The position numbers and the translations under genes were made by a program. A stretch of DNA of 64,000 bases from Balneola sp. EhC07 (GTDB lineage: Bacteria; Bacteroidota; Rhodothermia; Balneolales; Balneolaceae): the NCBI RefSeq assembly GCF_001650905.1, contig NZ_LXYG01000020.1, positions 62,001 to 126,000 on the forward strand, written 5' to 3'. Positions 1 to 64,000 of this stretch are shown here, piece after piece. Within the stretch, counting starts at the first letter, position 1; each line of letters starts with the position of its first letter. The notes beneath the pieces are model-generated. The model was not told the DNA's origin. It searched no databases and was given only the letters and a program-made list of their open reading frames with translations.

Positions 1-1
1 G

Positions 2-580
2 TTAGCTGATAACAAATACGGTATCGAGCAACTGGCCGGCAAACATTCTTTCATTGATGCAGGTAAAGTTGGAACCTACGGTCATTCCGGTGGTGGATTT
101 ATGAGTACAGCTCTTCTGCTTACTTATCCCGATTTTTATGATGTAGCTGTTTCTTCGGCAGGAAATCACGATAACAATATTTATAACATCTGGTGGGGCG
201 AAGTTCATAATGGTGTAAAAGAGAAGAAGAAAACTGTTACCAAAATGAATGATGACAGCACGAAAACCAAAGAAGAAGTCATTACTTTTGAAGCTCCTGT
301 GGAAACCAACATTGAGCTGGCTAAGAACCTCAAAGGAAAGTTATTGCTTGTTCATGGAGATATGGATAACAATGTTCATCCTGCCAATACAACCAGATTA
401 GCAAATGCGCTCATCAAAGAAGGAAAGCGTTTTGATATGATGATGTTACCGGGACGCAGACATGGTTTCGGACCAATGCAACCATATTTCGATCGCATGA
501 CCTGGTATTATTTTGCAGAGCACTTGTTAGGAGATTACCGAACAAATGTGGAGTTTAATTTACCTCAGGATGAGGACTGA
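2..580 (+). CDS. S9 (prolyl oligopeptidase/DPP-IV) family serine peptidase, C-terminal part, 5' truncated
   Basis: The reading frame is open from the window edge, so this is the last 192 residues of a longer gene. The segment is the alpha/beta-hydrolase catalytic domain of an S9 peptidase. The nucleophile elbow GHSGGG is seen with its Ser codon at 86-88. The acid region HGDMDNNVHP follows near 350-380, and the RRHGF histidine near 457-470. The full Ser-Asp-His triad order is therefore present. In the DPP-IV branch these enzymes cleave dipeptides after proline or alanine, usually in the periplasm or anchored to the envelope, and feed peptide catabolism. The first ATG in the frame (101) lies after the catalytic serine, so it is not the real start. 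A strong terminator follows 20 bp after the stop. The substrate class within S9 cannot be set without the propeller domain. Confidence 0.9.
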   Translation, partial: LADNKYGIEQLAGKHSFIDAGKVGTYGHSGGGFMSTALLLTYPDFYDVAVSSAGNHDNNIYNIWWGEVHNGVKEKKKTVTKMNDDSTKTKEEVITFEAPVETNIELAKNLKGKLLLVHGDMDNNVHPANTTRLANALIKEGKRFDMMMLPGRRHGFGPMQPYFDRMTWYYFAEHLLGDYRTNVEFNLPQDED

Positions 581-600
581 TTTAAAATAAAACCAATCAA

Positions 601-631
601 TAGGGACGTATGGCGATACGTCCCTACTTTT
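601..631 (+). terminator. Rho-independent terminator of the S9 peptidase gene
   Basis: A perfect 11-bp inverted repeat, TAGGGACGTAT at 601-611 and its complement at 616-626, with a 4-nt loop GGCG, is followed by CTTTTT. It sits 20 bp after the peptidase stop codon on the same strand. Confidence 0.9.
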
Positions 632-727
632 TGTGATTTGAATTAACCTCCATCAGAACAGCTACTTCTCATACAGAAGAAACTCTTTCTTCTTTGCATT
701 TCTTGCTGAGCGTAAGATCTTACGTCT

Positions 728-1996
728 TTACTTTTTAACCACTATCTGAGATGACATATTCTGATATGCTTTTTCCTGCTTTGTAACTGAGATAGTCCAA
801 ACAGCTCCTGCAATCAGCATCACTCCACCATAGATCATGATCAGTGGTTTTACAGAGATCAGATCCAGTTCCAGACATGCTGCAGCCACCATCACAGAAA
901 ATGAATTTGCTATAGTAAACAGCAACCATTCTGTACTGAATATCCTGCCTCGAAATGTATCGGTTGTTCTTTTTTGAAGCAGAATAGTACTCATCACCCA
1001 ATTGGCTCCCGACGCTGAATGAGCCAGAAAAACAAAAAAGATCATTAACAGAATATTTGTACTCCATCCTACTACCATATACATCAGCCCGGCTATTAGA
1101 ATACTGAAGCCCATCACCATTACCCAGTCTTTCTGGTCTTTAAATAGTCTTCTTCCAATAACAGGTCCAACTCCCGTTCCAATTCCACGGGCGGCATACA
1201 GCAATCCTAATCCGATACTACCCATCTTGAGTACATCTTCGCTGACGATAATGAGTAGATATACAAGACCACCCAGAAACATCGTTGAAGTTCCCTTTGC
1301 AATACTCGGTCTTAAAATGTGTTTGTTAGAAAACAAATACTGAGCACCTTCTTTTATTCCAACAAAAGGATTTCTGGTTCTGAGTTTTTCCTCTGGCGTT
1401 TGTTCAGTTTGAGGAATAACCGCCCTGTACAAAAACCACGCTGAAATTATATAACTGAACGCGTCCAGAATAAACACCAAATCGGTACCTAACCATTCTG
1501 TAGCAAATCCTCCAATAGCCATTCCTGTGGTAAATATAATGCTCCATGTGGCAGTCGAGATCACATTGGCATCAACCAGTTGTTCCGGGGTTGTAACATT
1601 AGGGATTGAAGAAGTTTTGGCTGGTTCGAAAAGAGCAGAAAGCATCATCTGAACTGAAGTAAGTGCAAAAGCAATCCAAAGTGTTTCAGGAGATCGAACA
1701 AGTAAAATTCCCAACAAAGATGCTGCTCTGGCAAAATCACAAAGGATCATCAACTTTCTGCGATTAAATCGATCTGCTAAATATCCTGCAAAAGGAGAAA
1801 AGAACGCCAGGCTCAACATCTTTACAACAATGATCAATCCGAGAAGTAATTCTGAGTCAGAATATTTGGCAATCAGCGCGTAAAGGGCAAGAAGTCCAAA
1901 CCAATCTCCAAAGTTAGAAATCGCTTGACTGATCCACAATAACCGATAATTTCGGTTATCTTTTATAAGTTGGAAATATGGTTGTAGGCTTCTCAA
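728..1996 (-). CDS. MFS transporter, MFS_3/EntS-like exporter family
   Basis: A 422-residue polytopic membrane protein with about 12 hydrophobic segments and the major facilitator layout. The N-terminus reads NRNYRLLWISQAISNFGDWF, typical of the MFS_3 (enterobactin-exporter-like) group. The cytoplasmic loop 2-3 motif appears as GYLADRFNRRKLM near residues 70-82. Members export small molecules, siderophores or drugs from the cytoplasm by proton antiport; the substrate here is not recognisable. No ATG lies near the N-terminus in this frame, and an in-frame stop lies 27 bp upstream, so the TTG at 1996 is the only sensible start. It lies downstream of the M28 peptidase gene on the same strand but 219 bp away, so a shared operon is uncertain. 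Confidence 0.85.
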   Translation of the reverse strand: MRSLQPYFQLIKDNRNYRLLWISQAISNFGDWFGLLALYALIAKYSDSELLLGLIIVVKMLSLAFFSPFAGYLADRFNRRKLMILCDFARAASLLGILLVRSPETLWIAFALTSVQMMLSALFEPAKTSSIPNVTTPEQLVDANVISTATWSIIFTTGMAIGGFATEWLGTDLVFILDAFSYIISAWFLYRAVIPQTEQTPEEKLRTRNPFVGIKEGAQYLFSNKHILRPSIAKGTSTMFLGGLVYLLIIVSEDVLKMGSIGLGLLYAARGIGTGVGPVIGRRLFKDQKDWVMVMGFSILIAGLMYMVVGWSTNILLMIFFVFLAHSASGANWVMSTILLQKRTTDTFRGRIFSTEWLLFTIANSFSVMVAAACLELDLISVKPLIMIYGGVMLIAGAVWTISVTKQEKAYQNMSSQIVVKK

Positions 1997-2108
1997 AAAA
2001 TCTTTAGGTAATTCAAGTCATCTTGTTGATCACCTAATTTACACTTTTACCATTCAGATTGGTTATTGAGTTTTTGGATGAGGGTGATAGATGGTCAATA
2101 AAAAGATT

Positions 2109-2137
2109 TGTCATTTCTCCCGTTGGTCGAAATGACA
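2109..2137. repeat. REP-like palindrome
   Basis: Inverted repeat TGTCATTTC (2109-2117) and GAAATGACA (2129-2137) around an 11-nt loop containing CCCGTTGG. The arm-loop combination GTCATTTC...GGTCGAAATGAC looks like a short palindromic element I recall as frequent between genes of Bacteroidota. It lies between the M28 and MFS genes. It could instead be a simple mRNA hairpin. Confidence 0.5.
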
Positions 2138-2215
2138 GCGTTAATAATTGGGTATTACATTAAAATTACAGACCCATCTTTTATGCATCTTGAACTTTCT
2201 TTCTGTGGCTTCAAA

Positions 2216-3100
2216 TCACTGTTCATCAAAAGCCAAAATAGCATTCAGAATAAGTTGAACAGAAGATTTATAGAATTCCTGGGGAATCGTTTCAAATTCA
2301 TCTGTTGCCTTATGATAATTTTCATGGTCTTCCACTCCGAAATACACAAACGGAACTCCTTTACTGTGAAACGGTCCATGATCGGATGAAAAAGTCCAGT
2401 CGTTATAGCCCAGATCCGGAGTATCATGTCCGAATAACAATCTTAATCCTGCTGTATCTATAGATTCAAGAATCGGTTTTGTTTCCGGGTAGTGATAAGT
2501 ACCTGCGGCATAAATCTCGCTACTGTCATTATTACTGATCATATCCATGTTGATATTCAATTTTACTTTGCTCAATAAAACCGAATCTTCAACAAATGCT
2601 CTGGCTCCTTGTAAGCCCATTTCTTCGGCATCAAAAGCAGCAAATATAAGTGTGTGATTGGGTTGTTCTTTAGCAAAATAATCTGCCATAGCTAACAATG
2701 CTGCCGTTCCTGATGCGTCATCATCAGCTCCGTTAAAGATCAAAGAATCTCTCACTCCTAAATGATCATAATGCGCCGTTATAACGATCATGGAATCCGT
2801 TTTTCCATCTATTTGTGCAATTACATTTACTCCGGACATTTCTTCCTGAGTTCGGCGATTTTCAAAAGTAAATTCGTGGGTGTATGAATCCTGAAACGGT
2901 TCCGCTCCTTCTTCCTGAAAACGGGTTATTAAATATTCACGAGCAATTCTATTTCCTTCTGTTCCTGTTCTTCTTCCTTCTGTAGCGTCTGAAGAAATAA
3001 ATCGAAGATCTTCGATAAGTTGAGTAGTATCCAGGCTTGTTTTATTGTTTGGCTGACATCCCAGTACCGGTATTAATAAAAGAAAGAGTAGTTTTTTCAT
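2216..3100 (-). CDS. M28 family zinc metallopeptidase, lipoprotein
   Basis: 294 residues. The N-terminus is a lipoprotein signal, with a hydrophobic stretch ending in PVLGC and Cys15 as the lipidated residue, so the protein should be anchored in the envelope. The co-catalytic di-zinc set of family M28 is complete: His110 (AHYDH), bridging Asp near 127 (GADDDASG), catalytic Glu159 with ligand Glu160 (EEMG), Asp186 (NMDM) and His263 (YHKATD). M28 enzymes are aminopeptidases or carboxypeptidases that trim peptides; the length matches a catalytic domain without a PA insert. The start ATG at 3098-3100 gives the lipobox directly. Together with the S9 peptidase nearby it suggests peptide scavenging. 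Exact specificity is not evident. Confidence 0.9.
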   Translation of the reverse strand: MKKLLFLLLIPVLGCQPNNKTSLDTTQLIEDLRFISSDATEGRRTGTEGNRIAREYLITRFQEEGAEPFQDSYTHEFTFENRRTQEEMSGVNVIAQIDGKTDSMIVITAHYDHLGVRDSLIFNGADDDASGTAALLAMADYFAKEQPNHTLIFAAFDAEEMGLQGARAFVEDSVLLSKVKLNINMDMISNNDSSEIYAAGTYHYPETKPILESIDTAGLRLLFGHDTPDLGYNDWTFSSDHGPFHSKGVPFVYFGVEDHENYHKATDEFETIPQEFYKSSVQLILNAILAFDEQ

Positions 3101-3439
3101 GAATTGATTGCTTTAATTTTGAAGGCTTAAGATTGAGTTAAATCAGACTCAAAGCAATTCTTAAAAACTAGTTTTACAAAAAAGTGAAATCTTAAGATCG
3201 ATGAATTGCATTTCCTATTTACCACGATCAGCTAAATAGATTAACCTGTATAGCTACAAAACAAAACTTCAATAAAAAACCCCGATCAAATCAATGACCG
3301 AGGTTCGTGGTTAATTTTTAAAAATGAAAAATATATCTGCTACTCTTTTCGCTACTTATAGTCTTATTGACTGTTTTTCTGTAGATATGTGTAATAAAAG
3401 CCTGATCTAGATTTTTATTAAGGAAACGTTAAACAACAC
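3101..3439. other. 339-bp intergenic region
   Basis: No convincing gene. It holds the upstream region of the M28 gene and the terminator of the 76-aa gene (3274-3304). CTTAAGATT at 3126-3134 is repeated inverted at 3188-3196, but 53 bp apart, so any structure is weak. Confidence 0.5.
3274..3304 (-). terminator. Terminator of the 76-aa zinc-knuckle gene
   Basis: Read on the minus strand, CCTCGGTC pairs with GATCGGGG (two G-U pairs) around an 8-nt loop and is followed by TTTTTT. The wobble pairs form only on the minus strand; the plus strand would have C-A mismatches, which fixes the orientation. Loop core TCATTGATTTG resembles three other terminators in the window. Confidence 0.8.
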
Positions 3440-3670
3440 TCAGAAAAAGAAACTATTTTTAAGTCGATCAATAAGTTTTTGCTTCATATTAGAATCCATT
3501 TCCTGTGCTTTCTGTAATTCTGTTTTCCTATTTATATAACAACCTTGACAAGCAAGCATGGTTTTACCCTGATCTTCCAGATTTCTGAGTACGACTTTAT
3601 AATTACCAATCGGTCGCTCTAATCCCTCTTCTGAACTGCAATAGGAACAATATCTGGTAATTACTTTCAT
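3440..3670 (-). CDS. Small CxxC...CxxC zinc-knuckle-like protein
   Basis: 76 residues, no signal peptide, no family I can name. Two cysteine pairs, Cys8-x2-Cys11 and Cys41-x2-Cys44, are spaced as in a small zinc ribbon, followed by a charged, probably helical tail. The same architecture recurs in the N-terminal half of the protein at 35151-35567: the Cys pairs, an EG...PI motif shortly after the first pair, and the basic tail all align. The gene follows giant 1 on the same strand, separated by a terminator. Its own upstream region carries a copy of the 40-bp TAGGTA-N4-TACCTA element 80 bp before the ATG, so it is probably transcribed separately and co-regulated with the signalling genes. A cytoplasmic zinc-binding adaptor is a guess only. 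Confidence 0.7.
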   Translation of the reverse strand: MKVITRYCSYCSSEEGLERPIGNYKVVLRNLEDQGKTMLACQGCYINRKTELQKAQEMDSNMKQKLIDRLKNSFFF

Positions 3671-3750
3671 TAATAAATTGACTTTATTTTATTTTGGCTT
3701 GGGTGGACCTTAAGCCAAATAGAAAGTTCAATTTTTATGTATAGAAATCA

Positions 3751-3790
3751 ATAGGAAGGAGTGCTCAATTATCTAGGTAGAAGTACCTAT
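3751..3790 (-). promoter_or_regulatory. 40-bp regulatory element, copy 1 (dyad TAGGTA-N4-TACCTA)
   Basis: Shares 37 of 40 bases with copy 2 and 36 of 40 with copy 4. It has a conserved block GGAAGGAGTGCTCAA at 3754-3768 and the dyad TAGGTA/TACCTA at 3774-3789. It lies 80 bp upstream of the 76-aa gene. A binding site for a dimeric regulator, perhaps the LuxR-type regulators at 27.5 or 31.3 kb, is inferred. Confidence 0.7.
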
Positions 3791-3833
3791 TAACAACTAT
3801 TCTCAAATACTGCAACTATTGAAATAAAAAGTC

Positions 3834-3866
3834 AAAAAACCCCAATCAAATTAATGATTAGGGTTA
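3834..3866 (-). terminator. Terminator of giant gene 1
   Basis: The arms are at 3838-3848 and 3855-3865. On the minus strand AACCCTAATCA pairs with TGATTGGGGTT (11 bp, one G-U) around a 6-nt loop, then TTTTTT. It lies 21 bp after the stop codon. Confidence 0.9.
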
Positions 3867-3886
3867 GAATCTTTGTTTAGTAAAAA

Positions 3887-6800
3887 CTATTTGATAAGGG
3901 TCATTCTACGGGCTTCCACAAATTTACCGGCTACTATTCTGTAGAAATAAATTCCTGAAGCAAGATTACTGGCATCAAAGCTGACTTGATGATAACCTGC
4001 GCTTTTTCGCTCATTATCAATCAACGTTGCTACCCTGCGACCAAGCAGATCAAACACATCCAATCGCACTTCTCCGCTTTGTGGAATACCAAAGCGTATC
4101 ACCGTTGATGGATTAAAAGGATTTGGATAATTCTGTTTTAGCTCAGAAGAAACAGGTAGTTCAGCTATCAAATCTTCCACACTTGTAAACAGAGGACTGG
4201 TATGAATTTCTAAAGTATCCAGCGAAACGATATTCTCGTTGTTGGCTACCTGAATGGCTACAGAGAATGTATCCGCGTAAGCAGGAGCCGTAATGGATAA
4301 CTGACCGTTAGCTGCATCAAAACCGAATACCTGAGCTGAGTCAGACTCAAGAGCAAACTTGAATTTCAACTCATTATCCAGAGTGGCAATATCACTTACA
4401 TAATTCCATAGTTTAAGAATACGAGTTTCCTCCGTTTTAATTTCGAAAGGCTCAGGTAATTGCGAAAATACCGGTTCATCATCTACGCCTTCTTCCCCAC
4501 CCCAAGCAACTTCCATATTGTTGGCTTGGCGTAACGTTTTCATAGCGGTTGCACCTTCGTTATTCAGTTCAATAGCGCCAATATTAATACTTACCCCATC
4601 CTGAAGGTCTCGCTTCGACCACTCCACAAACATCTTGCTTGCTGTGGCTGATGACATTCCCGAACCTACTAAGAATCCTGCTATAGAATCGGGTTTGGTA
4701 GTTGTCATAGCACTTTTTTGAGCTTGAGAATGTTCCCTACTTGCCTGATTAGCTAGTATATTGTCTCCTCCAGATGAAGTTAATTCATCAATATTTCTTT
4801 GATCTATGATCTCTGAGTTGGTTTTAGCTTTGGCAGCTGCCTCTGTTGTATCCGGACCAACATCAAAGTATTTCACATCCGAAACATCCCAAGAGCTGAT
4901 ATCCTGATTGAAAGCCGCAGCACCCTGAAACATGCCTGCCATGTTGGTTACGTTAGAGACGTCCCAATCTAAACTGGTAGTTACTTCAACACCATTGACC
5001 GTTTTGGTTTTTTGACCAGGTGTGTTTCCGTTATTGAATGACCTTGCTTGATAGAACATGTCCCACATATTTGGTCCATGGCTAACATCCCATTTATTTA
5101 AGTTTTGATTAAAATTACGCGTACCCTCAAACATTTTAGACATATTGGTTACCTTACTTACATTCCAATCTCCAATGTCTTGATTAAAAGCATATGCACT
5201 AAAAAACATAGCCCTCATACTAGTAACCTTACTTACATTCCAATTACCAATATCTTGATTAAAAGAATATGTATAACCAAACATCACAGACATATTGGTT
5301 ACGTTACTTACATCCCAATTACCAATATCTTGATTAAAAGAATATGCATAACCAAACATCCCAATCATTTCCGTCACCGAGCTCACATCCCAGCTGGATA
5401 TATTGCCATTGAAACTAGATTCTAATGAAAAAAGACTATTCATATCCGTAATCCCCGAAGTACAGGTAGTAGCGGCATTTTTTGTTGTGATCTGATCTTT
5501 ACTTCGCTTGGTGTATTCAATTCCATTCACAGTACCCACATCACCTACTTCAGCATCGCTACACGTGATCGTTACTCCGTTGTCGGCAAGTAAGAATACA
5601 CTAGCCATTTCCAGCCAATCGCTGGAAACCGCCGCTCCGGAGTCAAGCCCGTCATTCGGGGTAATTTCTACCTTTACAAATAAACCTGCTTCAACTGATG
5701 TTGGAATAAAGGTGGAATCGGTCGCTTCAGCAATAGCTAATGAATCCGTACCTAAAGAATCTGCCGCTCGGTACCACTGGAAACTCCCTCCGACGTTGGC
5801 ATTGCCATCGGCGTCGCTGTAGTCGTAGGTTGCAGCCAGCGTTTCTCCCACTTTTGGTATGCCTACAATAGCTGCGTTACTTGCTACCGGGGCGGTGTTG
5901 GCTCTGCCACCATCGGTAATCATCCAATTGTTGGGTTCGCTTGTTAAAATATTTCGAGCCGATGATGCTAACGTAGAATATTTTGTACTATTGGCTCCAA
6001 ATGGCACATCCGCTTGTAAACTTGATAATCCCGACCAACCGATTAGTAAAGAATCGTAATTAGCTGTTGAAAAAGAAGTGGCATTCGAAAACATATCACT
6101 CATACTAGTCACCGAACTCACATTCCAACTCCCTATATTCTGGTTAAAAGAAAAGGCTTCAGCAAACATCCCGCCCATATTTCTCACTGAACTCACATCC
6201 CATGCCCCGATGTTCTGGTTGAAGGCGGAGGCTTCTAAAAACATACCATTCATATCGGTCACCGAACTCACATCCCATGTCCCGATGTCCCGGTTGAAGG
6301 CGGAGGCTTCTAAAAACATACCCACCATATCGGTCACCGAACTCACATCCCATGTCCCAATGTCTTGGTTGAAAGAAGATGCACCTTCAAACATACGTCC
6401 CATAGTGGTCACAGAACTTACATCCCAGCTGCCTATATCCTGATTGAAACCAACCGCTCCAATAAACATACTCCTCATATCCGTAATTCCGGAAGTACAG
6501 GTAGCAGCTGCATTTTCCGTGGTTATCTGATCTTTGCTTCGCTTGGTATATTCAATTCCATTAACTGTTCCGGTATCACCTACTTCAGCATCGCTACAAG
6601 TAACGGTAACTCCGTTTTCTGCAATCAAGAATACGCTAGCCACTTCCAGCCAATCGCTTGAAACCGCCGCTCCGGAATCAAGCCCGTCATTCGGGGTAAT
6701 CTCTACTTTTACAAACAAGCCGGCTTCAACCGATGTTGGAATAAAGGTGGAATCGGTCGCTTCAGCAATAGCTATCGAATCCGTTCCTAAAGAATCTGCC

Positions 6801-9800
6801 GCTCGATACCACTGAAAGCTTGCTCCTGCATTAGCATCGCCATCTTCATCGCTGTAATCATAGGTCGTAGCAAGGATTTCTCCAACTTTAGGTGTGCCTA
6901 CAATAGCTGCATTGGTTGCTACCGGAGCGGTGTTTTCTTCCACATTTGTGACAGTAATAGTGAGTGTTAAACTAGCCGTATTGTTAATGATCTTCCCGTC
7001 ATTGACCTGAATTGTGACTATATATTCATTATTACCATCAGCATCGGCTGGGTTCTCAAAATCCGGAGCGACTTTAAAACTCAATGCTCCCGTTGAGCCA
7101 TCAATAGCAAACACCTCAGAATCTGCTCCGCTGATGGAATACGTTAGCCCAGCATCCGCTGCGCCTCCATCTCCATCGGTGGCATCTACATCCATCACTA
7201 TTCCCGTACCGTTCTCAGCAAAACTGAGCGTCGTTGGAATACCCAATGTATATTCACCTATGAATGAACCAATCTCATCGTTATCAAGCACAAACATTTT
7301 CGTACCATCCCCATTGAAAGACAAACCTGTAAGATTGCTAGCACCTACACCAAATTCTTGCTCGACTCCCGCATACACCGCAGTGGATACATCGTACGCT
7401 GTACCCAGAGTATACTCCACTATTGCGTTACCATCTGATCCAAGCACAAACATCTTCGTGCCGTCGCTATGGAAAGCAACGTCATAAGGTTCTGACTCCT
7501 CAGCAGCCACACTGAATGCTTCCTCGACTCCTGCATATACCGCTGTGGATATATCATAAGCCGTTCCTAAGCTGTATTCAAATACCGTATCATTTAATCC
7601 AAGCACAAACATCTTTGTGCCATCTCCATTGAAACTCATATCCAGTGGAATTGACTCTTCGGTACTTACACTTACCGTTCTTACGTATGACGCCTCGGAT
7701 ACATCATACGCCGGGCTAAGCGCATATTCAACTAACCCGGAAGCTCCAATGATAAACATCTTGCTCCCATCCACGTTGAACACTATACTATAAGGGTCGT
7801 GCTCTTCTTCTATCCTAAATTCCTCTATGAAACCCGCGTTTACCGCCGTGGATACATCATAAGGAGTGCTTAATGTGTACTCGATCACCAAATCTAAGGT
7901 TGATCCATTTTCAATCACAAACAGCTTTGTACCATCCCCATTAAAAGCAAAACCAAATTTCCTACCCTTCACATTTAACCCTTCTTCATTCCCAGCATAT
8001 ACTGCTGTAGATACATCATAAGCGGTATCAAAAATAGGTGGGTTGTTCACCTCATTGACGGTAACTATAAAACTGTCGTCTACCGTCAATTCACCATCAC
8101 TAGCACGCACCGTTATATTGGCTACCCCGAATTGGTCGCCCTGATAATCGAGGGTCAGCGTAGAACCACTTATTTCGGAAGTAACCAATGTTGTATTGTC
8201 GTTGGTCTCCACTGTATAAGCGAGTGATTCTGACGCCGTTTCTGCATCGCTAAAGAAGGTACTTAGATCTATTACTGTGTTAGCTGCATTCTCATCCACC
8301 GTTACATCAGCAAGCGGTGTGCTTACAACCGGAGCGGTGTTTGCCCGTACTTTCCCCGGAATTGGAGTTTGTGGATTATTCTGTAAGTATGGATAACTGA
8401 TCGAATCGCCCGTTACTATAGCCCAAGTGTTGGTAAAGTCAAAGCCTGCATTTACAAAGGTCAGAGAGTCTTTCATAGCAGAAGTAGAAACATCGCTGGT
8501 TTGCTCACCACTCGTATTCCAGTAGCTGTTGGTTGCTGCATCTGACAGGCTACCTGCAAAGTATGTATTAGCTTGAGTTGCTCCAATTCCACCGATAATT
8601 CCACCTTCGAAAGTACTTCCGGAAACAGATGATAATGAATAACTATCTGAGATCGTGCCCCCTGATGTTACACCTCCTACAATACCTCCGGAATTAGTTC
8701 CCGAAATCGATCCTGCTGAAAAGCTTTTGCTAATGGTTGTATTATCATCGCCATCAGATTCTATATCACCAGCAATTCCACCAACAGTTTCTCCGGTCAA
8801 AGAACCATTAAATGAGCTTTCTACAACTTGTCCACCATTCCATAACGCTCCGGATATACCTCCTACAGTTGTTCCTGAAACCATTCCTGTTACATGTACA
8901 TTTGAAACAGCAGCACCAGATATATAACCCAATGGACTTGTATTAATTTCTCCTGAGGATGTGATGTCAACATCAGAGAATGTTACGTTACTGATACTGC
9001 CTCCGACCACATACCCAAACATCCCCATATAATTATAATCGCCACTATTTATATATAATTCACTAATGGTGTGCCCATCTCCATCAAAGTGACCGCTAAA
9101 AGATTCGCCTATCTCAGATTTTGCAAAAGGTACCCATCCTTTTCCATCGTTGTATGGGGCAACATCTAGATTAATATCATTCATTAACTTAAAGTGCTGA
9201 CTGATATCGTTGTCATCTTCTTCATTTATTAAGGTTCTTATTGCATCTAGCTGAGTCGCTGTAGTGATTAAGTATGGATCACCTTCTACTCCTGAACCAC
9301 TTTCAAATGGAGAAGACAGTGTAACCGTAAAGGTCCAGTCAACAGATAGCTCACCATCACTGGCAGTCACGGTGACATTTACTGTACCAAACTGACCAGC
9401 TTTATAGTCAAGGTAAAGTATAGTCCCACCCGTTGTTGTTGTTACTAGTGAGTTATTGTCGTTCGTAACGGTATAGATGAGCAAGTTCGATGCTGTTTCT
9501 GCATCATTAAAATAACTGGTTAGGTCAAATGATCTGAATTCAGATGTTATGACCACTTGGTCGATTTCAGCAATGGTTGTCGGTGCAGTGTTTATAGTGA
9601 AGTAGTTCGAGGATTCTGTATTACCAAAATCGAATCCATCATTCGGGGTCACTTCTACTTTTACATACAGTCCCACATCCTCACTACTAACGGTATAGAG
9701 CGAATCCGTCGCTCCAGTAATCGACGTTACTGTCGCTGTTGTATCCGCTGCTCTGTACCATTGGAAACTCGCTCCTGCATTTGCGTCTCCATCTTCATCG

Positions 9801-12800
9801 CTATAATCATAAGTCGCAGCTAGAGCTTCTCCTACTTTTGGAGTACCTGAAATAGCTGGGTTGCTTGCCACCGGGGCGGTGTTGGTTCTGCCCCCATCGG
9901 TAATCGTCCAATTGTTGGGCGCGTTTGTCAGTACTTCCCACGCCGCCGCCGCCGCCGGGGTATATTCTACCGTTCCCACATCCAGCCTTTGGTTTGGCTG
10001 AACGCTTGGTAAAGCTGCCCAGCCAATAAGTAAAGAATCATAATTGGGTGTGGTGAGTCCGGAATTACCCAAAAAACTATAGAAAGCGTCAGTATCTTCA
10101 AAACTTTGCACCTTCGAAATATCCCAATCACCCAAATCCTGGTCAAAAGATACTGCCCCATTAAACATTCCAATCATATTAACAACATTTGAAACATCCC
10201 ACTGGCTTAGATCCTGATTAAAAGAAGTAGCTTCTTGAAACATATTTTCCATGTTTAAAACAGACGATACGTTCCAACTACTTATATCCTGATTGAATGC
10301 ACTTGCGTAGCTAAACATCAAAGACATGTTTGACACCCTAGAAGTTTTTTCACCCCAGTTATTAATATCCTGATTAAATGCAGTTGCACCTGAAAACATC
10401 ACATTCATGTATTCAACTGAAGACACGTCCCAGTTTCCAATGGATTGATCGAATGCCGAAGTAGATGCAAACATAGCATCCATATATATCACTGAAGATA
10501 CATCCCAACTACTGATGTCTTGGTTAAATAAGGTTGCACTATTAAACATAGCTCCCATATTTGTAACAGCACCAACATTCCAACTACTTAAATCTTGATT
10601 GAATACCTGCGCATTAAAAAACATGGCATACATATTTGTAACAGAACTCACATCCCAGTTACTTATGTCCTGATTAAATGCATGAGCATTGTTAAACACC
10701 TTCTCCATATTAACTACCTGAGACACATCCCAGCTTGAAATATCTTGATTGAATGAGGATTTTCCATCAAATAAATAGCTCATATCCGTAATTCCACTCG
10801 TACACGTTGTTGCAGCATTTTCGGTGGTGATCTGATCTTTTGATCGTTTGGTGTATTCAATACCGTTTACTGTTCCCTTATCACCTACTTTAGCATCAGA
10901 ACAGGTAATCGTTACTCCGTTATTAGCAAGCAAGAATACACTGGCCACTTCTATCCAATCGCTGGAAACCGCCACTCCGAAGTCACGCCCGTCATTCGGG
11001 GTAATTTCTACCTTTACAAATAAACCGGCTTCCGCTGATGTTGGAGTAAACGTAGAATTGGTAGCTCCGGCTATAGCCACGGAATCGGTTCCCATAGCAT
11101 CACTTGCACGGTACCACTGGAAACTAGCTCCGGCGTTCGCATCATTCTCTATATCACTGTAATCGTAGCTTGCTGTAAGTACTTCTTTTACTTTTGGAGT
11201 ACCTGAAATAGCTGGGTTGCTTGCCACCGGAGCTACATTCGTTCGACCGGCATCAGTAATGATCCAATTGTTGGGTTCGCTTGTTAATACCGCACGAGCG
11301 GTAGCGGCGGCAGGGGTGTATTTGACATCTCCAACCCCTAATCTTTTATCAGTCTGCACGCTTGGAAGAGCTGCCCAACCTATAAGCAGGGAGTCGTAGT
11401 TGGGTGTGGTGAGCCCCGAATTTCGCAAAAATCCTAATCCACTATTAAATTCTGCTACGTTCGAAATATCCCACTCACCCAGATTCTGATCAAAAGCTGT
11501 TGCATCATTAAACATACCACTCATATTTGTCACCGAACTCACATCCCATGCTCCAATATCCTGATTAAACGCCTCGGCTTCTTCAAACATACGTCCCATA
11601 TCGGTCACCGAACTCACATCCCATGCCCCGATGTCTTGATCAAAAGCCGACGCCTCATCAAACATACGTTCCATATTGGTCACCGAGCTTACATCCCAGG
11701 CACCGATGTCCCAGTTGAAGGCGGAGGCATAACTAAACATAGATGACATATCGGTCACTGAACTCACATCCCAACTGGATATATTACCGTTGAAATAAGA
11801 CTCAAATGAAAAAAGACTGCTCATATCCGTCATCCCGGAAGTACAGGTTGTAGCTGAATTATCCTGGGTGATCTGAAATTTACTTCGTTTGGTGTATTCA
11901 ATGCCGTTTACTGTTCCGGTGTCTCCGACTGCTGCATCACTACAAGTAATGGTAACTCCATTGTCAGCAAGCAAGAATATACTGGCCACTTCTATCCAAT
12001 CACTGGAAACAGCGGCTCCGAATTCACGCCCGTCATTCGGGGTAATTTCTACTTTTACAAACTTACCCGCTTGGGCTGAAGTTGGGGTAAAAGTTTTAGC
12101 CGTAGAGTCAGTGATGGCTGCTGTGTTAGTTCCACTTGCATCATCGGCAACATTCCACTGGAAGGTACTGCCTGATTCGGCATCTCCATCGGCGTCAGTA
12201 AAGGTGTAGCTTGCCATTAGTTGATCGCCTACTTTTGGCGTTCCGGCAATAAGAACGTCAGTGACTACCGGTACCACATTGGTTCGACCGGCATCAGCAA
12301 TGGTCCAATTATATTCATTAACTAATTTTTCATGAGCTGCTGAAGCCGCCGGGGAATACACTAACGTTTCCATATTCAGTGTTTGGTTTGGCTGAACACT
12401 TGACAAGGCCGCCCAACCTATAAGCAAGGAGTCGTAATTAGCAATGGATAACCCCGAGTGACCTAAAAATCCATCTCCAAGTTCATTAAATTTAGTTACG
12501 TTTGAAATATCCCACTCACCCAGATCCTGATCAAAAGCAACTGTAGCAAAAAACATATCCGACATATCGGTAACCAAATGTACCTCCCAGCCTCCTATAT
12601 CTTGATTAAAGGAAGAGGCTCTATAAAACATAAGTGACATATCGGTAACCGAATTTACCTTCCAACCTCCTATATCCTGATTAAAAGAAGACGCATTGGC
12701 AAACATACCTGACATATCGGTAACCGAATTCACAACCCAGCTACTTATATCCTGATTAAAGTTATCTGTAAGCGCAAACATACCCAACATATTGGTCACT

Positions 12801-15800
12801 GAACTCACGTCCCAATCTCCAATATCCTGATTAAAGGCATCGGCACTATTAAACATACCCGACATACTTGTCACCGAACTCACATCCCAATTTCCAATAT
12901 CTTGGTTAAAGGCAGATTTCTCGTGAAACATGTTAGACATATCGGTAATCAGACTCGTACATACATTAGTTACATCAGCTCCCCCATCTACTCTTGCTCT
13001 CAGGCTATCTCCACTCAGGGCTGTATACATTATTCCGCCCACTAAACCGGTATCTCCCGGGCTTGCATCACTACAGGTCATTGTTACTCCGTTATTAGCA
13101 AGCAAGAATACACTAGCCACTTCTATCCAATCGCTGGAAACAGTCACTCCGAAGTCAAACCCGTCATTCGGGGTGATTTCTACTTTTACAAACTTGCTCG
13201 CTTGCGCTGAAGTTGGAATAAAGGTAGAATCGATGGCCCCTAAGATTACAGATTGCTCATTCAACGTATCTGACGAAACATACCATTGGAAATTAGCGCC
13301 TGCATTTGCATCATTCTCTATATCACTGTAATCGTAGCTTGCTGTAAGTACTTCTTTTACTTTTGGAGTACCTGAAATAGCTGGGTTGCTTGCCACCGGA
13401 GCGGTGTTGGTTCTGCCCCCATCGGTAATGGTCCAATTATAATCATTAACTAATTTTGCACGAGCTGCTGAAGCCGCAGGGGTATATTCTACCGTTCCTG
13501 CATTCAACGCTTGGTTTGGCTGAACGCTTGGAAGAGCTGCCCAACCTATAAGGAGGGAATCGTAGTTGGGAGGCGTCAACCCCGAATTTTTTAAAAAACC
13601 ATCTCCATAATCATCAAATAAAGTTACATTCGAAATATCCCAACCACCCAGATCCTGATCAAAAGCAAATGCATTGTAAAACAAAGCCGGCATATTGGTA
13701 ACCGACCGCACATCCCAAGCTCCAATATCTTGATTAAAAGCCGATGCATCATAAAACATACTACCCATACTTGTAACTGAACTCACATTCCAAGCCCCTA
13801 TAGGCTGATTAAAAGAAGATGCACCAGAAAACATAAATGACATTTCCGTTACGTTACTTACATCCCAACTTCCAATATCCTGATTAAAAGAAGAGGCACC
13901 TTCAAACATGAAGCTCATATCTGTAACTGAAGACACATCCCAACTTCCAATATCCTCATTAAAAGAAGTATAGTGACCAAACAATTCCGACATGTTCGTA
14001 ATTCCACTCGTACATGTTGTAGATGCATTTTCTTGACTGATTCCATATATATTTCGCTTGGTATACTCAACGCCATTAACTGTTCCGGTGTCGTCTACTT
14101 CTGCATCACTACAAGTAATCGTAACTCCGTTCTCGGCAAGCAAGAATACACTGGCCACTTCTATCCAATCGCTGAAAACAGTCACTCCGAAGTCAAACCC
14201 GTCATTCGGGGTGATTTCTACTTTCACAAACTTGCTCGCTTGCGCTGAAGTTGGAATAAAGGTAGAATCGGTGGCCCCTGAAATTACAGATTGCTCATTC
14301 AACGTATCTGACGAAACATACCATTGGAAATTAGCGCCTGCATTTGCATCTCCATCAGCATCACTGAAATCGTAGGTTGCAGCAAGGGTTTCTCTCACTT
14401 TTGGTGTGCCTGCTATTGCCAGATTAGCTGCCACGGGAGGGGTATTTTCATGGACATCCGTAACCATAATAATTAAATCGATACTTGCAGTATTGAATTC
14501 AGCTTGCCCATCGTTAGCCTCTACTGTTATTTCAAATACATTATCGGTATCAGAATCAGCTGGAATCTCAAAGTCAGGTGCTGTTTTAAAGGTCAGAACT
14601 CCTGTACTCGCATCGATATTAAAAGCTCCGGCATCTGTCCCACCACTAATCGAATAAGTCAGTCCTTCATCTGTAGCTCCTCCATCACCATCGGTGGCTT
14701 GTATGTCAATCACGGTGCCCGCGCCGTTCTCTGCAAAACTAACTGTATTTGGGTTGTCTAATACATATTCATAAACTCCACCATATGGGATATTATCTAG
14801 AATAAACAATTTTGTCCCATCGTTGTTGAAGATTAATCTACTAGGGATTCGTGTACCAAATCTACCATGATAAAATTCTTCAGAAGCACCCGCGTAAATT
14901 GCAGTAGAAACATCATAAGATGTAAATAAGTTATATTCTACAACATCTTTGCTTGAGCCACCTATCACAAACATTTTACTTCCATCGTCGTTAAATGCTA
15001 TATCTTGAGCACTATATTCTTCTGTACTGGTACTAAATTCTTCGTCTAGTCCCAAATACATTGCTGTTGAAACATCAAATGCTGTATCCAATGAATATTC
15101 TATGATCACTCTTCTCTCAAAACCTAATAAATACATTTTTGTACCATCAGCGTTGAAAGTAAACCCTCTAGGATCATTCTCCTGAATTGCGATACTAAAT
15201 TCTTCGTTTTGCCCAGCATATACGGCAGTTGAAATATCGAAGGCAGTACCTAATGTGTATTCAACAACTGCATCACCATCTCGGCCAAGTACAAACATTT
15301 TTGTACCATCATTATTGAAATTTAAACCGGTTGGTGAACTTTCCTCTCCTGAAATAATAAAATCTTCTTGTTCACCAGCATGTACAGCTGTAGAAACATT
15401 AAAGGCAGTTCCTAAATGATATTCTGCAACAACGTCGGAATCACCTAATGCAAATAATTTCGTGCCATCCGTATTAAATGCAATATCACCATAAGAACTT
15501 TGACTGATTACTGTAGCTGAACCATTGTTTGCTTGTACTGCTGTTGAAACATCATAACGGCCTGGAAATATTGGTGGGTCATTCACTTCATTGATAGTAA
15601 CTACAAAACTGTCTTCGGTAAATAATTCCCCATCGCTGGCTCGAACCGTAATATTGGCTACTCCGAATTGGTTCGTCTGATAATCCAGAGTAAGTGCTGA
15701 ATCACTAATTGTTGCTGTGACCAATGTGGGATTATCGTTTACTTCTAAAGTGTAGATCAATGAGCCAGACGCAGTTTCTGCATCGCTGAAGTTAGTACTT

Positions 15801-18800
15801 AAATCGATTAACGTATTTGGTGCATTCTCATCCACCGTTACATCAGCAATTGGGTTGTTTACAACCGGAGCCTTATTAGCTTTCATCTTACCTGGAATTG
15901 GGTCCTGAATATTTTGCTTTAAATATGGATAACTCACCGAATCCCCTGTTACTATAGACCAGGTGTTAGTAAAATCAAAGCCTGCATTAGAGTAGGTGAG
16001 AGAGTCTTTCATAGCTGAGTTCGAAACATCGGTAGTTCCTATGCCACTCACATCCCAATAGCTGTTGGTTGGTACGTCAGACAACGTACCTGCAAAGTAA
16101 GAATTAATGGCTTTATAACTTCCCGTACCAACAATCCCATCAATATTTACTACATCATCATTTCCCGTTATTGTAGCTAACGAATAGCTATTTACAATCT
16201 TGGGATCAGTATAATCACCCGTTCCAGATATACCTCCAGCGCTTTCGCTACCTATAACACTACCCATAGAGTAACTTGTTTGTATTTCACCCCCTCTAAA
16301 GCTACCAACAATACCTCCCGAATTAGCTCCCGAGACTGTACCACTAAATAGACTATTGATTATTTTTACGTTACGGAAAGTATCACCGGCAATTCCTCCG
16401 GCTTTTGTTGTTCCTGAAACAGTACCCACGAATGAACTCTCAGTAATAGTTCCACTATTCCATAAAGTTCCTGCTATACCACCTACACCTTCTGAAGAAG
16501 TAAAGGTAGAAGTAACCGTACCGGTTATATGTACATTAGAAACCATCCCTCCTGATACATAACCAACAGCTCCGGTATTATATTCATAAGAGCTTGTAAT
16601 GTTCACATCCGTAAGCGTAACGTTCCGAATTGTTCCTGAATGTAATCCGATTAAACCTACATACTCACGGGTATTGTTATTGATATACAGACCAGAAATA
16701 GTATGATTGGCTCCATCTAAACTGCCTGTAAACGTTTTATAACCCCGGGTTAATGGGACCCACCCTTCTCCTTGGTTATAAGGAGCAACATCAAGGTCAA
16801 GATCAGAAGTCAATTTAAAATGATCCTCAATAACAGACCCTACATACATTTCATAAACCAAGGTTCTGATGGAATCAAGCTGGGCAACTGTTGAGATTAG
16901 GAATGGATTTGCTTCAGTTCCAATTCCACCATCAAATATATTTGCCAATATATACCCACTGGAAACCGTAGCACCGCCTTCAAATCCATCATTCGGAGTC
17001 ACATCCAATCGCAGATATTTTAAGTGATCGTTTCTTGTTGGAGTGTAAGTAATGTCTGTAGAGTCAGTTATCATCGTCTTGTTGCTTCCAGAAGCATCAT
17101 CAGCACGATACCATTGGTAAGTAGTTCCTGATTCTGTATCTCCATCTGCATCTGTAAAATCATATTTGGCAGTAATTTGAGCACCGGTCTTAACAGAACC
17201 TTCGCCAATATTTATATTGCTTGCCACAGGGGCATTGTTTGTACGCCCTTCGTCAATAATCGTCCAGTTGTTAGGACTTCCTGTTAGAACTGCACGTGCT
17301 TCTTCTGCTGCTGGAGAGTATTTTCCTGGTTCTACATTTAAGGTTAGGTTTGGTTGTACGTTTGGTAAATTTGCCCAACCAATCAATAAGGAATCGTAGT
17401 TTTCTGTAGTAGTTGCAGCATCAAATAAAAACCCTTCAAAATTTGATACATTAGAAATATTCCAGCCTCCAATATTTTGATTAAAGGAACGGGCATTATA
17501 AAACATGGACTCCATATTTGTTACAGAACTTACATTCCAACCGCTGATATCCCCGTTGAAACTGTTGGCATAATAAAACATAAGCCTCATATTTGTTACA
17601 GAGCTTACATCCCAACTACTTATATCCTGATTAAATACGGTTGCTTGATAAAACAAACCTTGCATATTCAACACAGAGCTTACATCCCAATTAGCAAGAG
17701 AGCCATTAAAACTGGATGCATTATCAAACATTTGACTCATATCAGTTACTGAAGAAACATCCCAACTACCTATATCCTGATTAAATGAAGATGCGTCAGA
17801 AAACATAGCCGACATATCCGTAATGCCACTTGTACACGTTGTTGCTGCATTTTCCTGGGTAATCTGATCTTTGCTTCGTTTGGTGTATTCAATGTCATTT
17901 ATCGTTCCGGTGTCTCCAACTGCTGCTTCGCTACAGGTTATGGTAACTCCGTTTTCAGCTAATAGGAATATCGGTGGAACACTTACCCAACCACTAGAAA
18001 CCGCCACGCCGGATTCAAGCCCATCATTCGGGGTAATCTCTACTTTTACAAACAAACCGGCTTCAACCGATGTTGGAATAAAGGTGGAATCGGTTGCTCC
18101 AACTATTTCTGCCTCATTAGTACCTGTCGCATCATCGGCTCTGTACCATTGGAAATTAGCGCCTGCATTTGCATCTCCATCAGCATCACTGAAATCGTAG
18201 GTTGCAGCAAGGGTTTCTCTCACTTTTGGAGTTCCTGCAACACCTGCGTTACTCGCTATCGGGGCTATGTTTTCAAAAACATCTGTTACGGTTATAGTGA
18301 GTGTAATACTTTCTGTGTTGAATTCAGCTTCTCCATCATCGGCTTGAACGGTCACTATATACTCGTTATCTCCATCAGTATCGGTAGGGTTTTCAAAGTC
18401 TGGTGCAGTTTTAAATGTAAGAACACCCGTAGAGGCATTAATATTGAACTCATTGGCATCCGCGCTAGCCAAGATGGAGTACGTTAGGCCAGCATCTGCT
18501 GCACCGCCGTTTCCGTCGTTGGCATTTATATCAATAACTGTACCTGTGCCATTTTCAGCAAAACTGGCTAAAGTTGGATTATCCAAAACGTATTCAAAGT
18601 GGGCTCCTAACGCATCATATATATACATTCTAGTGCCGTCACCATTAAAGACTAATGATAATGGGTTACTTGTTCTAGTACCTCCGTGATCGAATTCTTC
18701 ACCGGGTCCTGCATATACTGCTTCAGATACGTCGTAGGCTACGGAAAGGTTGTATTCCACCACTGAATCATCTCCATCTCCCATAATGAACATTTTGGTA

Positions 18801-21800
18801 CCGTCTTCATTAAAGGCCAGATCTCTTGGACTTAAATCCTGATCTCCTACATAAAACTCTTGATCCGTTCCAGCAAACACTGCTGTAGATACATCGTAAG
18901 GTGTCCCAAGGTTGTACTCAACCACTGATTTACCGTTAATTCCAATTATAAACAATTTGGAGCCATCTCCATTAAATGATATAGATTCAGCGGAACTTTC
19001 TTCTGTGCCAATATTGAATTCTTCACTTTGCCCTCCATATACGGCCGTAGATACATCAAAGGCGGTACCAAGACTATACTCGACTACAGCCTTTGGAGAA
19101 GCATTCAGAACAAACATTTTTGTACCATCGCTGCTAAATTCAGCATCTTTTGAAAACGAAATTTCTTCTCCAAAAGTGAACACTACTTGCTCATTGCTTG
19201 CTGTAGATAAGTCATACGCTAGGTTTAAGGTATGTTCCTTTATTTCAGGTGAATCGAGTGAAAATACTTTTGTGCCGTCGGCATTAAAAATAATCTGGGA
19301 TCCACCACCCAACGGAATATATTCTGAGGAAGACAAAACAGCCGTGGATACATCATATGCGCCTGGAAATATGGGCGCATTATTTACTTCAATCACAGTA
19401 ACTATAAAAGTTTCATCTGCAAATAACTCACCATCACTGGCTCTGACCGTTATACTTGCTACCCCAAATTGGTTGGTTTGGTAATCCAATGTTAATGTAG
19501 AACCATCGATTGAAGCTGCAACCAGTGTAGTATTATCGTTGGATTCTACGGTGTAGGCTAAATCTCCCGATGTGGTTTCTACATCACTGAAGCTTGTGCT
19601 TAGATCTATTACTGTGTTCGGTGCATTTTCATCAACCGTTACATCTGCAATAGGAGTGCTTATAGTTGGCGAATCATTAACTGGATTTACTGTAACGTTG
19701 AATGAATTATCTACAGTTAGTCCACCTGAATCTGTAGCACGAATAGTAATAATTGCAGAACCAGAGCTGTCTGCAATTAATGACAGTGTTAATTCATCTG
19801 AAGTATTATTTACTGAAACATCTGCTAAACCAGTATTTGAATTCGACTCGACTGAAAAAGTCAATTCACTAGCTGCTTGTTCTGCGTCAGAGAATACAGA
19901 AGTCAAATCAATTGTCGTATTTTCTGCATCTTCATTTATAGAAAGATCTTCAATCGCAGCTAACACAGTCGGCTCGGTATTCGACACCGTTATGTTTATC
20001 GAAAAATTATCCTCCACACTGGATGTTCCATTTTCCAAAGAAACAGATGCAGAGAAACCTAAAGCATATTCCTGATCAAGTTCGCTCACTGCAATTCCAC
20101 TCAGATCGTATCCCCATTGTTGGCGAGCTGAACTATAAACTGGGTTACCAGGAGAAGTTAATCCTGTTGCTGGAGTTAAGGTCCAAACCGGATTTAAAGC
20201 TTCCGTAACTTCAGTTCCATCCATGGTCAAATCCATCCAAAGCGTATCGGTAACTGATGTGTCTATTGGTGAAGTTTCCGTCGTCGATAAACTCAGCCCA
20301 TCTGCTGTTAATCCGCCATCGGTAATATTCCATCCAAAAGTGTCTACCAGTATATCCCGCCCTTCAAGTCCGGCCAGATTATAGGTAGTTGGGTTTACAG
20401 AAAATTCAACTCCGCTCTGCACATCTAAAGCGCTCCAGCTACTTAACATAGCTGAATAATTTGCCGTACTTAAAGCTGTACCCTCTGCCATTAAGAACAT
20501 GTCTTTCACATTACTGACATCCCAACCGCTTAAGTCTTGATTGAAAGCCGAAGCATCGGAAAACATAACAGTCATTGTATCTGCATTGCTAACATCCCAG
20601 TTCGCCAACCCTGTTCCGGTGAAAGAGCTAGCCAAATTGAACATCCCTGTAAAATTGAGCCCGTTTGCTACCGAGTAGGGCGCACTCGAGAAGGTCCACC
20701 CGCTAACATCACCATTGAAAGAAGTTGCGTTGGTGAACATGCTAGAGAAATCGGTAATACTGCTCACGTCCCAACCGCTTAAATCAGCATTGGTTAATCC
20801 TGTAAAGGCAAACATGCCTTCCATGCTGCTCGCCTGGGATACATCGGGGGCATCCGTGGCGGTGTAGCTAACCAAATTAGGGGTTTGGTAGAACATATTT
20901 TCCATACTCTCCCACGCTATATTCCCCCATTGCTTGAGGCCAATAAGCTTGGCTGAATTCTGGCCATAGCCTGGGTTGTTGCCATAGGTTACTAAATCAG
21001 CATTGTCAGTCATATCCAAACGAGGAAATGTCCCTCCAATACGAACTTCATAATCTCCTGCCACCGCGTAGCTATGGCTAGGGTCGGGATCATCACCCGT
21101 AATTTCTTCCACCGTGCCATCACCCCAGTCGATAATGGCGTCAAAGTCGGTAACACCAGCCCCCCCATCTGTGTACATAGTGATCGACTCCCCGGGCGTG
21201 GTCGTTTTCCATACGGTAATAAATGCTGTTAATGAATCTACCGTAAGTACTTCTTCTACCGTAATGGTGAACACTTGATCAGCAGAGGTATCGATTCCTT
21301 CATTAGTTGTCCCGCCATCATCGGAAAGACTAATGGTAACATTCGCTACTCCAAAAGAATCAGCAGCTGGTGTAAAAGTCAGCGTTCCTGTTAACGGATC
21401 AACAGCCGGACCTACTTCAAAAAGATTGTCATTGTCGGTGCTTACATTAAATGTTAACCCTTGCCCGCTTTCGTTGGCTAGCCCAGCACTTATTCCACTT
21501 GCCCAATTACTTATTGATTGTGGGGCTGCATTCTCATCTACTACTTGGTTTGCTCCTTTCGTAAATAACGGAATGTCATTAACTGAATTCACTGTTACAG
21601 TGAATGAAGTGTCTGCCGTCAAACCACCAGAATCGGTGGCCCGCACGGTGATATCTGCGGTTCCAAACTCATTTGCTCCGTAAGCCAGAGTTAGGGTATC
21701 TGTTGTGTTATTTACAGAGGCTGTAAGTAATATTGGATTTGAATTGGTTTCTATTGAATAGACCAAATCATCGGCACTTTCATTAGCATCAGCAAAATAG

Positions 21801-24800
21801 GAAGTCAGATCTATGGTCGTATTGTCTGCATCCTCATCAACAGTAATATCTTCAATTGCTAAAGTTGCAACAGGAGCTGAATTAGGCACTATCACATTTA
21901 TAGAAAAATCATCCTCGATACTTGCACTTCCATTTTCCAGTGAAACAGAAGCAGAAACTTGCAGTGCATATTCCTGATCCAGGTTAGTAACCGTAATACC
22001 ACTCAAGTCATAAGCCCATTGTTGTCGGTCTTCATTAAATACCGGGCTTCCTGATGCCGACATACCTGTAGCCGGCGTCAAGGTCCATATTGGATTTAAG
22101 GCATCTGTAGCTACGGTTCCATCAATGGTCAAATCCATCCATAGCGTATCGGTAACTGATGTGTCTATCGGAGAAGTTTCGATAGTCGATAAACTCAGTG
22201 CCCCTGCTGTTAAACCACCATCGGTAATATTCCATCCAAAAGTGTCTACCAGTATATCTCGTCCTTCAAGTCCGGCCAGATTATAGGTAGTTGGGTTTAC
22301 AGAAAAATCCAAATCACTTTGAAGACTTAACGCGCTCCAACTGCTGAGCATGTCGGTATAATTTGCTGTACTTAAAGCTGTACCCTCTGCCATCAAGAAC
22401 ATGTCTTTCACATTACTAACATCCCAACTACTCAGGTCCTGATTAAAGGCCGCAGCATCGGAAAACATAACAGTCATTGTATCTGCATTGCTAACATCCC
22501 AGTTCGCCAACCCTGTTCCGGTGAAAGAGCTGGCCAAATTGAACATTCCCAGAAAATTCACTCCATTTTCGCTTGTATAATCTGCTGAAGAAAATGTCCA
22601 ATCAGACAGATCTCCGTTAAAAGAAGTCGCGTTAGTAAACATGCTAGAGAAATCGGTTATCATAGATACATCCCAACCGCTTAAATCAGCTGAACTCAAC
22701 CCCGTGAAAGCAAACATTCCTTCAAGCGAAGTAGCCTGGGATAAATTCGGGGTATCGGTTGCAGAGTAGGTAACCAAATTCGGAGTTTGGTAAAACATGT
22801 TGGACATGCTTTCCCAGATAATATTTCCCCATTGGTTGATAGCAATAATCTTATCTGAATTAGCAGCAAGCGCTGGCGTGTTTCCATAGGTTACTAAATC
22901 AGCATTATCAGTCATATCCAAACGAGGAAATGTCCCTCCAATACGAACTTCGTACTCCCCAGCCACCGCATAGCTATGGGAAGGATCCGGATCGTCGCCT
23001 GTAATTCGTTCCACTGTGCCGTCTCCCCAGTCAATGATCGCATCAAAATCGGAAACTGTGCCCCCCCCATCTGTGTACATAGTGATCGACTCCCCGGGCG
23101 TGGTCGTTTTCCATACGGTAATAAATGCTGTTAATGAATCTACCGTAAGTACTTCTTCTACCGTAATGGTGAACACTTGATCTGCAGATGTATCAATTCC
23201 TCCATTAGTTGTACCACCATCATCGGAAAGACTGATGGTGATATTGGACACTCCAAATGAATCGGCAGCGGGAGTGAACGTCAGGTTTCCTGTTGACGGA
23301 TCTACTGCCGGTAATACTGAGAATAAATCATCATTATCCGTGAATATATTAAAGTTCAATGCCTGACTCGCTTCATCTCCGGCTCCCACACTTATGCCCG
23401 TAGCCCAACCGTTAACCGTCTGTGCTCCGGAATTTTCGTCTACAACCTGATTGGCTCCTTTTACAAATACAGGCACATCATTAACCGGATTTACGTTAAT
23501 ATTTACAGTATCCTGAGCAGTTAATCCTTGGCTATCCATGGCTTGAACTATAATTTCTGCTATACCACTTTCATTGGCGGTATATGCAAAACTCAGAGTG
23601 TCTGTTGTATTATTAATTGCAGCTGTAACAAGCCCTGTATTCGAATTGGAAACAATGGAATAGGTAAGAGCAGCATCGTTGTCTTCCGCATCCGAAAAAA
23701 TATTGGTAAGATTAAAGAAACTATCATCGGCATCTTCATCTACACTAAAATCAGCAATCGGATTGCTTACAACAGGATTGGTGTTTGGAACAAGAATCTC
23801 CACATAAGCTGAGGTATCAGCTATACCAAGAGAAGTACCATCAAACGGAGTTATTTCAACACGTATAAATTTTCCTGCATCACCTGATTCAACTACATAA
23901 CTACTATCTGTTTCTCCGGATATCGTACTTTCATTAGTACCAGATCCATCATCCGCAACAAACCAGCGGAATTGAGCACCGGCATTAGGATCATCCTCAA
24001 AGTCATTGTATTCATATACTGCAAAAATGGTTTCACCAACATCAGGAGTTCCTGTGATAGTGCCAGCAATTGCGATAGGACGAACATTTATTTTTACGAA
24101 ATCAGAAGTCGACGTTGAACCATATTGTGTGCCGTCATTTGGAGTAACTTCTACTCTGATGTATGCTCCTTCTTCAGCTGGTGTTACTACATACTTATTT
24201 GAAGTAGCATCTGCTATCGGAGTTAGTCCGGTTCCAACTTCATCTACTGCTACATACCATTGAAAGGTAGTTCCTGATTCCAAATCACTTTCAGGATCAG
24301 AATAGGTATAATCTGCGGTCAGCGTATCGCCAATTCCCGGAGTTCCTGTAATTGTAACAGTACCGGCGGAAGGAGGTTGATTTGATGCCGCTACTTCAGA
24401 ATAAGAGCTGGAAACTAAAGTTCCGGCATCAGTTCCATCATTGGGTGTTACATCAACTCGTAAAAATTTATCTAAATCAGCTGACACTACCGTATATATT
24501 GAATCGGTTGCTCCAGCTATTTGTACTGCGTTGGTACCACTAGCATCATCTGCACGATACCACTGAAATGTTGTTCCTGTTTCGGGATCGTTATCAGCAT
24601 CACTGAAATTGTAGGTTACCGCTAATTGATCTCCTAATTCAGGTAAGTTTCCTGCATTTGTTCGGTTATTTATAACAAGGTTTGAGGCAGCAGGGACTGT
24701 ATTGGCTGATTCTGCATTCGGATTTAATTCCTGCTGTATTGGATAGCCGTTGTTTACTCCACTTACTAACTCCCAAACGTCTGTAAAATCCCATGAAGCT

Positions 24801-26422
24801 CCTGTATAGGTTGACTCTGTTTTCATTTGTGAAGTAGTCTTACCGGTTATGCCAGAAGTAGACCCTGCACCAACGGCAGTGGTAGTTCCACTTTCATCAG
24901 TATCCCAAAAACTGTTTTGTGCAGCTCCAAAACCGCTTTTTAAGCCAACAAATCCTCCAATATTGGTACTTCCACTTACCGTACCTGTCGAAAAACTATT
25001 TGTGATTATTCCACTGTCTAGGTTACCAACTAATCCTCCAACTTGAGATGATCCTGATACTGCACCGACAGCAAAACTATTTTCAATATTATCGTTGGCA
25101 AAACCAACCAAGCCGCCGGCATTATCTCCACCGTTTACTGAACTTGTAGAATAGCTCTTACTAATAGTTTTTAAATTATGGGTTCCAACCAATCCACCAA
25201 TATCAGAGCCGGTAGCCGTTACAGACCCAGTAGAATAAGACGCTGTAATATCACCTCCATTCTGCCCCACTAATCCACCAACCTGAGAGGTTCCTGTTAC
25301 AGAACCATTATAATAACTATTGGTTACGGTTCCATAGTTCTCGCCAGCTAGCCCTGCCGTATTGGAAGTACCTGTAATATCTCCTTGATCAATTCCTAAA
25401 CTATCTACAACTCCACCTTCACCAATTGTAGCAAATAGTGCCACATTACTATTAGTTGAACGGTTTATGAAAAGACTTGTGATTTTATACCCCTGTCCAT
25501 CTAAATTTCCTGTAAATGGTGCGCCTGCTCCAATAGGATCAAAGCCGGCACCACTATTCCAGCTTGACGTTCCAGAGGCATCAATATTTTGAGTTAAAAT
25601 AAAGTAATCCGTCAGATTATTACTGATTTCCTGAAGCTGTTCGGCGGTAGTAATTTGATATGGATCTCCCTGAGAACCTTCTCCACCGGCAAAACTTACC
25701 GAGACCGATTCAGCCTGTACAGGTCCACTCAGTGAACTTTCTCCGGAAGTGCCTGCATCAGTACCATCACTTGGAATAACAGAAAAACTTATGTATTTGC
25801 CTTCATCAGCATTAACTAATGTATAAGTATTAGCGTCAGCTCCGCCAATTGCTGTTTTCCCATTCCCCCCTGCATCGTCACTTCGATACCATGTGTACAC
25901 AGAACCACTTTCAGGATCGTTATCAGGATCACTATAATCATATGATCCTGTCAGTAAAGAACCTACTTCTAATGTTCCGCTGATAGAAACATTTGATATT
26001 GTTGGCGGATTGTTCCCACCTCCACCAACGCTTCCACTAATAGGGCCAACAGGATCGCTTGGGGTAGGCATCCCGTTATCTGTACCATTAGAAGGAGTTA
26101 TCTCAAACACTATTAGTTTTCCTTCATCAGCAGCAACTAGTGTATACGTTATTGAGGTTGCGCCATCGATTGGCACCGGTGGTTCAAATTCACTGTCAAA
26201 CCGATACCATTGATAAGTAGAGCCGTCTTCGGGTATATCATTCGGGTCATTGTACTCGTAATTACCCGTCAGCGTTTCCCCAACTTCTGTGGTACCAGTA
26301 ATTTCAACAAAGTCAGCAAACGGACCGGAAGGTGGTGGCGGAAACTGAGCCTGAACAGGAACGGCTGCCAATAGTGTTACTAATACGATTAGATTAGATA
26401 GAAATTTAATTGAATGTCTCAT
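3887..26422 (-). CDS. Giant T9SS-secreted repeat surface protein (7511 aa; BspA/DUF285, GLUG, cadherin-like, PKD, propeller-like)
   Basis: Sec signal peptide at residues 1-26 (ends VQAQ). Order, rough residues: two Ig-like domains (FQWYRADD/ITPNDG type) 27-240; GLUG block 245-575; three Ig-like 575-875; tandem 634-residue units 978-2245, each with cadherin-like, PKD-like (DWGDGT, HSYAVAG) and BspA/DUF285 repeats; cadherin-like 2245-2345; propeller-like DVSTAVYAG repeats 2350-2605; cadherin 2620-2720; Ig-like plus DUF285 2720-3000; Ig-like, GLUG 3160-3475; cadherin-like, propeller, cadherin 3500-3995; four Ig-like/DUF285 units to 5450; GLUG 5705-5995; cadherin-like, propeller, cadherin 6000-6490; two Ig-like/DUF285 units to 7185; C-terminal linker; T9SS type A domain 7425-7511 with NPFNPST and final RRMTLIK. 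No frameshift is visible. Likely a cell-surface adhesin of about 0.8 MDa. ATG 26422 has Shine-Dalgarno AGGGG inside the upstream receiver gene, which it overlaps by 17 bp. Confidence 0.93.
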   Translation of the reverse strand: MRHSIKFLSNLIVLVTLLAAVPVQAQFPPPPSGPFADFVEITGTTEVGETLTGNYEYNDPNDIPEDGSTYQWYRFDSEFEPPVPIDGATSITYTLVAADEGKLIVFEITPSNGTDNGMPTPSDPVGPISGSVGGGGNNPPTISNVSISGTLEVGSLLTGSYDYSDPDNDPESGSVYTWYRSDDAGGNGKTAIGGADANTYTLVNADEGKYISFSVIPSDGTDAGTSGESSLSGPVQAESVSVSFAGGEGSQGDPYQITTAEQLQEISNNLTDYFILTQNIDASGTSSWNSGAGFDPIGAGAPFTGNLDGQGYKITSLFINRSTNSNVALFATIGEGGVVDSLGIDQGDITGTSNTAGLAGENYGTVTNSYYNGSVTGTSQVGGLVGQNGGDITASYSTGSVTATGSDIGGLVGTHNLKTISKSYSTSSVNGGDNAGGLVGFANDNIENSFAVGAVSGSSQVGGLVGNLDSGIITNSFSTGTVSGSTNIGGFVGLKSGFGAAQNSFWDTDESGTTTAVGAGSTSGITGKTTSQMKTESTYTGASWDFTDVWELVSGVNNGYPIQQELNPNAESANTVPAASNLVINNRTNAGNLPELGDQLAVTYNFSDADNDPETGTTFQWYRADDASGTNAVQIAGATDSIYTVVSADLDKFLRVDVTPNDGTDAGTLVSSSYSEVAASNQPPSAGTVTITGTPGIGDTLTADYTYSDPESDLESGTTFQWYVAVDEVGTGLTPIADATSNKYVVTPAEEGAYIRVEVTPNDGTQYGSTSTSDFVKINVRPIAIAGTITGTPDVGETIFAVYEYNDFEDDPNAGAQFRWFVADDGSGTNESTISGETDSSYVVESGDAGKFIRVEITPFDGTSLGIADTSAYVEILVPNTNPVVSNPIADFSVDEDADDSFFNLTNIFSDAEDNDAALTYSIVSNSNTGLVTAAINNTTDTLSFAYTANESGIAEIIVQAMDSQGLTAQDTVNINVNPVNDVPVFVKGANQVVDENSGAQTVNGWATGISVGAGDEASQALNFNIFTDNDDLFSVLPAVDPSTGNLTFTPAADSFGVSNITISLSDDGGTTNGGIDTSADQVFTITVEEVLTVDSLTAFITVWKTTTPGESITMYTDGGGTVSDFDAIIDWGDGTVERITGDDPDPSHSYAVAGEYEVRIGGTFPRLDMTDNADLVTYGNTPALAANSDKIIAINQWGNIIWESMSNMFYQTPNLVTYSATDTPNLSQATSLEGMFAFTGLSSADLSGWDVSMITDFSSMFTNATSFNGDLSDWTFSSADYTSENGVNFLGMFNLASSFTGTGLANWDVSNADTMTVMFSDAAAFNQDLSSWDVSNVKDMFLMAEGTALSTANYTDMLSSWSALSLQSDLDFSVNPTTYNLAGLEGRDILVDTFGWNITDGGLTAGALSLSTIETSPIDTSVTDTLWMDLTIDGTVATDALNPIWTLTPATGMSASGSPVFNEDRQQWAYDLSGITVTNLDQEYALQVSASVSLENGSASIEDDFSINVIVPNSAPVATLAIEDITVDEDADNTTIDLTSYFADANESADDLVYSIETNSNPILLTASVNNTTDTLTLAYGANEFGTADITVRATDSGGLTADTSFTVTVNSVNDIPLFTKGANQVVDENAAPQSISNWASGISAGLANESGQGLTFNVSTDNDNLFEVGPAVDPLTGTLTFTPAADSFGVANVTISLSDDGGTTNEGIDTSADQVFTITVEEVLTVDSLTAFITVWKTTTPGESITMYTDGGAGVTDFDAIIDWGDGTVEEITGDDPDPSHSYAVAGDYEVRIGGTFPRLDMTDNADLVTYGNNPGYGQNSAKLIGLKQWGNIAWESMENMFYQTPNLVSYTATDAPDVSQASSMEGMFAFTGLTNADLSGWDVSSITDFSSMFTNATSFNGDVSGWTFSSAPYSVANGLNFTGMFNLASSFTGTGLANWDVSNADTMTVMFSDASAFNQDLSGWDVSNVKDMFLMAEGTALSTANYSAMLSSWSALDVQSGVEFSVNPTTYNLAGLEGRDILVDTFGWNITDGGLTADGLSLSTTETSPIDTSVTDTLWMDLTMDGTEVTEALNPVWTLTPATGLTSPGNPVYSSARQQWGYDLSGIAVSELDQEYALGFSASVSLENGTSSVEDNFSINITVSNTEPTVLAAIEDLSINEDAENTTIDLTSVFSDAEQAASELTFSVESNSNTGLADVSVNNTSDELTLSLIADSSGSAIITIRATDSGGLTVDNSFNVTVNPVNDSPTISTPIADVTVDENAPNTVIDLSTSFSDVETTSGDLAYTVESNDNTTLVAASIDGSTLTLDYQTNQFGVASITVRASDGELFADETFIVTVIEVNNAPIFPGAYDVSTAVLSSSEYIPLGGGSQIIFNADGTKVFSLDSPEIKEHTLNLAYDLSTASNEQVVFTFGEEISFSKDAEFSSDGTKMFVLNASPKAVVEYSLGTAFDVSTAVYGGQSEEFNIGTEESSAESISFNGDGSKLFIIGINGKSVVEYNLGTPYDVSTAVFAGTDQEFYVGDQDLSPRDLAFNEDGTKMFIMGDGDDSVVEYNLSVAYDVSEAVYAGPGEEFDHGGTRTSNPLSLVFNGDGTRMYIYDALGAHFEYVLDNPTLASFAENGTGTVIDINANDGNGGAADAGLTYSILASADANEFNINASTGVLTFKTAPDFENPTDTDGDNEYIVTVQADDGEAEFNTESITLTITVTDVFENIAPIASNAGVAGTPKVRETLAATYDFSDADGDANAGANFQWYRADDATGTNEAEIVGATDSTFIPTSVEAGLFVKVEITPNDGLESGVAVSSGWVSVPPIFLLAENGVTITCSEAAVGDTGTINDIEYTKRSKDQITQENAATTCTSGITDMSAMFSDASSFNQDIGSWDVSSVTDMSQMFDNASSFNGSLANWDVSSVLNMQGLFYQATVFNQDISSWDVSSVTNMRLMFYYANSFNGDISGWNVSSVTNMESMFYNARSFNQNIGGWNISNVSNFEGFLFDAATTTENYDSLLIGWANLPNVQPNLTLNVEPGKYSPAAEEARAVLTGSPNNWTIIDEGRTNNAPVASNINIGEGSVKTGAQITAKYDFTDADGDTESGTTYQWYRADDASGSNKTMITDSTDITYTPTRNDHLKYLRLDVTPNDGFEGGATVSSGYILANIFDGGIGTEANPFLISTVAQLDSIRTLVYEMYVGSVIEDHFKLTSDLDLDVAPYNQGEGWVPLTRGYKTFTGSLDGANHTISGLYINNNTREYVGLIGLHSGTIRNVTLTDVNITSSYEYNTGAVGYVSGGMVSNVHITGTVTSTFTSSEGVGGIAGTLWNSGTITESSFVGTVSGTTKAGGIAGDTFRNVKIINSLFSGTVSGANSGGIVGSFRGGEIQTSYSMGSVIGSESAGGISGTGDYTDPKIVNSYSLATITGNDDVVNIDGIVGTGSYKAINSYFAGTLSDVPTNSYWDVSGIGTTDVSNSAMKDSLTYSNAGFDFTNTWSIVTGDSVSYPYLKQNIQDPIPGKMKANKAPVVNNPIADVTVDENAPNTLIDLSTNFSDAETASGSLIYTLEVNDNPTLVTATISDSALTLDYQTNQFGVANITVRASDGELFTEDSFVVTINEVNDPPIFPGRYDVSTAVQANNGSATVISQSSYGDIAFNTDGTKLFALGDSDVVAEYHLGTAFNVSTAVHAGEQEDFIISGEESSPTGLNFNNDGTKMFVLGRDGDAVVEYTLGTAFDISTAVYAGQNEEFSIAIQENDPRGFTFNADGTKMYLLGFERRVIIEYSLDTAFDVSTAMYLGLDEEFSTSTEEYSAQDIAFNDDGSKMFVIGGSSKDVVEYNLFTSYDVSTAIYAGASEEFYHGRFGTRIPSRLIFNNDGTKLFILDNIPYGGVYEYVLDNPNTVSFAENGAGTVIDIQATDGDGGATDEGLTYSISGGTDAGAFNIDASTGVLTFKTAPDFEIPADSDTDNVFEITVEANDGQAEFNTASIDLIIMVTDVHENTPPVAANLAIAGTPKVRETLAATYDFSDADGDANAGANFQWYVSSDTLNEQSVISGATDSTFIPTSAQASKFVKVEITPNDGFDFGVTVFSDWIEVASVFLLAENGVTITCSDAEVDDTGTVNGVEYTKRNIYGISQENASTTCTSGITNMSELFGHYTSFNEDIGSWDVSSVTDMSFMFEGASSFNQDIGSWDVSNVTEMSFMFSGASSFNQPIGAWNVSSVTSMGSMFYDASAFNQDIGAWDVRSVTNMPALFYNAFAFDQDLGGWDISNVTLFDDYGDGFLKNSGLTPPNYDSLLIGWAALPSVQPNQALNAGTVEYTPAASAARAKLVNDYNWTITDGGRTNTAPVASNPAISGTPKVKEVLTASYDYSDIENDANAGANFQWYVSSDTLNEQSVILGAIDSTFIPTSAQASKFVKVEITPNDGFDFGVTVSSDWIEVASVFLLANNGVTMTCSDASPGDTGLVGGIMYTALSGDSLRARVDGGADVTNVCTSLITDMSNMFHEKSAFNQDIGNWDVSSVTSMSGMFNSADAFNQDIGDWDVSSVTNMLGMFALTDNFNQDISSWVVNSVTDMSGMFANASSFNQDIGGWKVNSVTDMSLMFYRASSFNQDIGGWEVHLVTDMSDMFFATVAFDQDLGEWDISNVTKFNELGDGFLGHSGLSIANYDSLLIGWAALSSVQPNQTLNMETLVYSPAASAAHEKLVNEYNWTIADAGRTNVVPVVTDVLIAGTPKVGDQLMASYTFTDADGDAESGSTFQWNVADDASGTNTAAITDSTAKTFTPTSAQAGKFVKVEITPNDGREFGAAVSSDWIEVASIFLLADNGVTITCSDAAVGDTGTVNGIEYTKRSKFQITQDNSATTCTSGMTDMSSLFSFESYFNGNISSWDVSSVTDMSSMFSYASAFNWDIGAWDVSSVTNMERMFDEASAFDQDIGAWDVSSVTDMGRMFEEAEAFNQDIGAWDVSSVTNMSGMFNDATAFDQNLGEWDISNVAEFNSGLGFLRNSGLTTPNYDSLLIGWAALPSVQTDKRLGVGDVKYTPAAATARAVLTSEPNNWIITDAGRTNVAPVASNPAISGTPKVKEVLTASYDYSDIENDANAGASFQWYRASDAMGTDSVAIAGATNSTFTPTSAEAGLFVKVEITPNDGRDFGVAVSSDWIEVASVFLLANNGVTITCSDAKVGDKGTVNGIEYTKRSKDQITTENAATTCTSGITDMSYLFDGKSSFNQDISSWDVSQVVNMEKVFNNAHAFNQDISNWDVSSVTNMYAMFFNAQVFNQDLSSWNVGAVTNMGAMFNSATLFNQDISSWDVSSVIYMDAMFASTSAFDQSIGNWDVSSVEYMNVMFSGATAFNQDINNWGEKTSRVSNMSLMFSYASAFNQDISSWNVSSVLNMENMFQEATSFNQDLSQWDVSNVVNMIGMFNGAVSFDQDLGDWDISKVQSFEDTDAFYSFLGNSGLTTPNYDSLLIGWAALPSVQPNQRLDVGTVEYTPAAAAAWEVLTNAPNNWTITDGGRTNTAPVASNPAISGTPKVGEALAATYDYSDEDGDANAGASFQWYRAADTTATVTSITGATDSLYTVSSEDVGLYVKVEVTPNDGFDFGNTESSNYFTINTAPTTIAEIDQVVITSEFRSFDLTSYFNDAETASNLLIYTVTNDNNSLVTTTTGGTILYLDYKAGQFGTVNVTVTASDGELSVDWTFTVTLSSPFESGSGVEGDPYLITTATQLDAIRTLINEEDDNDISQHFKLMNDINLDVAPYNDGKGWVPFAKSEIGESFSGHFDGDGHTISELYINSGDYNYMGMFGYVVGGSISNVTFSDVDITSSGEINTSPLGYISGAAVSNVHVTGMVSGTTVGGISGALWNGGQVVESSFNGSLTGETVGGIAGDIESDGDDNTTISKSFSAGSISGTNSGGIVGGVTSGGTISDSYSLSSVSGSTFEGGIIGGIGATQANTYFAGSLSDAATNSYWNTSGEQTSDVSTSAMKDSLTFVNAGFDFTNTWAIVTGDSISYPYLQNNPQTPIPGKVRANTAPVVSTPLADVTVDENAANTVIDLSTFFSDAETASESLAYTVETNDNTTLVTSEISGSTLTLDYQGDQFGVANITVRASDGELTVDDSFIVTVNEVNNPPIFDTAYDVSTAVYAGNEEGLNVKGRKFGFAFNGDGTKLFVIENGSTLDLVIEYTLSTPYDVSTAVNAGFIEEFRIEEEHDPYSIVFNVDGSKMFIIGASGLVEYALSPAYDVSEASYVRTVSVSTEESIPLDMSFNGDGTKMFVLGLNDTVFEYSLGTAYDISTAVYAGVEEAFSVAAEESEPYDVAFHSDGTKMFVLGSDGNAIVEYTLGTAYDVSTAVYAGVEQEFGVGASNLTGLSFNGDGTKMFVLDNDEIGSFIGEYTLGIPTTLSFAENGTGIVMDVDATDGDGGAADAGLTYSISGADSEVFAIDGSTGALSFKVAPDFENPADADGNNEYIVTIQVNDGKIINNTASLTLTITVTNVEENTAPVATNAAIVGTPKVGEILATTYDYSDEDGDANAGASFQWYRAADSLGTDSIAIAEATDSTFIPTSVEAGLFVKVEITPNDGLDSGAAVSSDWLEVASVFLIAENGVTVTCSDAEVGDTGTVNGIEYTKRSKDQITTENAAATCTSGITDMRSMFIGAVGFNQDIGSWDVSSVTTMGRMFEGASSFNQDIGTWDVSSVTDMVGMFLEASAFNRDIGTWDVSSVTDMNGMFLEASAFNQNIGAWDVSSVRNMGGMFAEAFSFNQNIGSWNVSSVTSMSDMFSNATSFSTANYDSLLIGWSGLSSLQADVPFGANSTKYSTLASSARNILTSEPNNWMITDGGRANTAPVASNAAIVGIPKVGETLAATYDYSDADGNANVGGSFQWYRAADSLGTDSLAIAEATDSTFIPTSVEAGLFVKVEITPNDGLDSGAAVSSDWLEMASVFLLADNGVTITCSDAEVGDVGTVNGIEYTKRSKDQITTKNAATTCTSGITDMNSLFSLESSFNGNISSWDVSSVTEMIGMFGYAYSFNQDIGNWDVSNVTNMSVMFGYTYSFNQDIGNWNVSKVTSMRAMFFSAYAFNQDIGDWNVSKVTNMSKMFEGTRNFNQNLNKWDVSHGPNMWDMFYQARSFNNGNTPGQKTKTVNGVEVTTSLDWDVSNVTNMAGMFQGAAAFNQDISSWDVSDVKYFDVGPDTTEAAAKAKTNSEIIDQRNIDELTSSGGDNILANQASREHSQAQKSAMTTTKPDSIAGFLVGSGMSSATASKMFVEWSKRDLQDGVSINIGAIELNNEGATAMKTLRQANNMEVAWGGEEGVDDEPVFSQLPEPFEIKTEETRILKLWNYVSDIATLDNELKFKFALESDSAQVFGFDAANGQLSITAPAYADTFSVAIQVANNENIVSLDTLEIHTSPLFTSVEDLIAELPVSSELKQNYPNPFNPSTVIRFGIPQSGEVRLDVFDLLGRRVATLIDNERKSAGYHQVSFDASNLASGIYFYRIVAGKFVEARRMTLIK
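6217..6376 (-). repeat. Recent 75-bp tandem duplications in a DUF285 block
   Basis: The segment beginning GGTTGAAGGCGGAGGCTTCT at 6217 recurs at 6292 with 31 identical bases. The segment beginning CATATCGGTCACCGAACTCA at 6251 recurs at 6326 with 33 identical bases. The 75-bp period equals one 25-residue BspA repeat, so the gene is gaining or losing whole repeats in frame. Confidence 0.8.
19687..23490 (-). repeat. Tandem 1902-bp (634-residue) duplication inside giant gene 1
   Basis: The copies span about 21589-23490 and 19687-21588. Each encodes a cadherin-like segment beginning at the KGANQVVDEN motif, a PKD-like segment, BspA repeats, a tail and another cadherin-like domain. Bases 21160-21280 and 23062-23182 are identical over 121 bp at an offset of exactly 1902, which is a whole number of codons. 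Confidence 0.85.
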
Positions 26423-26801
26423 GTTGTACCCCTGTATTCGTATTTAATTTCTTCGAATTTAAAATTGGTTGTAAATCAGAAAGTTTGTCTTTTGCGACAA
26501 AAGCCAATATACCGAGTTCATCTGCTTTGCGCCTAAAACTGGGTGTGTTGTAGCTGCTAACCAATATGATTTTTGCATCAGGATCTTTCTTTAGAATTTC
26601 TTCCGAAACAGTGAAACCACTTATACTCTTTAATTCTATATCCATCAGAACAAAATCCGGTTGTTGAGATTCATACTCTAGCATTGCACTTTCACCGGTC
26701 TCATATTCTATAATTTGATGCTTTTTTCCCGTAGCTAGTACTACAAAATTTTTTATGATTCGACGTATTTCAGCATGGTCATCAACTATCATTATTTTCA
26801 T
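26406..26801 (-). CDS. Stand-alone receiver (CheY-like) protein, receiver 1
   Basis: 131 residues, one REC domain without any output domain. The active-site set is complete: acidic pair Asp7-Asp8 (IVDDH), phospho-acceptor Asp54 (LMDIEL), Ser in ILVSSY and the conserved Lys in FVAKDK. Such proteins relay phosphoryl groups or act by protein contact in the cytoplasm. Its last 17 bases overlap the first codons of giant gene 1, and the Shine-Dalgarno of the giant lies within it, so the two are expected to be translationally coupled. A copy of the 40-bp element lies 95 bp upstream. It is a paralogue of the receiver at 26986-27336. How a receiver without output would act on a secreted giant is unclear; control of its synthesis or of T9SS delivery is conceivable. 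Confidence 0.88.
   Translation of the reverse strand: MKIMIVDDHAEIRRIIKNFVVLATGKKHQIIEYETGESAMLEYESQQPDFVLMDIELKSISGFTVSEEILKKDPDAKIILVSSYNTPSFRRKADELGILAFVAKDKLSDLQPILNSKKLNTNTGVQHETFN
26429..26433 (-). promoter_or_regulatory. Shine-Dalgarno of giant gene 1 inside the receiver gene
   Basis: On the minus strand AGGGG stands 6 nt before the ATG of giant 1. It is unusual here because most genes in the window have poor Shine-Dalgarno sequences, and it lies in the coding sequence of the upstream gene. Confidence 0.7.
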
Positions 26802-26896
26802 TCTATAATCTTTATTTTTAAATAAAGCAGCTCTAAAGGCTTTTCTATTATATACCCCTTAAGTATTTAGAGTATAAATTCTCTTATATTTTTTCT

Positions 26897-26936
26897 ATAG
26901 GAAGGAGTACTCAATAATCTAGGTAGAAGTACCTAC
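26897..26936 (-). promoter_or_regulatory. 40-bp regulatory element, copy 2
   Basis: It differs from copy 1 at three positions. The GAGTACTC core here is a perfect palindrome, and the TAGGTA-GAAG-TACCTA dyad is intact. It lies 95 bp upstream of receiver 1 and hence of the receiver 1-giant 1 operon. Confidence 0.7.
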
Positions 26937-26985
26937 AAATTTACCGGACTAACATAAAACAGGGATATTAGCCCAAGATCAGAAT

Positions 26986-27336
26986 TTAAAATTTTAGATA
27001 TTCCTTAATTCCTGAAAGGTTATCTTTTGAGACAAATCCAATTGCTCCTACTTTTTTTGCATTTTCTCTAGACAAACGAGCATCATTACCGGTCACAATA
27101 ACAATTTTAGCTTTATTATTCTGTTTCAGAATGAGTTTTGTGGCCTCAAAACCACTCATTTTTCCCATTTCAACATCCATTAGTATATAGTCCGGTTTAA
27201 CTGTCATATAATTAGCTACAGCATCTTCCCCATTCTCGTATTCAATGCATTCGACAACTTCTTTACAAGAAAAAAGAACTATAGTTTTTATCAGCTTTCG
27301 CATTGAAGCATGGTCATCAACTATCATTATTTTCAT
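26986..27336 (-). CDS. Stand-alone receiver (CheY-like) protein, receiver 2
   Basis: A single REC domain of 116 residues when started at the ATG 27334-27336. The frame can be extended to a TTG at 27363. The ATG is preferred because the product then begins MKIMIVDDHA like receiver 1, and the distance to the upstream 40-bp element becomes 94 bp against 95 bp for receiver 1. Active-site residues are present: Asp7-Asp8, Asp54 (LMDVEM), Thr in IVTGND and Lys in FVSKDN. There is no output domain. It is likely a phosphorelay or decoy partner of the neighbouring sensor kinases. It is probably expressed from its own promoter, given the element upstream and the gap to receiver 1. Confidence 0.85.
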   Translation of the reverse strand: MKIMIVDDHASMRKLIKTIVLFSCKEVVECIEYENGEDAVANYMTVKPDYILMDVEMGKMSGFEATKLILKQNNKAKIVIVTGNDARLSRENAKKVGAIGFVSKDNLSGIKEYLKF

Positions 27337-27430
27337 TAACCTGACCGGATTTGTATTTATCAATTCTTTCTTTAGGTCAAGGGACCCAGACTTTAAAGAG
27401 GCAAATTGATTCGATTGAGTTCAATTAGCA

Positions 27431-27470
27431 ATGGGAGAGAGTACCTAAATATATAGGTAATTATACCTAT
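27431..27470 (-). promoter_or_regulatory. 40-bp regulatory element, copy 3 (most diverged)
   Basis: The TAGGTA-ATTA-TACCTA dyad is intact while the flanking GGAAGGAG block is degenerate (GGGAGAGAG). It lies between the LuxR-type regulator gene and receiver 2, 94 bp before the ATG of receiver 2. Confidence 0.6.
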
Positions 27471-27492
27471 GTATTAAATGAGAAATGCGAAA

Positions 27493-28143
27493 TTACAATG
27501 TCTTCGTTACTTCCATTGCATATTTTAGAAGAGCATGTGTGCCACTTAATTCCAGTTTAGAACAGATATTACTACGGTGATTCTGTACTGTCTTGATGCT
27601 AATGTTCAATTCTTGAGCAATTTCTTGACTCGTCATCATCTCTGAAACTAAATTAAGTATCTTTTTTTCCGAAGCAGTTAGTAAATGCAATCCACTTTTG
27701 TGAGTTGCTGAAGAAGCTGAGTTATCGTTTCTCCGAATCAAAAACCCTGATAAAGAAGGGCTTATATAATAATTGCCCCCTAAAACTTTTTCAACACAAT
27801 TTGATATTTCGCTGACGGTATTTTCTTTTAAAACATATCCTTTTACTCCAATATCCATTGCTTTATTGAACATTGTTTCATCATTTAGCATTGTCAGAAA
27901 AATCAGATCGATTGCCAGACCTTGATATTTTACTTTTTCTGCTACTTCAAATCCACTCATTTCAGGCATTTCAATATCAAGGATAGCAATATCCGGTTTT
28001 TCGGATTGAATTAATAAGAGAGCATTTTTTCCATTTTCTGCTTCTATTATTTCAAGTTCAGAATTACTTTCCAGTACTTGCAGTAAACCATTTCTAATTA
28101 AAGAATGATCATCCGCAATTAAAATTTTAGTCTTTTTTTTCAT
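27493..28143 (-). CDS. NarL/FixJ-type response regulator (REC plus LuxR HTH), partner of sensor kinase 1
   Basis: 216 residues. REC domain at 1-120 with Asp11-Asp12 (IADDH), phospho-acceptor Asp56 (ILDIEMPEMSG) and Lys in YVLKEN. LuxR-type helix-turn-helix at about 150-212 (LTASEKKILNL, SQEIAQELNISIKTVQNHRS). It binds DNA as a dimer after phosphorylation. The gene start overlaps the end of the sensor kinase gene by 17 bp, so the pair forms one translationally coupled unit. It is closely related to the regulator at 31337-31993. Conserved dyads in four nearby upstream regions are candidate sites for it. Confidence 0.93.
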   Translation of the reverse strand: MKKKTKILIADDHSLIRNGLLQVLESNSELEIIEAENGKNALLLIQSEKPDIAILDIEMPEMSGFEVAEKVKYQGLAIDLIFLTMLNDETMFNKAMDIGVKGYVLKENTVSEISNCVEKVLGGNYYISPSLSGFLIRRNDNSASSATHKSGLHLLTASEKKILNLVSEMMTSQEIAQELNISIKTVQNHRSNICSKLELSGTHALLKYAMEVTKTL

Positions 28144-31100
28144 ACGATATAACCGGTATCACTATCTTTATTGTTGTCCCTTCCATCAAACGGGACTGAA
28201 TATCTAATGTCCCTTTCAATGTTTCGATTCGCTCTTTCATACCTAAGAAACCCAAACTAGAAATTTTCTTTTGTTTTTCAACGAACCCTCTTCCATCGTC
28301 CCAGATAATTGCTTTAACAGAATTTGTTCTTTTTTTCACGATTACAGTTGCCTCTGAAGCATTCGAATGTTTTAAAATATTATTTGTTGCTTCTTGTATA
28401 ACTCTATAAAAATTGATTTCCTTATCCTTAGCGATAGCGTTATCTATATTATCCACATGATAACTCCATTCTATCTGAGTAGAGTTCTGTAATTGTTCAG
28501 CTAAATTATTCAAAGCTTCTGTTAATCCAAATCTTTCTAAATGCACAGGCCTGAGTGCATGGGAAATATTTCGAACATCCTGAATTGAAATTTCTGCACT
28601 TTTAGTAATGTGCAGGAGTTCTTCGGTAATTTGTTTAGGATCATTTACTTGATTTTTAGCTAACTCAACTCTGTTCTTAATTACAAGTATTTGTTGTCCT
28701 AGTCCATCATGTAGTTCAGACGCTATTCGCCTTCTCTCTGATTCCTGTGATTCTATTAATTGTTCTGTAAATCTTTTTTGGCGCTCATTTTCACTCGTTA
28801 GGTTTTCAACTCTTCGATAATAAACAAAACCAACTGCTCCAATAATCAGTAAACTAATCAAAGCATAAAACCAACCCGTATTCCAGAAAGGAGGAGTCAC
28901 TGTAATATCTAAAGAAGCTCCTACATTATTCCATACACCATCTGAGTTACTTGCGATTACTTTAAATGTATAATCTCCCGGTGGAATTTTAGAATATAAA
29001 GCTTGCCTTCTGTTTCCAACCTCAATCCAATTATCATTCAATCCTTCCAGCATAAACTTAAAACGTGTTCTTTCCGGTTTATCAAAATTAATTGCGGTAT
29101 ACCTTATGTCAAGAAATGATTCATCATGCTGTAACTCAATAGTATTTGTAATTGGAATATCATCCTTAACACCTTTTATATGTTCTATATAAACAGGAGG
29201 TTTAATAGTATTTATTTTAACATCTCTGGTAGATACTACAGCTACACCCCCAACAGTAGGGAAATAAATGTTGCCCGATGAATCCTGAACTAAATTGGGT
29301 TGAAAACCACCGTTCGTTTCTACCGAGATCATTCCATCCTCCTCACCGTAAGAAATTGATTGAACTGAGTTACTTTTGCCATCGCAAAAAGACGAAGCCG
29401 AAGATATTGGAACCCTGAAAATCCCCCGGTTGCTGCCCATCCAAAAGTTTTCGTTTTCATCTTTTACTAAATGAGAAACGATATTGTCAAAAAGCCCATG
29501 TTGAGTTGTAATATTACAAACCTCTCCATCTTTTAGTCTGAATAATCCATTTCCGTAGCTACCCATCCATAAATCTCCCTCTACACCTTCATAAATTGCT
29601 CGGATATATGGTTCGTTCTCCAATTTATTCTCTGATTTCGGTTGCAAACTTACATGAGTAATTTCTTCGTTCTTAATTTTATTTAATCCTGAAATAGTCC
29701 CCACCCATAAAATCCCATTAGAGTCTTCGTAAATAGATCTAACGTCATTACTGGAAAGTCCCTCTCCAATGGAAAAGTGTTTGTACCCTACTTCATCATA
29801 TTTAAATAATCCGTTTAAAGCTCCGATCCATATATTTTCCTTCGAATCTTCCAGCATTGAGGAAATCACAAATCCATTAAACCCGTCGTCTGAAGTAATT
29901 TTTTTACCAGGGACAGCAAGATCAGTAGAATTAATCCTATACAATTCCTCTGCACCAAACCAAACACGGTTTTTGGAGTCCTCGAATATTGACCACACAC
30001 AAAGATTTGGTAAATGAGTATTAACAACCGAATATGTTAGTTTATTTTTGCTCCACCCATAAATTCCACCACAATTAGTTGAAAATAAACTACGTCCATC
30101 ACTTAGCTGGCTGAGTGAAAGCATAATGTCATTTTCGAATCCCTCATCTTTTCCAATAGTACTAATATTAGAAGGCTTTGCTGAAAACACTCCCTCTCCT
30201 AAGGTGCCTAGCCAAAAAGTTCCCTGATTATCTTTAAAAATTTTCGTGTAGTTGATCTCATGATCGGTATTTATAGGATTAAATTCCTCAAAACGATCCC
30301 CTTTCCACCTGCTTATGCCATTATAAGTAGTTACCCAAAAAGTACTATCCTGATCTACAAAAAGTCTTTTAATGAAATTTGAAGTGAGTCCATCTTTTAT
30401 ATCAAAAAAAGTAAGCTCTTTATTTTCATATTTAGCTAACCCATGCCTGGCTGTAGCTATATAAATGATACCGGAGTTTTTCGGGTATTCCTTTACATCT
30501 ATAATTTCACTTCCAAGTAAAGAATTAAAGTCTTTTATAAGGATTATTGAATCATTTAAAGTATGCATGATCTTATTCTCATATCCTAAAAGAACTCCCG
30601 TAGTATCTTCACGCACTTTTTGGACAAGCTCTTCTCTATCAATCATTTTCGTTTCTATAAATGAATCTCCGTTATAGAAATAAGGAGTCCCATCTGCCAA
30701 AATCCAAATCCTGTCCGCTTTGTCTTCGAGCACTCGTTTAGGATTTATAATTTGTCCTGTTTTATTTATTTGATGAGTTTTGAATTTTCCATCTTTGTAT
30801 TCGGCAAAACCACTTTCTGTGCTTATCCAGATCTTACCTGTTCTGTCTTCATGTAAGTTTAGTATCCGGTCTGATACCAATCCCTCTGAGTTTGATCTAT
30901 TGAAAGTTGTAAATGAGTTTCCGTCAAAACGGACAAGACCTCCAAATGTAGCCAGCCAGATATACCCATCTCTGGTTTGAATAATGTCGTTTACTGAACT
31001 TTGTGGTAGCCCTTCTTTTAAACCAAATTTTGTGATCACATAATTATCTGAATGTGATATTTGAGAAAATAAGAAATGCGGAAATGCTGTTAACAGAATG

Positions 31101-31144
31101 CAAAATATTACCAATATTATAGGTTGTATACGTATTGATATCAT
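28127..31144 (-). CDS. Two-component sensor kinase with periplasmic Reg_prop propeller and Y_Y_Y domain (sensor kinase 1)
   Basis: 1005 residues. Signal peptide 1-28; Reg_prop beta-propeller repeats about 30-640 (GYIWLATFGGL, GILWVGTISGLNK and similar blades); Y_Y_Y domain about 665-750; transmembrane helix about 757-777; HisKA_3 dimerisation domain with phospho-accepting His in ELHDGLGQ near 812; HATPase near 890-1000 (NILKHSN, DDGRGF). It senses an extracytoplasmic ligand and phosphorylates the LuxR-type partner encoded immediately downstream. In Bacteroidota, similar sensors respond to glycans or other polymers; the ligand here is unknown. A 110-bp stretch around the His box is identical to the paralogue at 31986-34982. 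A copy of the 40-bp element lies 146 bp upstream. Confidence 0.93.
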   Translation of the reverse strand: MISIRIQPIILVIFCILLTAFPHFLFSQISHSDNYVITKFGLKEGLPQSSVNDIIQTRDGYIWLATFGGLVRFDGNSFTTFNRSNSEGLVSDRILNLHEDRTGKIWISTESGFAEYKDGKFKTHQINKTGQIINPKRVLEDKADRIWILADGTPYFYNGDSFIETKMIDREELVQKVREDTTGVLLGYENKIMHTLNDSIILIKDFNSLLGSEIIDVKEYPKNSGIIYIATARHGLAKYENKELTFFDIKDGLTSNFIKRLFVDQDSTFWVTTYNGISRWKGDRFEEFNPINTDHEINYTKIFKDNQGTFWLGTLGEGVFSAKPSNISTIGKDEGFENDIMLSLSQLSDGRSLFSTNCGGIYGWSKNKLTYSVVNTHLPNLCVWSIFEDSKNRVWFGAEELYRINSTDLAVPGKKITSDDGFNGFVISSMLEDSKENIWIGALNGLFKYDEVGYKHFSIGEGLSSNDVRSIYEDSNGILWVGTISGLNKIKNEEITHVSLQPKSENKLENEPYIRAIYEGVEGDLWMGSYGNGLFRLKDGEVCNITTQHGLFDNIVSHLVKDENENFWMGSNRGIFRVPISSASSFCDGKSNSVQSISYGEEDGMISVETNGGFQPNLVQDSSGNIYFPTVGGVAVVSTRDVKINTIKPPVYIEHIKGVKDDIPITNTIELQHDESFLDIRYTAINFDKPERTRFKFMLEGLNDNWIEVGNRRQALYSKIPPGDYTFKVIASNSDGVWNNVGASLDITVTPPFWNTGWFYALISLLIIGAVGFVYYRRVENLTSENERQKRFTEQLIESQESERRRIASELHDGLGQQILVIKNRVELAKNQVNDPKQITEELLHITKSAEISIQDVRNISHALRPVHLERFGLTEALNNLAEQLQNSTQIEWSYHVDNIDNAIAKDKEINFYRVIQEATNNILKHSNASEATVIVKKRTNSVKAIIWDDGRGFVEKQKKISSLGFLGMKERIETLKGTLDIQSRLMEGTTIKIVIPVISYEKKD
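28713..28822 (-). repeat. 110-bp identical segment shared by the two sensor kinases, copy in kinase 1
   Basis: Bases 28713-28822 match 32560-32669 at every position, including third codon positions, while flanking DNA is clearly diverged. It encodes the linker after the membrane helix and the first half of the HisKA_3 helix up to the start of the His box. Confidence 0.9.
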
Positions 31145-31227
31145 CTCAAAAACGCTTTCGTATAAAATCGTTTTGTTTTTTTCATGACCTCCCTATTAAT
31201 TGAACTTTGTAAAGCTTTTAATCAGTG

Positions 31228-31235
31228 CAAAGTTA
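31228..31235 (-). promoter_or_regulatory. Possible Bacteroidota-type -7 promoter element for sensor kinase 1
   Basis: TAACTTTG on the minus strand fits TAnnTTTG. It lies 84 bp before the ATG and 55 bp downstream of the 40-bp element copy 4. No matching -33 TTTG was found, so this is tentative. Confidence 0.3.
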
Positions 31236-31290
31236 ACCCTGTACTCTTATGTACTTTGATATAATATTACTCTTGCAAGGCCATTTTACA

Positions 31291-31330
31291 ATAGGAAGGA
31301 GTGCTCAATTTAATAGGTATAAGTACCTAT
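31291..31330 (-). promoter_or_regulatory. 40-bp regulatory element, copy 4
   Basis: 36 of 40 bases match copy 1, with the block GGAAGGAGTGCTCAA and the dyad TAGGTA-TAAG-TACCTA intact. It lies just after the LuxR-type regulator gene of pair 2 and 146 bp before sensor kinase 1. Confidence 0.7.
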
Positions 31331-31336
31331 ATAAAA

Positions 31337-31993
31337 TTAGAACCCTGAGCTATGCTCAACGGCAAATTTCAGAAGGGCGTGTGCTCCGCTTAGATCGAGC
31401 TTATTACAAATATTACTTCGGTGATTTTGAACAGTTTTAATACTAATGTTCAGTTCTTCAGCAATTTCCTGATTGGTTTTCATCATAGCTACCATTCTGA
31501 GCATATTTTTTTCAGAAGGAGTAAGTAAACTTATACCTGATTTGTCGGTGGCTGAACTTGCTAATCTATTATTTCGCTTTATTAAAAAATCAGAGATCTC
31601 AGGACTTAAATAGTAACTCCCTTTTACAACCGTGTGTATACAGTTTATGATTTCTGAAACTGTATTTTCTTTCAGAACATATCCTTTTACACCGATATCC
31701 ATCGACTTATTGAATAAAGATTCATCTTTGAACATGGTTAGAAAAATGACGTCAATATTGATCGATTCATTTTGAACTTGTTTCGCCACATCGAAACCTG
31801 ACATTTTAGGCATTTCAATATCAAGTATAGCGATCTGAGGTTTTTGTTCACGAATGAATTCCAAGGCCTGTTCACCATTCTCAGCTTCATAAGTTTCTAT
31901 ATTCGGCTCTGAATCCAGCACTTGTTTTAATCCTTTTCGGATAAGAGCATGATCATCTGCAATAACAATTAATATTTTATTTTCCTTATTCAT
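31337..31993 (-). CDS. NarL/FixJ-type response regulator (REC plus LuxR HTH), partner of sensor kinase 2
   Basis: 218 residues from the ATG at 31991-31993; a TTG one codon earlier is also possible. REC domain with the IADDH acidic pair, phospho-acceptor Asp in AILDIEMPKMSG near 58, Lys in YVLKEN, and a LuxR HTH near 150-212 (LTPSEKNMLRM, IAEELNISIKTVQNHRS). The ATG lies within the last codons of sensor kinase 2 (8-bp overlap), so translation is coupled. The recognition helix IAxELNISIKTVQNHRSNIC is almost identical to that of the paralogue at 27493-28143, so both should bind the same DNA sites. It probably controls local genes through the TAGGTA dyads. Confidence 0.93.
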   Translation of the reverse strand: MNKENKILIVIADDHALIRKGLKQVLDSEPNIETYEAENGEQALEFIREQKPQIAILDIEMPKMSGFDVAKQVQNESINIDVIFLTMFKDESLFNKSMDIGVKGYVLKENTVSEIINCIHTVVKGSYYLSPEISDFLIKRNNRLASSATDKSGISLLTPSEKNMLRMVAMMKTNQEIAEELNISIKTVQNHRSNICNKLDLSGAHALLKFAVEHSSGF

Positions 31994-34982
31994 CAATAGG
32001 GATTTCGATCTTAATTGTAGTTCCTTTCCTAGTTACAGATTGTATATCAATGTTACCACCGAGCGACTGAATGCGTTCTCGCATCCCTAAAAACCCAAGG
32101 CCTTCTGATATACCGTTCGCTTTTAAATCAAAGCCTTTTCCATCATCCCATATTGTAACTGAGATAGTATTTTCTGTTCTTTTTATCAATACTGAAGCCT
32201 CTTCGGCTGAAGAATGTTTTATAATATTTTTTACCCCTTCCTGAATTACCCGATAAAAATGAATCTCCTTATTTTCATGGATTGCTCCGTCAACATCATC
32301 AATATGGTAACTCCATTCAATTGAAATCGTGTCTTGAAGTTCTGCGCAAAGATTTTCGATAGCTTCGGTTAAACCAAATTTTTCTAAATGTACAGGTCGA
32401 AGACCATGTGAAATACTTCGAACTTCGCTTATTGAGATTACCGCACTTTGCATAATCTCATCAAGTTCACCCTCTAATTCAATTTTATTTCCGCTTTTCT
32501 TTTTAGCCAATTCTAGTCTGTTTTTGATAACAAGTATCTGTTGACCTAACCCATCATGCAGTTCAGACGCTATTCGCCTTCTCTCTGATTCCTGTGATTC
32601 TATTAATTGTTCTGTAAATCTTTTTTGGCGCTCATTTTCACTCGTTAGGTTTTCAACTCTTCGATAATAGAAAAGTCCAACTCCGCCAATTACCAACAAA
32701 CAAATAATAGAATAGAACCACGCTGTATTCCAGAAAGGAGGAGTTACTATAACATCCAATGAAGCTCCTTCATCATTCCAAAACCCATCGTTATTGCTTG
32801 CTATAACCCTGAATTTATATTCTCCCGGGGGAATTTTAGAATATAAAGCTTCTCTTCTGTTTCCAACTTCAATCCAATTATCATTCAACCCTTCTAAGCG
32901 ATACCGGAATTTTACCTTATCGGGGTTTGTAAAATTAATTGCGCTATATTGAATTTCCAAGAAGGCTTCATTATGAGATAGCTGAATGTTTTTATTTTCT
33001 TTTAGTTCGCCTTCACTTGTCCTGACGCTTTCGATATATATAGGAGGCGGAACCTTATTTACTTCAACCTCTTTTATTGAGACTTTAGCAACACCTGCTA
33101 CTGTTGGTAACAAAAAGTCCCCGTTTTCTTCTACTATGTAGCTAGGCTGAAATCCACCATTCGTTTCAGGTGAGTTCATTCCATCAACACTTCCATATGA
33201 GTACGAAACAATCTCATCCTGTTCCCCATCAGCTACTTTATTCAAGTTCTCTCTGCTAACTCTATGAATTCCACGGTTACTGCCCATCCAAAAATTGCCC
33301 TCATCATCTTCTATAATATGCGAGGATGTGTTATCAAACAATCCTTGTTCTGTAGTGAAACGAAATACTTCCTCATTTTTTATTCTGAATAAACCATCTC
33401 CATATGTTCCAATCCAATAGATACCATCAATATCTTTATGTATGGTCCGAATATTAGGTTGATCCATAAATTCAGATCCCGATTCATCTACTAAAGGTAT
33501 TCTGGAAACTTTGTAATCTTTGATTGTATGTAAACCCCCATTAGTACCTACCCACATTGTTCCATCATCATCCTCAAACATTACTCTTGAATCACTGTAG
33601 TATAACCCATCTGCTTCTGTAACCTTCCTAATCAGTTTGGTTCCATCATAAATATAAATTCCTTGAGAAGAAGCTACCCAAACGTATCCATTACTGTGCT
33701 CTGTAATAGCAAATACAGCATAACCATCAAATCCTTGCTCCAACCCAAATTTAGTTACAGGTTTTCCGTACTCATTAGCCATATAAGGTTCACCTGATCC
33801 GAACCACATCCTGCCCCGGGAATCCTGAAATACGGACCAATAACAACCTATTGGCAAATAATCATGTACTTTTGAAAGTGTAGCTTGCCCATTCTCCCAC
33901 TCATAAATGCCTGTACAATTAGTTGAAAACAACATTTTCCCGTTATCAATTCGCGTTATTGATAGCATCTTTTCATTATCTAAACCAACTTTTTTATCAA
34001 TCATTGAAATAAACTTTTTTCGAAACCTGAATAAGCCATCTCCATCTGTACCAATCCAATAATTTCCTTCGTTATCATGAAGAATAGATTTAATTCGAAT
34101 ATTTGATTGCTTTCCGAATGGTTCAAACGGGACAAAATTATTCTCTTCCTTTACTGCTATTCCTTCTGCAGTAATTGCATACTGATTATTGAAATCATCG
34201 ACCTCTAAATCTAAAAAATGGTTATATGGGAGAAGATAAATCTCTTTTTGTGTAAGATTACCTTCGTGTTCATACTCAATGATTTTATTCTGTGTACCAA
34301 CTAAAATTGTACGGTCTTTAGTAGGATGGTTCCTGACATAACTATGAGCTGAACTTTCATTAGGTATATTATTGTACACTAATACTGGAGATCCGTTAAA
34401 AATTCTGTACAGATTTTTATTTAAGCTATACCAACTACCATCAGAACTATTGAGTGCACTTTTAATAATTTCTCCTTCAGCAGTTGGAAGTACTGATTCG
34501 AGATCATCGCCGTTAAACTTAAACGACTTGTCAAAGGTATTAATCCACATCGAGCCATCATTACTTTCAATAAAATTTAAGGGTCCTTGAATTCCATCAG
34601 CAATTTTGAAGCTTTTACATTTACCATCTTTAAACCTGGTAACTATTGTATTCATTGTTGAAGGCAACAACCAAATACTGTTATCAGATGAAATAAATAA
34701 ATCATAGAATTCATCAGAGATCAGGCATGGTGTATTAATAAGATTAAATGTTTTAAAATTTTTCCCGTCAAATCTTACCAGCCCTGAAAATGTAGCTATC
34801 CAGATATATCCATCATTTGATTGTTCAATCGCATTAATAGAGTTTTGAGGAAGGCCATCTTCCATACCGAAATGCGTAACTACATAGTCTTCAGAATTAG
34901 GAATCTGAGAAAATAATGAAATTTGCGAAAGCCCTTGAATAAGCAGAATTGATAAAAGAAAAACTGACAACTGTCGCATCAT
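31986..34982 (-). CDS. Two-component sensor kinase with Reg_prop propeller and Y_Y_Y domain (sensor kinase 2)
   Basis: 998 residues with the same architecture as sensor kinase 1: signal peptide (about 1-26), Reg_prop propeller about 30-630 (GYIWIATFSGLVR, GTMWVGTNGGLH blades), Y_Y_Y about 665-745, membrane helix about 752-772, HisKA_3 with His in ELHDGLGQ near 809, HATPase about 885-995 (KNIIKHS, DDGKGF). The periplasmic parts of the two kinases differ far more than their His-box regions, which suggests different ligands but overlapping output. It is downstream of giant gene 2 and the 138-aa gene on the same strand, with 168 bp before the ATG. No copy of the 40-bp element precedes it. Confidence 0.93.
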   Translation of the reverse strand: MMRQLSVFLLSILLIQGLSQISLFSQIPNSEDYVVTHFGMEDGLPQNSINAIEQSNDGYIWIATFSGLVRFDGKNFKTFNLINTPCLISDEFYDLFISSDNSIWLLPSTMNTIVTRFKDGKCKSFKIADGIQGPLNFIESNDGSMWINTFDKSFKFNGDDLESVLPTAEGEIIKSALNSSDGSWYSLNKNLYRIFNGSPVLVYNNIPNESSAHSYVRNHPTKDRTILVGTQNKIIEYEHEGNLTQKEIYLLPYNHFLDLEVDDFNNQYAITAEGIAVKEENNFVPFEPFGKQSNIRIKSILHDNEGNYWIGTDGDGLFRFRKKFISMIDKKVGLDNEKMLSITRIDNGKMLFSTNCTGIYEWENGQATLSKVHDYLPIGCYWSVFQDSRGRMWFGSGEPYMANEYGKPVTKFGLEQGFDGYAVFAITEHSNGYVWVASSQGIYIYDGTKLIRKVTEADGLYYSDSRVMFEDDDGTMWVGTNGGLHTIKDYKVSRIPLVDESGSEFMDQPNIRTIHKDIDGIYWIGTYGDGLFRIKNEEVFRFTTEQGLFDNTSSHIIEDDEGNFWMGSNRGIHRVSRENLNKVADGEQDEIVSYSYGSVDGMNSPETNGGFQPSYIVEENGDFLLPTVAGVAKVSIKEVEVNKVPPPIYIESVRTSEGELKENKNIQLSHNEAFLEIQYSAINFTNPDKVKFRYRLEGLNDNWIEVGNRREALYSKIPPGEYKFRVIASNNDGFWNDEGASLDVIVTPPFWNTAWFYSIICLLVIGGVGLFYYRRVENLTSENERQKRFTEQLIESQESERRRIASELHDGLGQQILVIKNRLELAKKKSGNKIELEGELDEIMQSAVISISEVRSISHGLRPVHLEKFGLTEAIENLCAELQDTISIEWSYHIDDVDGAIHENKEIHFYRVIQEGVKNIIKHSSAEEASVLIKRTENTISVTIWDDGKGFDLKANGISEGLGFLGMRERIQSLGGNIDIQSVTRKGTTIKIEIPIDE
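32560..32669 (-). repeat. 110-bp identical segment shared by the two sensor kinases, copy in kinase 2
   Basis: Identical to 28713-28822. It covers the post-membrane linker and the start of the HisKA_3 helix. Confidence 0.9.
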
Positions 34983-35150
34983 AGAAAAAGTTTTCAGAAG
35001 ATAATTAAGAGAAACTCAAATACAAACTAAAACCCTAATCAGCTGATCAATACCACATTTTATTTCTTATTAATACGAATTGAGAAATACCGAATTCACC
35101 CAGCGAGACCATTATCACCAGGGATTCTAAAAAAGGCTTGAAGGAAATTT

Positions 35151-35567
35151 TTAATCTAACTCATCATTCTTATTACCACGTAATTTTTTATAAGCGTATG
35201 CTCCACCGGCAGCTGCAAGTAAGCCTAATCCTCCATCAATCGGAGCCTGGGCAGGATCTCCGGGAAGTCCGGGTTGAGCTAGTACCAATTCGGTAAAGAT
35301 TAACAAGTTTATCAATAGAACAGAACAACGCATTCCGAATTTTTTCACCAATTGAATCATGTCTTTTTTCTTTTCTTTTTGAGTTTTTTTTGAATGATGT
35401 ATCAGACATATCTGACAATACTTTATATAATCCGGATCACCAGGAATCGAATTAAGCTGAACTATTAAGCCTTTAATAGGATGTTCGGCACCTTCTTTGA
35501 CTTTGCAACTATTGCAACAATCATTTTCTATTGAGATGGACTTCAGTATACTTTCAAGTGTTTTCAT
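35151..35567 (-). CDS. Composite small protein: zinc-knuckle-like N-half plus signal-peptide/PID-CTERM-like C-half
   Basis: 138 residues in one open frame. Residues 1-69 resemble the 76-aa protein at 3440-3670: Cys18-x2-Cys21, EG...HPI, Cys51-x2-Cys54, basic tail. Residues 70-97 form a typical signal peptide (Met70 or Met79 to VLA). Residues 98-138 are a mature peptide with Pro109-Ile110-Asp111, a glycine/alanine-rich hydrophobic stretch and a basic end (KKLRG), the layout of PID-CTERM sorting signals. The C-half is identical over 35 residues to the 65-aa protein at 45657-45854. Started at Met70 (35360) the product would be 69 aa, close to that paralogue. So this may be one membrane-spanning protein with a cytoplasmic zinc-binding head, or two products from nested starts. 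It follows giant gene 2 after a 15-bp inverted repeat. Confidence 0.7.
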   Translation of the reverse strand: MKTLESILKSISIENDCCNSCKVKEGAEHPIKGLIVQLNSIPGDPDYIKYCQICLIHHSKKTQKEKKKDMIQLVKKFGMRCSVLLINLLIFTELVLAQPGLPGDPAQAPIDGGLGLLAAAGGAYAYKKLRGNKNDELD

Positions 35568-35589
35568 AATTGATATAGATGTAAGATTT

Positions 35590-35628
35590 AAGACCTTAGA
35601 TGTAGACTTCTTTTACATCTAAGGTCTT
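35590..35628. terminator. 15-bp perfect inverted repeat after giant gene 2
   Basis: AAGACCTTAGATGTA at 35590-35604 and its exact complement at 35614-35628, with a 9-nt loop. It lies 15 bp after the stop of giant gene 2 and 23 bp before the 138-aa gene. There is no clean T-tract on the minus strand, so it may be a leaky terminator, an mRNA processing or stability hairpin, or an attenuator. Confidence 0.55.
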
Positions 35629-35642
35629 GTGTCTAATGTCTT

Positions 35643-38600
35643 TTATTTAATAAGGGTTAATTTTTTTGTGATAACTGAGCTACCAGCCTGTAAACGATAT
35701 ATATACATGCCACTCGCTAAATTGGAAGCATCAAAATTTATAGTGTAACGACCGGCTGTTTTGTGTTCACCACGCATTAGTGTTGCAACTTTTCTGCCGA
35801 TAATATCAAATACTTCCAGAGTTACTTCCCCGTTTTCAGGAACTCCGTATCCAATAGTTGTAGTCGGGTTAAATGGATTCGGATAGTTTTGAGACAGCTC
35901 TACTATGACAGGAAGTTGTGCTTCCTCTTCATAGGAAACTGCTTCTCCGGCACTAATCTGAAGTATAAACCTACTCTCATTATCCGATTTCGATTTCATT
36001 ACTTTAGGCCCTCCTCTTTGAATAGGAATCAGGTTTCTAACATCAATAGATTTTGATCTTTTTTCATGATTTACAACAAATGTAATCTCTGCAACATCAT
36101 TAAGATCATATTGTTCATCTTCTTGTTGATCAAAAAGTATGAGACTCCAACTTTCGGGCAGTTTATTCAGTTCCCATGATAAAGTTATTTCAGTTTGTGT
36201 TTTAGAGGTATCAGAGATACTCAGATCCACATCAACAGGCAGCTCCCACATTCCGGAAAGGTGATCGGGCAAAGCATTAATATCCAATTGTGTGTTTTCC
36301 TCGTCAACTTCCAGAGGAAAAGAACTGAATAAGCTTAAATATTCACTGGAAAGAGGTTGAAGTTTATAGGCATCATATTGGTCTTTTTCAGGAACCGCAT
36401 CTTTATAAAACAAAACTACTCCTTGTGAACTCATATCATCACTTTTAGCTTTGAGTTTTATTGTAGATGCTTCTGAGACTTTCATCAAATTACCACCTGA
36501 ATTTTTGGTGGAATCATTAATTGAAAATTCCGGTGAAGTTGAATGTGCTTTTATCCAAAAACCTTGCCATGGGGCTATCATCCCATTTTCTAAAGTTCCT
36601 GTAATACCGTTCCAACTCAGATAAGAACCATTTCCGTTGTTAGCTGAATCGCTCCAAACATAATAGGTCGCATCTATATTCTTTTTATTCCAACCGCTCT
36701 GTGCTCCCCAATTAATGGAAGTTCCATATGGGTTTCCAACCAGATTCCAACCGTCGTTTGCCATAACACCTGAATCTGTAAATGATACTGAAGGTGAAGC
36801 CTGACCATTAAACTTACTTGCGCTGTTTATTAGTTTTTTGGGAAAACCTTCCGGGTTCCCATCATTGTCATCATCAGAATAAACAAAAGTTAAAAATCCT
36901 GTACCGGACGCTGGCACTTCATTGGCATTGGTAATTGGTTGAAAAGATCTGGCTGATTCGCTCCATGTATAAACGTTGGAATTTCCATGAGAAACATCCG
37001 CTCCTGTAAAGCCCTGTGTCCATAAAGAATCTAATAAAGTTCCAAATGACGCTCCTGAAACTGGAGAACTTAGCATTCTCCAGCCTTCAGCTCCGGTAAT
37101 TATAAGTTCGTTGTATTTTGTTTCCTGTAATTTTGGATATCCTGACCCTTCTTCGATATACCAGGTATCAGTAAAATCAAATCCTGAAAAAGAATTTCTT
37201 TGCTTCATTTGAGCAGTTGTTAAGCCTGTTCCGTCAGCAGAAGAGGATTGCCCGGTGGTTTCTGTATCCCAATATGAATTCGTTACCGCGCCTGAGTTTT
37301 TCTCGCCAATCAAGCCTCCGTTTCCAGATGGCGCGGATACACTTCCTGTTCCGTAACTATTTTCGATAGTTCCACTTATTAACCTCGCTACTAATGCAGA
37401 TGCACCATAGTTAGAACTTGTAGCAGAAGCTGTTGAATAAGAATTTGTGACCAACCCATTAGATCCATTATAGTTTTCATTAGCTCCAACCAATCCTCCG
37501 GTATGATTGTATCCGGTAACTGTCCCTGTTGAATAACTATTTCTAATCTCAGAGTAATTAATTCCTACCAGCGCTCCTGTGTATTCATCTCCGGTTATAT
37601 CTGCATTTTCAAGAGCAATATTTTTAAGAATAGCATCGTGAGTAGCTCCAAATAAGCCTATAAAGTTGGAACTGCTTCTGTCTATGAAAAGACTTGAAAT
37701 TTTGAAACCATTTCCATCATAAGTACCGGAAAACTCATTCCCGGACCCGTTAGTACCAATTGGATTCCAGCCTGAATTTTGGTTGAATGGGGCTACGTTC
37801 ATGTCAATATCTGCTACCTGAATAAAATGGGCATCCATGAAATAACGTACGCTGTCTAAATGAACGGCTGTAGCTACTTTGTAAGGATTGGATTCAATCC
37901 CAAAACCACCACCCAATAATTCTTTTAATTCCTCATAACCGGGATGAGGTGTTTGTTCATTATTTTTTAAGTATGGATAGGCATAATACTCCTGTATTCC
38001 CCACACACCGGAAAAATCCCAGCCATTAAATGATGATTGGTCTTTCATTTGTTTAGTTGTGAGTCCGCTCCCTCCATTCGAGCTCGATCTTGTACTGGTC
38101 TCTGTATTCCAGTAACTGTTATTAACTGGTGTACCTTGTCTATAACTGATAAACCCTAAAGCCGAACTACTTACACCGGTAACTTTTCCGCTGGAAAAGC
38201 TATTTGTGATACTTCCAGAATAAGTTCTTCCGGCAAACCCTGCTACATAATTATTGTTTGTAGTAACTGACCCCGTGGCATAGCTGTTGGAGATTGTAGT
38301 TCTGTTTCCGTACCCAATAAAACCGCCTGCATAAACCCCATTGTTTACTAATACTTCAGATTCAGAATAAGATTGGCTTATATTGGTAGAAAATCCAGTT
38401 CCAATGAGCCCCCCAACCTCACTTCTACCGGATATTGATCCCGTAGAATGGCTATTGGTTACATTTCCATAATTAGCACGCCCTATTAACCCTCCTCCTC
38501 GAAATCCAGTCAAAGTAATGTTTACATTACTGAACGAACTATCAATATCAGCTCTAAAACTATATCCTGACAGCCCGCCTGTATCGTAATTTCCAACTAC

Positions 38601-41600
38601 AGATCCCGAGACTTTAACATTGGTTATATCTGAGTCCGCTATTTGTCCTGCTAAAATACCTGTATAATCTCGTCCGGTAACATCCACACTATCAACTTTC
38701 ATATTTTTTAAAGTCGCATTAGAATTTATTCTGGCAAACAACCCAACTAAATTAGTGCCGGGGCGATTGATGAACAGGTTTAATATTTGAAATCCATTCC
38801 CATTATAACTTCCTTCGAAATAGTTTTCGATGGGCAGCCACCCTTCACCAGAATTAAATGGAGAGACATCTAAATCTATATCTGCAGTTTGTGTAAAATA
38901 TTTATCTCTTACATGACGCACACTGTCGAGTTGTGTAGCTGTGGCAATTTGAAAAGGTTTTGTTTCTGTTCCACACCCTCCATTAAAAAATTTAACGAAA
39001 CTACTTTGCCCTGAAGTGGGATGGTTAATTTGCTCATTTGTTCTCAAATAAGGGAAAGAGCTGTTTGCATCAATATTCCAAACTGTAGAAAAATCCCACT
39101 CAGAAAAAGATGCTTGTTGCATAAGCTGAGTAACTGAAAGTTCAGAACCACCTGCTGAACTTTCCTGACATATAAACTCATTGTTCCAATAACTGTTTGC
39201 AACTGTTCCTGCATTTTTCTCGCCAATTAAACCCCCGCTTCCGGATAGAACAAAAGCCTCGCCTGCCGCATAGCTATGCTCGATCGTTCCGCTTAGTTGG
39301 CGACCAACCAAGCCTCCTGCACCAAAATTAGAGCTGTATGCAGAAGCAGTAGAATAAGAATTAATAACTAGTGCAGTTGAGCCATCCCAGGTCTCTAACC
39401 CACCAACTAAACCACCTGTATGATTAACACCTTTCACAGAACCCGTTGAGTAACTATTTCTTACTTCAGAATAGTTTATACCAACCAGAGCTCCTACATA
39501 TTCTTCACCCGTTACATTTACATCTTCTACACCAATATTTTTTATCACAGCGTTTTTAGTTGCTCCGAAAACTCCATTATAATCAGTGGAAGGTCTATTT
39601 ATAAATAGATTTTGAACTTTGAACCCATCACCATCCAGTGAACCCGAAAATTCTTCAGCTGAACTATTGGTTCCAATAGGTTCCCAACCTTCTCCTGTGT
39701 TAAAAGGTGAAACATTCAGATCAATATTTGAGGTCAATTTGAAGTGAGCAGTAAGATGATATCTAACACTATCTAATTGTTGAGGCGTGCTAATAAGATA
39801 TGGATTCGCAATCGTACCCAACCCTCCTGCATAATTAATAATTTTAAACTGTTTGCCGGGAGGAGGATTTTGTTCTGTGCTAACCAGATATGGATAACTG
39901 GTAGAATCTCCGGTTACTATATTCCATACCGAACTGAAATCCCAACCGGCATCGGTGTATGTACTTTTTGTTTTAAGCTGTTGAAGCGTTTTGCTTACAC
40001 CGCCGCCCAAACTGCTTGTTTGCCCAGTAGCTGTAGTGTCCCAGAATACATCATTGGCAACAGTTCCTGATTGATACATTCCAACAAGTCCACCAACATT
40101 TGAAGGAGCTGAAACCGATCCGACTGCGTATGATTTGGCAATATCTCCTGATAGAAATCTACCAATAAGCCCACCGGCACTTGTAGATGTGGCCGTAACT
40201 GATGCAAGAGAATATGAATTACTAATTTCGCCTGCACTGGTGTAAGTTTCTAATAAGCCTGTAAGCCCACCGGCATGATTTTCAGCTGTTACTGAACCTG
40301 TACTATAGCTTTCAGAAAGATGTGTGTAATTTATTCCGGTTATGGCACCTACATAATCTTTCCCTGTAACATTTACATTTTCAAATCCTACTTTTTTGAT
40401 GTACCCGTATCTGGTGGTTCCAAATAATCCCACAAAATTTTCTGTAGGTCGGTTTATGTACAGATTTTTTATTTTTTTCCCATTTCCATCAAAACGCCCG
40501 TGAAATTCTTGTCCTGATGAGTTTGTGCCAATCGGCTTCCATCCTTTCCCTGAATTGAATGGATAAATATTTAAGTCAATATCATGAACCAGCTTGTATT
40601 CATATGTGTTGCTGTCATATATATTCCTAAGGTGGAATGTGTTTTTAATTAAATAGGGATCTCCGGAAGTTCCTGAACCACCACCATATTTCTTTGTTAT
40701 TTGATGCATTGGATATCCAAAGTTATATACATCTGTAACTTCCCAATTAGAGCTAAAATCCCATCCTGCTCCGGAAAAGGTAGATTGTGTTTGCATTTCC
40801 GCTGTCGTTTTCCCCGTTCCTTGTCCTGCACTTGTAGCCAACCCGCTACTCTCTGTATCCCAAAAGCTATTAGTAACGGTTCCGGAGTTTTGCTCCCCCA
40901 CTAAGCCACCTGCTCCACCATTGGGTGCACTTGCAACTCCGGTCGAAAAACTATTTAAAATTGTACCTCCTTGTAATCGTGCAACTAACCCGGAAGCACC
41001 ATAATTAGAAGAATTAGTTTTAGCATGGGAGTATGAATATTTCAGATTAGCGCCAATTCCACCCAACATAGTTCCAAGCAAACCACCGGTATGATTTCTA
41101 CCATTAAGCTCTCCTGTTGAGAAAATATACTCAACTGTACCGTTCAGATGCCCTGCAAGAGCACCAACATATTCATCCCCTGTAATATCTACATCAACCA
41201 AACCAAGGTTTTTTACACTAATTACATTACTGCCTCCACTGATATGACCAAATAAACCAACATAGTCAGTTCCCGCCCTGTTAATATAAAGCCCATAAAT
41301 AACGTGTCCATTTCCATCAAAACTAGCTCTGTACCAATTTGGTGAATCAGCGGTACCTATTGGTTCCCAACCCTGTCCATTATTCCAATTTTTAGTATCT
41401 CGGGCATCAATATCATTCATCAGTATAAAATGAACTCCCCAGGAATCATTATTTCTTACCTCGTTTAGTTCTGTAAGATTTGTTATCTGATAAGGATCTC
41501 CCGAAGAGCCATCACCACCGGCGAACTGGGCTGAAACTTCTTTCTGCATTAAGATCAGAATGAAGACCAGCATGATGTACCTGACAGCCTTACTTAACTT

Positions 41601-41651
41601 TTGTAGTAATTTCTCTTTTCCTTTTAACCGTAAAACGTATTCTTTTTTCAT
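35643..41651 (-). CDS. Giant 2: T9SS-secreted GLUG-repeat surface protein (2002 aa)
   Basis: Signal peptide with a long charged n-region, cleavage near residue 42 (EVSAQ). Five GLUG-rich blocks start near residues 45, 330, 610, 890 and 1250, with a regular period of about 280; block 4 is longer. Each block begins with a GG.G...NPY.I...L..VR leader, then a GW.PIG...FDGNG..I module and several GLUG motifs (GGLVG, NSYSTGSV), and ends in an SYWDT segment. Next come a C-terminal beta domain near 1560-1760 (GWRMLSSP, GWNLVGNPYG) and a linker. A T9SS type A domain follows from about 1915, with NPFNPTT and final KKLTLIK. It is probably exported by Sec and T9SS and attached to the cell surface as an adhesin. 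It is divergent from an AraC-type hybrid kinase, with a shared direct-repeat element upstream. Confidence 0.92.
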   Translation of the reverse strand: MKKEYVLRLKGKEKLLQKLSKAVRYIMLVFILILMQKEVSAQFAGGDGSSGDPYQITNLTELNEVRNNDSWGVHFILMNDIDARDTKNWNNGQGWEPIGTADSPNWYRASFDGNGHVIYGLYINRAGTDYVGLFGHISGGSNVISVKNLGLVDVDITGDEYVGALAGHLNGTVEYIFSTGELNGRNHTGGLLGTMLGGIGANLKYSYSHAKTNSSNYGASGLVARLQGGTILNSFSTGVASAPNGGAGGLVGEQNSGTVTNSFWDTESSGLATSAGQGTGKTTAEMQTQSTFSGAGWDFSSNWEVTDVYNFGYPMHQITKKYGGGSGTSGDPYLIKNTFHLRNIYDSNTYEYKLVHDIDLNIYPFNSGKGWKPIGTNSSGQEFHGRFDGNGKKIKNLYINRPTENFVGLFGTTRYGYIKKVGFENVNVTGKDYVGAITGINYTHLSESYSTGSVTAENHAGGLTGLLETYTSAGEISNSYSLASVTATSTSAGGLIGRFLSGDIAKSYAVGSVSAPSNVGGLVGMYQSGTVANDVFWDTTATGQTSSLGGGVSKTLQQLKTKSTYTDAGWDFSSVWNIVTGDSTSYPYLVSTEQNPPPGKQFKIINYAGGLGTIANPYLISTPQQLDSVRYHLTAHFKLTSNIDLNVSPFNTGEGWEPIGTNSSAEEFSGSLDGDGFKVQNLFINRPSTDYNGVFGATKNAVIKNIGVEDVNVTGEEYVGALVGINYSEVRNSYSTGSVKGVNHTGGLVGGLETWDGSTALVINSYSTASAYSSNFGAGGLVGRQLSGTIEHSYAAGEAFVLSGSGGLIGEKNAGTVANSYWNNEFICQESSAGGSELSVTQLMQQASFSEWDFSTVWNIDANSSFPYLRTNEQINHPTSGQSSFVKFFNGGCGTETKPFQIATATQLDSVRHVRDKYFTQTADIDLDVSPFNSGEGWLPIENYFEGSYNGNGFQILNLFINRPGTNLVGLFARINSNATLKNMKVDSVDVTGRDYTGILAGQIADSDITNVKVSGSVVGNYDTGGLSGYSFRADIDSSFSNVNITLTGFRGGGLIGRANYGNVTNSHSTGSISGRSEVGGLIGTGFSTNISQSYSESEVLVNNGVYAGGFIGYGNRTTISNSYATGSVTTNNNYVAGFAGRTYSGSITNSFSSGKVTGVSSSALGFISYRQGTPVNNSYWNTETSTRSSSNGGSGLTTKQMKDQSSFNGWDFSGVWGIQEYYAYPYLKNNEQTPHPGYEELKELLGGGFGIESNPYKVATAVHLDSVRYFMDAHFIQVADIDMNVAPFNQNSGWNPIGTNGSGNEFSGTYDGNGFKISSLFIDRSSSNFIGLFGATHDAILKNIALENADITGDEYTGALVGINYSEIRNSYSTGTVTGYNHTGGLVGANENYNGSNGLVTNSYSTASATSSNYGASALVARLISGTIENSYGTGSVSAPSGNGGLIGEKNSGAVTNSYWDTETTGQSSSADGTGLTTAQMKQRNSFSGFDFTDTWYIEEGSGYPKLQETKYNELIITGAEGWRMLSSPVSGASFGTLLDSLWTQGFTGADVSHGNSNVYTWSESARSFQPITNANEVPASGTGFLTFVYSDDDNDGNPEGFPKKLINSASKFNGQASPSVSFTDSGVMANDGWNLVGNPYGTSINWGAQSGWNKKNIDATYYVWSDSANNGNGSYLSWNGITGTLENGMIAPWQGFWIKAHSTSPEFSINDSTKNSGGNLMKVSEASTIKLKAKSDDMSSQGVVLFYKDAVPEKDQYDAYKLQPLSSEYLSLFSSFPLEVDEENTQLDINALPDHLSGMWELPVDVDLSISDTSKTQTEITLSWELNKLPESWSLILFDQQEDEQYDLNDVAEITFVVNHEKRSKSIDVRNLIPIQRGGPKVMKSKSDNESRFILQISAGEAVSYEEEAQLPVIVELSQNYPNPFNPTTTIGYGVPENGEVTLEVFDIIGRKVATLMRGEHKTAGRYTINFDASNLASGMYIYRLQAGSSVITKKLTLIK

Positions 41652-41697
41652 TTCAGCTTTATGAATTATTAAGAGTCTATTGACTCATTTTCCTCCA

Positions 41698-41705
41698 CAA
41701 AGCTA
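41698..41705 (-). promoter_or_regulatory. Possible -7 element of the giant 2 promoter
   Basis: TAGCTTTG on the minus strand fits the Bacteroidota TAnnTTTG consensus. A TTTG lies 16 nt further upstream, inside the direct-repeat element, slightly closer than usual. It is 46 bp before the start codon. Confidence 0.4.
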
Positions 41706-41720
41706 TATGCATCACCTAAA

Positions 41721-41754
41721 ACAAACGTGTCAAAAACCTGAACAATCGTGTCAA
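41721..41754. promoter_or_regulatory. Direct-repeat operator candidate, copy upstream of giant 2
   Basis: Two direct copies of CGTGTCAA with 21-bp spacing, in a 34-bp segment that matches 53704-53737 at 30 positions. It lies 70 bp upstream of giant 2 and 155 bp upstream of the divergent hybrid kinase. A 21-bp direct repeat is the geometry of AraC-family half-sites. Confidence 0.65.
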
Positions 41755-41908
41755 GTTTGTACTTTTAATACACCATAAAGGCTATTTTTATTTTTATACG
41801 GTTATATTATAGCTATCATGATTTAAGTTATTTTAGAATTTCAATGGACTTTTTCTCACAAAGCCTTATACTCTTTCCTAATTAAAAGGACAGATTTTTC
41901 ATCAAAGT

Positions 41909-44596
41909 ATGGGCGGCTTTTTATTGACTCCGGAATCCATTCCGATGCTTGCAAAATTACTGCTGGCAATTATTGTAACCGGATACATTCTTATTTTTTT
42001 TAAGAAGACCAACTCAGTAAAATGGTTTTCAAGATATTTAATCGGTTATACCCTTCTTGATATTTTAGTCTTTCTTGGAGAAGTTGCCGTATCGGATTGG
42101 GCTCTCCTGAGTCTACCATTACAATATATTGCCAGTATTGTCTTCACTTACTGTTATCTGCAATTTGCCTACCACTTCAAAGAGAATAATTTCGAAAAGG
42201 AACATCGCAGAGTTACTTTATTTGTAAACTATTTAACGGTTCCCGCAATTCTGTATACTATTTATATGATGTATGATATAGGGTTCGGCGACTACACCAT
42301 GGTACAGGTCTTGCTCCCTTACCCATTGTTTTTGATATGCTGGTCCGGAGCTATTTTCTACAGAAAGTATCGGGTGTCACAAAATGAACACAGTGAAAAT
42401 GAGCTGAATGCCTCGGCTTATAAAGCTTTCTTTATTATTACAATACTGGCCATTTTTATTTCAATTTTCCCTGCTATGAGAGCATTGGAGGTAATTGGAC
42501 ACGCTTTGTTTACCGTGACTTTTTTCATTCTGAATCTGACTGTTTTCTGCATGCTTACTGCTGCAGCGGTTAACTATTTAACAAGTCGTACTACAATGCT
42601 GATAAAGCTTGTGGGAATCTCTTTAGTATTATTTATCACCATAATTGGCTTACAAGGTTTTCTGATCATACCTGATTACGAATTCCAGACAGGGCAGGAT
42701 ATTTCTATTGAGAATCGACGAGAAGTTCATTCTCAGGTTCTGCCTTATGTCTGGTTTCTTTTGGGTTCATCCGGCGTTATTCTTTCTCTGTTTCCGATTT
42801 TCTTTAGCAGAACTGTATTACTTCCTTTAAGAAGGTTATTAAAAGGTGTTGATGAAGTGAATAAAGGAAATCTTAGTTATAGAATTGGAAATCAAGGGTA
42901 TGATGAATTGGGAGTAATGAGTGAACACTTCGATACTATGACCTCAAACTTGCAAATAGCCAATGTAGAACTTAAAGAATACACAGAAGGGCTTGAAGAA
43001 AAAGTACGAGAAAGGACTGAAAAACTGCATCAGCAAACTGAAGAACTGGAACGTCTTCACAAAATGCGCTCAAAACTATTTCAGGATATTTCTCATGAAT
43101 TAAGAACGCCTATTACACTAATTTCAGGGCCTATCCGCCAGCTGTTGAATTCCAAAAAAGAACTTGATGAGCATACTCATAAACAGCTACAACTTTCTTT
43201 TCGAAATTCAGAACGTTTAAAAAAACTGGTAGAACAAATTATAGAGTTGAACAGATTGGAATCTGAGCAACTGACTTTCCATTCTACAAAAATAAATATC
43301 TCCGGGCACCTGCAAATCCTTTGCGCTTCTTATGAAAGTTATATTGCAGAACAAGGCTTAAAACTCAATACCTCTATTCCGAAAGAAGCAGTTTATGCAG
43401 AGTTGGATGAAGATAAATTTGAAAAGATCATCAATAATCTTATTTCCAATGCTGTCAAGTTTACCTCAAAAGGTGGGATCATCAAAGTGAGTTTAGTTTC
43501 GGAATCAGAATTTTTCTCAATCCGTGTTCAGGACAACGGAATCGGAATTCCGGAAAGTGAAATACCACATATCTTCGACCGCTTCACAAGTGCATCTAAA
43601 ACTAATGTTGATTATAAAGAAGGTCTTGGGGTTGGTCTTGCCATTACTAAAGAATACACTGAACTACAAAACGGATCTATCAATGTCCAAAGTTCACCAG
43701 GAAATGGAAGTACGTTCATAGTTCGGTTTCCTACAGCTGATGCTCCCATCACAGAAAAAAACGCCGAAACTTTTGAAACGATCCCTAAAGGCATAACATC
43801 AGACACTGAAAATGAAAAACCAATAACTCCTGAGCAACCGAAAACAAGCTCCGGCACCATATTATTAGTTGAAGACAATCCGGATATGGCTGATTATATC
43901 GTTTCTGTACTGGAAGAAAATCACTATAAGGTTCAGTATGCAGCTAACGGGAAAAAAGGCCTTCAAAAACTTACGAATGTCAAACCTGATCTGATCATCA
44001 GCGACATTATGATGCCGGAGATGGACGGCATGACCTTTTTGAAAAAAGTCAGAGAAATGACTGACTTTACAGATACACCCACTATTTTCCTTTCTGCACT
44101 GTCCGGGATTGATAAACAATTGGAAGGATTACGTCTTGGGGTAAATGATTATCTGGTGAAGCCTTTTAATCCTGAAGAGCTTATTTGCCGGATTCAAAAT
44201 TTAATTGAGTTCAGAAAAGTTCGGGATAAATTTACAGTATCCGTTTCGCAAGATATAAACCCAGATCTGGATGACGAACTTATACAAAAACTTACTAAGC
44301 TAGTGGAATCCAAGTTAAGTAATACTCAGTTTAACATGGAAGAACTATCAGCTGAAGTTGCTATGAGCAGAAGTTCTATGTACAGAGAAATAAAAAAAAT
44401 CACAGGTCTTTCTGCCGGAGCATTCGTTAAAGAAATACGTTTACAGAAAGCACGTCAAAGATTGGAAAACAATTCTGTTAAAACATTGAACGAGATAGCC
44501 GGAGCTGTCGGGTTTTCTACTCCCAGTTATTTCACTAAACTTTATAAAAAGCGGTTTGGGAAACATCCTTCTGAATATTTAGACCAGACTAATTAA
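41909..44596 (+). CDS. Hybrid two-component regulator: multi-TM sensor, HAMP, HisKA, HATPase, REC, AraC HTH
   Basis: 895 residues. About seven transmembrane helices in residues 1-300 form the input, without a large periplasmic domain. Then HAMP near 305-355 and a coiled coil; HisKA with phospho-accepting His in SHELRTPI near 395; HATPase near 500-610 (NNLISNAVKF, DNGIGIP, GLGVGLAI); REC near 650-765 (LLVEDN, Asp in ISDIMMPEM, YLVKPF); AraC-type HTH near 800-893 (SRSSMYREIKKITG, VGFSTPSYFTKLYKK). One polypeptide thus senses a membrane or envelope signal and binds DNA. It is divergent from giant 2 with a shared 257-bp region containing the direct-repeat element, so it probably controls giant 2 and possibly itself. 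The amidase-like gene follows after 46 bp. Confidence 0.93.
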   Translation: MGGFLLTPESIPMLAKLLLAIIVTGYILIFFKKTNSVKWFSRYLIGYTLLDILVFLGEVAVSDWALLSLPLQYIASIVFTYCYLQFAYHFKENNFEKEHRRVTLFVNYLTVPAILYTIYMMYDIGFGDYTMVQVLLPYPLFLICWSGAIFYRKYRVSQNEHSENELNASAYKAFFIITILAIFISIFPAMRALEVIGHALFTVTFFILNLTVFCMLTAAAVNYLTSRTTMLIKLVGISLVLFITIIGLQGFLIIPDYEFQTGQDISIENRREVHSQVLPYVWFLLGSSGVILSLFPIFFSRTVLLPLRRLLKGVDEVNKGNLSYRIGNQGYDELGVMSEHFDTMTSNLQIANVELKEYTEGLEEKVRERTEKLHQQTEELERLHKMRSKLFQDISHELRTPITLISGPIRQLLNSKKELDEHTHKQLQLSFRNSERLKKLVEQIIELNRLESEQLTFHSTKINISGHLQILCASYESYIAEQGLKLNTSIPKEAVYAELDEDKFEKIINNLISNAVKFTSKGGIIKVSLVSESEFFSIRVQDNGIGIPESEIPHIFDRFTSASKTNVDYKEGLGVGLAITKEYTELQNGSINVQSSPGNGSTFIVRFPTADAPITEKNAETFETIPKGITSDTENEKPITPEQPKTSSGTILLVEDNPDMADYIVSVLEENHYKVQYAANGKKGLQKLTNVKPDLIISDIMMPEMDGMTFLKKVREMTDFTDTPTIFLSALSGIDKQLEGLRLGVNDYLVKPFNPEELICRIQNLIEFRKVRDKFTVSVSQDINPDLDDELIQKLTKLVESKLSNTQFNMEELSAEVAMSRSSMYREIKKITGLSAGAFVKEIRLQKARQRLENNSVKTLNEIAGAVGFSTPSYFTKLYKKRFGKHPSEYLDQTN

Positions 44597-44642
44597 AATA
44601 CCTTGTTAATCAACTTCTTTTAATCAGAAAAATATAAATAAC

Positions 44643-45587
44643 ATGAAAATCACACCTGATGAGCTCAAACCCGGAGACCTTTTGCTTTGTGAATTCAGCC
44701 ATCCCGGTTTTGACGGATACGCAGAAGCATTCATTTCTATTCTGAAATTCCGCAATGCTAAGTCAGAAGAAGAACAAAAGAAATTCATGACTGCCGCTTT
44801 CACTATTCTTCGGGGATTGATCATAACCTTTGATCAGGATATTTATACCCATGCTGCCTTCTGGGATGGGAAAGGAGTAGTGGAAGCTGGTGGAAATGGT
44901 GTTGGCAGAAATGCTATTGATCATTACAAAGGAACTGAAACGGATGTATATCGTTTTGTAGAAAATGGTAAACAAGTTCTTGGAACTCAGGAATACCCCG
45001 TTGAACCTTTACTTGCACTTGCCGATGAAATTGTGAATGAAAACCTTAATTATTCCTACAACACGGCTATTCTGATGATCTTTCTATGCATCACTCGTTG
45101 GGAAAGAGAAACTTGGATCAATGCTGTAATGAACTTTTTAAAGTCTCATCTCAAAGCTCTTGATCCGGACCTCATCGATTTTTTATTCAAAGCAAATCAT
45201 GACAAATTTATAGAACTATTTGAATGGATGGCCGATGAGATGATCCGTAGGATTGTTGCTTTCAGAAATGATAATGGATTGGTTTGCTCAGAAACCGTAA
45301 CAGCTATTTTTAATCAGGCAAAGCCTGAAGGGAAATATAAACTTGAAAAGCCTCTGAACTTAGCTACTATTCCTCATAAAAAAGAAGAAAGCATTCAACT
45401 CTCGCCTGAAGATTCTAAAAATGAATGGACTGAATTTTTTAATCTGTTGGATCGATCCGAGTTCCCATTAAAATCATCCTCACCTGAAAGTTCGGATTGG
45501 AGGAAGCATGCAGATATCATTTATACTCCTCATGATATTGCAAGGTCTGTTAATACCATGAAAGTTGGGAAGTTAAATCTTAAATAA
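44643..45587 (+). CDS. YiiX/YebB-like permuted NlpC/P60 (C92 family) protein
   Basis: 314 residues, no signal peptide. The N-terminal LKPGDLLLCEF motif, the His in THAAFWDGKGVVEAGG near residues 73-86 and the Cys in GLVCSETV near 217-222 follow the circularly permuted papain-like order (His before Cys) of YiiX-type amidases. A mostly helical insert separates the two motifs, making it longer than the usual 200 or so residues. The family is thought to cleave amide or ester bonds of lipids or peptides; real substrates are mostly unknown. It follows the hybrid kinase by 46 bp on the same strand and is probably in one operon with it. A role in processing envelope peptides or lipoproteins is a guess. 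Confidence 0.75.
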   Translation: MKITPDELKPGDLLLCEFSHPGFDGYAEAFISILKFRNAKSEEEQKKFMTAAFTILRGLIITFDQDIYTHAAFWDGKGVVEAGGNGVGRNAIDHYKGTETDVYRFVENGKQVLGTQEYPVEPLLALADEIVNENLNYSYNTAILMIFLCITRWERETWINAVMNFLKSHLKALDPDLIDFLFKANHDKFIELFEWMADEMIRRIVAFRNDNGLVCSETVTAIFNQAKPEGKYKLEKPLNLATIPHKKEESIQLSPEDSKNEWTEFFNLLDRSEFPLKSSSPESSDWRKHADIIYTPHDIARSVNTMKVGKLNLK

Positions 45588-45656
45588 AAACTTCGCTTTG
45601 CTAAACTGATGAAGATTTCGAGCATTCGTAGCGAAATGAATTACAGATGTGTTACA

Positions 45657-45854
45657 TCATCCCAAATCATCTTCTTTGTTTTTGCCACGGAGCTTTTTGT
45701 AAGCATACGCCCCACCTGCCGCAGCCAGTAACCCAAGTCCGCCATCTATTGGTGCTTGGGCAGGATCACCGGGAAGGCCTGGTTGGGCAAGGACAAAAGA
45801 TGTGGTAATGAGTAAAACTATAATTAAAGCGAAGATTATAAGCGTTGTTTTCAT
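45657..45854 (-). CDS. Minimal secreted PID-CTERM-like protein
   Basis: 65 residues. Signal peptide 1-23 (cleavage after VLA), then a 42-residue mature peptide beginning QPGLPGDP. It contains Pro35-Ile36-Asp37, a Gly/Ala/Leu hydrophobic segment and the basic end KKLRGK. That is the tripartite layout of PEP-CTERM-like sorting tags, so the protein is little more than the tag itself. Residues 22-56 are identical to residues 96-130 of the 138-aa protein, yet 22 of these 35 codons differ synonymously. It follows giant gene 3 by 84 bp, separated by a 14-bp inverted repeat, and converges with the amidase-like gene. The function is unknown; a membrane-held or released peptide linked to giant 3 is plausible. 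Confidence 0.78.
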   Translation of the reverse strand: MKTTLIIFALIIVLLITTSFVLAQPGLPGDPAQAPIDGGLGLLAAAGGAYAYKKLRGKNKEDDLG

Positions 45855-45882
45855 GTTGTTGGGCTTTTAGCTCTTAGCTGCC

Positions 45883-45922
45883 AGCTATTAGCTTTTGGGA
45901 CTGACCTCAAAAGCTAATAGCT
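45883..45922. terminator. 14-bp perfect inverted repeat after giant gene 3
   Basis: AGCTATTAGCTTTT at 45883-45896 and its exact complement at 45909-45922 with a 12-nt loop, 16 bp after the stop of giant gene 3 and 28 bp before the PID-CTERM-like gene. On the minus strand the 5' arm starts with A's and the 3' arm ends in no T-run, so read-through or an mRNA stability role is possible. Confidence 0.55.
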
Positions 45923-45938
45923 AAACGCTAAAAACTGA

Positions 45939-48900
45939 TTACTTGATTAGAGTTAATTTCTTGATCATGACTACATTCCCTGCTCGAAGGCGATAAATAT
46001 ACATCCCTGAAGCAAGGTTTGAAGCATTAAAGTTTAGCGTGTAGCGTCCGGCGGTTTTGTTTTCGCCGTTCAACAATGTGGCTACTTTCCTTCCCAGAAT
46101 ATCAAACACTTCCAGGGTTACTTTTCCGGTTTTCGGGACTCCATAAGCAATGGTTGTACTTGGATTAAACGGGTTTGGATAGTTTTGTTCAAGCTCAAAA
46201 GTTAGTGGCAAATCGGATTCGGGTTCGTTGGTTACCGTCTGGCTTTGCTTTATCAGAAGTTTAAACCTTGAAGTTTCACCCTTCTTTTTCCTGAGTATTT
46301 GAATTGGAGAAGCAGGTTGTTTTTGTGTGGATTTTACACTCTCTTTTGAATATTCCAAGAGTTCGAAATTAAGAGTGTCAGCACCAGTTATTTCGTAAGT
46401 GCTCTCATTCTTTTCATCAACAAGAATAATATGCCAATCTTCAGGGATACTTACTGTTTTCCAATCAAGCATATGGTCTCCTGATAAATTATTACCATAT
46501 ATATCCAAGTTTAGCTCAAGATCACTATCTCCGAAAGGAAGTGCCTGAATATCCATTGTTGGGTCATTATCTGAGCTTGTTCCAAGAGACAGGAATTCGT
46601 TTGTTAACGGCTGTAATTTAAAAGCATCCAGATTGTCTTTACCAACCTTAGCTTGTTCATCAAAAAATATTACCGATTCGGAAAAACTACCCCCTTTTGA
46701 TAATCTTAGTCGTATCTGCGGATTCGAAACCTTTTTTTCAAAAACCCCACCCGAACTTCTCACCGAATCAGATAAAGACAGAACGGGTGATTCTCCGTTA
46801 GCTTTTACCCAAACTGACTGCCATGGAGCAATTTTCCCGTCTTGTAAAGTTCCAGTAACCCCATTCCAACTTTTATAAGTACCATCTTTTTGACTCCAGA
46901 CATAAAAGGTTGCATCAAGGTTCGTACGGTTCCAACCATGTTGGGCATCCCAGTCAATCGATTTTCCATAGGGGTTCCCAATTAAATTCCAGCCATCGTT
47001 CGAGGAATTACCAGTATCAGTAAATGAAAGTACTTTTGAAATTTCTCCCCGATATTGAGCATTACTATTAGTTAAGAGCTTTGGAAAACCAACATTCCCG
47101 GAAGCATTTGGTCCGTTATCATCACTAAAAACATATACGGCAAAACCTGAACCCACGAAAACACTATCTGATATATTGGTTGGTAGTTCCCAGCTTCTTG
47201 TTGCTTCATTCCAAAATAACACATTCGGAGTTCCTGATGGAGCATTTGAACCCGTAAATCCCTGAGTCCATAGCGAACCTAAAACCGAAGAAAACGTGTG
47301 TTTACCGGATGGTGCAGCCATTAAACGCCAGCCTTCATCCCCGCTTAGAACTACTTTTTTGTGTCCAAACTCTCTCAGATAAGGATAACCTATCGAATCT
47401 GATTTTGCCCAATGGTTTTCCCAATCAAATCCTGAAAAATTTGAACTATTCCACATTTGAGCTGTCGTCATTCCCGTTCCGTCAGCAGAAGTCGTTTGGC
47501 CGGTTGTCTGGGTATCCCAATAACTGTTCGTTACCGTTCCGGAATTTTTTTCTCCTATAAGACCTCCGTTGCCTGATGGAGCAGATACACTACCTGTTGC
47601 AAAACTGTTTTGAATAGTTCCGCTTATCAACCTTCCAACTAAACCTGATGCTCCATAATTAGAGCTGCTCACAGAAGCTGTGGAATAGGAATTAGAAACT
47701 AATCCATTTGAGCCGTTATAGTTTTCAGTTGCGCCAACCAATCCGCCGGTATGATTATATCCCGAAACAGAACCGGTTGAATAACTATTAAGAACTTGAG
47801 AATAATTAAAACCAACCAATGCTCCGTTATATTGATCACCCGTAATATTCACATCTTCAAGAGATATGTTTTTTAGTACAGCATTATGAGTAGCACCAAA
47901 TAAACCATTAAAGTCTGAACTACCTCTATTTATAAACAGATTTTTGATTGTATAACCTTTTCCATCTAAAACTCCCTTGAATTCCGATCCACTAGAGTTA
48001 GTTCCAATCGGCTCCCAACCGCTAGCCGCATTATAAGGTTCAACGTCTAAATCAATATCTGAGGCAAGTTCATAATGACTGTTCATATTGAATCGAATAG
48101 CATGTAACTGTAAGGGAGTTTTTATCTTAAAAGGATTTGCTACGGTACCTTCCCCTTCGTAACCAATCAAATCTTCATATCCGGGAAGTTCATCGGGCTC
48201 ATTAAACCTTAAATATGGATAGCTTTCTTCATAGCCGGACTTAATAGCCCAAACAGAACTAAAATTCCACCCTCCGAAAGTGCTTTGTGTTTTCATTTCC
48301 TGGGTTGTTGCTTCAGTAGCATCATAACTATCATTTTTGCCTGAGGCTTCACCGTCCCAATAGTTACCTGTTGCAGTTCCACTTCCGGTTCGGTACCCAA
48401 CAAAACCTAATGTTCTGGAACCACTTCCGGTTACTTTTCCTGCTGAATAGGAATTAATAATTGTTCCGTTATTTCTTATCCCTACAAACCCGCCAATATG
48501 TGTGTTAGATTCACCATCTACAGAAGCCAGAGAGTAAGAATTGCTTATTGTTGATGATAGTAACTGTCCTACCATACCACCGGCATAACTTCCACCTCTA
48601 ATTGAGCCCGTTGTGTAACTTTCTGATACTGAGCCGCCATACATAAAACCTACCAATCCTCCTGTATTTCCCGCCCCGATAATAGATACCGAATCTAACC
48701 CAACTCGATGTATTGTACCTGATGAACTTCCGAATAATCCAATATTTGAAGTTCCGGGTCTGTTAATCGTTAACCCTTTTATAGAATATCCACTTCCATT
48801 GTAATTTCCTCCAAAATCTACAATTGGCTCCCAATTATCGAAAACAGACAAATCAATATCCGCACTTTGAACGAATGCACTATCTCTATTTAATCGCACC

Positions 48901-51900
48901 CGGTTTAATTCTTTTGCTGATGAAATCTGATAAGGATCGCCAGTTGATCCTGACCCATTTTCATATGTTTTTTCTTCTCCAGGGTTAGACACAGGATCTA
49001 CTTCACGAAGGTATGGATAACTAAGTTTTGGCCCACTCTGGAGTGTCCAGATTGAGCTGAAATTCCAACCTGAAAAAGTTGCCTGCGTCTTCATTTCTTC
49101 GGATGTCTTCCCTGTTCCAAGAGCCGAACCAGATTGTTCTGATGTCTCAATATCCCAATAAGAATCGGAAACTGATCCGGAAGAATTAATCCCGATTAGT
49201 CCTCCGATGTTTGAACCACTGCCTCTTACTTCTCCTGCTGAATAGGTTTCGTCGATCGTGCCACTTATCAATCTACCTACTAGCCCACCTGCATTAGAGC
49301 CGGCAGCCTCAACATCAACCAAGGCATACGACTCAGAAATATCTCCTGTTGAGCCGTTATAGTTTTCGAGAATTCCAACTAAACCACCTACATGATTACT
49401 TCCTTCAATATGCCCTGTTGCAAATGTGCTTTTGACGTCCGAGTAACTAATACCCACCAAAGCACCTACTATATCTTTTCCTTCGATGTCAACATCAACC
49501 AAACCTACGTTTTTCACTTCACCGTCAAATATTGCCCCGAACAAACCTACCACGTTTTCTGTTGAACGACGGATCCTTAAGTTTTCAATGATATATCCGT
49601 TTCCGTCAAAAACACCTCTGAATTCAGCACCGGAAGAATTTTCACCGATAGGATCCCATCCCTGAGGATAGTTGTATCCAAAATTTCCCACATCGATATC
49701 ATTTGTGAGTTTAAAATGACTGGTTAAAAAATTTCTTACTTCATTGAGATGTGTTGCGGTAGAAATTTGATACGGATTACCGGAAGTTCCATCACCGCCC
49801 CCAAATACAGGATCTTTCTGTAAATTCGGATATCCTGAATTAACTCCGGATGATATAGACCACCTCGAAGAAAAATCCCATCCTAAATTTGAAAATGTAG
49901 ATTCGGTTTTCATTTGAGATGTAGAAACTCCTACACCACCCTGACTCTGGGTTTGGCCACTTACATCTTCATCCCAAAGACTATTGTTTACTGAGTTAGT
50001 GCCCGAAGAATTAACTTCAACGTACCCAACCAAACCACCAGATTCTATGGATCCCTGAACATCTGTTGCAGCGTAACTTACAGATATGTCATTTAGTCCA
50101 CCTGCGGTAACAATTTGTGCACCAACCAAGCCTCCTGATCTTACCGATGTTTCTACTGTACCTTTTGTAAAACTATTTTGTATGTAATTTGCACCCGCTT
50201 CTCCGAATTGTCCTCCTACAAGTAAACCCACATAAGTATTTCCATCTACAGTTCCGGTTACATAACTATTAGATATAGTTGATGTTCTTGAGGACGCGTG
50301 CTGTTGACCTATAAGTCCACCTGTATAAACATTTCCGGTTACATCAATATTTGTAAGCCGAACGTTGGTAATTTGAGCAGAACTGGTTTTTCCGAATAAC
50401 CCGGTATAATCCGTTGATCTGTCTATAAACAAACCATCGATTGTATAATCATTTCCATCAAATCTACCTCTGAATGGTTCGGTTTGAGTTCCGATTGGTT
50501 CCCATCCACTGCCCGAGTTAAATGGTGAGACGTCCAAATCAACGTTATCTACCAATATAAAATTAGCCGACAGATAGTTCCTTACTGCTTTTAGTTGAGT
50601 AGCATTTGAAATTTGATACGGATCTTCAATAGTACCTGAACCGGGAAATACCGCTATTGGCGATTTTATCTTTACGGTTGGATATCCATTGTTTGCAGAA
50701 CCGGAAATTTCCCATTCATTAGTAAAATCCCAATTGTATGCTGTATAAGTTGATTGGCTTTTCATACTGGAAGAGGTTTCCCCAATTCCTCCATCACTTG
50801 ATGACCGACCACTGGTTTGTGTATCCCAAAAGCTTGTAAATGTAGAGTTCTGCCCGCTACCCAGCCGTTGCCCTACAAATCCTCCAACATTTGTATTACC
50901 ACTTACTGCACCGGTTGAATAGCTGTTATAAATTCTATTCGTACTTGATGAACTACTAGCGTTCATAGCTCCGATAAAACCTCCGGCACCGTATTTACCT
51001 ATAACCTGAACTCTTGCATAACTATTACGAATGGTATTGGTTCCTCCGGATGCTTGCATTCGTCCGATTAGCCCACCTCCATCAGAATAGGAACTGTTCA
51101 CAACTCCGGTGGCGTAACTGTTTTCAATGATACTTTCCTTGGAAGGGCCTGCATATTGGAATCCGATTAAAGCTCCAACAAAATCTTCTCCTGTTATATC
51201 AACATTAGTCAAACCTAGATTATAAATACTTGCGTTTTCGGCATTTCCGAAAAGCCCAACGTAAGTTTCTTCCGTGTCAATAAATAAACCATCGATAATG
51301 TAACCGTCTCCATAAAAAGTACCTGTAAATGGACTGCTTTGTGTACCTATAGGATCCCAACCTGAACCCGAGTTATAAGGAGCTACATCCAGGTTAATAT
51401 TCGCGGTAAGAATAAAGTGAAATGACGGATAGTTTCTTATTTCATTCAATTGTTCTGCTGTAGCAATTTGATAAGGATTAGCTTCTGTCCCTGCCCCTGC
51501 ATCAAAAACTCCATAAACAGGTTCTTCAGGTGCGGGCCCTATCAAACTACTTTCGTAGATATTACCTTGACCGAATTGATCTCCGACGGTAACTTCAAAA
51601 CTGATATATTTTCCGTTATCATCAAATTGATTTACTACATAAACTCTTCCTGAAACACCTGATATTGTTGTTTTCCCATTACCTTCTGCATCGTCAAATC
51701 GGTACCATTTAAACACTGTGCCTGTTTCCGAATCACCATCTGTATCGTAATAATCATATTCACCAACAAGAGAAGCTCCGGCTTGATGAATCCCATTAAT
51801 ATAAACATTGGTTGCAAATGGAGCAGTATTTGTGGTTAATCCGGGAACTAAACTTGGACTGGGGTCACGTAAATAAGGATATGATAAACTTCCATCCTCA

Positions 51901-53633
51901 TCTCTTTCTTTTATATCCCAATTACTTGAAAAATTCCATCCCGAGTAACTCTCTTTTTGTAACATTTCAAGTGTAGATTTTGAAGAACCTCCTCCACTGT
52001 TAGTAGATTGTCCTGTTTTTTCTCTGTCCCAATAGGAATTTGTAATATAATTTGTAGACGGGTTGTATTCGCCCACTAATCCTCCTGCGCCATTAGGAGC
52101 TGATACAGTTCCTGCTGCATAGCTTTCTTTAATATGTCCGTCATAAAAGCGTCCTGCAAGTCCACCTGCACTATAACTTGACGCTGAAACAGTAGCTACA
52201 GAATAAGATCTCTCCAAACCAATGCTACTTGCTTCTGTTTGCTCAATTCTTCCTACTAATCCACCGGCATGATTTATTGCGTTCACGGAACCAGTACTGT
52301 AACTATTGGTTACATCGTCATAAATAGCACCGGCAATAGTTCCCACATAGTTTCTTCCTGTTACGTTGGCATTTTCAATTGCAATTCGATTCAAGATTGC
52401 TCCTTCTTCAACGATTTCAAAAAGACCGACATTATCTTCTGATGATCGGTTGATAGTCAAATTTGAAATAATCCAACCGTTTCCATCATAAGAACCTTCG
52501 AAATTTTCAATTGGATTCCAGTTACTTACCGAAGACAAATCAATATGTTCTGTTTGGATGAAATAAGCAGTCAGATAATTTCGTGCTTCATTCAGCTGAT
52601 CTGCAGAACCTACATGAAATGGATCAGATGAAGTGCCTAACCCTCCATCAAATACAGGTGGTGGAAGCAACGTAGGATAAGAGCCGGAATTAATTGTCCA
52701 AACTACTCCAAAATTCCAACCTGCGTTTGTAAATGTGCTTTGATTTTTCATTTCCGAGGTTGTTTTCCCCGTACCTCCAGCACTGGAAGATTGCCCGCTG
52801 GTTTGCGTATCCCAAAAACTATTCGTTGTTGTACTTGCGTACGAGTAGCCAATTAGTCCACCTGTGTTTACACTTCCACTTACAGATCCTGTTGAATAAC
52901 TTCTGTTTACAGTACTTGTAATTGAAGCATTGCTAGACATGGTCCCAACCATACCACCAACTCTTCTGTAACCGTTTATTGTTCCTGATGAATACGAATC
53001 TGATATATGTGAAATATAGAGGTTCCCGGTAATTCCTCCGGAATGATCAGAACTACTTGTAACAGATACTGCAGAGGATATGTTAGTTAATGTAGCTTCC
53101 CATGATTGCCCCGTAACTCCTCCTGATGCACCAGATGATGCAGTTACTGATCCTGAAATACTTACAAAACTAATATTTGTTCCTCCGTTAAAACCAATTA
53201 GGCCACCTACATTTGCACTTCCAGTAACGTTTATATTAGTAAGATTGAGATTTGTAATACTGCTCCCTCTATCTGTTGCTCCAATCAAACCTATATAGTC
53301 GTATCCGGATCTGCTTATATGGAGATTACTTATGGTATGACCATTTCCATCTATAGAGCCATTAAATCTATATCCGGGGTTGAACCCACCTATGGGTTCC
53401 CAACCTGATCCGGAGTTATAAGGAGACACATTTAAATCTATATCTGCAGTAAGAATAAATGAACTGCTTAAATAATTTCTGATATTGTTTAAATCTGATG
53501 CAGTGGCAATTTGATAAGGATTACCTGAGCTACCATCCCCTCCCGAGAATTGAGCATTTACTATTTGGCTAAAGCCTACCATTATCAGAAATACAAACAA
53601 TTGTATCTTTAAAACTGCATTATATTTATCCAT
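45939..53633 (-). CDS. Giant 3: T9SS-secreted GLUG-repeat surface protein (about 2564 aa)
   Basis: The frame extends to a GTG at 53681. The ATG at 53631-53633 is preferred because the product then starts with a normal signal peptide (MDKYNAVLKIQLFVFLIMVG, cleavage near VNAQ). Seven GLUG-rich blocks follow. Two precede an Ig-like domain (residues about 600-700, FKWYRFDDAEG) of the kind found in giant 1, and five come after it, with a period near 280. A C-terminal beta domain (GWRLMAAP, GWNLIGNPYG) starts near 2100 and a T9SS type A domain near 2475, with NPFNPST and final KKLTLIK. The last GLUG block closely resembles the last block of giant 2 in protein but not in DNA. It lies 195 bp downstream of the AraC-type hybrid kinase gene on the same strand, and a direct-repeat element separates them. 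Confidence 0.92.
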   Translation of the reverse strand: MDKYNAVLKIQLFVFLIMVGFSQIVNAQFSGGDGSSGNPYQIATASDLNNIRNYLSSSFILTADIDLNVSPYNSGSGWEPIGGFNPGYRFNGSIDGNGHTISNLHISRSGYDYIGLIGATDRGSSITNLNLTNINVTGSANVGGLIGFNGGTNISFVSISGSVTASSGASGGVTGQSWEATLTNISSAVSVTSSSDHSGGITGNLYISHISDSYSSGTINGYRRVGGMVGTMSSNASITSTVNRSYSTGSVSGSVNTGGLIGYSYASTTTNSFWDTQTSGQSSSAGGTGKTTSEMKNQSTFTNAGWNFGVVWTINSGSYPTLLPPPVFDGGLGTSSDPFHVGSADQLNEARNYLTAYFIQTEHIDLSSVSNWNPIENFEGSYDGNGWIISNLTINRSSEDNVGLFEIVEEGAILNRIAIENANVTGRNYVGTIAGAIYDDVTNSYSTGSVNAINHAGGLVGRIEQTEASSIGLERSYSVATVSASSYSAGGLAGRFYDGHIKESYAAGTVSAPNGAGGLVGEYNPSTNYITNSYWDREKTGQSTNSGGGSSKSTLEMLQKESYSGWNFSSNWDIKERDEDGSLSYPYLRDPSPSLVPGLTTNTAPFATNVYINGIHQAGASLVGEYDYYDTDGDSETGTVFKWYRFDDAEGNGKTTISGVSGRVYVVNQFDDNGKYISFEVTVGDQFGQGNIYESSLIGPAPEEPVYGVFDAGAGTEANPYQIATAEQLNEIRNYPSFHFILTANINLDVAPYNSGSGWDPIGTQSSPFTGTFYGDGYIIDGLFIDTEETYVGLFGNAENASIYNLGLTNVDITGEDFVGALIGFQYAGPSKESIIENSYATGVVNSSYSDGGGLIGRMQASGGTNTIRNSYARVQVIGKYGAGGFIGAMNASSSSSTNRIYNSYSTGAVSGNTNVGGFVGQRLGSGQNSTFTSFWDTQTSGRSSSDGGIGETSSSMKSQSTYTAYNWDFTNEWEISGSANNGYPTVKIKSPIAVFPGSGTIEDPYQISNATQLKAVRNYLSANFILVDNVDLDVSPFNSGSGWEPIGTQTEPFRGRFDGNDYTIDGLFIDRSTDYTGLFGKTSSAQITNVRLTNIDVTGNVYTGGLIGQQHASSRTSTISNSYVTGTVDGNTYVGLLVGGQFGEAGANYIQNSFTKGTVETSVRSGGLVGAQIVTAGGLNDISVSYAATDVQGSIESGGLVGYVEVNSSGTNSVNNSLWDEDVSGQTQSQGGVGVSTSQMKTESTFSNLGWDFSSRWSISSGVNSGYPNLQKDPVFGGGDGTSGNPYQISTATHLNEVRNFLTSHFKLTNDIDVGNFGYNYPQGWDPIGENSSGAEFRGVFDGNGYIIENLRIRRSTENVVGLFGAIFDGEVKNVGLVDVDIEGKDIVGALVGISYSDVKSTFATGHIEGSNHVGGLVGILENYNGSTGDISESYALVDVEAAGSNAGGLVGRLISGTIDETYSAGEVRGSGSNIGGLIGINSSGSVSDSYWDIETSEQSGSALGTGKTSEEMKTQATFSGWNFSSIWTLQSGPKLSYPYLREVDPVSNPGEEKTYENGSGSTGDPYQISSAKELNRVRLNRDSAFVQSADIDLSVFDNWEPIVDFGGNYNGSGYSIKGLTINRPGTSNIGLFGSSSGTIHRVGLDSVSIIGAGNTGGLVGFMYGGSVSESYTTGSIRGGSYAGGMVGQLLSSTISNSYSLASVDGESNTHIGGFVGIRNNGTIINSYSAGKVTGSGSRTLGFVGYRTGSGTATGNYWDGEASGKNDSYDATEATTQEMKTQSTFGGWNFSSVWAIKSGYEESYPYLRFNEPDELPGYEDLIGYEGEGTVANPFKIKTPLQLHAIRFNMNSHYELASDIDLDVEPYNAASGWEPIGTNSSGSEFKGVLDGKGYTIKNLFINRGSSDFNGLFGATHNAVLKNISLEDVNITGDQYNGALVGFNYSQVLNSYSTGSVSGYNHTGGLVGATENYNGSNGLVSNSYSTASVSSSNYGASGLVGRLISGTIQNSFATGSVSAPSGNGGLIGEKNSGTVTNSYWDTQTTGQTTSADGTGMTTAQMWNSSNFSGFDWENHWAKSDSIGYPYLREFGHKKVVLSGDEGWRLMAAPSGKHTFSSVLGSLWTQGFTGSNAPSGTPNVLFWNEATRSWELPTNISDSVFVGSGFAVYVFSDDNGPNASGNVGFPKLLTNSNAQYRGEISKVLSFTDTGNSSNDGWNLIGNPYGKSIDWDAQHGWNRTNLDATFYVWSQKDGTYKSWNGVTGTLQDGKIAPWQSVWVKANGESPVLSLSDSVRSSGGVFEKKVSNPQIRLRLSKGGSFSESVIFFDEQAKVGKDNLDAFKLQPLTNEFLSLGTSSDNDPTMDIQALPFGDSDLELNLDIYGNNLSGDHMLDWKTVSIPEDWHIILVDEKNESTYEITGADTLNFELLEYSKESVKSTQKQPASPIQILRKKKGETSRFKLLIKQSQTVTNEPESDLPLTFELEQNYPNPFNPSTTIAYGVPKTGKVTLEVFDILGRKVATLLNGENKTAGRYTLNFNASNLASGMYIYRLRAGNVVMIKKLTLIK

Positions 53634-53703
53634 AGTTCTCATCATCAAAAGTTTAAATTTGTCCCACTGTTTTAATTGCACAAATTTCCCTTTTCGATAT
53701 TGA

Positions 53704-53737
53704 ACAGACGTGTCAAAAACCTAAACAAACGTTTCAA
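53704..53737. promoter_or_regulatory. Direct-repeat operator candidate, copy upstream of giant 3
   Basis: CGTGTCAA and CGTTTCAA as direct repeats 21 bp apart, with the intervening AAAACCT and AACAA conserved. It matches the giant 2 copy at 30 of 34 positions. It lies 71 bp upstream of the preferred ATG of giant 3, almost the same distance as in giant 2 (70 bp), which also supports that start. Confidence 0.65.
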
Positions 53738-53828
53738 TAATTATTTATTTAAGCCTTTTAAACCGTATAAAATGAGATTCGGTTCAAGATTGCCACCTGA
53801 TGATAGTTACTGGTAAGCTTGATAGAAT

Positions 53829-56800
53829 TTAAATCATCTTTTCTTTAGGAGAGACTCCAAATCTTTCTTTATAGATTTTGGAAAAATACGCCGATGTTTT
53901 AAATCCAACACTATTTCCTACTTCTGAAACTGACTGTAACCTTCCTTCTTCTATTATTAGTCGGGCTTGCTGTAGCCTTATTTCTTTTACAAAGCCGGCC
54001 GGTGTAAACCCTGTAGATATTTTCAAAAATCTATATAATGAACTTCTACTTTGATTAACCTCTGAGGCAAGCATTTCAACTGTTATGTCTAAGTTTTTTA
54101 TATTTTCTATCACATATTGCTTTAAAACTTCTACATACCCCACAGCTGCACTCATCTCATCAGAGGTTTCTGCTTTTTCTTCTCTTGCCTGATTCCTTTC
54201 CTCAGTTAGAATTAGCAAATTTTTAATCCGAACTAACAATTCATTTTTATTGAAAGGCTTTTGTACATAGTCACTGACACCAATTCTGAACGCATGCACC
54301 CTGTTATTTTCCCCCGAAAGCGCTGTTAGCATTATCAGAGGTATGGATCTAAACTCCGGTACAGTCCGGACATATTTAGCAAATTCGAACCCATCCATTT
54401 GCGGCATCATTACATCAGATAGTATCAACTTCGGTTTTAGCAGTGCAAGCTTCTTCTTCCCATCTATTCCATTTTGTGCTAAAGTCACATTAAATCCTTC
54501 ACCCTCCAGAATAGAAATAATGTAATCTTGCATATCTCTATTATCCTCGAGAACCAGAATATCTTGCTTTGTATAGCTGAGTACTTTACCTGTGGTTAAC
54601 TGTTGCTCATTACTTTGTTCGTTCAATTTTACAGTTGAAACTTCAGACTCATTTACGAACTTCGATATTTGTTCATCTTCTGTATTAACCGGAATAGAAA
54701 CTTTAAATAAAGTACCCGAACCAATTTTACTTTCTACATGTATTTTACCATTGTGTAAATCAACAAACTCTTTGGTAATACTTAACCCAATTCCGATACC
54801 CTCTCCACTACCAATAACTTTAGTATGATTTGTATGAAAGCGGTCAAAAATTAGATCTAAACGATTTTCTTCTATCCCGGTTCCGCTATCCTGTACCGAA
54901 AGAATAAAGTACTTATTATCTCGCTTTAAGCGAACCTTAATATGGCCACCTTCAGGTGTGAACTTTACCGCATTAGAAACAAGATTTGTAACTAATTTTT
55001 GAATTTTATCTCTATCTATTTTTGCGTTGAAATAATCACCATTGTATTCAAATGTCAGCTTTATTTTCTTTTGAAGAGTCAGACTTTCAAAGGATTCAAC
55101 AATAAGCCTTAAGAACTGTGAAACCTCAAGAACTTCCTGATTCAAACTCAAAGCATGTGTATCTAATCTTGCTAGATCCAAAATCTGTTGAACTAATTCC
55201 TGAAGTCTTCTCCCATTTCTTCGCGCCATTGCATATGGCTTTTGCCATTTCTCTTCTGCCTGATCAATTTTTTCTTTTAATAGTTCTAATGGCCCAAGTG
55301 TTAGTGTTAGCGGAGTTTTTAACTCATGAGATATATTCATGAGTAAATTAGTTTTCATTTGGTCAATTTTGTTTAATTCTTCAAGTTGCTCCGCCTTCAA
55401 TCTCAATTCTAATTGTCGGTTTCTGTACGAGGCAATTTGATTAGCTAACCACCAAATCATCAGTAAAATCAGTATACCATAAAAAAATATACTCACTTTA
55501 CTCAGATACCAAGGGGGTGCTATCCGAAATGTTAAAGGAGTTGCTTTCTTAAGCATTCCCATTCCATCAATTCCTTCAGCTTTAATTGAATATGTACCTG
55601 ATTTTAAATTTGTAAAACTGAATTCCGAATCAGATTGCCAGTCACTCCATTCATCGTCATTAACTTTAATTCGAAACCGATCATGTTGAGTATAAAAATT
55701 AGAAGTAAAACCCAGACGGAATTGGATATTAGATTCTGAGGAAGAAAAACTGATTTTTTCATTGGAATCAGATTCAGGTGAACCTTTAATCCACCGAATT
55801 AACTCTATATTTTGTTTCTGGTACCATTGTTTTAGTTCCTCAACTGTCTCAGACTGCATTAAATTTTTAGATCCTGCAATCATTAATTCATTACTTGGAG
55901 ATGAAGCTACCTCATAAAAAAAGCTACCCGCATTGACAGGAATTCTTGAAAAATTTTTGTCCTTGTATTCCCAAATTTTACCTGACCATGAATCGAAGCC
56001 AAATAAATAAACACAGTCATTTATAACCTGAATTCCTTCCACTATAATATTAGAAAACACAATTTCGAATCTTTTATCTCTACTCCAAAAGCTTGGGTTA
56101 TCAATCGAGGATGAAAAAGCTTCATTACTCGTTAAAACAGTATACCTATTATCAACTATTTCAAAACCTATTACCTCTGATACCCCGAATAACTCATTCA
56201 AATTTGCAACCTCTACAACCGAAAAGGAGTTCTCTTTTTGTCTGATTTCAAAAATAATACCACCAGATGTAGCTCCTATCCATTTTTTATTTTGACTAGA
56301 AAGGAGATTTACTACCACAGCGTAGCTTTCATCTTTTACTATTAGCCCCTGAACCCATTCACCATTTTCATTTCTTTGCAATCTTCCAAAGCCCCCTTCC
56401 ATTCCAATAAAGAATGTATCATCCAAATCATCAACCGGAATAAAACTATTTATTCTAAAAGAAAGCTCTGAATCAGATTTTTTTTCTTCGCCATCATATT
56501 CCAACAACTGATACTCAAAAGGAAAATACAGTTGCCCTTTATGGCTATATACTCCTATAGCTGCTCCTATTCCGGGCTCGTAATAAATAGTATCCTGATC
56601 GGTTATTTTTATAGGACCACTAAACCCGCTTAATACCAAGTCATTCTCATCCCAAACAAACATCTGCCCTAAGCCAGACTGCGTGTAAGCCGATAACTCA
56701 TGTGTTTGAAACGGCATTTCAGGATACAATTTTAGAATACCTGTATCATCAATTAACCACACAGTTCCATCAGAAGTTATTGTACTACCTATATAACTTT

Positions 56801-57734
56801 CTTTTAGTTGAAGTTCTTTTATCTTTTTTGAACTATACAGTATCTCATTACTCCCGTTCAATACATATGCATAATTCTCTGAAAGTAGTAGTTTATTTCC
56901 GTCTTTCATCTCTTCAACAGACATATAAAAACGTGAGTTATCATATTCGGGAAGAGAGACATCCCATTTCTCCCATTTTTCATTCACTCCTTTTTTTATG
57001 AAAATACCAACTAAAGTAACCGCCCAATAAGTTGAATCTTTAAATTTTTCTATTTGTAAGATCAAGCCATTTAATCCATCAATAAAACCAGGGTCTTTGT
57101 TGAATGATGTTCCATCAAATACTACATACCCAAAAGGTTCAACTTCCAGGTACATTTTATCATCCACAATATGGGTCATATTGAGCAACAGACGAGGATA
57201 TTCCGAACTTATCTCTGAAACACTTTTCCCCAATACTTCAGCAAGTATCTCCCTTTCATTAATTGCCTTCACAGACTTTCCATCCCAAATATACTTGTCA
57301 TGAAATGTACTCAGCACAAGTTTTTCATCAATATTGAACAATCCTATTATCTGATTCTGAATCTTGACAGAATCGCCGAGTATTTTCTTCATCGAGACAA
57401 ATTCCCATACACTTCTGCTTGTTTTTTCAATTACACCGAAATCGTTGTCCATGCCAAGCCATACTTTATCTTGGTATTCTGTGTAGGTGAGAACATTTTT
57501 TCCGATCAGATTATCGACTTTATTCCACTGACCGCCATCGTAAATTCTTGTATAACCTGTTCCTGTAATCAGGAGTTGTTTATTTGAGAGCTCCATAATT
57601 CCGGAAAAAGGAGTAAACCAATCTGGTGAAAGGTATTCGTAAGGAGAAATAGTGGTCTGCTGAGAATATAACCCGGTTGTATTTCCCACAAATACAAACC
57701 CAAAAAAAATTGCCACACATATTTTAATATTCAT
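53829..57734 (-). CDS. HTCS-type hybrid two-component regulator: propeller, Y_Y_Y, HisKA, HATPase, REC, AraC HTH
   Basis: 1301 residues from the ATG at 57732-57734; a TTG two codons earlier is less likely. Signal peptide about 1-25 (LYSQ); a degenerate propeller region 30-640 with few recognisable Reg_prop blades; Y_Y_Y about 650-735 (FRIKVNDDEWSDWQ); membrane helix about 742-765; HisKA with His in SHELKTPL near 801; HATPase near 910-1025 (NLVSNAVKF, DSGTGI); REC near 1055-1170 (VLEDNRDM, Asp in ILSDVMMPQM, YVQKPF); AraC HTH near 1205-1300 (SRSSLYRFLKISTG, VGFKTSAYFSKIYKE). In Bacteroidota, proteins of this build sense periplasmic oligosaccharides and switch on adjacent loci. It is immediately upstream of giant 3, whose promoter has the direct-repeat element, and it is the obvious regulator candidate. 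Confidence 0.94.
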   Translation of the reverse strand: MNIKICVAIFFGFVFVGNTTGLYSQQTTISPYEYLSPDWFTPFSGIMELSNKQLLITGTGYTRIYDGGQWNKVDNLIGKNVLTYTEYQDKVWLGMDNDFGVIEKTSRSVWEFVSMKKILGDSVKIQNQIIGLFNIDEKLVLSTFHDKYIWDGKSVKAINEREILAEVLGKSVSEISSEYPRLLLNMTHIVDDKMYLEVEPFGYVVFDGTSFNKDPGFIDGLNGLILQIEKFKDSTYWAVTLVGIFIKKGVNEKWEKWDVSLPEYDNSRFYMSVEEMKDGNKLLLSENYAYVLNGSNEILYSSKKIKELQLKESYIGSTITSDGTVWLIDDTGILKLYPEMPFQTHELSAYTQSGLGQMFVWDENDLVLSGFSGPIKITDQDTIYYEPGIGAAIGVYSHKGQLYFPFEYQLLEYDGEEKKSDSELSFRINSFIPVDDLDDTFFIGMEGGFGRLQRNENGEWVQGLIVKDESYAVVVNLLSSQNKKWIGATSGGIIFEIRQKENSFSVVEVANLNELFGVSEVIGFEIVDNRYTVLTSNEAFSSSIDNPSFWSRDKRFEIVFSNIIVEGIQVINDCVYLFGFDSWSGKIWEYKDKNFSRIPVNAGSFFYEVASSPSNELMIAGSKNLMQSETVEELKQWYQKQNIELIRWIKGSPESDSNEKISFSSSESNIQFRLGFTSNFYTQHDRFRIKVNDDEWSDWQSDSEFSFTNLKSGTYSIKAEGIDGMGMLKKATPLTFRIAPPWYLSKVSIFFYGILILLMIWWLANQIASYRNRQLELRLKAEQLEELNKIDQMKTNLLMNISHELKTPLTLTLGPLELLKEKIDQAEEKWQKPYAMARRNGRRLQELVQQILDLARLDTHALSLNQEVLEVSQFLRLIVESFESLTLQKKIKLTFEYNGDYFNAKIDRDKIQKLVTNLVSNAVKFTPEGGHIKVRLKRDNKYFILSVQDSGTGIEENRLDLIFDRFHTNHTKVIGSGEGIGIGLSITKEFVDLHNGKIHVESKIGSGTLFKVSIPVNTEDEQISKFVNESEVSTVKLNEQSNEQQLTTGKVLSYTKQDILVLEDNRDMQDYIISILEGEGFNVTLAQNGIDGKKKLALLKPKLILSDVMMPQMDGFEFAKYVRTVPEFRSIPLIMLTALSGENNRVHAFRIGVSDYVQKPFNKNELLVRIKNLLILTEERNQAREEKAETSDEMSAAVGYVEVLKQYVIENIKNLDITVEMLASEVNQSRSSLYRFLKISTGFTPAGFVKEIRLQQARLIIEEGRLQSVSEVGNSVGFKTSAYFSKIYKERFGVSPKEKMI

Positions 57735-57892
57735 TCGCAAATTAAACGATACTTTTCTGAAACCTTGAATATATTTTAATAATACACTTTAAAGTTGATT
57801 TTTTCTATTCCCTAATAACCTCATGTGGCTTTCCTGCAAATATTAACAGACCTGATATTTTTCTGACCTTTAGAATAGATTTAACCGAACAC

Positions 57893-57930
57893 AAAAAACC
57901 CTTGCTCAATTTAATGAACAAGGGTTTATA
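57893..57930 (-). terminator. Second terminator downstream of groEL
   Basis: AAACCCTTG (57896-57904) and CAAGGGTTT (57919-57927) form a 9-bp perfect stem. Read on the minus strand it is followed by TTTTTTG. Loop core TCATTAAATTG resembles the other terminators in the window. Confidence 0.75.
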
Positions 57931-58038
57931 AATTCTAATACTTGTTAATATCAATCAGACGCCCCCCTAGCCGTTAGACAGATTTTTCATTTCTCCATCA
58001 CTCAGTGAAAATCAAACTAATCACAAAAACCTGTGATC

Positions 58039-58071
58039 AAAAAAGCCCCAACCAAATTAATGACTGGGGCT
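58039..58071 (-). terminator. Terminator of the groES-groEL operon
   Basis: On the minus strand AGCCCCAGTCA pairs with TGGTTGGGGCT (11 bp, two G-U pairs), then TTTTTT. It lies 33 bp after the groEL stop. Confidence 0.9.
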
Positions 58072-58103
58072 AGAATCTTTGAATAAGATTTATGAGGGAT
58101 GAT

Positions 58104-59816
<1,713 letters not shown>

Positions 59817-59844
59817 TTAATTCTTTGTATTTGGTCTGATGTAC

Positions 59845-60132
59845 TTACGATAGGATTCCAACAATATCAGACTCACGCATAATCAGGTACTCTTCTCCGT
59901 CAAAACTTACTTCAGTACCGGCGTATTTACCGTAAAGAACTTTGTCGCCTTTCTTTACAGTCATATCAATTTTATTTCCATTTTCTACTTTTCCTGCACC
60001 TACAGCTACAACAGTACCTTGCTGTGGTTTTTCTTTAGCTGTATCCGGAATGTATAGACCAGAGCTGGTTTTTTCTTCAGCTGCGTCCGCTTGTACAAGC
60101 ACGCGATCGCCTAAAGGTTTAATACTAGCCAT
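59845..60132 (-). CDS. groS: Co-chaperonin GroES (HSP10)
   Basis: 95 residues, the normal length. It begins [10 protein letters not shown] and contains the mobile loop segment ([19 protein letters not shown]), GTVVAVGAG and the C-terminal [17 protein letters not shown]. It caps the GroEL ring. A clear Shine-Dalgarno GAGGAG (complement at 60141-60146) precedes the ATG by 8 bases. No CIRCE operator is visible upstream, so HrcA control is not supported by this sequence. Confidence 0.99.
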
Positions 60133-60170
60133 GTGTATGACTCCTCTTATTTTGTGTTAGTAGTTAATTT

Positions 60171-60208
60171 GAGCAAATGCTCTTTTCATTGTTTCATTGG
60201 CAACAATG
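60171..60208. promoter_or_regulatory. Inverted repeats upstream of groES
   Basis: GAGCAAATGCTC (60171-60182; 5-bp arms) is followed by CATTGTT (60187-60193) and AACAATG (60202-60208; 7-bp arms, 8-nt spacer). They lie 40-76 bp before groES. They could be heat-shock operators or chance palindromes; they are not CIRCE. Confidence 0.25.
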
Positions 60209-60224
60209 CAACTACCGTACCAAA

Positions 60225-60998
60225 TCATTCCATCATTCCGATGCTCTCCAGATGGGCTGTCAATTTTGCATAGGTGGCGGGCTTCCAGTTTTCCGGACGA
60301 AGATCAAAATCATAACCTTCGGGTTGCAAATCTCCAAGAACAGGTTTCAAAGAATTGCTGATCTTTTTTCTCCTTTGATTAAATGCTGTTCTCACTACTG
60401 TTTTTAAATTCTTGTCAGAGCAATCCATTTTTGGTTGATCAAAGGTCAATCTCAGAACCGAGCTTTGAACTTTTGGAGGTGGACTAAATGAATTTGGAGA
60501 TACATCAAACAGCATTTCAACGGAACTCATAAGTTGTGTTTGAACAGAAAGGATTCCATAAGCTTTTGTTGAAATGTCAGCTGCTAAGCGTTCTGCAACC
60601 TCTTTCTGCATCATCAAAATGGCATCTTCAAATAGATCCCGATGTTCAAGTAATGAAAAAAGGATCGGACTAGTGATGTAATAAGGAAGGTTTCCCACTA
60701 CATAAGTCTTCCCTTCTTTAGAAACCAATTCTTTCCAATCTACTTTCAAAACATCTTGTTGATGAATAGTGATTCCTTCAATTTCAGTCTCTAAAACATC
60801 GATCGCTCTTTGGTCAACTTCTATTACATGAACGTCGTCATACTTTTGAACAAGATACTTTGTTAAAGCTCCTGTTCCCGGTCCGATCTCTATTATGCGG
60901 TCTGACTTCTCTGCCTTAATAGCATCAACAATTTTATAAATGATGTTATTATCAGTTAGAAAATGTTGTCCGAGACTTTTTTTTGTTTTAAATGACAT
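60225..60998 (-). CDS. rsmA: 16S rRNA dimethyladenosine transferase RsmA (KsgA)
   Basis: 257 residues, normal for the family. It dimethylates two adjacent adenosines in the 3' terminal hairpin of 16S rRNA during 30S assembly, using S-adenosylmethionine. Seen: KSLGQHFLTDNNI at the N-terminus, SAM motif I IEIGPGTGALT near 37-47, the acidic motif VIEVDQRA near 58, and the catalytic NLPYYITSPILF near 103-114, with FSPPPKVQSSVL toward the C-terminal domain. It is upstream of groES on the same strand with a 92-bp gap, and divergent from the PgpH-type gene. Confidence 0.97.
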   Translation of the reverse strand: MSFKTKKSLGQHFLTDNNIIYKIVDAIKAEKSDRIIEIGPGTGALTKYLVQKYDDVHVIEVDQRAIDVLETEIEGITIHQQDVLKVDWKELVSKEGKTYVVGNLPYYITSPILFSLLEHRDLFEDAILMMQKEVAERLAADISTKAYGILSVQTQLMSSVEMLFDVSPNSFSPPPKVQSSVLRLTFDQPKMDCSDKNLKTVVRTAFNQRRKKISNSLKPVLGDLQPEGYDFDLRPENWKPATYAKLTAHLESIGMME

Positions 60999-61121
60999 TA
61001 AATACTTTGAAGGTTATGTTCCCAAGCAGAATTAAATTTAACAGAAGTTTTAAATCTGGAAACTATTATCTGTAAATTAACGAACGCTTGCTTTACTTGT
61101 AAGCGAAACTAAGATTTATTT

Positions 61122-63497
61122 ATGAGTTTACTTGATAAAATTGGGTTAGGACAAAAAAAGAATGATCTCGCTCCACTGATAGGTGAAAAGCTTAAAAAAG
61201 AGCAAGAGAAGTATTCTTTAAAAAGAAATCCTTATCTCAGAGCTTTTATTTTTATATGCTTTATTGGTATTTCTATTCTGTCTTTACCAAATGCTACCAT
61301 TAACTCCGGTTTAAATTATACCGTTGGGCAACCATGGAGAGCGGAAGACCTTGTTGCGCCTTATACATTTGCCATCAATAAAACCACTGAGGAGATTGAG
61401 ACGGAAGAAGAGCAAATTCGAAATACAGTTTCCCCTGTATTTAATATTAATCCGAATATTGCAATAGGTGTTCAAACCAAAATTGATTCTTTATACAGAA
61501 ACATTCAGCCTGTTATTGAGAGCTATTATAATTGGCAGGAAAGTAAACAACAAAATCTTTCCCGTAATTTTGATGACAGTGTTCGATTTGCTCAGGAATA
61601 TGCTAACGCCGAGATTCAATTAACAGAAAGTTCCTGGACCGTACTTTTTGACAGTTATTATTCTGCTCTGACAAACAATCGCCCTGTAAGTTCATTTATT
61701 GGTGTACAGGTAAAACAACGTCTCGAGTCCGTCATTGAAACTTTGATGAATGATGGAATCATAAACAGGACCAAAGCCAGTATCGATCAAAACGAAATTG
61801 TAATACGTGATGTGGTAAACAGTACAGAGAGAATAGCTACCAAGACCAGAGTCCGTGACCTCCGTGAAGCAAATGAATATGCTCAATTTCAATTAAACAG
61901 AGATTTTAATCAGGGCGTAGCTCAGCTTGGAATGGAGATGTATAATAAAGCCATTCAATCAAACTTAATTTTTAGTGAACAGGATACTCAGATAAGAATT
62001 GAAGATCAGCTTGCTCAGGTTTCACCAACCAAAGGTGCTATTGCTCAGGGACAGATGATCATCCGGAAAGGTGATATCGTAACGCAACAAAGCGCGAATG
62101 TTTTAAAAAGTCTATCTGCAAGCAGATCTCAAAATGCCTCTGTTGTTGAAAAATGGCTCCGGTTTTCAGGTGGAGTGATCGCTATTTGTATGATCTCTCT
62201 TGTCTTTTTTATGTACTTGTTCTTATACAGAAGACCTATAAGCACCCATAACGGATTATTCTTTTTGGTTTTCCTTACCATGGGGCTGATCGCTTTAGCC
62301 AGTGCAATACTACTCCGTTACGATATATCAAATATCTATGTAATTCCGGTTGCCATAGCTCCCATTATTCTGACCATCATTTTTGACTCCAGAGTTGGGA
62401 TAATAGCATCGGTAACATTAGCAGCACTGATCGGTTTGGTAAATGGAAATGATTTTGAATTTACTATCGCAACTATTTGTGCCTGTAGTATGGGAGTTTT
62501 TTCAGTTAGAGATATTAAAGATCGATCTCAATTCTTCTTTACTACTCCCGGAGTTGTTTTTATCTCATACATAGTAGTGATTGGAGCTTTTTCTCTAACC
62601 AAACTGGGTGGATGGGAATCTTTCTTTAGTCAGATTCTATTTATAGGTATCAATTCGCTTTTTATCCTCTTCACTTACCCGATTATTCTTCTTTTTGAAA
62701 AACTATTCGGCATAACAACTGATTTTACCCTTCTGGAAATGAGTGATACAAACCGTCCATTGCTAAAAGAGTTAATGAACAAAGCTCCCGGCACTTTCCA
62801 TCACAGTTTACAGGTTGCTAATTTATCTGAAGCAGCAGCGGCAGCTATCAAAGCAAATTCATTGTTGTGCAGAGTGGGAGCACTTTATCACGATATCGGA
62901 AAAATGGTAAAGCCATCATACTTCGTTGAAAATCAAGGAGGCGGAACCAATGAGCACGATAAGCTAAAGCCACAAATGAGCGCCATGGTTATTAAAGCTC
63001 ACGTTAGTGAAGGTGTTAAAATGGCAGAAGAAGCCGGATTACCAAAAACCATAATCAGTTTTATAGAATCTCACCACGGCACTTCTGTTATCCGGTATTT
63101 TTATGAGAAAGCTAAAGAAGATGACAATCTGAAAGAAATGCTGAATGAAGAACAATTCAGATACGAAGGTCCGCTTCCCTCAACCAAAGAGACCGGAATT
63201 CTATTGTTAGCTGATGGAATTGAAGCTGCTTCAAGAGCGATGAAAAACCCAAACTACAGCAAGCTTGAAAATCTCGTTAATAAAATGGTTGATGACAGGG
63301 TCGCTGAAGATCAGCTAAGTCAATGCCCTTTGACTTTCAGAGACCTGAGCATTATCAAAGAAACATTTATAAACATTCTTGTTGGAGTATATCACGGACG
63401 TATTGAATATCCTGAAGAAAAGAAGGCCAAAAAGAAACTTCAAAATGAAGAAACTCCTCAAGAACAACAGGAACCTTCTGAAAACCAAGGGCAGTAG
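61122..63497 (+). CDS. PgpH/YqfF-type 7TM-HD phosphohydrolase (c-di-AMP phosphodiesterase family)
   Basis: 791 residues in the usual three-part order. One membrane helix near 40-60 is followed by a large extracytoplasmic 7TMR-HDED domain (about 60-345), then about seven membrane helices (350-530), and a cytoplasmic HD domain. Metal-binding His and His-Asp motifs are visible: TFHHSLQVANLS near 560, ALYHDIGKM near 590, NEHDKLKP near 615 and ESHHGTSVIRY near 650. The family hydrolyses c-di-AMP and so adjusts osmotic and envelope homeostasis. The C-terminus is a charged, Gln/Glu-rich tail. xerD starts 11 bp after the stop codon, which suggests one transcript. Confidence 0.92.
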   Translation: MSLLDKIGLGQKKNDLAPLIGEKLKKEQEKYSLKRNPYLRAFIFICFIGISILSLPNATINSGLNYTVGQPWRAEDLVAPYTFAINKTTEEIETEEEQIRNTVSPVFNINPNIAIGVQTKIDSLYRNIQPVIESYYNWQESKQQNLSRNFDDSVRFAQEYANAEIQLTESSWTVLFDSYYSALTNNRPVSSFIGVQVKQRLESVIETLMNDGIINRTKASIDQNEIVIRDVVNSTERIATKTRVRDLREANEYAQFQLNRDFNQGVAQLGMEMYNKAIQSNLIFSEQDTQIRIEDQLAQVSPTKGAIAQGQMIIRKGDIVTQQSANVLKSLSASRSQNASVVEKWLRFSGGVIAICMISLVFFMYLFLYRRPISTHNGLFFLVFLTMGLIALASAILLRYDISNIYVIPVAIAPIILTIIFDSRVGIIASVTLAALIGLVNGNDFEFTIATICACSMGVFSVRDIKDRSQFFFTTPGVVFISYIVVIGAFSLTKLGGWESFFSQILFIGINSLFILFTYPIILLFEKLFGITTDFTLLEMSDTNRPLLKELMNKAPGTFHHSLQVANLSEAAAAAIKANSLLCRVGALYHDIGKMVKPSYFVENQGGGTNEHDKLKPQMSAMVIKAHVSEGVKMAEEAGLPKTIISFIESHHGTSVIRYFYEKAKEDDNLKEMLNEEQFRYEGPLPSTKETGILLLADGIEAASRAMKNPNYSKLENLVNKMVDDRVAEDQLSQCPLTFRDLSIIKETFINILVGVYHGRIEYPEEKKAKKKLQNEETPQEQQEPSENQGQ

Positions 63498-63508
63498 TCA
63501 CTTAAATA

Positions 63509-64000
63509 ATGGAGAAATTCAAACAAGAAGTTGACCTTTATATACAGTTTATAAAACTCGAGAAAGGTCTCTCTGAAAACTCCATTAATTCTTATAAAAA
63601 TGATATAAGCCGTTATATTGATTATTTAGTTTTTCAAAAGAAAATCTCTGACTTAAGTGGAGTCACTCTTACTCATATAGAAGATTTTTTGGATTACCTG
63701 ATCGACACAGAATGTTTATCTACCAGTTCGCTGGCTCGTAATATTTCCAGCATCAGAAGCTTTCATGAATTTGCCACTGTTGAAGGATTCTCTAAAGCTA
63801 ATCCTGCAGAATTAATTGAACTCCCGAAAAAAGCAAAGAAACTGCCTGAAGTTCTGGATGTAGTAGAAATTGAAGCACTACTTTCATCACCAAATACAGA
63901 AAAACCTGCCGGCATCCGTGATAAAGCTATTCTGGAATGTTTATATGGAACAGGTATGCGTGTAAGCGAACTCACCGGATTAGAAATGGATCGCTTGTTT
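63509..64000 (+). CDS. xerD: Tyrosine recombinase XerD (or XerC), 3' truncated by the window
   Basis: 164 residues are visible from the ATG at 63509 to the window edge. The N-terminal SAM-like core-binding domain (about 1-95: FIKLEKGLSENSINSYKNDI, ARNISSIRSFHEF) is followed by the start of the catalytic domain. The first catalytic arginine is seen in YGTGMRVSELTGL. The enzyme resolves chromosome dimers at dif with its XerC/XerD partner. The remaining catalytic residues, including the Tyr, lie outside the window. The XerD assignment rests on general resemblance of the N-terminus; XerC is not excluded. Confidence 0.9.
   Translation, partial: MEKFKQEVDLYIQFIKLEKGLSENSINSYKNDISRYIDYLVFQKKISDLSGVTLTHIEDFLDYLIDTECLSTSSLARNISSIRSFHEFATVEGFSKANPAELIELPKKAKKLPEVLDVVEIEALLSSPNTEKPAGIRDKAILECLYGTGMRVSELTGLEMDRLF

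Follow-up and report, generated by a model that had tools for sequence, protein, structure and literature searches.

The window analysed here, a stretch of 64,000 nucleotides from Balneola sp. EhC07 (contig NZ_LXYG01000020.1), carries on its reverse strand two short genes whose products end in a common PID-CTERM tag (Table 1). In the 65-aa protein, a putative signal peptide is followed by a Pro-rich linker that starts with Q, by the PID motif with its membrane helix and KKLR tag, and by an acidic tail, while the 138-aa protein begins with a zinc-ribbon-like half, after which come a putative internal signal sequence, a Pro-rich linker as in the 65-aa protein and the PID-CTERM tag. The segment PIDGGLGLLAAAGGAYAYKKLR comprises the PID motif, the hydrophobic helix and the basic cluster and lies between the linker and a short charged tail. 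The initial annotation had described a PID-CTERM-type tag behind a signal peptide, which agrees with the scores of both proteins above the cut-off of NCBIfam model NF046080 and with direct inspection of the letters, where a hydrophobic N-terminus is followed by LAQ. A Q at position +1 after the predicted signal peptidase I site corresponds to the Q-rule of Bacteroidetes, with which both mini-proteins are in keeping (PMC5837995). For neither of them was a significant Pfam model, a T9SS sorting domain (TIGR04183/PF18962, profile search) or a match to the MSEP-CTERM family obtained, and they are predicted to be effectively without a passenger.

Table 1. Features of the window (coordinates refer to the 64,000-nt stretch).
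Feature	Position	Strand	Evidence or remark
PID-CTERM mini-protein, 65 aa	45657..45854	(-)	NF046080, 39.9 bits, cut-off 26
138-aa protein	35151..35567	(-)	NF046080, 39.6 bits, cut-off 26
Conserved core, 65-aa copy (37 identical residues)	45684..45794	(-)	
Conserved core, 138-aa copy	35175..35285	(-)	5' and 3' parts correspond to different sister-species copies
T9SS cargo, 2580 aa, with GLUG repeats and a type A sorting domain at the C-terminus	45939..53681	(-)	PF07581, PF18962, TIGR04183
T9SS cargo, 2002 aa, with GLUG repeats and a type A sorting domain	35643..41651	(-)	Profile matches
Gap between cargo and 65-aa gene, strong long hairpin	45855..45938	(-)	z -6.8
Gap between cargo and 138-aa gene, strong hairpin of unrelated sequence	35568..35642	(-)	z -6.4
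CxxC...CxxC zinc-ribbon-like region of 138-aa protein, residues 1-68	35364..35567	(-)	Alignment, family search
Stand-alone zinc-ribbon-like mini-protein, 76 aa	3440..3670	(-)	Family of the N-terminal half of the 138-aa protein
7511-aa protein, T9SS type A sorting domain	3887..26422	(-)	Followed by zinc-ribbon mini-protein, not by a PID gene

The starting point was the claim that the two proteins share 35 identical residues, from LAQPG to KKLR, in spite of numerous silent codon changes. Both open reading frames are present as annotated, and the recount reproduced 22 differing codons out of 35 (24 nucleotide positions), every change being silent. The true identical run amounts to 37 residues, with a V before and a G after the segment, and 24 of these 37 codons differ, again all silently; the crude chance that 24 out of 24 changes are silent is ~4e-14. 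Silent sites of the two cores are saturated (pS 0.76), and the signal peptides and tails of the two proteins are unlike each other. A chance resemblance or a recent duplicate was also considered as the source of the identity and is ruled out by the saturated silent sites together with the presence of six copies in the genome.

The further claim that the copies are old holds only in part: silent sites are saturated, but the core recombines among paralogues, and the 138-aa gene is a mosaic. Its signal-peptide region is identical at 75/75 positions to the copy at 374 kb of a sister species, and the DNA downstream of the gene is homologous (219/248) to the copy at 363 kb of that species; judging by these alignments, a crossover appears to lie inside the core. 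In a clean orthologous pair (window 45684-45794 and locus L174 of genome G003), the upstream region is identical at 300/300 and the downstream region at 45/45 positions, while the core matches at 99/105, that is, with six silent differences in 105 positions as compared to all flanks (Fisher p 0.003). A second pair, consisting of two copies within G003, showed no excess divergence in the core. Exchange between paralogues thus seems to contribute part of the silent differences, and 'old' would describe the codon variants and not this particular pair.

Six genes of the genome exceed the PID-CTERM cut-off, that is, the family here is larger than a pair. The proposed strong constraint on the amino-acid sequence is borne out family-wide, with a mean pN/pS of ~0.14 for the 22-codon tag across 61 tags of the bacterial family. 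All 61 bacterial-family sequences that contain a PIDGG core read PIDGGL, and hardly any variation is seen in the helix and in KKLR; the Pro-rich linker before the tag and the tail after KKLR vary freely among the same sequences. Free drift among homologues, which had been named as a refuting observation, therefore occurs, but outside the tag only, whereas the tag itself is frozen. Of the two readings offered earlier (a peptide with a function of its own or a close fit to a sorting enzyme), the enzyme fit is accordingly preferred, since only the tag is frozen, while the variation of linker and tail speaks against a function of the whole peptide. Beyond these sequences, tags without the Asp (PIGGG, PIGSG, PISGG, PLGGL) were seen at loci of five genomes, usually still behind T9SS cargo. 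In PID proteins of two other families (f11 and f15; loci L127-L134), the mature part is longer and shows, shortly behind the signal peptide, a recurrent LPxWAxP-like motif. The signal sequence of one PID-CTERM protein (L136, genome G123) ends in a lipobox-like LLFSC, which makes this protein a candidate lipoprotein that bears its sorting tag at the opposite end.

The initial annotation had also suggested looking for an exosortase gene elsewhere in the genome, and XrtX was found (NF046081, 204 bits, cut-off 170). Its Cys81/Arg122/His141 triad is intact, the three positions being kept in 19-20 of 20 aligned sequences. PID genes and XrtX co-occur closely: among genomes of the family that are >=95 % complete, 34 possess both, 1 PID only, 6 XrtX only, and 17 neither (p 8e-9), and in the phylum sample the respective counts are 58, 3, 40, and 293 (p 7e-39). 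Put differently, XrtX is found in 58/61 PID genomes of the phylum sample, and genomes of that sample with an XrtX above 140 bits have a PID gene in 48/52 cases. The exceptions among near-complete family genomes are the six with XrtX and no detected PID gene, and the reverse case, G067; a further genome, G028, retains only a stop-ridden XrtX fragment and has no PID gene. The NCBIfam models NF046080 and NF046081 bear consecutive accessions, which suggests that the curators had already paired PID_CTERM and XrtX. Separate from XrtX, the genome also encodes an XrtK/MSEP-CTERM pair.

The most informative fact at the locus, which the initial annotation missed, is the link to T9SS cargo genes. All six PID genes of this genome begin 43-93 nt behind the stop codon of a T9SS cargo gene on the same strand (naive chance ~5e-11, with T9SS sorting domains in 61 genes). 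In the window, the 65-aa gene follows the gene of the 2580-aa cargo after a gap of 85 nt, and the 138-aa gene follows that of the 2002-aa cargo after a gap of 76 nt. As only 6/61 T9SS genes have a PID partner, such a partner is no general need of T9SS proteins. The surroundings of 106 PID genes were inspected across the phylum (the two window copies included), and the upstream gene was readable in 105. In 77/105 cases it is a same-strand T9SS type A cargo; the distinct upstream C-termini match TIGR04183 in 52/55 cases within the bacterial family and in 23/32 outside it, two of the matching cargo genes each serving two PID genes. Raw binomial p-values overstate this pairing, as related genomes, loci within a family and paralogous cassettes are not independent, and the spread of the order over 10 families is the better argument. 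The architectures of the partner cargos are unrelated across the phylum (GLUG repeats, LTD/fn3, or no known domain). The remaining 28/105 PID genes are not located behind T9SS cargo; for the most part, these are flavobacterial PID genes (the majority of which belong here) and members beside or after metK or fumC. In two f11 genomes (L131, L133), the gene directly upstream of PID is porV, a core T9SS gene (outer-membrane shuttle). An XrtX or XrtY gene adjoins the PID gene or lies two genes away at six loci elsewhere, including two (L137 and L146) at which cargo, PID, and exosortase genes are consecutive; in this genome, xrtX is not adjacent to any PID gene. PorU, the T9SS sortase, is encoded in the genome as well, and T9SS attachment can thus run in parallel.

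In Balneola, the cargo-PID gaps (L014, L015, and L016 included) form strong hairpins of unrelated sequences, with z-scores from -3 to -7.5. A strong hairpin occurred in 9/10 of the gaps folded first, and the hairpin was considered as a universal part of the cassette. This was rejected, as z falls below -3 in only 39 % of 75 cargo-PID gaps (as compared to 21 % at the ends of other genes of this genome), and the enriched hairpin is treated as a local feature. Matches to terminator or promoter signals in the gaps were no commoner than in shuffled sequences.

The zinc-ribbon-like segment of the 138-aa protein, with four invariant Cys in the alignment, precedes the PID signal sequence in frame in several other proteins and stands alone elsewhere; its fusions to PID recur in other genera. 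In the window, the stand-alone 76-aa form is encoded 217 nt past the T9SS giant of 7511 aa, and, from this arrangement, the zinc-ribbon-like mini-proteins may represent another type of 3' satellite that accompanies T9SS cargo genes. The giant cargo genes are interspersed with and flanked by response regulators and large sensor kinases (window 26406-34982).

The genes that flank XrtX in Balneola and in several related genera encode a nucleotide-sugar dehydrogenase, an oxidoreductase, an acetyltransferase, and an aminotransferase. The last three match the PDB entries 3q2i/3q2k (named 'dehydrogenase/oxidoreductase' in the database), 3mqg ('lipopolysaccharides biosynthesis acetyltransferase'), and 3nu7 (WbpE), of which we take 3q2i/3q2k to be WlbA and 3mqg to be WlbB. 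The neighbours of XrtX are hence WlbA/WbpB-, WlbB/WbpD-, and WbpE-like genes. This linkage is limited to some genera, and because the dehydrogenase scores best as a UDP-glucose dehydrogenase, the link to the sugar is suggestive only. In Porphyromonas and Tannerella, the Wbp/Vim pathway makes the sugar that joins T9SS cargo, and similar sugars have been speculated by the same authors to serve CTERM systems (PMC7468200).

Compared with known systems, the two proteins correspond in their C-terminal PID, helix, and basic cluster to PID-CTERM (NF046080), the tag itself showing no difference. With the PEP-CTERM/exosortase system (EpsH family) they share the order of motif, helix, and basic tail, the use of one exosortase per genome for several tags, and the link to polysaccharide-type genes. 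PEP-CTERM proteins usually carry a large passenger. In the present case, by contrast, only a Pro-rich linker of ~10-16 residues would make up the mature portion, and the large protein, equipped with a T9SS signal, is the product of the neighbouring gene. The related exosortase XrtF (TIGR04128) of Flavobacterium johnsoniae likewise has a small membrane partner, the gene of which adjoins xrtF; xrtF, this partner gene, and T9SS genes were recovered together in a screen for surface colonisation, for which this system is required along with the T9SS genes (PMC10936215). The exosortase of the window genome reaches 93.7 bits against TIGR04128 (cut-off 90), but scores best as XrtX. The anchoring of T9SS type A proteins via PorU to A-LPS (Porphyromonas, Tannerella) is paralleled here by type A domains in the partner cargos, by the presence of PorU, and by the location of XrtX next to genes that resemble those of linking-sugar synthesis; the mini-proteins differ in having no T9SS domain and would take the exosortase route. 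MSEP-CTERM/XrtK, represented in this genome by one membrane protein of 939 aa and its dedicated exosortase encoded alongside, is unrelated to the mini-proteins. In the literature searched, no paper used the name PID-CTERM, and exosortases and T9SS were brought together only in the above speculation (PMC7468200) and colonisation screen (PMC10936215); the pairing of apparently passenger-less PID-CTERM members with T9SS cargo genes found no earlier description there.

Taken together, the two proteins are probably PID-CTERM mini-substrates of XrtX, each encoded 3' of the large T9SS surface protein with which it is paired. Observed are family membership, the six copies, the gene order across the phylum, the co-occurrence with XrtX, the intact triad, and a constraint confined to the tag. 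Given the tight same-strand order, cargo and mini-protein would be expressed jointly. Signal peptidase I is then expected, from the sequence, to cut before the Q; the remaining Pro-rich linker, about 10-16 residues long, would stay anchored to the inner membrane through the PID/helix/KKLR tag. Co-occurrence and gene neighbours suggest that XrtX could cleave at the PID and move the short peptide to an acceptor in the envelope, plausibly a glycolipid with a sugar of the 2,3-diamino-uronic-acid type, which might be placed near the T9SS pathway. As the weakest step, the resulting conjugate might aid or decorate the surface display of the partner cargo. A more far-reaching version, in which XrtX puts a cargo-specific Pro-rich peptide on a T9SS-type amino-uronic-acid glycolipid and this peptide is required to anchor or assemble the cargo encoded upstream, is in our opinion doubtful.

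The mini-proteins could instead escape processing by XrtX and act whole, as single-span inner-membrane adaptors that help the co-translated giant cargo through Sec or T9SS. Their very short, passenger-less form, a helix with KKLR that could be a plain membrane anchor, and the tight pairing with cargo genes would all fit; yet the invariance of PIDGGL, which lies where the helix meets the periplasm, exceeds the needs of an anchor, and neither the near one-to-one co-occurrence with XrtX nor the XrtX neighbours would be expected, which makes such adaptors unlikely. We regard it as quite improbable that the order is a by-product of duplicating cargo-PID cassettes, in which the tag is itself a small envelope component in its own right and its position behind the cargo is functionless. 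Cassettes have clearly been duplicated and recombined within a genus, and PID genes behind metK or fumC are in line with this idea, but it does not account for an order that is seen repeatedly, in 10 families and with cargos of unrelated architectures, and that also appears with PorV and in three-gene sets with an exosortase.

Two other alternatives concern the sequences themselves. The identity with its silent changes might mainly reflect old codon variants recombined among paralogues instead of selection on the pair, for which the mosaic cores, the crossover in the 138-aa gene, and the ortholog pair with a core more diverged than its flanks may be cited. Recombination, however, shifts existing variants and leaves the absence of amino-acid changes unexplained, and the family-wide pN/pS lies far outside the range of such exchange; as the main cause, it is thus very unlikely. 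That both reading frames are untranslated chance ORFs would agree with the observation that neither start is immediately preceded by an obvious purine-rich ribosome site, but hardly deserves credence in view of purifying selection, homologues throughout the phylum, and a curated family.

For the PID-CTERM mini-proteins as probable XrtX substrates, the phylum-wide order of cargo and PID genes suggests cooperation between two systems of surface attachment that have been regarded as separate. The order of cargo, mini-tag, and sometimes exosortase bears on the role of XrtX and on a second, peptide-based step in T9SS display, and the breadth of the pairing bears on the function of exosortases in Bacteroidota.
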